Shown in pieces: positions 1-35,065 of a DNA stretch of 35,065 nucleotides. The first letter of the stretch is position 1. Each line of letters begins with the position of its first letter. The position numbers were made by a program, and so were the translations under genes. The stretch is taken from assembly GCA_030018915.1 (NCBI GenBank), contig JASEHE010000007.1:1-35065 (forward strand), in the 5' to 3' direction. The notes below the pieces were generated by a model. The model was not told the DNA's origin and ran no database searches. It saw nothing but the letters and a program-made list of their open reading frames with translations. Source of the DNA: Verrucomicrobiota bacterium. GTDB taxonomy: Bacteria; Verrucomicrobiota; Kiritimatiellia; UBA8416; SLMC01.

Positions 1-131
1 CCGAAAATCGTCCGCGAAACTGCCCGTACTCTCGCCGCCTATCATCGCACCCGCCAAAACAGCCTCCTGCCGCGCTCTCCCTGCGCTCCTCTCCGCCAGC
101 TTGCGGAATCGCTGGCCTGGTGTCGGCGGTG

Positions 132-160
132 TTGACAAAAGACAGGCATTGTCCTAATTC
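132..160 (+). promoter_or_regulatory. possible sigma-70-type promoter (exact TTGACA -35, weak -10)
   Basis: TTGACA at 132-137; a poor -10 (TAATTC, spacer 17, or CCTAAT, spacer 15). Upstream of the LysM gene. Confidence 0.3.
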
Positions 161-277
161 TTTGGCGCATGAAACTCAGTTGGAGTCCCGAGAATACTTG
201 ACGGTAAAAACCGGCTAAAGGCTACGGAACAGGGCAATGCGTCGCGGGCAAAGCCCGCGCCATCCTGGAAGAGAGTC

Positions 278-865
278 ATGAAGACACCCGCAGCGAGTTT
301 TTGGGCGATCGTCGTCTCATTGGCCGGCCTGGCCGGATGCGCCGCGTTCCCCAACGAGCGACGGATGGCGGCTATCCGGGAAGACCTGGACATGGCGCGC
401 CTGAATGGCGAACTGAAAACTCTCCAGGCCCGGGTCGAAGGCATGGAGACGGTTCAGCAGCGAATACTGACCGAAATGGAGGCGCTTCGCGCCGAGCGGG
501 GCAGGCCGGACGCGAGCCTGCGGCTGGCGGCGCTGGAGCAGGCGATAAAGACGGTGGACGCCGGCCGGGAGGAGGACAAGAAAGAAATTCTCAAGTTCAT
601 GCAGTCGCTGGCCGCGCCGCCGCCGGCGGCTGGCCGCCGGCCTGTTTCGCCCGGCCCGGTGACGGTTTCGCCGACGGGCGAGCATGTGGTGCAGGCGGGC
701 GAGACTCTGTCGAAGATCGCCGCCGCGTACCAGACGACCGTGGACGCGATCGCAAGGGCGAACAACATGTCGGGCCGTGATATCCTGCGGGTGGGACAGA
801 AGCTGGTCATTCCGGGAGCGGAAGGCGGCAAGTCACGGGCGCTGCCTGGCCGGGAACCGCGATAG
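278..865 (+). CDS. LysM-domain lipoprotein with coiled-coil region
   Basis: ORF of 195 aa; signal peptide with lipobox LAGC; C-terminal LysM motif HVVQAGETLSKIAAAYQTTVDAIARANNMSGRDILRVGQKLVIPG; GGAAGAG upstream of ATG. Confidence 0.9.
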   Translation: MKTPAASFWAIVVSLAGLAGCAAFPNERRMAAIREDLDMARLNGELKTLQARVEGMETVQQRILTEMEALRAERGRPDASLRLAALEQAIKTVDAGREEDKKEILKFMQSLAAPPPAAGRRPVSPGPVTVSPTGEHVVQAGETLSKIAAAYQTTVDAIARANNMSGRDILRVGQKLVIPGAEGGKSRALPGREPR

Positions 866-1562
866 AGACGAGGATGGTCGGCGGCAGAGCAGGCTGTGGC
901 GAGCCCGCCAGGAGGGGCGTCTTGGAGGAGGAGGCGGTTTCCGCAGGGGCTGGGATGTCGGGGGCGGGCTTGAGACTGTTCGTCATGCGCGGCCATTCTT
1001 CCCTCAGGTTTTGAATCTCCCGTTGGAGCTTCAACTGTCTGAACTCCATGGCCGCCAGCAGATCGTTCATCTGCCGGAACCGGTCGGCCTGGGCTAGGCC
1101 ACGCGATTCCAGGTCGGCGCCGGCCTGGAGGATAGACCGGTGTCTTGCATCGAGATCCGCCTGAACGCGGACGGTATGCTGTTGGACCCCTGTTATGGCG
1201 GCCCGTGTGTCTTGATTGAGCGCCGCGGAGAGTTCCTCGAACCGGGCAACATGCCGCTGGACGTCGCGGAAGTCGCCTCGAATTCCGCGGACGCAGGCGA
1301 CGGTGAAGGCGATGCCGGCGGCTGTGATCAGGAGCAACAGGAGCGTGAAGAACGCGGCCAGAATGAAGACGCGGCGGCGGGCTTGGCGGCGTTCCGCCTC
1401 CAGGAAGTCGCGGAATTCCTGGAGAACTGGCAGCGGCTCGGCTTCCGGGTCCGGAGCCGCGGAGAGGCCCAGTTGACTCATGACAAGGGAGGCGGTGCTC
1501 CGCGCGAGTTCGCGGTGCTTCTCCATGTGTTGCTTAAGCGCTTTCGGGGGAGCGTCGTCCAT
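807..1562 (-). CDS. single-pass membrane protein with coiled-coil domain, unknown function
   Basis: 251-aa ORF; hydrophobic segment RRRVFILAAFFTLLLLLITAAGIAFTVACV followed by heptad-rich sequence; tail-to-tail overlap with the LysM gene. Confidence 0.7.
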   Translation of the reverse strand: MDDAPPKALKQHMEKHRELARSTASLVMSQLGLSAAPDPEAEPLPVLQEFRDFLEAERRQARRRVFILAAFFTLLLLLITAAGIAFTVACVRGIRGDFRDVQRHVARFEELSAALNQDTRAAITGVQQHTVRVQADLDARHRSILQAGADLESRGLAQADRFRQMNDLLAAMEFRQLKLQREIQNLREEWPRMTNSLKPAPDIPAPAETASSSKTPLLAGSPQPALPPTILVSIAVPGQAAPVTCRLPLPE

Positions 1563-1577
1563 GCGTCACCACGCTTC

Positions 1578-1597
1578 TTGTGCCACTAGTGGCACAA
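1578..1597. repeat. 20-bp perfect palindrome TTGTGCCACTAGTGGCACAA
   Basis: Read directly; lies 16-35 bp upstream of the minus-strand start codon at 1562. Confidence 0.9.
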
Positions 1598-1643
1598 AGA
1601 GGCGCAAACTTCTTTGTTTTTCGGTTACTGCGGCTCTGAGGCG

Positions 1644-4600
1644 TTAGACCTGGCCGGGCGACTGGCTCTTGGCATGCTGGGATTGCTGCCAGAGCTTCAA
1701 CTCGCGCGCGGCTTCGGCTTCCAGATCGGCGAGTGTCAAACCAGAGCCGTCCGCGGCGCCTCCGGAAACGTCGGCCGCTTCGATCGGCTCCAGTAGGACC
1801 GACTCGCCATCGGCCTGCCCTGCGGCCAGGTCGAGGCGCTGTGTTTCCAGAGCTTTTTTCTGGATCAGCTCCAGCCGGGCGGAGATTTGAGTTTTGGCCC
1901 GCTGGAGCTGTTCGAGGCGGCGGAGCAGCGAGGTCTCTTTCTGGCGTTCGCGCCGGATTTCGTCCTCGTAGAGCTTTTTCTGATGGGCGAGCTGCTGGTC
2001 CTTCTTGCGCAGTTGGAGGGTCGAGTCCTGGATGGCCTTTTTCTGCTGGATGAGTTCCTGTTCCTTTTGCCTGCGCTGCTCGCGTTCCTCGTCGTAGAAC
2101 TTCTTGTGCTGGTCAATCCGCGCGGCAGAGGCCTCCAGTTCCTGCTCCAAATGCTCGATTCGCTGTTGCAGAGTCTCAGCCTTGAGGCGGCCGGTTTCCT
2201 GCTGGTCCTCATGCAGGATGCGTTGCTGCTCGGAGCGGTGAAGGGCCTGTTCGAGTTCGGCGCTGATGGCCTGCTGCTCCTGATGCATCTGCTCGGTTAG
2301 GGCCTGGAATTCCAATTCCCGCTGCTGCCGGCGGTCCTGTTCTTCCGCAAGGAGGGGTCTTTGGTGGTCCAAGTCGCTGGCGGCTTCTTCGAGCTTGTGC
2401 AGGAGCGCCTGGCGGGTCTCGGTGAGCTGCTGAATCTGCGCGGAGAGCTTCTGCTGGGCCTCGGCGTGCCGGTCCTGAGCCTCGCGCAGCAGCGCATCGC
2501 GCTGCTCGGTTGCGGCGGTCAGTTGCTGAATCTGCTCCTGGCCGATTGCAAGGTTCTGCTGGACCGCTGCGACGGTCTCCTCCAATTCCTGAATGCGGCG
2601 CGCGCCCTGCTCGCGCTCAGCCCGGATCTCGGCCGTCTGGGCGCCTGCCTGCTTGCTGGCGGCTTTCTCGTCGGCAAGTTCCTTGTAGAGTTGGGCGGTC
2701 TCCTGTTCCTTCTGTCGGCGAATCTTCTGCTCGTCCTGGATGAGCTTCTTATGGCGCTCTATTTCCTGGAGGCGGTGCTGGGCGCGGGTTTGTTCGTTGG
2801 CCGATGTCTTGCGCGCCTGGTCGAGTTCGGCGGCTAGTTCCTGTTGTTTCTGCCGCAGCCCCTGGACGACGTCTTGATGGCGGTCCTCCTGCTCGGCCGA
2901 TTCCACACGCAGCGTCTCGTAGAGCTTCTTGAGTTCGGACAGGTCCTGCTCCCGCTGCCGAAGCTGGGCGAGGTTCTCGTCCAGCATGGCGTTCCGTTCT
3001 TCGAGATACCGCCGCAACTCCTGGTGTTTCTGGGTCAACTGGTGCAGGCGCTCGACCGCCTCCGTTTCCTTCTGCGCGAACTGCCGGCTGACAGCGTCGA
3101 ACGCCGCCTTTTGGTCCTCCAGGTCCTTTCTGCTCTTTTGGACGGCGTCGTTGGCCTTTTCGAGGCTCTGCGCGAGTTGCTCGATTCGCTGATTGAGATG
3201 GCGTTCGCGGTCCTTGACCGCGTTCTCGCTCTGCAGATGCAGATGCTTCTCGGTTTCGAGCGATTGCTGGAGCCGCGCGATCTGGTCGGTGAACTCGTCG
3301 CGTTCGTTCTGGAGCTGCTGGACGGTCTGCCCAAGAGTCGAGAGCTTCTCCTGCCCCTCGGCCTGCGAGGCGACGATGGCTTGATTGAACCGGGCGAGCT
3401 CCTCGCGGGACTGCTGAAGCGCTTTGCGGGCCTCGCGGGCTTCGTGGCCGGCGGCTGCGAGTTGCCGTTCGAGGTAGGCCTTGACCTTCTTGTCGGATTC
3501 GACTTCCTCCGACAGGCCGTTGACCTTCTGCTCGGCTTCCCATTCGGTCTGGTCGAGCTTGCTCGTGAGAGCGGTGATCTGATTCTGGAGGTCGTCAACG
3601 CGCTGGCTCAACTCGGCCTCGCGGTTCTGGTTTTCTTCCACGGCCTGGTTGTAGCGGGAGGTCTGATACAGCAGTTCCTCGTCCTTCTGCTTCAGGTCGG
3701 CGAACATGTCGTTCTTTAGTTTGACCGTCTGGTCGAGTTGGACTTGGGTGTCGCCGAGCTTGCGCGAGAGCTGCTGGCGCTCGGTCTGGAGTTCATCGTA
3801 GCGGGCGCCGACCTCTCCGCCGGACTTGCGGATGTGCTGCTGAAGTTCCTGCGCGCTCTTTTGGAAGTGTTCGACGTCCTGTTCGGATCTGGAGAGTTTG
3901 CGGCGGAGCGATTCGTTCTCGGCCTGGATTTGCTCCAGGCGGGTCTGAATCCGGCGCCGTTTTTCTTCGTCCTCGGGGCTGGTCTTGACCTCGACCGCGA
4001 ACTTGTCGAGCAGGAGCTTCTTGACCTGGACGATTTGGGTCTTGAGCGCCTCCTGCTGCTCCTGGCTCTGAACGGCGAAAGTTTCGTGGGCCTGGACGCG
4101 GGCGCGCAGTTCCTCTTCAGACGCGGCGAGACGGGCGGCAAGGTCCCGGCGCTCCTGCTCGAAGGCTGCGATACGCTGGGCGAGGGCGGTTTCCTTCCGC
4201 GCCAGGAGATTCTCGGCCTCGACATGCCGCGCTGTCAACTGCGCGAGTTCATCCTGAGCCTTTTGGAGTCGCGCGGCCGCGGAAACCGAGACATCGCGCA
4301 GGCCCTCGATTTCCTTTCGGAGGCCCGCCTCGGCGGCCGCCTGCCTCTTGATTCGAGCTTCGGCATCGGTTGCTTGAGCGGCCAGCGCAAGGAGGCGTGA
4401 TTCCATTTCGCCGGCGCGCTTGGCGAATTCGACCTTGCGCCGGCCGTCGGCGCGGGCCAACTCGGCATCGCGAGTTTGATGGGTCTCGGATTCCCGGCAC
4501 GTCTTTTCCGGCTCGGCGGTCTCGGCGAGCCGGCGGTTCAGCGCCTCGATCTCTTGCTTCAGCGCGGACTCCGTTGCCTGAGCTTGCTCGCGCAGTTCCT

Positions 4601-5927
4601 CCATTTCCCGGGTCTTTTTTTGGAGATTCTTTCCGGAAACGCCCAGCCGGCAGATCGAGGTTTGCGTCCGCTTCTGCAGATCACGGATACGGTCCTGCAG
4701 TTCGGTTTCACGCCGGGCGGCTTCGACATCGAGAGCCGACTGACCGGCGCGCTGGGCTTCGAATTCCTGGCGAGTCTGATCGAGGCGGACGCCGGTCTCG
4801 CCGAGCGCGGCGTTGAGCCGCTCGATCTCGGCCTGAAGGCGCTGCTCGGTGTCGTGGGCAGTCTGGCCGACTGTCGCGAGGGCTTCGCCGGCTTCCCGGA
4901 ATCGGCTCTGTGTCTCCTCGAGTTGCGCCGCAGCGCGCTGCAATTGTTCCGTGAGTTCCTGGACGCGGTTTCGAAGGATCGTTTCCTGTTCCGGGGATGG
5001 GCCCACGGTGACGCGCTTGCCCTGGGTCCAGTCGATTTGCTCGGTCGGTTCGGCCGCCTTGGCTAGTTTCTCCTCGGCCTTTCGGAGGGCGGCGGTGGCC
5101 GCCGCTTTCTCCTTCTCCAACGCGGCGATGGTCTGCTGCCACTCCGCCTCGGCTTCCTCGTGGCGCTTCAGGGCAGCCTGCGCTTCGGCCGGACCAGCCC
5201 CGGTCGCCTGCGCGGCGGATTGCAGTTGTCGGCTGAGATTCTCGATTTGGGCCGTCAGCTCGGCGGCGCGAGCTTCCAACTGCCGCTTCTGTTCGTCGGC
5301 GCGCCGGCGCAACTGGTCGGCCTCGCGGGTTGCGTCCGCCGCAGTCTGCGTGGAGGATGCCAGCTTGGCGTTGAGTTCCTCGACCTGCCGGGTTAGGTCG
5401 GCGATCGAGGCCTTGACGCATCGGCGTTCTTGGTCAAGTTCCAGCTGCTGCTTGGAGGTGTCGGTTTTTTGGAGCGGCGCGCGCGTTTCGCGCGACGGCG
5501 CGACGGCCTGGGCCGGCTTGGGTTCGCGGGACAGGATGGTTTCCGGCGCCGCCTCGCCGAGGATGGCCGGCTTCATGCGTTCGACGGTGGAGCGCTGCCG
5601 GGTGGTTTCGTTGATGATGCGGGCGTCCAGGGTAACGGTTCCGTCCTCCAGGGAATCGGCGAGAGCGCGGATGTTCATCGGGCCGTAGAACATGCCGTCC
5701 GCGAGTTCGACCTTCCAAACCATCTCGAGATCCGGGAGGCTTTCGGCGGGAAGCCAGGTTTTGCGATCCGTGGAAATCCGGCTGCCGGGAACGATGCGGG
5801 CCTGTTCGACCCAGTCGCGGAGCGTAGCGACGGCGACTGGGCCGAAGACGGAGCCATCGTCAATCTTCAGGAACCAGGGTTTTTCTTGGGAGGACAGCTT
5901 CGGCGCGTCATTTGATGGGTCTGCCAT
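1644..5927 (-). CDS. very long coiled-coil protein with two N-terminal GYF_2-like domains
   Basis: ORF listed to 5984, but ATG at 5927 (MADPSND...) has a GGGGGG ribosome-binding-like site. N-terminus WFLKIDDGSVFGPVAVATLRDWV...WKVELADGMFYGPMNIRALADSL gives two GYF_2-like units; the remainder is Gln/Glu/Arg/Leu heptad sequence. Confidence 0.85.
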   Translation of the reverse strand: MADPSNDAPKLSSQEKPWFLKIDDGSVFGPVAVATLRDWVEQARIVPGSRISTDRKTWLPAESLPDLEMVWKVELADGMFYGPMNIRALADSLEDGTVTLDARIINETTRQRSTVERMKPAILGEAAPETILSREPKPAQAVAPSRETRAPLQKTDTSKQQLELDQERRCVKASIADLTRQVEELNAKLASSTQTAADATREADQLRRRADEQKRQLEARAAELTAQIENLSRQLQSAAQATGAGPAEAQAALKRHEEAEAEWQQTIAALEKEKAAATAALRKAEEKLAKAAEPTEQIDWTQGKRVTVGPSPEQETILRNRVQELTEQLQRAAAQLEETQSRFREAGEALATVGQTAHDTEQRLQAEIERLNAALGETGVRLDQTRQEFEAQRAGQSALDVEAARRETELQDRIRDLQKRTQTSICRLGVSGKNLQKKTREMEELREQAQATESALKQEIEALNRRLAETAEPEKTCRESETHQTRDAELARADGRRKVEFAKRAGEMESRLLALAAQATDAEARIKRQAAAEAGLRKEIEGLRDVSVSAAARLQKAQDELAQLTARHVEAENLLARKETALAQRIAAFEQERRDLAARLAASEEELRARVQAHETFAVQSQEQQEALKTQIVQVKKLLLDKFAVEVKTSPEDEEKRRRIQTRLEQIQAENESLRRKLSRSEQDVEHFQKSAQELQQHIRKSGGEVGARYDELQTERQQLSRKLGDTQVQLDQTVKLKNDMFADLKQKDEELLYQTSRYNQAVEENQNREAELSQRVDDLQNQITALTSKLDQTEWEAEQKVNGLSEEVESDKKVKAYLERQLAAAGHEAREARKALQQSREELARFNQAIVASQAEGQEKLSTLGQTVQQLQNERDEFTDQIARLQQSLETEKHLHLQSENAVKDRERHLNQRIEQLAQSLEKANDAVQKSRKDLEDQKAAFDAVSRQFAQKETEAVERLHQLTQKHQELRRYLEERNAMLDENLAQLRQREQDLSELKKLYETLRVESAEQEDRHQDVVQGLRQKQQELAAELDQARKTSANEQTRAQHRLQEIERHKKLIQDEQKIRRQKEQETAQLYKELADEKAASKQAGAQTAEIRAEREQGARRIQELEETVAAVQQNLAIGQEQIQQLTAATEQRDALLREAQDRHAEAQQKLSAQIQQLTETRQALLHKLEEAASDLDHQRPLLAEEQDRRQQRELEFQALTEQMHQEQQAISAELEQALHRSEQQRILHEDQQETGRLKAETLQQRIEHLEQELEASAARIDQHKKFYDEEREQRRQKEQELIQQKKAIQDSTLQLRKKDQQLAHQKKLYEDEIRRERQKETSLLRRLEQLQRAKTQISARLELIQKKALETQRLDLAAGQADGESVLLEPIEAADVSGGAADGSGLTLADLEAEAARELKLWQQSQHAKSQSPGQV

Positions 5928-6038
5928 TTGAGAACCCCCCGTTCGTTCTTGTCGCCGACTCAGCCGCGCGCGGCGCGCGGTCAAGCTCCATTGGCTACGG
6001 CCAATCGCGCGGATACTGCCGCAGGAATGGTGGCTAAG

Positions 6039-9000
6039 TCAAGCAGGTTTGGAACGCCATTTGTCTCTTGTGGCGCGATTTTCCCTGCCGGTCGCGCGGT
6101 GGGTGGCGACGTAGACGCTGCGTTCTCCAAGCAGGGCTTCGAGGTTGTGGATCAACTCCATGTCCGCCATGACGTGAAAGCCGATGTCGGTTTCGAGAAA
6201 GACTTTTTCGCCGGAGGGGAATTGCAGGCAGATGACGACGGGGATCCGGCCGGGATGGCGGCTGAGGATTTGGCGGATGCGTTCGAGCTTGTCGTCGTCG
6301 AGATGGACGGCGGGGACATGGATGCTGAGGCGGGCGGCGAGGTGTTTTGGGGCGTCGGCCAGCGGATAGATTTCCTGAGCGATCAGGTTGGGGTTCGGGC
6401 CCCGGCGCGACACCTGGCCGCAGACGAGCACGGCGGCGTCTTGGACAACGAGGTCGCGGTATTTCCGGTAGATGTCGGGCCACACGACGACCTCGATGGA
6501 GCCGCCGAGGTCGTCGAGCGTCAGCACGACCATGTCCTCCTTGCTCTGCTTGACGATCTTGCGGATGATCCGGGCGATGATGCCGCCGAGCCGCGTGTAG
6601 GCGCCGTCCTCCAGCTTGAGGATGCTCTCGACGGCGGCAAGCTGGTAGCGTTCCAGTAGCGGCTTGTAACGGGTGAGCGGATGCCCGCTCATGTAGACGC
6701 CCAGGAGCTCCTTTTCGCCGGCGAGGAGTTCGCTTTCGGACCAGGGCTTGACCTCGGGCAGGGCCTCGGTTTCGGCCGGCGGCCGGTCAATGTCGAACCG
6801 GTCGAAGAGGCTGATTTGTCCCGAGCGGCGGTCGCGCTGGACAGCGGCGGCGCGGGCCATGGCGAAGTCAATGCCGTTGAAGAGCCTGGCGCGGTTGCGT
6901 TCCACGCTGTCGAAAGCGCCGGACTTGACAAAGGCTTCGATGACTTTCTTGTTGACGAACTGTGGGTCTATCCGGTCGCAGAAGCTGACGAGGCCGGCAT
7001 ATGGCCCAGCGGCCGCGCGTTCCCGGACGACGGCGTCGGCGGCGTCGGTCCCCACGTTCTTGATTCCGGCGAGTCCGAAGCGGACGGTCCCGTCGGACGG
7101 CGTGAAACGGACCTGACTGGCGTTGACGTCCGGCGGGAGAATCCGCAGGCCCATATTCTCGGCCTCAGCGGTGAAGACCGGCAATTTGTCGGCGTTGCCG
7201 ATTTCGCTGGATAGGAGCGCGGCCATGAACTCGGCGGGAAAGTTGGCCTTGAGGTAGGCGGTCTGGTAGGCGACGACGGCGTAGGCGGCGCTGTGCGACT
7301 TGTTGAACCCGTAGCCGGCGAACTTCTCGATGGCGGCGAATATCCCGTCGGCGAGTTCGACGCGGATTCCATGCAACCTGGCGCAGCCGGCAATGAACTT
7401 AGCGCGCTGTTGCGCCATTTCGCCCGCCTTCTTCTTGCTCATTGCGCGGCGGAGGATGTCGCCTTCCGCGAGGGAGTAGCCGGCCAGGACATTGGCGGCC
7501 TTCAGGACCTGCTCCTGGTAGATCATCACTCCGCAGGTTTCCTCGAGGATGGGCCGGAGCAGGTCGTGCGCGTAGTGGACTTTCGCGCGGCCGGTCTTGC
7601 GGTTCACATAGTCTTCGAGCATGTTCATGGGGCCTGGACGGAATAACGCGATCATGGCAATGAGGTCCTCGATTTTGTCGATGCCGACGCGGCGGATGAG
7701 GTCGCGCATGCCCGAGCTTTCAAGCTGGAACACGCCAACCGTGTCGCCCCGATTGAGAAGGCCGTAGGTGGGTTTGTCGTCAAAGACGAGGGCGTCGAGG
7801 TCTAGCGTCTTGCCCTGGGTGGTTCGGATCAGGTCAAGGGCTTCCTGGATCACGGTGAGGGTCTTGAGCCCGAGGAAGTCCATTTTGAGCAGGCCGAGCG
7901 CGCCGAGCGGCTCCATGGCGTACTGGGTGACGACTTCGTCTTCTTTGCCGCAGGCGAGCGGCGCGATCTCGATCAGCGGCTTCTCGCCGATGACGACACC
8001 GGCGGCGTGGGTGGCCAGGTTCCGGTACAATCCTTCGAGGACGAACCCGTAGTCCAGGATGCGCCGGCAGCCCGGATCGGTCTCGTAGGTCCGCCGGAAC
8101 TCCGGGTTCAGTTCGAGCGCCTTGCGGAGCGTCATCTTGGGGTCTTCGGGCACGAGTTTGGCGATCAGGTCGCACTTCGTGTAGGGGATTTCCAGGACGC
8201 GGCCGACGTCGCGGATGACGTTTCTGGCGCCGAGCGAGTTGAAGGTGGCGATCTGCGCGACGTTCTCGCGCCCGTACTTGTTCTTGACGTACTCGATGAC
8301 CTCGCCGCGGCGGGCCTGGCAGAAGTCAATGTCGAAGTCTGGCGGTGAGACCCGTTCCGAGTTCAGGAATCGCTCGAAGATGAGGCCGTAGCGAAGCGGT
8401 TCGATGGCGGTAATGCCGAGGACGTAGGCCACGAGACTGCCGCCGCCGGACCCGCGCCCGGGACCGACGGGGATATGCCGCTCGTGGGCGAATCTGACGA
8501 AGTCCCACACGACGAGGAAGTAGTTGACGAATCCGGTTTTCTCGATGACGGCCAGTTCGCCGCGGAAGCGGTCGAGAATCTGTCGCTCGCGTTCGTCCCG
8601 AGGATGGGCCGGGTCCGGAACGCCGTAGCGGCGGCGGATTCCCTCCATGCCGAGGCTGACAAGATAGTCCTTCCGCTCGATACGCATTGGCGCCTCGAAA
8701 GTGGGGAAATGAAGACGGCCGAACTCCAGCTCGACGTTGCAGCGATCGGCGATCCGCGCGGCGCAATCGATCGCGTCCGTGAAGCCCGGGAGGCGGCGCT
8801 CCATTTCCGCGCGGGTCTTCATGTAGAACTCGTGGGTCGGGTAGCGCATTCGCTTCGGATCGCGCATGACCGTCTGGGTCTGGAGGCAGAGCAGGACCTC
8901 GTGCGCTGGCGCGTGTTCCTTCTTGAGGTAGTGGACGTCGTTGGTGGCGACCAGGGGGATGCCGGTTCGGAGAGAGAGGTTGCGTATGGCCGCGTTGACG

Positions 9001-9569
9001 CGGACCTGTTCCTCGATGCCGTGGTCCTGGATTTCGAGGAAGTATTTGTCGCGGCCGAAAATCTCGGCGTGTTCGCAGGCCGCCCGCAGGGCGGCCTCCT
9101 CGCCTTCCTCGACGAGACGCGAGGCGACTTCCCCCTTCAGGCAGGCGGACAGGGCGATGAGCCCGCCCGCGTGGCGGGCGAGCAGTTCCTTGTCAACGCG
9201 GGGCTTGTAGTAAAACCCTTCGAGGTGGGCCAGCGACACCAGCCGGATGAGGTTGTGGTAGCCGGTGTCGTTCGCGGCAAGCAGAACCAGGTGGTCGGAC
9301 GGGTTGTTGGCGGCGCCCTTGCGCTCGAATCGGCTTCGGCGGGCCACGTAGACTTCGCAGCCGATGATCGGCTTGACGCCCTTGGCCAGGGCAGTCTTGT
9401 AGAAATCAATCACGCCGAACATGCCGCCGTGATCGGTGATGGCCACGGCGGGCATCCCGTTGGCCAGGGCGGTGTCCATGACCTGGTCCAGGTGGCACGC
9501 TCCGTCGAGCAGGCTGTACTTGGTGTGCAGATGGAGATGGACAAAGGGCGTGGTTTTCACGGGCGACAT
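6039..9569 (-). CDS. dnaE: DNA polymerase III alpha subunit
   Basis: 1176 aa; PHP domain FVHLHLHTKYSLLDGACHLDQV, ITDHGGMFGVIDFY; polymerase motif PPDFDIDFCQARRGEVIEYVKNKYG; GPGRGSGGGSLVAYVLGIT. Confidence 0.97.
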   Translation of the reverse strand: MSPVKTTPFVHLHLHTKYSLLDGACHLDQVMDTALANGMPAVAITDHGGMFGVIDFYKTALAKGVKPIIGCEVYVARRSRFERKGAANNPSDHLVLLAANDTGYHNLIRLVSLAHLEGFYYKPRVDKELLARHAGGLIALSACLKGEVASRLVEEGEEAALRAACEHAEIFGRDKYFLEIQDHGIEEQVRVNAAIRNLSLRTGIPLVATNDVHYLKKEHAPAHEVLLCLQTQTVMRDPKRMRYPTHEFYMKTRAEMERRLPGFTDAIDCAARIADRCNVELEFGRLHFPTFEAPMRIERKDYLVSLGMEGIRRRYGVPDPAHPRDERERQILDRFRGELAVIEKTGFVNYFLVVWDFVRFAHERHIPVGPGRGSGGGSLVAYVLGITAIEPLRYGLIFERFLNSERVSPPDFDIDFCQARRGEVIEYVKNKYGRENVAQIATFNSLGARNVIRDVGRVLEIPYTKCDLIAKLVPEDPKMTLRKALELNPEFRRTYETDPGCRRILDYGFVLEGLYRNLATHAAGVVIGEKPLIEIAPLACGKEDEVVTQYAMEPLGALGLLKMDFLGLKTLTVIQEALDLIRTTQGKTLDLDALVFDDKPTYGLLNRGDTVGVFQLESSGMRDLIRRVGIDKIEDLIAMIALFRPGPMNMLEDYVNRKTGRAKVHYAHDLLRPILEETCGVMIYQEQVLKAANVLAGYSLAEGDILRRAMSKKKAGEMAQQRAKFIAGCARLHGIRVELADGIFAAIEKFAGYGFNKSHSAAYAVVAYQTAYLKANFPAEFMAALLSSEIGNADKLPVFTAEAENMGLRILPPDVNASQVRFTPSDGTVRFGLAGIKNVGTDAADAVVRERAAAGPYAGLVSFCDRIDPQFVNKKVIEAFVKSGAFDSVERNRARLFNGIDFAMARAAAVQRDRRSGQISLFDRFDIDRPPAETEALPEVKPWSESELLAGEKELLGVYMSGHPLTRYKPLLERYQLAAVESILKLEDGAYTRLGGIIARIIRKIVKQSKEDMVVLTLDDLGGSIEVVVWPDIYRKYRDLVVQDAAVLVCGQVSRRGPNPNLIAQEIYPLADAPKHLAARLSIHVPAVHLDDDKLERIRQILSRHPGRIPVVICLQFPSGEKVFLETDIGFHVMADMELIHNLEALLGERSVYVATHRATGRENRATRDKWRSKPA

Positions 9570-9851
9570 CGTAGGACAGGCGGCGGGGAAAAGGAAGATT
9601 TTTCCCGGCCTGTTTCTTTAGTTCAAGATAATGAACGGGCACAATCAGCCGCTCCTGGATACTCGCGCCACAAAGCGGGCGCTCGATTCAGGGCGGCGCC
9701 GTTGGATAAACGGAGGACGGCAACTTTCTGTCCCCAGTCTCTTTCTCAATTGCCCCTGTTGCGCGCGACGGCGCGCCAGAAGAGCAGGGATTGACCCTTG
9801 GGGCGCATATCGGGTAGAGAAGAGGCGAGCGCGCGACGGCGGTGAGGCGTC

Positions 9852-10445
9852 ATGATGAAAACACGCAAACGGGCGAAGCGGATCGATGGGATCGCGGCGA
9901 GCATTCTGCGGAGCGCGGGCACGATCAGGCGGCTCCTGGGCCGACGCCGGGCGATCGCTGCCATGAGCGAGGCGGTGGTCGCGACGTTGCGATCGGGCGG
10001 GAAGATTCTGACCGCCGGCAACGGGGGCAGCGCCACGGAGGCCATGCACATGGCGGAGGAACTGGTCGGGCGATTCCGCGGGGACCGCGTCTCCCTGCCG
10101 GCGGTGTCGCTGACCGCGGACTCGTCGGCGCTGACGTGCATCGGGAACGACTTCGGCTTTGACCGGGTCTTCAGCCGGCAGGTGGAGGGGCTGGGCAGGC
10201 CGGGCGACCTGCTCGTGCTGTTCAGCACGAGCGGCCGGGCCCGGAACCTGAGCCTGGCGCTGGACGCCGCGCGGCGCAAGGCGATGCGTACGGCATGCCT
10301 GCTGGGGCGCGCCGGGGGGGCGCTGGCGGGACGGGCGGACTTCGAGGTGATCGTGCCGGGATCGGAGACGGCCAGGATTCAGGAAGCCCACCAGGTCATC
10401 CTGCACTTGATCCTGGAAGTGGTGGAGGAAGTTTGGAGTCGTTAG
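9852..10445 (+). CDS. gmhA: SIS-domain phosphoheptose isomerase-like protein
   Basis: KILTAGNGGSATEAMHMAEELVGRF, SLTADSSALTCIGNDFGFDRVFSRQVEGLGRPGDLLVLFSTSG, IQEAHQVILHLILEVVE match the GmhA/SIS family. Confidence 0.85.
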   Translation: MMKTRKRAKRIDGIAASILRSAGTIRRLLGRRRAIAAMSEAVVATLRSGGKILTAGNGGSATEAMHMAEELVGRFRGDRVSLPAVSLTADSSALTCIGNDFGFDRVFSRQVEGLGRPGDLLVLFSTSGRARNLSLALDAARRKAMRTACLLGRAGGALAGRADFEVIVPGSETARIQEAHQVILHLILEVVEEVWSR

Positions 10446-10627
10446 GCGCTTACAGCGCCCAACTCGACAATTTCTCGCGCGCTTTCATGCGGCGACGTTG
10501 AACAGTTCGAAAAGACCCTGCATTTTCTTTTCCTTTTGGATGTTGTCGTAATGAAGGTCGGCGCGGCCGTGGGCTCATTGGTTGTGATGCGCGGCAGGGA
10601 CGGAGAGTCGCGGAGGACAAGCGGTCT

Positions 10628-11374
10628 ATGACAACACTCGCGTACATCTCGCTCTTTGCTATGCTCGCCAGCTTATGCGCCATTGCCGCCGCTGGAATCA
10701 TCCTGGCCTTGCCGGAACGGCTGACCCACCGACTGGTTCCGCACCTGGTCAGCTACGCGATCGGGACCTTGCTCGGAGCGGCCCTGCTCGGCATGATCCC
10801 GCACGCCCTTGAGCATCTCGCTGCGGGGTCCGTCATGACCACGGTCCTTGCCAGTCTGATCGGCTTTTTTGTCCTCGAAAGCGTGGTGCTCTGGCGCCAC
10901 TGCCACGAGCGGGATTGCCGTGTTCACGAGACGACGGCTATCTTGATCCTGGTCGGCGACGCCTTCCACAACTTCGTGGATGGCCTGGTCATTGCCGCCG
11001 CTTTTCTGGCTTCCGTGCCAGTGGGGGTCGCGGCATCCTTGGCCGTGATTGCGCACGAAATTCCCCAGGAGGCCGGCGATTTCGGCATCCTTCTTCACGC
11101 CGGCTACAGTCGCCGCAAGGCGCTGACGCTCAACTTGCTCTCGGCCTCGACGACCCTGGCCGGGGCCTTGGGCGGCTATGTCGGCATCCAGACTCTGCGG
11201 TCGGTGGCGCCCCACGTCTTGTGCGTGTCGGCAGCCAGTTTCCTTTACATTGCGCTGGCGGACCTTATCCCAGGCCGCCGCGGACAACGGGGCGCGCGCG
11301 GGCTGGTCGTCGAGTTGATCCTGATCGCGGCGGGGGTAGGGACCATCCTCGCCCTGCAGGGGCATCATCCGTGA
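10628..11374 (+). CDS. ZIP-family metal cation transporter
   Basis: 248 aa, multiple hydrophobic segments, GDAFHNFVDGLVIAAAFL and VIAHEIPQEAGDFGILLHAGYS ZIP signatures; GGAGG ribosome-binding site. Confidence 0.9.
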   Translation: MTTLAYISLFAMLASLCAIAAAGIILALPERLTHRLVPHLVSYAIGTLLGAALLGMIPHALEHLAAGSVMTTVLASLIGFFVLESVVLWRHCHERDCRVHETTAILILVGDAFHNFVDGLVIAAAFLASVPVGVAASLAVIAHEIPQEAGDFGILLHAGYSRRKALTLNLLSASTTLAGALGGYVGIQTLRSVAPHVLCVSAASFLYIALADLIPGRRGQRGARGLVVELILIAAGVGTILALQGHHP

Positions 11375-11622
11375 AGGAAATCGCCGTCATCAGCGGCAAG
11401 GGTGGCACGGGCAAGACGAGCCTCGTCGCCTCGTTTGCGGCGCTGGCGGGAACCGTTGTGCTCGCCGACTGTGACGTGGACGCCGCGAATCCGCGTCTGG
11501 CGCCGGCGCCGACGATCCGCCAACGCGCGGAGTTCCGGCGCGGGCATGAGGCCATGATCCGGCAGGCGGAAGAAGATATCCAAGCCGTCTGGAGGCAACC
11601 ATGCCGCAGGCCATCCAGTTGA
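11371..11622 (+). pseudogene. truncated MinD/Mrp-like (Fe-S type) P-loop ATPase remnant
   Basis: GTG start overlaps the ZIP stop (GTGA). VKEIAVISGKGGTGKTSLVASFAALAGTVVLADCDVDAANPRLAPAPTIRQRAEFRRGHEAMIRQ is the family N-terminus; the ORF ends at 83 aa with no ferredoxin-type or later ATPase motifs. Confidence 0.7.
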
Positions 11623-12635
11623 TTGTCCGTTCCGCGGCGGGACTGGCGATCGTCTTGTTGCTCGGCTGCCGGTCCGCCCGGGACCTCCCGGAGCGCGCCG
11701 CCGCCGCGGGCGATACGGTGGCGATCTCGAAGGTGGCAAGCCGCTTCGGGTTCGAGCGCTTCGATGTCGAAGACAAGCAGATCGTCCTGCGGGAAAAGCC
11801 CGGCGTCCTGGAAATGGAAGGCGACAGCCGGCGCGCGATGTTCAACCGGGTGGTTTTCTGGCTCAGCGCGCCGCCGGTTCGGCGGTGGGGCCGTTGGCGG
11901 ATGCTTCAGAGCGACGTTGAGGAGATGCTGGCGCCGCTGATCGTTCCGTCCGAGGCGGTCAAGTCGGAAGGAAACCGGGTCGTCCTGCTGGATCCCGGGC
12001 ACGGCGGAGAAGACAGCGGCGCCACCAGCGGACTGTACAATATTCAGGAGAAGCAGGTCACGCTGGAGTTGGCCGGCGCCGTGGCTGACCTTCTTCGCCG
12101 TGAGGGCATTGACGCGCGCCTGACCCGGACGGACGACCGCGCCATGGACCTGCCGGCCCGCTGCGAGCACGCCGCAACGGTTCGCGCGGATGTCCTGGTC
12201 AGCATTCACCTGAACTCAGCCACCAACACGGGCTCGTCCGGAATCGAGGTCCACATTCTTCCGCCGGCGTGGCATCCCGGCACAGCCGACAGGAAGGCGT
12301 CATGCGGGAACTGCATGCGATATCCGGGCAACCTTCACGACGGGGCCAACCTGGTCCTGGGGCACGCTCTGCAGGCCAGCCTGCTGAAACACACGGGCGC
12401 CGAGGATCGGGGCGTCCGCCGCTCCCGGTTTCACGTGATCAGGTGTGCTCCCTGCCCGGCGGCGCTGGTCGAATGCGGGTTCATCTCCAACCTCCGGGAA
12501 GCGCAGAAGCTCCTGACGCCGGGCTACCGCGCTCAAATTGCCCGCGCCCTGGCCGAGGGACTTGTCGCCTATCTGGACACGGTCAAACGCGCCCATTCCG
12601 AACAATCCGCTGTCCCTCCATGGAGGCCCAAATGA
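11601..12635 (+). CDS. N-acetylmuramoyl-L-alanine amidase (Amidase_3), lipoprotein
   Basis: Lipobox LLLGC; VVLLDPGHGGEDSGATSG, NIQEKQVTLELAGAVADLLRREGIDARLTRT, VLVSIHLNSA, ALVECGFISNLREAQKLLTPGYR; GGAGG at 11591-11595. Confidence 0.92.
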   Translation: MPQAIQLIVRSAAGLAIVLLLGCRSARDLPERAAAAGDTVAISKVASRFGFERFDVEDKQIVLREKPGVLEMEGDSRRAMFNRVVFWLSAPPVRRWGRWRMLQSDVEEMLAPLIVPSEAVKSEGNRVVLLDPGHGGEDSGATSGLYNIQEKQVTLELAGAVADLLRREGIDARLTRTDDRAMDLPARCEHAATVRADVLVSIHLNSATNTGSSGIEVHILPPAWHPGTADRKASCGNCMRYPGNLHDGANLVLGHALQASLLKHTGAEDRGVRRSRFHVIRCAPCPAALVECGFISNLREAQKLLTPGYRAQIARALAEGLVAYLDTVKRAHSEQSAVPPWRPK

Positions 12636-12707
12636 CAATCAGGCTTGAAGTCCTGCCGTTCGTTGTCGTCGCGGCAGCCCGGAAGGCGGGAGTGAAGCAT
12701 CCGGCGA

Positions 12708-15137
12708 TCATGTAGTTCCCTGACTCGCGGATTCGGGCGCTCGGTCCGTGGCCGGTCCATGGTCGGCCGGCGGCGATGTCTCGATGGTCGGGGCCGCCTT
12801 GAGCGCGAAGTAGTAGGAGCGGGTGGAGGCGCTGGGCTCTACGCGCTCGATGAAGCCTTCGTTGCACAGGTCTCTCAGGTACTTGGTGGCCGTGTTGGGT
12901 GAGATGTTGAGGATTTCGATGACTTCGCTTCGAGTTAATTTCTTGTGCTTTTGGAACAGCTCGCGGAGACGGTCGCCCTGGCGGATGCGCGAGCGGCTGA
13001 GGAGGAAAACCTCCGCAGAGTTGGGCGCCGCGGGTTCGGCGGCAGCGGCGGGCTTTCTCTCCAGCTTCAAGCGGGCCGTTGCCGCGGCGGTTTCCTGGAA
13101 CCGGAGGTCCATGTCGGACAGGTCGTACCACAGCTTGTCCGAGTGCATGAGGCGCATGCGCTCGATCACGTTCTTCAGTTCGCGGACGTTGCCCGGCCAG
13201 TCGTAGGAGCGAAGCGCCTCGCGGAGTTCCTTTGACATGGTGGCATGGATGCCGATGCGCCGGCCGAGGTCGAGGAAGTGCCGGGCCAGCAGGAGTATGT
13301 CGTTTCGCCGTTCCCGGAGCGGTGGGATATTAATCAGTAGTCGCTGCAGGCGGAACAGGAGGTCTTTGCGGAACTTGCCGTCGTCGGCCAGTTTCTCCAG
13401 TTCCACGTTGGTGGCAGCGACGATCCTGCAGTCGGTCCGGCGGGTCTTGGCGCTGCCCACGGCCCGGATTTCGCCGGTTTCCAGGACGCGCAGGAGTGTG
13501 GCCTGGAGCCGCAGGCTGATGTCGCTGATTTCGTCAAGCAGGATGGTGCCCTGGCCGGTTTCTTCGAACAGTCCCTTGGTGGCGCGCTCGGCGCCCGTGA
13601 ATGCGCCCCGCTCGTGGCCGAACAACTCGGACTCGAGCAGGGTTTCGGTCAGGGACCCGCAGTTGACTGGGATGAACGCGCGCGCGCGGCGGCGGCCGGC
13701 GTCGTGCAGGGCGCGGGCCACGAGGTCCTTGCCGGTTCCGGTCTCGCCCGTGATGAGCACGGGCGCGTCGAGGTTGGCGTAGCGGATGATCGCCTCACGA
13801 ATTTCCGAGACGGCCGTGCTGCCGCCGAGAATCATGTTCGCTCCGTGCGGAGTCAGTCCGGCCGCCTCGGGGGGGAGTGGCGCCGACGTGTCGGCGCCCA
13901 TGCCTATCGGCGCCCTGACGACACCCGCTTCCTTGAACTGGCGGATGAGCCGCTCGGCGGACTGGCTGAGCCGCAGGACGTCGCCTTGCGACATCTCGCA
14001 GGCCAGCTTGAGCTCGAAGTCGAGCCGGCCGCGCGCGTCGTAGCGCTCCACGGAATTGAGAACGCCGGCGAAATGCCGCGCCGCGTTCGCGCGGCTGTCG
14101 AGCAGCAGATTGGCGCGGGCAAAGAAGAAATCGTCCATGTACTGCCGGTTGCCGCGCGCCTGGCGTATCTTGAGCAGGCGGAGCGCGCTGTCCGCGTTTC
14201 CGGCGGCGAGCTCGGCGCGGATGAGCCCGAAAGAAGCGAATCCCGCGCCGAAGATTGAGCCGCGCAGCTTTGACGCCTCGAGCCGGGCGAGCCGGAGCGC
14301 TTCGTTCGTGTCGCGCAGAATGAGCGAGTAAGCGATGCGGACCGAGTTCGGGACGTCGGGCGACGGGCGGCTGCCCGGGAGAAGATTCGCGTCTACTCCG
14401 CCCTGCATGAGGCGCAGGAGGGCAACGCCTGTTCGGAACGCCGGCCCGGCAAAGCGCCGAATTTCCTTTTGCTCCGGAGTGAGCTGAACAAGCAGCCTGG
14501 CAGCCTCCTGGATTTGACCGGTCTCGACGTGGTTGACGAACCGGACCACAACGGCGCGGTTGAGCGAGAAACGCTCGTCGCTCTGCCACGATATGTCCTT
14601 CAACTCGGATGGGGCGTCGGATGCGCGCCCTTGCTGCGCGAGCAGGAAGGTCAGTTCCCAGAGGCAGAACTTTCTGCGGGGCGAGTAGGCGGGCAGGAGT
14701 TCGAGGGCATTGCGGATCAGCTCTTCGCGCCGCGCGAGGTTGCCGATCGTCTCCGCGACGACGCTCTCCACCAACACGGTTTGCGCCAGGATTTCCGGCG
14801 GGGTCGAATCGGATACCATGTCCTTGATCCGGTGGAGCAGGCTTTCGGCGTCGGACGGTCTGCCGATCCGACAGGCCAACTCGGCCCAGGCGCTGAGCAT
14901 CAGGATCAGGACTTCGGTGTCGGCCTCTTTCAGGGGGACCTTTTGAGCCGAGCGTATGGCCTCTCTGGCCAGGCGTTTGCCCTGGAGGCATTCGAGGAGG
15001 GAAAGGAGGGCAGCTGGGACCGGTTTCAGGGGGCTGGGCATGTCAGCAAGGATGCCCTCGAGTGGAATATCGCTGGTGCAATACTTCTCGATGATGGGGT
15101 GAAGCTGTCTATTCTTTTGGACGGATGCGTCTGCCAC
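12708..15137 (-). CDS. sigma-54-dependent transcriptional activator with TPR-like N-terminal region and winged-helix-like C-terminus
   Basis: AAA+ region with Walker [15 protein letters not shown] loop (HERGAFTGA, 13590-13607) and R-finger region ([16 protein letters not shown]). C-terminus [33 protein letters not shown] resembles a winged helix rather than a Fis HTH. Confidence 0.92.
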
Positions 15138-15236
15138 GTTTCTTGAGCCTTTGTGCTGGTTTTGCGCTCATTATGGGCGAACATTCCCCCAGTGTCAAGG
15201 GACCATCGCACCGGCCTGGGCAGGAAGATTCGGCAT

Positions 15237-15400
15237 GGTTCAAAGTTCACGGTTCAATGGTTCCCGCCTGCGCGCGGAAGCTCCGGCGGGCAGGCAAGGT
15301 TGCCTGCCTGCAGCTTGGCAGGCGGGTCGGAACCAGGACCCGTGAGAAACGACCAACCGTTGAACCCTGAACCGTTGAACTATGCCGACAGGGTTCAAAA
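15237..15400. repeat. nested palindromic intergenic repeat with GTTCA-type flanks
   Basis: TGGTTC(15258-15263)/GAACCA(15330-15335), CCCGCCTG(15263-15270)/CAGGCGGG(15319-15326), inner GGCAGGCAA-GG-TTGCCTGCC; outer GGTTCAAAGTTCACGGTTCAATGGTTC versus AACCGTTGAACCCTGAACCGTTGAAC. Confidence 0.8.
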
Positions 15401-15418
15401 CACAAATTGGCCCGGATA

Positions 15419-15437
15419 TTTGGCACGAACAATGCGG
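15419..15437 (+). promoter_or_regulatory. candidate sigma-54 (-24/-12) promoter
   Basis: TTTGGCACG-AACA-ATGCGG: full TTGGCACG -24 box, GG-N10-GC spacing, TGC at -12; upstream of the coiled-coil gene at 15613. Confidence 0.65.
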
Positions 15438-15612
15438 TATTTCCGCGGCGCAAGGCCGCAGGGACGCCACCCCGTGGCCACACGTTACGTGTCGCGGTGC
15501 AGAAGAGTTGACATGTCCGGCTGAAAAGAGCAAAGTAACAGACAACGTTCATGGAAATCCAGATCCGTGAACGATGCAAAGGCCGCAATATAAGCGATGG
15601 CGTAATCTAACC

Positions 15613-16245
15613 ATGAAAAACAACCTGTCAGATATCGGTCGTTTGGTGGTTTGCGTCTTGTTCTGCGTTTGGTTCTCATGTTCGGTTATGGGCGCGAGTT
15701 CCGAAAGCAAGCCAGCGACGCGGAAGCCGGTCTCGGCGCCGGCCGGCGCCGAGACGGACAAGACGGAAGAGGAGAAAAGAAGGGCGGAATTGACCGCAAA
15801 AGCGGACGCGGCCGGCGCCCAAATTGCCGCCTTGAACAAAGAGGAAGAGGAGTGCTCCGGCAAGCTCCGCGATGTCATGAAAGCCCTGACCTGGTTTACC
15901 ACCGGTGATTCCACTTCCATCACGAACAAAGGAATCGTGGCGATGCAAGAAAGGCTGAAGGAACTTCAGGCGGAGACCAAGAAGATCAAGGCGGAGTTGA
16001 AGCCTCTGATCGAAGCTTTGCCGGAATTTCAGGGACTGAGCCTGGCATCAAAGGACGGATACGCAAAGCTGGCCGAGCTGCGCGAGAAGCGAATGGCGCT
16101 CACGAAAGAGAAAGACAGCGCGGTTGCGACGTTGTGGCAGATGAACCGAAGGGAACAGCTCGATCGTGAGAATGCCGAGAAGAATAGGGCCGCGGCAGAG
16201 TCCGGCGCCGGTCAATCCATTACGAATCGGACGGAATCGCGTTGA
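15613..16245 (+). CDS. small exported coiled-coil protein, unknown function
   Basis: Start MKNNLSDIGRLVVCVLFCVWFSCSVMGASSES (signal peptide, with a Cys near the end of the hydrophobic stretch); remainder charged heptad sequence. ORF list extends to 15574, but the Met at 15613 places the signal peptide correctly. Confidence 0.7.
   Translation: MKNNLSDIGRLVVCVLFCVWFSCSVMGASSESKPATRKPVSAPAGAETDKTEEEKRRAELTAKADAAGAQIAALNKEEEECSGKLRDVMKALTWFTTGDSTSITNKGIVAMQERLKELQAETKKIKAELKPLIEALPEFQGLSLASKDGYAKLAELREKRMALTKEKDSAVATLWQMNRREQLDRENAEKNRAAAESGAGQSITNRTESR
15730..15755. repeat. 26-bp perfect palindrome GTCTCGGCGCCGGCCGGCGCCGAGAC in the early coding region
   Basis: Read directly; encodes SAPAGAET. 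Confidence 0.9.
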
Positions 16246-16287
16246 TCAGAATGACAATCTGAGAGATTCTGGCAAGGGGGCCAAAGC

Positions 16288-19200
16288 ATGCAAACGGACG
16301 GAAGACGTTTTCGCCCGGTTGTCGCCGGACTGGTTCTTCTTGTTGCCGCGACATGGAGCTTCGCGTTTCGGGGAGAGGACCAGGCGCCGGAGCCGGGCGC
16401 ATGGGTCGCGCCTGCGCCAGCGGCCTTTGTGCGGCCGCCCGATGCAAAGGTCCGCGCCGCGGCGGCTGTCCCCGGGTTGAGGGTGCGGTGGGATGAGCGG
16501 ACCGGCCGACCGTTGTCGGTTGTCATGTCTGACGTTGCGGCAACCGCGAAAGCACTGGCGGTCAAGCGATTGAAGGTTGCCGGCGCTGGTGATTTCCGGA
16601 AGGACGCGATTGCCGTATTGGACAACGTGGGCAAGCTCTATGACGTGAAAGACGCGGAACGGGAATTCGCTCCCATGACCGACGATCTGGACGTTCACGG
16701 GTTCCGCCATGTGAGGGTTGAGCAGCGCCACGCCGGGCTCCCAGTGGTGGGCGGCGCGATGGTGGCACACTTCGATCGAGCCGGCAAGCCGTTTGCCGTG
16801 AACGGGTCGTACGTGCCCGGTCTCGCGGTGGATACGATTGCCGCGCTGACTGCGGAACAGGCCACGGCAGCCGCTCAGGCGGACCTCCAGGCAATGGGGA
16901 AGCCCGAAGGAACGACATTCGGCAAGACGCGCCTCGTGATTTTCGCGCGGACGAAGATTCCGGCGCTCGCGCATGAACTCATCCTGGTTTACGATGACGC
17001 GGCAGCCGGTCCAGGGAGATGGCGATATTGGGTGGACGCCAGGAACGGGAATATTCTCTCGCGGTACAACGATATTCAGACGGCGAGCGCGAGTATTTTC
17101 GGTCGTCTTCTGCCGGGGGAAGGCGGCGCCGGCGTGACGATTTCGGCGGAGCTGAACGCGTCCGTTTACAGCATGGAGAACTTCATCCGCATGTGGACGG
17201 TCCGCAACGACGGTGGAGGGCGCGTCGGCGAGATGTACAACGACGCCATTGACGCGGGGGCGATCGCGTTTCGCCATACAAACAACTGGACAATTCCGGC
17301 GCCGCGCCATGAAGACCGGGCCGAGGTTTCCGCCGCCAATAATTTCAACGCAATCCAGACGTACTATTCCACCGTGCATGGCCGGAGCAGCTTCGACGGC
17401 TTCAACGCGCTGGCTTTGGCGCGGGCGCACGTTGGCGTCAATCTTGTCAACGCCTACTGGAGTCCTACCGAACAGAACTTCTTTTTCGGCGACGGCGACG
17501 GGACGACGGCGAATTCGCTCTGCGTACTGGACGTCTGCGCGCACGAGATCCAGCATGCGGTGACGGAGCACAGCGCCGGCCTTATTTATCAGAACGAGTC
17601 CGGCGCATTGAACGAGTCGTTTTCCGATATATTCGGCGCGCTGGTCGAGTTCAATACGCAGCCGGACAATCGCGCGGCTTATCCGAACATCACGCCTGGA
17701 ACGGCCGACTGGCTGATGGGGGAGGACTGCTGGCTTACCTCGACTGCGCTGAGGGACCTCAGGAACCCGAAGAACGCGGCGACGGTGGGCGCGGGCAACG
17801 AAATGCCCACGTACTATCAAGGCGACTACTGGCACTTCGGCGCGGATGACAACGGGGGCGTGCACCGGAACATGAGCGTGCAGTGTTTCATGTTCTATCT
17901 CTTGTGCGAGGGAGGCTCCGGGAACAACGAAGGGCGGGACTACCACGTGCCGGGCATCGGCATCCTGGACGGCCGTCTGTTGGCCTATCTTACGCTGACT
18001 CAGTATATGACGGCGGACACCGACTATCGCATGGCGCGAGAGGCATGGATGCTTGCCGCGCTGGAAATGGACGCGGCTGGCGGCTATACGACTCACTACT
18101 ACGTGAGCGCCTGGGCGGCCTGGCGCGCCGTGGGAATCGGGAGTCCCGACTTGATCGAGCCGTATGCCGATTTCTATTCGGCCGGCCGGGTCGGCGTTGG
18201 GCCATTCAATCCGACGAACAAGACCTACACGATTTTCAACCCTTATTCGGTGGCCCATACATGGGCGATCGCCGCCGATTATTCGTGGGTTGTCATTTCT
18301 CCTTCGAACGTGACGTTGCCGGCTTTGTCGCGCACTAATGTGGTGGTATCCATCACGTCATTGGCCGCGACTCTGCCAGAGGGCGTTCACACCAACGTCG
18401 CGCGATTCGGGAATACGACCATGCCCGCGAAAAGCGCAACGCGAAACGTGATTCTCATGGCGCTCGACAACTATCATTGTGTTTCCACGAACTTCAGTTG
18501 GGTTGGCGACGCGAACGTATGCCGGAATGTGGTCCTGGACGACGACGGTGTCAGCGAGGCCCTTGCCGCGCCGTTCCCGATCAACTACTACTTCCGCTCG
18601 TTCACCAATTTTTATGTCTCGGCAAATGGGATGATCGGGTTCTACAACGAAGGCTTGGATGAGTGGAACAACGCGGATATTCCCGCGAACAGCCTGCCCA
18701 ACGGCATGCTGTGTCCGTTTTGGGACGATCTGGACCCCTCAGTGACTCCGGGCATGATTCGCTGGGGCGTGACCGGGACGGAGGCGCAGAGCAACCGTCA
18801 GTTGGTCGTGTCGTGGACTGATGTTGCGCACGCATCCGATAAAAACGCGCGGTTTTCGTTTCAAGTTGTCATCCCGGAGAGGAGTGGTGTCAACCCCAGC
18901 GATTTCGTTTATCAGTACCGCGAGGTGGGCCAGAAGCATGAAACGCTCGGCATGGGAATGAGCGCGACGGTGGGGTTGGAGGAGCCATATGGGGTGCTGG
19001 GGGCGAAGTACTCGCGCAACGGAAGCGCGTGGCTGGCGAACAACCAGGCCCTGCTGTTCACTCAGCTTCCACCTCCCGACTCGGCGAGGCCGACTGGCGC
19101 GATCAGCGTCTGGAATTGGACCACGTCGAGCGTGACGTTCGAGTTGCGATTCAACGAGATTGTGACGAATTTCACGTCGTCCGACGTGGTCATGGGCGTT

Positions 19201-22170
19201 TCTCCCCGGTCGGCGCCGTACACTGCGGTGATCGTCAGGGGAGGCGGCGAGCGATACCTGGTTGACGTAACAGGAATTACGGGATTAGGAACTCTTGTTA
19301 TCCGTCTGCCGGAGAATGTCGTTTTCGATCTTGCCGGCAATGGGAATGTGGCCATTGCGCCGTTCTTGTTCGTGATGCCGACGCTGCAAACGGCTTTTGA
19401 GGACACCATGGAGGAAGGAGTCGGTTTGTGGACACGTACGGACAAGAATTACGAACAGGTTCGTTCCGACGCGTGGGAGTACGGCGCGCCGACCTATGCG
19501 CTCGGGCCGCCTGGGGCCTACAGTGGAACAAACTGCTGGGGAACGGTGCTGGACGGGCCGTGTGACAACACTCCGGATTGCGTGACGAAGGCATGGTTGA
19601 CGAGTCAGCCCATTGCCGTGGGCGAGAACCCGGTGCTTAGTTATGCGGTGTGGCACGATCTTACGAACGACACGGACATTTTTGTGCCGCCTCCTGAGCA
19701 TCCGTGGATAAACTGGTATGGCCGGGTGGAAGTGGAGAATGGGCACGGATGGTTGCCGGTCGCCACGTACAAGGGCCCGTCAGGCGGTTGGTTGCGGGAA
19801 GAGCTATGGCTGGACAACGACCAATTCGGCAATCGGACGATTAAAGTGCGTTTTGTGCTTTGGCAATGCGCCGGCCCTGGATTGTATGTGGATGACGTGT
19901 CCGTTTTCAGTCGGAAGGCGCCGGGCTTGTGCGTGGCGCAGGTGAACACGGCGCCGACCCCGATTTCGCCGATCGATACGGTCAATATGGATGTCCGGCT
20001 GTACAACAGCGGCACAGTGACGTATTCGAACGTGTCCGGCTTGGTTTCCAGTCTGAGCCCCGGCGCGACCGTGAACAGCAATTCCGTTCCAGTGTCCTAT
20101 GGGACCATGCTGCCGGGACAGCTTGCCTGGAGTTCGGGGTTTGTTCAAATCGCAATGGGCGGCATAGGCGCGTTGACCGGACCGCGGGTTGCCATGACAC
20201 ATGACGCTTTGAGCGGCCTCTCATCCTGGTCGGATGCAATCTACCTGACGGTTTCTGGAATGCCGCCGAGTGAGAGCAGCAATATCATTGCCGTCGGATG
20301 TTCCGAGGGGGTCAAGAACTGGATGGGCGCTTTTCTCCAGGGTGATGGAGGGCAAGGCTCTTCGATCTTCCAGTTGATCGGCGCCGGCCCGGATGGAACG
20401 CGCAATCCTCCTCAGTTCGACGGTATGCCTTCCGGAGACGACCGCTTCCTCCATGGTCAGGGCGCTGCCTCCGCTGTCGGCCTTTTTGGGGAGGGGCCCG
20501 GCGCGCCTGCAGACTTGGGGCAATTCTTCAAGCTTTTCAAGCACAACCTGTCCACTAACGATCGCGTCTATGTTCGGGCGTGGGACAGCTATTCGTTCCG
20601 GGATTCCGTGGCCTACGGCGATTCCGATCTCTGTTCGATAACGAACTTGCCGGCGCAAACCAACGATTTTGCGCAGTGGATCGTGAATACTGTCATAGAC
20701 CCGAACAGCGACTACAATGGCGACTCAATACCCGACGCCTGGGATATTGAGCATGGCCTGGATCCGCGCAGACCGGTCGGCGAGCCTCTGACGAGCGAAT
20801 GGATTTGGATGTCGCATGTCGGAAAACGAGGCGCGGCGGACGGCCAATTCACCACGCCGGCGAGAGTTGCGGTGAAAGACCCGTTCCTGTTTGTTTTGGA
20901 CACGGGCAACGCCAGGATTCAGATATTCAATCGGAACGATCTATCCTTTGTTCGATCGTTCGGAAGCGCCGGCACAAACGATTCGCAATTCTCGTTTCCG
21001 GGCGGACTGGCGCTGGATCCGCGGCCTGGCATTGATCGGATTGCCGTGGCCGACACGCACAACAACAGAATTCAAATGTTCTCGTTCGATCCGGTCACAA
21101 CGAACCTTACATTCCTCTGGAAAGTCGGACAGCCCGGTCCAATGGGAGTAGGGGCCAACAACGATCAGTTTATGAACCCTGAGGGTGTGGCCATCGGCTA
21201 TGGAGGCAACGTTTATGTTGCCGACACGGGCAATGGGGCGCACGTGTTGGGGTGTCGAATTCAGGTCTACGACTCTTCCGGCGCCTATTTGAGGACCATC
21301 GGCCCCGGGCACCCAACCGGGAGCGCCGGGGGTTTCATGTGGCCGCGCGGGGTGTGCGTGACGACCAATGAAACGGTGATTGTCGCCGACACCGGCAACC
21401 ACCGCATCCAGGCATTCAACCAGTTTGGCGTATTCCAGTGGCAGGCGGGGACAATCGGCAACGGCAATCTCCAGTTCAACTCGCCGCGCGGCGTCCAAGT
21501 GGGGCGATTGGGCCGCATCTATGTGGCGGATACCCTCAACAACCGGGTGGGGGTGCTTGACGCTTCCCGGAATTACCTTGCCGCATTTGGAACGTCCGGT
21601 TTTGCGGTGGGTCAACTGAATCATCCCTATGATGTCTGGCCTGCCGCAGACACGAACCTTGCCTACGTTGCCGACACGTTCAACAACAGAATCCAGGCGT
21701 TTTCCGTCATTATTGACGCGGATGGCGACGGCATGAACGATTTGTGGGAGGATTTGCACGGCTTGAACGCGACCGACCCGAACGACGCCTATGGGGACCT
21801 GGACGGCGACGGGCTCGGCAATCTGGCGGAGTACCTCCTGGGCTTCAATCCGGAAAGCATTGACACGGACGGCGACGGTCAGAGCGACGGCGCCGAGATC
21901 GGAATCCCGAATGATCCGCTCTCAATTCCGCTGCCGCCAGATCAGGTTGCCCTTGTGAAACTAGGGTCCGGACAGATCGTGTTCCTGTGGCGGGTATATA
22001 TCGGCGCGCGATACGCCGTGGAGCGCGGCGCTGACTTGCGCAATCCGGCGGGCTGGACCCGGCCGGCCGGGATCATTACGGCTTCGTTCGATGGAATCTA
22101 TGTTTGGGTGGACGACAATCCGCCGAGCTCGGGTCCCTGCTATTATCGGGTGGTGAGGTTTGTGCCGTGA
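16288..22170 (+). CDS. giant exported M4 (thermolysin-family) metalloprotease with NHL beta-propeller and Ca-binding repeats
   Basis: Signal peptide; FTP/PepSY-like propeptide region; HEIQH (17542-17556) followed by GALNESFSDIFG; six NHL-type repeats (VADTxNxRIQxF); DADGDGMNDLWEDLHGLNATDPNDAYGDLDGDGLGNLAEYLLG repeats; C-terminus CYYRVVRFVP. Confidence 0.92.
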   Translation: MQTDGRRFRPVVAGLVLLVAATWSFAFRGEDQAPEPGAWVAPAPAAFVRPPDAKVRAAAAVPGLRVRWDERTGRPLSVVMSDVAATAKALAVKRLKVAGAGDFRKDAIAVLDNVGKLYDVKDAEREFAPMTDDLDVHGFRHVRVEQRHAGLPVVGGAMVAHFDRAGKPFAVNGSYVPGLAVDTIAALTAEQATAAAQADLQAMGKPEGTTFGKTRLVIFARTKIPALAHELILVYDDAAAGPGRWRYWVDARNGNILSRYNDIQTASASIFGRLLPGEGGAGVTISAELNASVYSMENFIRMWTVRNDGGGRVGEMYNDAIDAGAIAFRHTNNWTIPAPRHEDRAEVSAANNFNAIQTYYSTVHGRSSFDGFNALALARAHVGVNLVNAYWSPTEQNFFFGDGDGTTANSLCVLDVCAHEIQHAVTEHSAGLIYQNESGALNESFSDIFGALVEFNTQPDNRAAYPNITPGTADWLMGEDCWLTSTALRDLRNPKNAATVGAGNEMPTYYQGDYWHFGADDNGGVHRNMSVQCFMFYLLCEGGSGNNEGRDYHVPGIGILDGRLLAYLTLTQYMTADTDYRMAREAWMLAALEMDAAGGYTTHYYVSAWAAWRAVGIGSPDLIEPYADFYSAGRVGVGPFNPTNKTYTIFNPYSVAHTWAIAADYSWVVISPSNVTLPALSRTNVVVSITSLAATLPEGVHTNVARFGNTTMPAKSATRNVILMALDNYHCVSTNFSWVGDANVCRNVVLDDDGVSEALAAPFPINYYFRSFTNFYVSANGMIGFYNEGLDEWNNADIPANSLPNGMLCPFWDDLDPSVTPGMIRWGVTGTEAQSNRQLVVSWTDVAHASDKNARFSFQVVIPERSGVNPSDFVYQYREVGQKHETLGMGMSATVGLEEPYGVLGAKYSRNGSAWLANNQALLFTQLPPPDSARPTGAISVWNWTTSSVTFELRFNEIVTNFTSSDVVMGVSPRSAPYTAVIVRGGGERYLVDVTGITGLGTLVIRLPENVVFDLAGNGNVAIAPFLFVMPTLQTAFEDTMEEGVGLWTRTDKNYEQVRSDAWEYGAPTYALGPPGAYSGTNCWGTVLDGPCDNTPDCVTKAWLTSQPIAVGENPVLSYAVWHDLTNDTDIFVPPPEHPWINWYGRVEVENGHGWLPVATYKGPSGGWLREELWLDNDQFGNRTIKVRFVLWQCAGPGLYVDDVSVFSRKAPGLCVAQVNTAPTPISPIDTVNMDVRLYNSGTVTYSNVSGLVSSLSPGATVNSNSVPVSYGTMLPGQLAWSSGFVQIAMGGIGALTGPRVAMTHDALSGLSSWSDAIYLTVSGMPPSESSNIIAVGCSEGVKNWMGAFLQGDGGQGSSIFQLIGAGPDGTRNPPQFDGMPSGDDRFLHGQGAASAVGLFGEGPGAPADLGQFFKLFKHNLSTNDRVYVRAWDSYSFRDSVAYGDSDLCSITNLPAQTNDFAQWIVNTVIDPNSDYNGDSIPDAWDIEHGLDPRRPVGEPLTSEWIWMSHVGKRGAADGQFTTPARVAVKDPFLFVLDTGNARIQIFNRNDLSFVRSFGSAGTNDSQFSFPGGLALDPRPGIDRIAVADTHNNRIQMFSFDPVTTNLTFLWKVGQPGPMGVGANNDQFMNPEGVAIGYGGNVYVADTGNGAHVLGCRIQVYDSSGAYLRTIGPGHPTGSAGGFMWPRGVCVTTNETVIVADTGNHRIQAFNQFGVFQWQAGTIGNGNLQFNSPRGVQVGRLGRIYVADTLNNRVGVLDASRNYLAAFGTSGFAVGQLNHPYDVWPAADTNLAYVADTFNNRIQAFSVIIDADGDGMNDLWEDLHGLNATDPNDAYGDLDGDGLGNLAEYLLGFNPESIDTDGDGQSDGAEIGIPNDPLSIPLPPDQVALVKLGSGQIVFLWRVYIGARYAVERGADLRNPAGWTRPAGIITASFDGIYVWVDDNPPSSGPCYYRVVRFVP
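20845..21710 (+). other. six NHL repeats (predicted six-bladed beta-propeller) in the M4 protein
   Basis: Six successive units ending FVLDTGNARIQIF, IAVADTHNNRIQMF, VYVADTGN..CRIQVY, VIVADTGNHRIQAF, IYVADTLNNRVGVL, AYVADTFNNRIQAF. Confidence 0.8.
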
Positions 22171-22171
22171 A

Positions 22172-22786
22172 ATGAAGAATCGAAGCGCCAACGCCAAGTT
22201 GCGCGGTCTCCTGGCGCCGTTTGCGTCCGCCTGGCGGGCGCATCATGGCCCTAAAAGCGCGTATTTCGCGCGAGAGCGTGAAATATGCGGGCCGGCGATT
22301 CCGGCAATCGTCATTGGGCTTGCCGTTGCCGGAGTCTTTCTTGCGCTCGCGCCTTTCCCGGCAAAGGCGGAAAAGAAGGCGGTGTCCGAGTCCGATGGCG
22401 ACATCGCCGACGCCAGGAAAGCGGAGAAAACGAGCTTGGACTCGAATCTCGCCGACATGGTGCGCAAGATTCTGGCGGTCAACAATAGATTGAAGAGCGC
22501 CCGAGATCGGGCAATCCGGAGCGACCAGGAAATAGCAATGCTGCAGAAGGCGATCACTGAGAAGCAGGCGGAACTGGAAAGAAGACTGATTCAGAAGCGC
22601 CCAGATATCGCCAAGATGACCGGCGAGCGGGACAAACTGCTCAAGGAACATGCGGCTATTGTCGAACGTCTCGCGGAAATCAATAAGGGAATGGTTCACG
22701 GTTCCAAGTCCACGGCCAGCGAGGTTGATCCCGCATGCGGGATCAACGATTCTCAGCCTGAAGACCTGAAGACAGAGAAACCGTGA
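22172..22786 (+). CDS. small exported/anchored coiled-coil protein, one copy of an ~87-aa module
   Basis: ATG immediately after the TGA of the M4 gene; hydrophobic IPAIVIGLAVAGVFLALAPF; module KTSLDSNLADMVRKILAVNNRLKSARDRAIRSDQEIAMLQKAITEKQAELERRL...LLKEHAAIVERLAEINKG. Confidence 0.65.
   Translation: MKNRSANAKLRGLLAPFASAWRAHHGPKSAYFAREREICGPAIPAIVIGLAVAGVFLALAPFPAKAEKKAVSESDGDIADARKAEKTSLDSNLADMVRKILAVNNRLKSARDRAIRSDQEIAMLQKAITEKQAELERRLIQKRPDIAKMTGERDKLLKEHAAIVERLAEINKGMVHGSKSTASEVDPACGINDSQPEDLKTEKP
22724..22747. repeat. 24-bp perfect palindrome GTTGATCCCGCATGCGGGATCAAC near the 3' end of the coiled-coil ORF
   Basis: Read directly; preceded by GTTCACGGTTC (22694-22704), identical to 15245-15255 in the intergenic repeat. 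Confidence 0.9.
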
Positions 22787-22921
22787 ACATCCGGCTTCCC
22801 GGACCGCGATGGGCGCATTGTGAGCGAAGATTGAGCGCGTAAACCGGACCGCGCGTCGGTCTATCGTTGGTGATATGAGCGTCTGATTGTCCGTCAAGGG
22901 GTTAGCGATGCTTGTGCGCAG

Positions 22922-22940
22922 TTTGGCATGTATCCTGCGT
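22922..22940 (+). promoter_or_regulatory. candidate sigma-54 (-24/-12) promoter
   Basis: TTTGGCATG-TATC-CTGCGT: GG at 22925-22926, GC at 22937-22938 (N10); upstream of the coiled-coil gene at 23017. Confidence 0.5.
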
Positions 22941-23016
22941 AGCTATAGCAGGAGTTGAAGATCAGCCATCCGTACTGAGGCGCTAACCCGGATATTTCAC
23001 ACGGGAGCGCGAAAAT

Positions 23017-23853
23017 ATGACGCAGGGGAAGCCAATTGTTCCGGCGATGCGGTTGGGGTGGTTGTTTGTGGCGCTGTTGTGCGGCGTCATGTGGCTTGGC
23101 GCTTGGAACGCCGCCTCCGACGCAGCCGAACCGGAAGCCGGGCCGGCGGAAGCAGGACCCGTTGAAGCATTGACGGCTGAAGACATCAAGGCGCTGGAAG
23201 CAGAGAAGAAGACGCTGGATGGCCGCATGAACGAAGTGGCGGCCAAGATCATGAAAGCTTATGGGCGTCTCAGCGATTTGCGCGAACTGGCGTTCAAGAC
23301 GGATGCCGAGGCGAAGGCTGCGCAAGATGAAATCGCGGAGAAGCAGACGGCCATGGAAAAAACGCTGAAGGCGAAATATCCGCGGATCGTCGAAATGGCC
23401 CGGGCAAATGAAGACGCGATCCAGGAGGCTACGGCTATTCGCCGGCGACTCTCGGAGACCCAGATGAAGCCGGCGACTGGGAAGTCCGACTCTGACGCGG
23501 CGCAAAAGGAAGCCAAGTCCGCTGAAACCCTGCCGGCCGCTGACTCCAAAGCGCAGGAAGCCGAGCGAGAGACGCTGAATGCCCGCCTGCGCGGGATCGA
23601 GGCCGAGATCAATGCGAACAGCTGGCGTCTCCGCGACTTGCGCGAACGGAATCTCAAGACGGACGTGGAATTGAAGACGCTGCGAGACGACATCGCGAGG
23701 AAACAGGCAGAGTTGGAAAAAAAGTTGAACGCGAAATATCCGGATATGGCCCGAACGAACGGGGAGAAGGATTTGCTGGTCAAGGAGCATGCGGACATTC
23801 GCAGGCTGCTCTTGGAGATCGCCGCGAAGCTGGCAGGAACTAGACAGGGGTGA
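23017..23853 (+). CDS. small exported coiled-coil protein, two tandem copies of the ~87-aa module
   Basis: Signal-like GWLFVALLCGVMWLGAWNAASDA; modules KKTLDGRMNEVAAKIMKAYGRLSDLRELAFKTDAEAKAAQDEIAEKQTAMEKTLKAKYP... and RETLNARLRGIEAEINANSWRLRDLRERNLKTDVELKTLRDDIARKQAELEKKLNAKYP.... Confidence 0.7.
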   Translation: MTQGKPIVPAMRLGWLFVALLCGVMWLGAWNAASDAAEPEAGPAEAGPVEALTAEDIKALEAEKKTLDGRMNEVAAKIMKAYGRLSDLRELAFKTDAEAKAAQDEIAEKQTAMEKTLKAKYPRIVEMARANEDAIQEATAIRRRLSETQMKPATGKSDSDAAQKEAKSAETLPAADSKAQEAERETLNARLRGIEAEINANSWRLRDLRERNLKTDVELKTLRDDIARKQAELEKKLNAKYPDMARTNGEKDLLVKEHADIRRLLLEIAAKLAGTRQG

Positions 23854-23860
23854 TTCACGC

Positions 23861-26800
23861 ATGAAGCGACAAAACAGAACGACAAAGAAGCAATTGTGGC
23901 TGTTGGCGGCGATGGCGGCTTTGTGCGGCGCGCTGCCGTCAACCGCGCCGGCGTACGATCTCTATATCGGGCCGATACCGGACGGTGGCGCCCGGGGAAT
24001 CATTATGCAGCCGGTCGTGACGGCGACGTCCACGATCATCACTACGACTGCTGTCCAAGTGACGGTAGCGGCGCAAGGCGCCAATGGATATACTTTTGAC
24101 CACTGGGTGGTTATGGACTATGGGACGGGTATGGGCCTGAATAGCACTACATCGAACCCCGCCTATCTGCGGGGACCGGCAAGCAGCGGCAATGTATTTG
24201 TGGATGCCTGTTTCAGACCGGAGCACCGCGTCACTCTTGCCGTAAGCGGAGATGGCAGCACGACGCCGGCGCCTGGTGTCTACGATTACACGAACGGTCA
24301 GGTAGTGGCATTCATGGCGGCGCGGACGGGAAATAATTACTTTCACTACTGGACGATTGACGCCGTATTCTACAGCCAGAATGAATCAATCAGTATTACA
24401 GTGACCAACGACTTTGCCCTAACCGCTGTTTTCAAGGTGGAGAACCCCGACGACTTTGACGGTGACAATGACGGCATGCCTGACTCATGGGAGATACGAT
24501 ACGGGCTGAATCCGGCAATCTTCGGGGCCTACGATGACCCCGATAATGACGGGCTGCCCAACCTTCTCGAATACCATTTTTCAACGACTCTTGTGCACTA
24601 TGTGTCGAGCCCGATCCATGCGGACAGCGATGGCGACGGCATGGACGACGGATACGAATACTATCACATCGGCATCCCGGGCGCGCGGGGCGTCGTCGGG
24701 CTGGCGAGCAACATGCTGGCTATTGTGCGCGCTGGCGGTGAATACGGACCGAACGGCAATCCGGATGCGGACTACATCTGGAACACGTTGACCGGCTATG
24801 AAACGGGCATCGGACTCAGCAATATAAAGGAGTACAACGGGCCGGACCTGGTGGCGCCCGGAACGTGGCCGCCGGTGGTTGTGCCCAACGTGACAATGCT
24901 CGTCAATCGCTATGAGCCGAGTCCGTCCGATTCCGGCGATCAAAGCTATTCGGATACGACCGATTCGGAGGACGACGGTTTCGACGACGGCTACGAGTAT
25001 TCGTGGGACATCTGGCAAGGCGGTCATGAAGGCGCGCAAGTGGGCGATCCGCTCGGGCACCTTGTGCCCTACCGGTTTGGAATGGCGGCGTTGCCGTCCT
25101 CGGTTGTGATTGGGGACTGGAATCTAGACGCCACGCAGGATGTTGCTGTCGCCAATTTCGGGCAAGACAACGTCACCATATTGTTCGGCATCGGGCGCGG
25201 CCGGTTCGGCGGGCCGGCGCTCACCAACACCTTGCCTGTCGGCGCCGGGCCCTGCGCCCTGGTGAGAAGCGATATCAACGGAGACGGCTTCATGGACTTG
25301 GTGACCGCAAATCGCAACACGAACAGCATCTCCATACTCTACGGACTGGGGGACGGCAGATTCCTCAGCGCCGTGAACTACACCGTTGGAACCTACGTGG
25401 CGGGCGACAATGCGTCGTGCGTGGCCGCGGCGGATTTCAACGGGGGCGGGGTTGATATTGCCGTTGCTCACCAGGGCAACGACTGCGTCTACATACTCAG
25501 CGCTCCGGCTTTCACGGTGACTCAGACGATCCCGCTCGGCGCCGGCGCGCGGCCCTCATACATCGCGACGGGAGCGATATGGGGGGGGGCTGACCTGGTG
25601 ACGGCCAACTGGGGCGCCAATACCGTTTCTGTCCTGCGGAACAGCGGGGGGGTGTTCTCCGTTTTCACGAATCTCGCCGCGGCCGGCCAACCGAGCTGCG
25701 CGCTTCTGGCTGACTTCACGCATGACACAATCAACGATGTCGTAGTCTCCTGTTTTGGCGGCAGGGCCGTGTACGGCTGGAAGGGACTCGGCGCCGGCGC
25801 CTTTGCCGCGCCGATCGTGACCAGCCTTGGGGGGGCATCCAGTCCGCGACATATGGCGATGGGACAATTCGAAGGTGATGTCAATTGGCCGGCGCGTAAC
25901 GACAGTCCGGACGTGGCCGTGGCCAATGAGATCTACAGCACTGCTTCAATTCTGCTGGGCAGCGCATTTGACATGTCTTTTGGCCAGGATTCCGAAGTTG
26001 CCGCGGAGCAGGGTCCGTACTGGATCGCGGCCGGCGATTTGAACGCGGACAACCTGGACGATCTGGCCGTTGTGAACCGGAACAGCGACAGCATGCAAGT
26101 GTTTTTCGGCATAGGCAACGGACGATTCGGCGCCGGCGTTTCCTACGCCGCGTCGGCGCGCATCGTTGACAGACGGTTTAATCCCGCCGTTGCGCATGCT
26201 CTGCCGCCCGACAACGGAAAGCCGGACTATGATTTCATCTACAACAAGGATACGGCGTTTGTCGGCAGCTGGCTTACGGACGAGATGGAGTATATGGCGT
26301 GGACAACGGCCGCGACCAATGTGTCGTGGGCTGGGACGAACGGGCTGCTCCGGCCCGAATTTCCGAATCGCCGCCGGTGCACGCACCCGTTCCTCTGGGA
26401 CTGCGACAAAGACTTCCTTCCGGACGGATGGGAACTGGCGTTCGGGTACGATCCGTGGGATATAAACACGGACGACAACGACCGCAACGACGGACAGGAG
26501 AACCCGGACGGCGACTGGTACGCGCTGGGCCCGGGCGGAACCAATCACAACAGCCTGTATCTCGCCATCGGCTTCGATCCGCGCACCGCCTACGGCTGTC
26601 TGAACAGGCAAGAGCTTGTAACGTCGGCAAACAACGAGGAGTTTTCCAACTATCAGGAGTTGATCGGCCCGCGAGGATTCGCGGCCATTATGCCGAACGA
26701 TCCGGACGACCGATGCACGCACCCGTTCAGAAACGACACGGACGGCGACGGTATATGGGACGGCTGGGAATGGTACGTGGGCCTGAACGCCAAGAATTCG

Positions 26801-29800
26801 AGTGACGGTCCTCTTGACCGGGACACGGGGGGAGGTGACGGCCTGACGAATTTCGAGGAGTTCCAGAGCTACTACACGTCAACCAACGTTTGGGGGAATT
26901 GGTCCATTCTGACGAATTGGGCGAATAAACTGCGGCCATGCGACCCGTTTGACCGGGATACGGATGCTGACCAGGCTCCAGATGGCTCTGAGCGCGACGC
27001 TTTCAATTTCTCCGGCGGTATGGGAGTGTTGCGCCAGATAAGCGGTGAGGATTTTTACTATACGGGCGGCGGTCTGAATCCCTGCACGGTGGATACGGAC
27101 ATGGACTACCTGCCGGACTACTGGGAGGCTTCTTTTGCGGGCGCGGTGGGCACCAATGCCGATGGGAACCTCACATGCACAAACAGCGGCATGGATGGAA
27201 CCGAGGTCGACTACTTGATGGACCCTGACCGCGACGGTTTGCGCAATTACCAGGAGTATCTTGCCGGCGCGACGTATCACTGGCAATGGTCCTACAACAA
27301 CCCGTTTCAATTAACGAACGGCTGGAGATCATTCTACCAGATTGATATGGTTCAGGGCAGATACAATCCCTGGGATTTCTTTGACGTGCGGATGTCCGCC
27401 ACTCCGGCAAGGCCCTATGGAGATGCCATGCTCGGACCTGGCGGACGCGAGCCGAAAAGGTGGGATCCTCGCTTCTGGGCGGCGCTGCGAGTTCCTCCTG
27501 TCCCCTATCGATTCATCACGGCGGGCGAACCGATGGGGCCTCCGCTGGCCATCGGGGGTGCGGTGTTGTACAGCACGTGTTTCCCCAACACTCGGGATAC
27601 GGACGGCGACGGGATGGACGACTACTTCGAAATATATCACATGATGAATCCGATCGGCGGAGTGATGTTCGATCGGGTGTTGGACAAAATACGGGGTTCC
27701 CCAGATCTTCCGCTGGGTCCACCAGGCGGCGGGGAAGACCTGGAATTCGCTCCATGGATGAACGGGTGGCACCATCTGGATTGGGATCAGGACGGGCTGC
27801 CGAATATCTATGAATCGGTTCAGCCGCTTGCGCCGGATCCGCAATTCTACCATACGGATCCGTCCCCCTATTGGTTGAGCGACATCAGCCACGTCAAGAG
27901 CTGGGCCAGCATGTACTACTGGCTGGGCCCGGAAATGGGCTCCCTGGGGTACTGGTATTGGAACCCGCTGGTGCTTATGCGTGGGCCGAACGTTCCGTTC
28001 ACGCCGCCTGCGTACTTCTTCGATTTCGAGATGCACGAGGGGTTCGATACGGACAACGACGGCATTGCCGATCGCGCCGAACTCGTGGACACAACCGCAG
28101 GACCAGGCTCCACGGACCCGCTGACCGGCGAAGACCCTATCAAGAGGCGGGCGCTTCGGCTGAACGGACAGGCGGCGGCAAGGACACAGGGCCAGGGCTA
28201 TGTGCATGATCCGTGGACTGCATTCCGGGAATTCGCCGCTGAGGTCTGGGTGCGAGCGGACAATCCCCAGGCGGGTCGAGACCAGGTTGTGGTGGAGCGG
28301 CCGGCATTGGTGCCAATTGGCAATCCGATGTCCCTGACCCCTGGTCTTCGGCTGAATTTCCGAATCGCCGTTGATTCGAACGGATGTCCGTATGTCGGAT
28401 ACCATGGCAGCGGCACGGACGCTGTTTTCGAGGAAGCCAGGGCGCCGGTCGCGCAACGTTTGATTGCCGATCAGTGGTATCATCTGGCCGGAGTGTACGA
28501 CGGCCAGGCCAACGAGTTGCGGCTCTACGTGAACGGCCGGCTTGCCGCCATGAAGCCTACCGCGGAGATTCCTCACAATGGGTGGTATGGGGGTGAGTTC
28601 GGCAATCCCGATATCCCTCAGGCCTATATCTGGTCGTTCATGCCGATCATTGTCGGCGCCTGCGAGCGGAATCCAGGGGGATGGATCGGCGGCGTTCCAA
28701 TGTCGTTTAGTCCGTGGATGTATAATCGCGGGATTCCATGTCCGTGGCCGGGCATCTATCCGGGTCATTCGCCTCCCGACTTGGGTCTGTTTTTCGCGGG
28801 CTATGTTGACGAGGTCCGAGTGTGGAACGGGCGTCGAACTCAGGCTGAGATTCGCGGAAACATGAACCGGACATTCCGCCGGGTTGATGTTATGGCGGCC
28901 AACCTGGCGGCCAGACAGAGTGGGGGCAGCGAGCTTTTGTACTGCTATGGATTTGACGATCTTCCGGACGTTGACTATGCCGGGCCGGCGCCCGAAGGGT
29001 TCAATCTGCTGACCGGCTATCCGCACGACGGCAGCTATATGTACACGCCGTGGTGGGCCACAGCGCCTGATGTTTCGATGGTGTACAACGACTACAAGTA
29101 TGTGCCCTGGCTGGAGAACGTCGCAGGGCACTTACCTCTTGATCCTCCAGCCGATACGACACTTGTGTGGAGCAATCGGTATCCGAATACTCTCAATCCG
29201 TATGTCTATGTGTACGGACACGCGACCGAAGGCTTTTTCGAGCAGCATCCGTTCTACTACTCGCCTTTGGAGCGCGACATGTTGCCGTTGCGATGGGCGG
29301 TGGCGGAAGAGGACGTTGCCATGTGGGACAAAGGCGGCGTGCCGGCGCGCGATCCGTACGACAGCGACGGCGACACGCTGCCGGACGATTGGGAAATCGC
29401 GCATGGCCTGGACCCGCTGGTTGCCACCGGCGCCGACGGCGCGGACGGCGATCCGGACGGCGACGGCCTGTCGAACATATATGAGTACCTGACCGGCAAC
29501 GATCCGCACAGCGGGGATTCCGACGGCGATTCGATCCCGGACAGGGACGAAGACTATGACGGCGACGGCCTGAGCAACAGGGCGGAACTGAATATCGGTA
29601 CCATGCCCCACCGCGTGGATACCGACGACGACGGCGTGACGGACTGGGAAGAAACGACCGGCTCGACGGATTCCAGGTACAACGCGATCCGTCCGAACAC
29701 GAGTCTGCCGCCAAGCGGAATGACGGACCCGCTTGATGCGCTCTCGCCGTTCATGCAGCGGTCAATGTATTTCAACGGAAACGCGCGCCTGATCGTGCCG

Positions 29801-32800
29801 CCGTCGAATAAGCTGATGGCGAAAGACTGGTCGCTCGAGATGTGGGTTCGCCCGATAACAAACGGCGACGGCGGCGTGTTGGTGTGCCGGTATATCACGG
29901 CGCCGGTCCCCGGAGAATTCGGCGTCAACTATGAACTCGGCCTCTCAACGAACAGCCCGGCGGGCGCCGTGCGTCCGTATGTTCAATATGTCGCCAATGA
30001 CGGCGCCACGGTTCGGGTTGACGGCACGGGACCGACGGAGGTCACCGCCCAACTGCATAGGGTGACGATCCCGCTGGATACGTGGTCTCATCTGGCGGCG
30101 ACGTACGACAGCGTTGCGTACAGGCTGTCGTTGTACGTGGACGGCGAACTGGCGGCCTATCGGACGGACGCCACGGTGACGCCGCCGACGGTCTTCGGTT
30201 ACTTCACCGATCATACCGCCGATGAAGTGACGATTGGGGCATATCGGTCAATCGGAGCGATTACCAATGCGTACGAAGGCTATATTGACGAAGTCCGAAT
30301 ATGGCGCGGGGTCAGATCGGCCGCGGATATCCAGGCTCGGTACAACGCGCCGGAGGTTGTCCCGGGCGGTTTGCGCGGCGGCGACCTCGTGGCGCTCAGG
30401 AATCGGGCATGGGTTCCGAATGAGGGCTTGAGCGCGGCCGTTATGAGCCTGCCGGAGAATCAAGCGGCGCGCGTCTTGGTCCAATTCCGCGCGGAGCCGC
30501 CGACGCAGGGCATTCTGGCGTTGGAACGGGCGGGCGCTCGAATTATGAACTATGTTTCGCGGAGCGTGCGGCTGGTTTCCGCCACGCCGGCGCAATTGCG
30601 CGCCGCGCGGGACGGCATTCGCTGGGCCGACGCGCCGGCGGCGAGCGACAAGATTTCCGCGGACCTGTGCGTGGACGGAAGCCACGCGGCCAGGAAGGTG
30701 CTGGTTCAGTTTTTCGATGACGCGCCTTTGGCCGACGCGCTGGCGGCGATTTCGAGCGTCGGCGCGAATATCGTGGGAGAACGGAAATACCTCGCCTCGA
30801 CCTACATGGTTGTCGAGGCCGACGATGCCAAGCTTGCCGCGCTGGCCGGTAGCGACGCGACAGCCTGGATTATGAGGTGCCCGAATCGGTTGCCGTTCGG
30901 CAGCCCGGCTCATGTCTGTTCCGGACCGATGGTGCAGGGCCTGAAACTGGCGCCGTTTGCCGTCGTGGGCGATGGATGGGACGGGCCGGGACGGGGGTCC
31001 GCCGATCTTCTCTATTGCTTCATGAACGTGACGCCCGATCTGCCGGAGACGGCGGCGCGGCAGGCGGTCATTGACAGCATGAAAAAGTGGGCATTTGAGG
31101 CTGCCTTGTCCTTTACCGAGACGCCCGCGCAAGGCCGGAACAATTCCATTGATATCGGATGGTACGCCGGCGATCATGGCGACGGCGATCCGTTCGATGG
31201 GCCGTTCGGCGTGCTCGCGCACGCTTTTTTACCAAACGATGTCAATCCGGAACCGATTGCGGGCGATGTTCACTTTGACGAGGATGAGACCTGGAGGGTC
31301 GGCGTGGGAGCGGGCATAAGTCTTCCGTGTGTGTCTCTGCACGAACTTGGACACTCGCTCGGGATGGATCATTCCACCGATCCTGATGCGATTATGTTCC
31401 CGTTCTACCAGGATGTGGCGGATCCTCAGTTGACACAGGACGACATTGACGGCATTCAGTCCATCTACGGTTCTCCCGTGGGGCGCGGCGTGAGCACTTC
31501 GTTCCGGTTCGACGACGGCGGAACGACGGCGGAAGATTTCGGTGAGCCGCAAGACTGGCTGAATGACTGGGCGTCCGCCGCAGTGCTGGATGGGTGCGCG
31601 TTTGCCACGAACCAGTTCGCGCCGTTGGACAAGGATTCGGACGGAGATGGCATGCCGGATTTGTGGGAGATGGCGCATGGACTGGATCCGTACGGCGCCA
31701 CGAGCCCCAATGGGGCATGGGGAGACCCGGACCGGGACGGCCTGAACAACATTTCGGAGTATTGGGCCGGCACGGACCCGATGGATTCGGACAGCGACAA
31801 TGACGGCTTTGGCGATTATGACAGCCGCAGCAGCCCGAACGCGAGGACCTGGGGCGAGATGTACGACGACGGCGACGGCATACCGGACGAGTGGGAAATG
31901 CTCTATCCGGGCCCCGCGCCGACCACGGGCAAACGGGGGCTGGACCCGGCCTACTACGACGCCCATCTCGATCCGGATGAAGACGGCTGGAGCAACTACG
32001 CGGAGTATATGGGTTCCTATCTCGATGCCACCCGGAACCTGGTTCGCAGTTCCGATCCGTTGAATCCGGCAAACTATCCGGAACCGCTCCTGACCTTGCA
32101 TGCGCGGTACCATGGCGCGCGAGGGAATATGATCGAAGACGTATTGGCGCAAGGCGCACAGATTCATATTGACTTCTATACCACTGCCGCGATGGACGGC
32201 TTCCCGGTCGGCGCGTTGAACATGACGACGGCGTCGAGCCAGACGCGCGCGCTGACGACCGGTCACCTCGTTGAGGGAACGAACTATCTATTCTGCTATC
32301 TCGATCTGGACGTGAACGGCCAATGGGATCCGATAAACGAGCCGGCCGGCATACCGACGGAACAACCGTTGATCGGGTGGGACGATTCGAACGACATCGA
32401 GATCGGGCTGACGGACAGTCAGCCGGCCCGGCCTCGTTTCGGCTGGGGCGCCGTCACGACCGCCGTGTATCGTATCGAAATAAAGCAGGGCGCGACAACC
32501 GTGTTCACTCGACTCATGAATGCGCCGCGCAACTATGTTCATGAGGGCGACTACCTGTATGCGGGCCTGTCCGCCCTGGCCAGCAACAACAACGCGTACA
32601 CCTGCCTGATCTACACGAACGCCGACTTCTATGGGCACAAAGAATGGCTGTACTATACCTACGCGATCAAGTTCGTGGAAACTCCGCCGCTGTCGCGGCC
32701 GTCGCTCTACGGGCACGATTGGACGTATCCCTATGCCAGAAACGTCATGGAGTGGACCATGGACGCGAATTCCACGAGATACAGCATGGATATTGCCGCC

Positions 32801-33973
32801 TTGACGAATGGGCCCATCCTTATGACCGTCGCGGATCGGCCGGCGCCCTATCGCAACCGGCACGGAAACTACGCGACCGAGATTCCGAGCGCCAATCCGG
32901 CCGGGCTCTTCTACGCCGGGGACACCTACACCCTCGGCGCAAACTGGGCCAACGGCAGGTATTGGATGCGAATTCGTTCCGGAGCGGGATCGAATCGCGT
33001 GTCAATCAACTCGGCCTGGCGCGCGTTCAACCTGGGCCTGGCGCCGCCGGCCGGCGCCGGCAAGTCCATGATAGATGGAGACGTGCGCTACTTCGGAAAG
33101 GTGAGCCGCGGATACGGCGATCCTCAGAGCAATCTCGTCATTGTCGTGCAGTCGTTTATGTCGCAAGGGTTCAGCGGAAACCCGGACGGGCAAGTTCAGA
33201 TCGTCTATGTTTGCGACCCAAACAGTCCTTCGCCGCTCAAGGGTTCCTACCGGATCATGGGGCTGCACAATGGCCGGCACTACGTCCGCGCGTTTATTGA
33301 CATGAATGCCAACAGAAAACTGGATCGCTTCGAGCCCTATGGATTCGCCAAGGATTCCGTTACGGACACCGACTATGTCCCGAGGATGGTCAACCTTTCC
33401 GGCCAAGGCGGCGTGGCGGCGACCGACATCGACATCGTCATTCGCGATCGCGACACGGACGACGATCAACTGCCGGACGGCTGGGAATGGCAGTACTTCG
33501 GCACTCTCGCCTACGGCGCGCACGACGATCCGGACAACGACTTGGCCGACAACCTGCAGGAGTACATGGACACCTTGTACGATTCCGACCCCTCGGATCC
33601 TGATACCGACGACGACGGGCTGCTCGACGGGCAGGAATTGGCGCTCGGGTTGTCAACGCATAATCCGGACACGGACAGAGATGGCGTCTCGGACGGCATC
33701 GAAGTGCTGCGGACCAAGACCGACCCGCTCGATGCGGCGGACTACCTGAACATTAACGCTGTCGAGATGCTCGCCGTGCCGTTCGATGGCGTGAGCTTCA
33801 CGCTCCGCTGGGTGGGCAAGGATGGCGTGCTGTACGGGGTCCAATACAGCGACGATCTGAGCTCGTGGCAGAGCGTTACCAACATCTGGACCGGCGCCGG
33901 AGTGCACGAGTACAGAGACCCGCAATCTCCGACGTGCCCGAAACGCTACTACCGCGTGATTGTGCCGTGGTAA
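23861..33973 (+). CDS. giant (~3370 aa) exported multi-domain protein: InlB-like repeats, seven FG-GAP repeats, two LamG-like domains, I9-like units, matrixin (M10) protease domain, many Ca-binding (TSP3-like) repeats
   Basis: Start set at MKRQNRTTKKQLWLLAAMAALCGALPSTAPA (signal peptide), 24 codons inside the listed ORF; HELGHSLGMDHS plus AIMFPFY Met-turn; repeated DTDGDGxxDxWE units; C-terminus RYYRVIVPW. Confidence 0.92.
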   Translation: MKRQNRTTKKQLWLLAAMAALCGALPSTAPAYDLYIGPIPDGGARGIIMQPVVTATSTIITTTAVQVTVAAQGANGYTFDHWVVMDYGTGMGLNSTTSNPAYLRGPASSGNVFVDACFRPEHRVTLAVSGDGSTTPAPGVYDYTNGQVVAFMAARTGNNYFHYWTIDAVFYSQNESISITVTNDFALTAVFKVENPDDFDGDNDGMPDSWEIRYGLNPAIFGAYDDPDNDGLPNLLEYHFSTTLVHYVSSPIHADSDGDGMDDGYEYYHIGIPGARGVVGLASNMLAIVRAGGEYGPNGNPDADYIWNTLTGYETGIGLSNIKEYNGPDLVAPGTWPPVVVPNVTMLVNRYEPSPSDSGDQSYSDTTDSEDDGFDDGYEYSWDIWQGGHEGAQVGDPLGHLVPYRFGMAALPSSVVIGDWNLDATQDVAVANFGQDNVTILFGIGRGRFGGPALTNTLPVGAGPCALVRSDINGDGFMDLVTANRNTNSISILYGLGDGRFLSAVNYTVGTYVAGDNASCVAAADFNGGGVDIAVAHQGNDCVYILSAPAFTVTQTIPLGAGARPSYIATGAIWGGADLVTANWGANTVSVLRNSGGVFSVFTNLAAAGQPSCALLADFTHDTINDVVVSCFGGRAVYGWKGLGAGAFAAPIVTSLGGASSPRHMAMGQFEGDVNWPARNDSPDVAVANEIYSTASILLGSAFDMSFGQDSEVAAEQGPYWIAAGDLNADNLDDLAVVNRNSDSMQVFFGIGNGRFGAGVSYAASARIVDRRFNPAVAHALPPDNGKPDYDFIYNKDTAFVGSWLTDEMEYMAWTTAATNVSWAGTNGLLRPEFPNRRRCTHPFLWDCDKDFLPDGWELAFGYDPWDINTDDNDRNDGQENPDGDWYALGPGGTNHNSLYLAIGFDPRTAYGCLNRQELVTSANNEEFSNYQELIGPRGFAAIMPNDPDDRCTHPFRNDTDGDGIWDGWEWYVGLNAKNSSDGPLDRDTGGGDGLTNFEEFQSYYTSTNVWGNWSILTNWANKLRPCDPFDRDTDADQAPDGSERDAFNFSGGMGVLRQISGEDFYYTGGGLNPCTVDTDMDYLPDYWEASFAGAVGTNADGNLTCTNSGMDGTEVDYLMDPDRDGLRNYQEYLAGATYHWQWSYNNPFQLTNGWRSFYQIDMVQGRYNPWDFFDVRMSATPARPYGDAMLGPGGREPKRWDPRFWAALRVPPVPYRFITAGEPMGPPLAIGGAVLYSTCFPNTRDTDGDGMDDYFEIYHMMNPIGGVMFDRVLDKIRGSPDLPLGPPGGGEDLEFAPWMNGWHHLDWDQDGLPNIYESVQPLAPDPQFYHTDPSPYWLSDISHVKSWASMYYWLGPEMGSLGYWYWNPLVLMRGPNVPFTPPAYFFDFEMHEGFDTDNDGIADRAELVDTTAGPGSTDPLTGEDPIKRRALRLNGQAAARTQGQGYVHDPWTAFREFAAEVWVRADNPQAGRDQVVVERPALVPIGNPMSLTPGLRLNFRIAVDSNGCPYVGYHGSGTDAVFEEARAPVAQRLIADQWYHLAGVYDGQANELRLYVNGRLAAMKPTAEIPHNGWYGGEFGNPDIPQAYIWSFMPIIVGACERNPGGWIGGVPMSFSPWMYNRGIPCPWPGIYPGHSPPDLGLFFAGYVDEVRVWNGRRTQAEIRGNMNRTFRRVDVMAANLAARQSGGSELLYCYGFDDLPDVDYAGPAPEGFNLLTGYPHDGSYMYTPWWATAPDVSMVYNDYKYVPWLENVAGHLPLDPPADTTLVWSNRYPNTLNPYVYVYGHATEGFFEQHPFYYSPLERDMLPLRWAVAEEDVAMWDKGGVPARDPYDSDGDTLPDDWEIAHGLDPLVATGADGADGDPDGDGLSNIYEYLTGNDPHSGDSDGDSIPDRDEDYDGDGLSNRAELNIGTMPHRVDTDDDGVTDWEETTGSTDSRYNAIRPNTSLPPSGMTDPLDALSPFMQRSMYFNGNARLIVPPSNKLMAKDWSLEMWVRPITNGDGGVLVCRYITAPVPGEFGVNYELGLSTNSPAGAVRPYVQYVANDGATVRVDGTGPTEVTAQLHRVTIPLDTWSHLAATYDSVAYRLSLYVDGELAAYRTDATVTPPTVFGYFTDHTADEVTIGAYRSIGAITNAYEGYIDEVRIWRGVRSAADIQARYNAPEVVPGGLRGGDLVALRNRAWVPNEGLSAAVMSLPENQAARVLVQFRAEPPTQGILALERAGARIMNYVSRSVRLVSATPAQLRAARDGIRWADAPAASDKISADLCVDGSHAARKVLVQFFDDAPLADALAAISSVGANIVGERKYLASTYMVVEADDAKLAALAGSDATAWIMRCPNRLPFGSPAHVCSGPMVQGLKLAPFAVVGDGWDGPGRGSADLLYCFMNVTPDLPETAARQAVIDSMKKWAFEAALSFTETPAQGRNNSIDIGWYAGDHGDGDPFDGPFGVLAHAFLPNDVNPEPIAGDVHFDEDETWRVGVGAGISLPCVSLHELGHSLGMDHSTDPDAIMFPFYQDVADPQLTQDDIDGIQSIYGSPVGRGVSTSFRFDDGGTTAEDFGEPQDWLNDWASAAVLDGCAFATNQFAPLDKDSDGDGMPDLWEMAHGLDPYGATSPNGAWGDPDRDGLNNISEYWAGTDPMDSDSDNDGFGDYDSRSSPNARTWGEMYDDGDGIPDEWEMLYPGPAPTTGKRGLDPAYYDAHLDPDEDGWSNYAEYMGSYLDATRNLVRSSDPLNPANYPEPLLTLHARYHGARGNMIEDVLAQGAQIHIDFYTTAAMDGFPVGALNMTTASSQTRALTTGHLVEGTNYLFCYLDLDVNGQWDPINEPAGIPTEQPLIGWDDSNDIEIGLTDSQPARPRFGWGAVTTAVYRIEIKQGATTVFTRLMNAPRNYVHEGDYLYAGLSALASNNNAYTCLIYTNADFYGHKEWLYYTYAIKFVETPPLSRPSLYGHDWTYPYARNVMEWTMDANSTRYSMDIAALTNGPILMTVADRPAPYRNRHGNYATEIPSANPAGLFYAGDTYTLGANWANGRYWMRIRSGAGSNRVSINSAWRAFNLGLAPPAGAGKSMIDGDVRYFGKVSRGYGDPQSNLVIVVQSFMSQGFSGNPDGQVQIVYVCDPNSPSPLKGSYRIMGLHNGRHYVRAFIDMNANRKLDRFEPYGFAKDSVTDTDYVPRMVNLSGQGGVAATDIDIVIRDRDTDDDQLPDGWEWQYFGTLAYGAHDDPDNDLADNLQEYMDTLYDSDPSDPDTDDDGLLDGQELALGLSTHNPDTDRDGVSDGIEVLRTKTDPLDAADYLNINAVEMLAVPFDGVSFTLRWVGKDGVLYGVQYSDDLSSWQSVTNIWTGAGVHEYRDPQSPTCPKRYYRVIVPW
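25096..26155 (+). other. seven FG-GAP/VCBS-type repeats (predicted seven-bladed propeller)
   Basis: Units starting VVIGDWN, CALVRSDIN, SCVAAADFN, SYIATGAIW, SCALLADFT, RHMAMGQFE, YWIAAGDLN with DLVxANxxxNxxSxLxG strands. Confidence 0.75.
28150..28880 (+). other. LamG-like (concanavalin-fold) domain 1
   Basis: ALRLNGQ...FAAEVWVRADN...WYHLAGVYDGQANELRLYVNGRLAAMKP...GYVDEVRVWNGRRTQAEIRGNMN. Confidence 0.75.
29763..30357 (+). other. LamG-like domain 2
   Basis: SMYFNGNARLIVPPSNKLMAKDWSLEMWVRP...WSHLAATYDSVAYRLSLYVDGELAAY...GYIDEVRIWRGVRSAADIQARYN. Confidence 0.8.
31010..31472 (+). other. matrixin-type (M10) metalloprotease catalytic domain
   Basis: HELGHSLGMDH zinc motif at 31340-31372, downstream Met-turn DAIMFPFY, terminal LTQDDIDGIQSIYG. 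Confidence 0.85.
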
Positions 33974-34046
33974 CCGCTCCTGGCCGCCTTGCGCGACAAG
34001 AGCGAGAGATCGTTGGGAAACGCGCGGCCGTTTTTCCTCCTGTCCT

Positions 34047-34075
34047 GAATCTTGCGCCGACCCGGCGCAAGGTTC
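34047..34075 (+). terminator. strong hairpin GAATCTTGCGCC-gaccc-GGCGCAAGGTTC, possible terminator (no U-tract)
   Basis: 12-bp stem with one G-U pair, ~75 nt downstream of the giant gene stop. Confidence 0.4.
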
Positions 34076-34177
34076 GGGTCTTGACTTTACGTGGCTCGTC
34101 AGGCGAGAATGGTCGCTGTGATTTATGATTTCAGGGCGAAGGGTAACGACTAAACGTTGGAAGGAGCCGACAGAACT

Positions 34178-35065
34178 ATGAAGACATCGTGTGTTTTAGT
34201 TTCCGTCCTCGCCGTAGCAAGCGTGTGCATGGGGTTGGTTGGCTGCGAATGGAAAATGGCCGGAGACGACGGATTCAATTCGTGGAGCGATCGGTACAAA
34301 TGGGTCAATTTCAGCGGCACCTATCGAGGAGACAACGACCTTCTAGTCAAAAAGGCAAGTAAGTCCCGGGGAGGCGGCGGTGGCGGCGGTGACGATGACG
34401 GCGACAGGGTGACCATCAGGAATGAGCCGGACGGGGTGGCGCCGCCGTATACGGGCTCGCTGTCGGGGAATATGGAGCACCTTCCGGTTGTGCCTGGCTC
34501 GATTACCATCGTGTTTGGCTGGTCGCAGAGCGGAGCCTTCGGTTCGTTCACCGACGATGGCGAGGGAGTGCTGGATGGCTGGTTTAGGCTTTTCGGTCCG
34601 GATCCGCCCCTTCGGGGCAACGGCAGGATCATATACGACACCGGTGTTTGGACTCTCTCATTGGCCCAGCCCGGCTTAATGAACGAACAGCCCATCACGC
34701 TGAACTATCAATACACACTGACCAACATTGTTATTGTTGATAAAAAGCCGACGAATGATGTAGACATTGTAACAGCCGGCGGGTCCATCTATACGTTTCA
34801 GGTGTTTCAGAACGGCGAGGACCTGGAAATTCTCGACAACAACGGCTATCGCTATCATGGTGTTATGGCCGGCGTGAAAACAGCGGGCGGAGACGACACT
34901 GGAATGACATCCGGAGACGTCATCGCGCAATACGAGGCGCGGGGCGGCAAGAAAGCGAGCGTAACCATTGAGGGCACGTTCCGAGGGGTGTACACGGCGC
35001 CGGCGAATACAGGTCTTTCCGGCATCCTCAGGAATCGAGTGATTGAGGGCACATGGATGGAGGAT
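34178..35065 (+). CDS. lipoprotein, unknown function; open at the right window edge
   Basis: AAGGAG ribosome-binding site at 34161; MKTSCVLVSVLAVASVCMGLVGCEWK lipobox; open frame for 296 codons to the window end; poly-Gly/Asp linker RGGGGGGGDDDGD. Absent from the ORF list because no stop is reached. Confidence 0.8.
   Translation, partial: MKTSCVLVSVLAVASVCMGLVGCEWKMAGDDGFNSWSDRYKWVNFSGTYRGDNDLLVKKASKSRGGGGGGGDDDGDRVTIRNEPDGVAPPYTGSLSGNMEHLPVVPGSITIVFGWSQSGAFGSFTDDGEGVLDGWFRLFGPDPPLRGNGRIIYDTGVWTLSLAQPGLMNEQPITLNYQYTLTNIVIVDKKPTNDVDIVTAGGSIYTFQVFQNGEDLEILDNNGYRYHGVMAGVKTAGGDDTGMTSGDVIAQYEARGGKKASVTIEGTFRGVYTAPANTGLSGILRNRVIEGTWMED

Follow-up and report, generated by a model that had tools for sequence, protein, structure and literature searches.

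Across many families of the class Kiritimatiellia, genes for giant exported proteins are directly preceded by small genes encoding exported, helical coiled-coil proteins (coils). The coil is tied to exported giants and not to any protease class, since it stays in place while the protease of the giant is M4, S8, M6, M10, or none is seen. By analogy with the chaperones of type II secretion, each coil may be a dedicated envelope escort of its giant, a reading to which a probability of about 0.5 is assigned.

The window, the stretch of DNA analyzed, is one whole contig (C187, 35,065 bp) belonging to a 2.1-Mb draft genome of a Verrucomicrobiota bacterium. Coil 1, or P1 (15613–16245, plus strand; 210 aa), is a small exported helical protein occupying the partner slot of giant 1 (16288–22170, plus strand; 1,960 aa), an exported thermolysin-type M4 protein by Pfam, with HEIQH at residue 419. 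Coil 2, or P4 (23017–23853, plus strand; 278 aa), likewise small, exported and helical, occupies the slot of giant 2 (23861–33973, plus strand; 3,370 aa), an exported matrixin (M10) by Pfam, with HELGHSLGMDH at residue 2494. The distance from coil stop to giant start is 42 nt in the former pair and 7 nt in the latter, in line with the first-pass annotation, which had placed a small signal-bearing coil within about 45 nt of both the M4 and the matrixin giant. A further small exported helical protein, P3 (22172–22786, plus strand; 204 aa), starts 1 nt past the stop of giant 1. Giant 2 is followed by a conserved lipoprotein (GCEW...NFSGTYRG; profile A6) of at least 296 aa, interrupted by the contig end (34178–35065, plus strand). 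A gene for a sigma-54-dependent activator of 809 aa (12708–15137, minus strand; Pfam Sigma54_activat 3e-60, HTH_24 2e-6) is divergent from P1, and a -24/-12 promoter-like box, TGGCACGAACAATGCG (15421–15436, plus strand), the best-scoring site of the window on either strand, is found about 180 nt 5' of P1. Elsewhere in the window (1644–5984, minus strand) a 1,446-aa protein, nearly all coiled coil with a short N-terminal domain, adjoins dnaE.

Homology between P3 and P4 is clear (blastp 4e-20), a helical domain of about 90 aa being present in one copy in P3 and in two copies in P4. A 24-bp element located directly upstream of P4 (22991–23014, plus strand) is shared with positions 22260–22283, the two being the sole matches of the pattern search in the window, where 0 are expected. 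As this upstream element is common to P3 and P4, P3 is probably a tandem duplicate of P4 residing in the slot before giant 2. The third coil noticed at first pass does abut the M4 stop, but should not be regarded as a partner of the M4 giant. P1 is weakly similar to P3 and P4 in direct comparison; the profile of its group (alignment A5) and that of the coil-2 group (A4) align over the whole domain, at an hhalign probability of 76% (E 2e-5), and P1 is probably a distant homologue of P3 and P4, a profile match between coiled coils not being proof. By these alignments coils fall into two groups, that of P1 (A5) being the more divergent one. P1 equivalents reside 5' of giant 1 in genomes G143, G109, G082, and G179, P4 homologues 5' of giant 2 in G143, G082, G109, G004, and G016, and in the coil-giant pair of G021.

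According to the AlphaFold model, P3 would form three consecutive helices (residues 74–117, 119–142, and 144–182), with block-mean pLDDT values of 86–96 across residues 81–170. Fold relatives of the coils in the PDB were not retrieved by Foldseek. Pfam and NCBIfam scans revealed neither a family covering the coils nor a chaperone family, and no OmpH match was obtained for the 14 coils scanned or for P1. Pfam matches of single coils to HAUS1, DUF4125, and crescentin look composition-driven, none being common to two of the 14 members, and were rejected. The small proteins had been described as members of no nameable family, and this holds true upon closer inspection: they match no generic family in Pfam or NCBIfam, including any that would be without a link to giant proteins.

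A three-copy coil profile, followed by a broader one, was searched across genomes of the class. With the former, the order coil-giant-coil-giant was found in G143, G109, and G082, and a single coil-giant pair in G021; the latter added G004 and G016, with G219, G087, G007, and G113 among the weak matches. In 6 of the 21 further loci retrieved by coil profile, a small exported coil is directly 5' of an exported giant; the remaining 15 (G128 included) hold generic coiled coils or unrelated proteins, and were discarded. Adjacency to giants thus recurs in other genomes of the class when scored by coil-profile search, the check that had been suggested at the outset. The genome-contig scan carried out with the giant as query recovered no relatives.

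A sample independent of the coils was made up of 40 loci chosen by the lipoprotein marker alone, the 5' end of the giant being visible in 22. In 19 of these 22 loci, the gene immediately 5' of the giant encodes a small exported protein of helical type, so that the partnership between coil and giant proposed earlier is strengthened as to adjacency, its function being still a matter of inference. Lipoprotein-linked giants are devoid of a coil in L198, L208, and L209 (3/22), and none was seen directly upstream of giant 1 in L185, L187, and L215; since some giants lack it, the coil is not always needed. In an automatic count over all loci, part of which had been selected through coil hits, a coil-like exported ORF was found directly upstream of 29/38 exported ORFs measuring 1,000 aa or more vs. 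6/55 other large ORFs (Fisher 1e-10, the loci being the same and some chosen by coil hits). Coils precede 19/21 giants having the lipoprotein next and 10/17 of the remaining exported ORFs with 1,000 aa or more, 0/16 exported ORFs of 600–999 aa, and 6/39 large ORFs which are not exported. The two-giant operons of G143, G109, G082, L210, and L212 carry one coil per giant. In its fuller form the locus reads coil-giant-coil-giant-lipoprotein, and in some cases an L,D-transpeptidase or aspS comes next.

Giant 1 of the window features an FTP propeptide, the M4 domain, and C-terminal NHL repeats (Pfam), giant 2 the matrixin domain, LamG, TSP3, and FG-GAP repeats, and a C-terminal domain of the YRV type; the zinc motifs are intact in both. 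The protease class of giant 1 varies among genomes, being M4 in the window, M4 plus S8 in G109, S8 in G082 and G179, and M6 in G143, and NHL propellers are frequent in these proteins. Giant 2 is an M10 protein in the window and in G109, and no recognized protease was found in giant 2 of G082 or in the scanned part of giant 2 of G143. LamG, TSP3, FG-GAP, and InlB-type repeats are carried by giant 2 proteins. M4 and S8 giants come with prodomains of their own (FTP and fervidolysin type, respectively), and most giants end with a short C-terminal domain terminating in YRV or similar residues. In the pairing of coil and giant metalloprotease originally proposed, the giant exported protein is therefore the constant element and the metalloprotease is not, since S8, M6, and apparently protease-less giants have coils.

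The C-terminal 110 or so residues of either window giant gave no NCBIfam match, the T9SS C-terminal sorting domain included. A link of the coil to the YRV-type domain was considered, as both are missing in L208 and L209, but L198 has the domain without the coil, and L191 and L200 the coil without the domain; the link is kept as a lead only. The giants of L208 (8772–17471), L209 (8807–17002), L214 (395–8470), and L207 (2–3382) end in VPGDYDGDGRTD-type repeats, without a YRV-type domain; they reside at or near the lipoprotein, and no coil precedes the two whose 5' end is visible. The giant ORF of L128 (1112–13240) in G127 is partly N, masked stretches hiding its domains.

Coil similarity tracks giant similarity (Mantel p = 0.008; 32 pairs). 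The partial Mantel correlation given lipoprotein similarity is r = 0.23 (p = 0.0015; 22 loci), the control for kinship consisting of one protein, and the covariation of coils and giants is modest. Between L210 and L212 the first coils are 0.63 alike and the second coils 0.64, first vs. second coils 0.07. Coils change faster than giants in one family, where normalized similarity ranges from 0.19 to 0.49 for the former and from 0.68 to 0.82 for the latter.

The lipoprotein (GCEW...NFSG.Y) is located 3' of giant 2, and serves as a marker for locating such loci where coils are too divergent to be detected. Its profile (A6) matched 131/333 genomes of the class (E <= 1e-4), and, in a sample of the phylum, 42 members of the class and one outsider, the match of the outsider being partial. 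A LysM-YkuD L,D-transpeptidase was recognized by motif in 8/39 lipoprotein-bearing loci, many of which are incomplete, and aspS comes next in other clusters. AlphaFold modeled the lipoprotein with low confidence (pLDDT 50), and the model was set aside. Part of the lipoprotein matches within ORFs of 2,436–4,682 aa near the same loci (G143:C1:110147-110434, G112, G075, G079, and G085), so that lipoprotein and giants have a domain in common.

The activator consists of a helical, TPR-like N-terminal region, an AAA+ domain with GAFTGA, and a winged-helix C-terminus. It was found in the same divergent position, at 48–53% identity, in other genomes, and is divergent from a coil-giant pair in ten loci, all from one order. 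Its N-terminal profile (A3) matched 17/346 genomes of the class, 15 of them in the order of the window, and none of the sampled genomes of the phylum outside the class. Boxes of the -24/-12 type scoring at least 25.5 precede the first coil in 8/10 activator-linked loci vs. 0/15 loci with no activator in view, against a background of 0.04 sites per kb of strand. RpoN is encoded in 12/13 genomes tested, the exception being an incomplete draft. The activator is absent from most loci and the cluster is not always found with it; G002, a genome belonging to the window's family, has the activator with neither coil nor giant beside it. The pairing of two genes is thus upheld and the unit is larger than first proposed, extending to the lipoprotein, sometimes to the L,D-transpeptidase, and in one order to the divergent activator and its predicted promoter.

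The AAA+ domain with GAFTGA, the RpoN of the genome, and the -24/-12 box are the features expected of sigma-54 enhancer-binding proteins, and are shared with activators of the NtrC/NifA type; the window activator differs from the latter in having an N-terminal family of its own (A3) and a winged-helix C-terminus (HTH_24), no FIS-type domain being found among the Pfam matches. The search of genome contigs by activator alignment returned generic sigma-54 activators of other phyla, and was not useful. In G072, G127, and G015, activator relatives (L129, 17336–19717; L130, 9811–12069; L131, 3275–5770) adjoin operons with numerous pseudopilin-like (GFTLIE) genes, which suggests that control of a pseudopilin machine may be related to that of the giants. 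In L132 (2254–9105, 9403–11778, and 13197–19901; G033) a distant relative of the activator lies between two exported proteins of about 2,250 aa having near-identical C-terminal ends, with no small coil directly before the first. The RpoN match at G000:C23:2305-2778 falls within an open frame of 917 aa vs. 476–552 aa in relatives, and this frame is possibly a fusion, an unusual extension, or a wrongly long frame.

Signal types were judged by eye for 43 coils. The signal is cleavable in about 25; a lipobox is present in 11, and 7 keep an N-terminal anchor that is not cleaved. Because cleavable signals, lipoboxes, and membrane anchors are mixed, coils probably act in the envelope, not outside the cell. 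The term secreted system, which had been applied to both partners, suits the giants, which are exported; the lipobox and anchor versions of the coil argue for its staying in the envelope. The coil would work in the periplasm, either with its signal peptide alone or attached through a lipobox or through a membrane anchor at its N-terminus. There it would bind its own giant as the latter leaves Sec, maintaining it in a soluble, export-competent state until the outer membrane is crossed. The route across the outer membrane is possibly the type II-like secretin/pseudopilin machinery of these genomes, as secretins and GspG-like pseudopilins are encoded in 10/10 genomes tested, that of the window included, at sites unlinked to the coil-giant locus; secretin and GspG-type proteins also serve type IV pili. 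The downstream lipoprotein, together with the transpeptidase where present, may aid assembly at the surface, and in one order the AAA+ activator would switch the operon on from the sigma-54 promoter.

Escort, inhibitor, anchor, and scaffold had all been listed as roles of the coil. An escort or folding partner fits best, because the coil is apparently dedicated to one client, probably held in the envelope, encoded so as to be made just before the client, present in one slot per client, and indifferent to enzyme class. The main rival is an anchor or scaffold: the coil would remain bound to the surface-exposed giant and tether it to, or space it from, outer membrane and peptidoglycan, and lipoprotein and L,D-transpeptidase would secure the complex to the wall. 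The lipobox of about 11 coils, the lipoprotein 3' of giant 2 with a LysM-YkuD transpeptidase after it in some loci, and the long helices predicted by AlphaFold are consistent with such a role. It is nonetheless less likely than an escort, given that lipobox and anchor are both missing from most coils, that a C-terminal lysine of the Braun type was found in no more than 6/22 coils, and that the transpeptidase motif occurs in 8/39 lipoprotein-bearing loci, many of them incomplete. For the same lysine count, and as the lipobox is absent from most coils, the Braun lipoprotein was discarded as the main explanation.

The coil might also lack any physical partnership with the giant, and be a co-regulated envelope protein with a task of its own, such as relief of envelope stress while giants are produced. 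In favor of this explanation are the switch that the operon is predicted to share in one order, and the fast divergence of the coils, which is what weak sequence constraint would produce. The fact that each giant typically has a single coil slot immediately 5' of it, regardless of the activator, and a coil-giant covariation that goes beyond lipoprotein similarity speak against it, and make it improbable. Far less credible is a protease inhibitor or separate propeptide holding the protease inactive inside the cell: the zinc motifs of both window giants, each a protease, are intact, and cells producing giant proteases need protection, but the class changes from M4 to S8, M6, or M10, giants with no recognized protease keep the coil, and M4 and S8 giants bring their own prodomains. 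A broader interpretation is put forward tentatively, and has rather less than even odds: coils, lipoprotein, and the sigma-54 switch of one order may make up one functional unit, a class-wide, undescribed system for export and surface assembly of giant proteins by matched, fast-evolving helical partners unrelated to known secretion chaperones.

A partner gene which marks the giants, covaries with them, and in one order has a predicted switch in common with them offers a direct experimental handle on how PVC bacteria manage to fold proteins of 2,000–5,000 residues, carry them across two membranes, and fix them in place. Skp is a small, signal-peptide-bearing, mainly helical protein acting as a general chaperone. 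Coils resemble this protein of the OmpH family in size, signal peptide, and helical content, and differ from it in lacking an OmpH match and in being encoded one per client gene. Coils are also reminiscent of the Braun lipoprotein and its L,D-transpeptidases, being helical envelope proteins, sometimes lipoproteins, with LysM-YkuD in some clusters; they differ in that the C-terminal lysine is confined to 6/22 coils and most have no lipobox.

Giant genes of Omnitrophota and other PVC bacteria, in the parts of the reports consulted, encode very large exported multidomain proteins (PMC12057145, PMC11573180). The giants analyzed here share these features and the PVC superphylum with them; in contrast, no partner genes are described in those parts of the two reports, and the word "coiled" is absent from PMC12057145. 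The portions consulted of the open-access literature on giant proteins and genes in Kiritimatiellota, Kiritimatiellales, and PVC bacteria, and on coiled-coil partners, report giant genes and no such pairing. CpaB and LipB are chaperones exposed to the periplasm, with genes adjoining those of the type II effectors they serve; the client of CpaB is a metallopeptidase, and cpaB lies immediately downstream of cpaA (PMC4713064). Coils are like CpaB, LipB, Lif, and LipH in that the gene resides beside that of an exported client, and the product is probably held in the envelope, each of the known chaperones being needed for one client (PMC4713064). Unlike CpaB, LipB, and Lif, coils have no chaperone match in Pfam or NCBIfam; they are all-helical and encoded upstream of the client, whereas cpaB is downstream of cpaA, many are soluble or lipoproteins, and their clients are 2,000–5,000 aa long.
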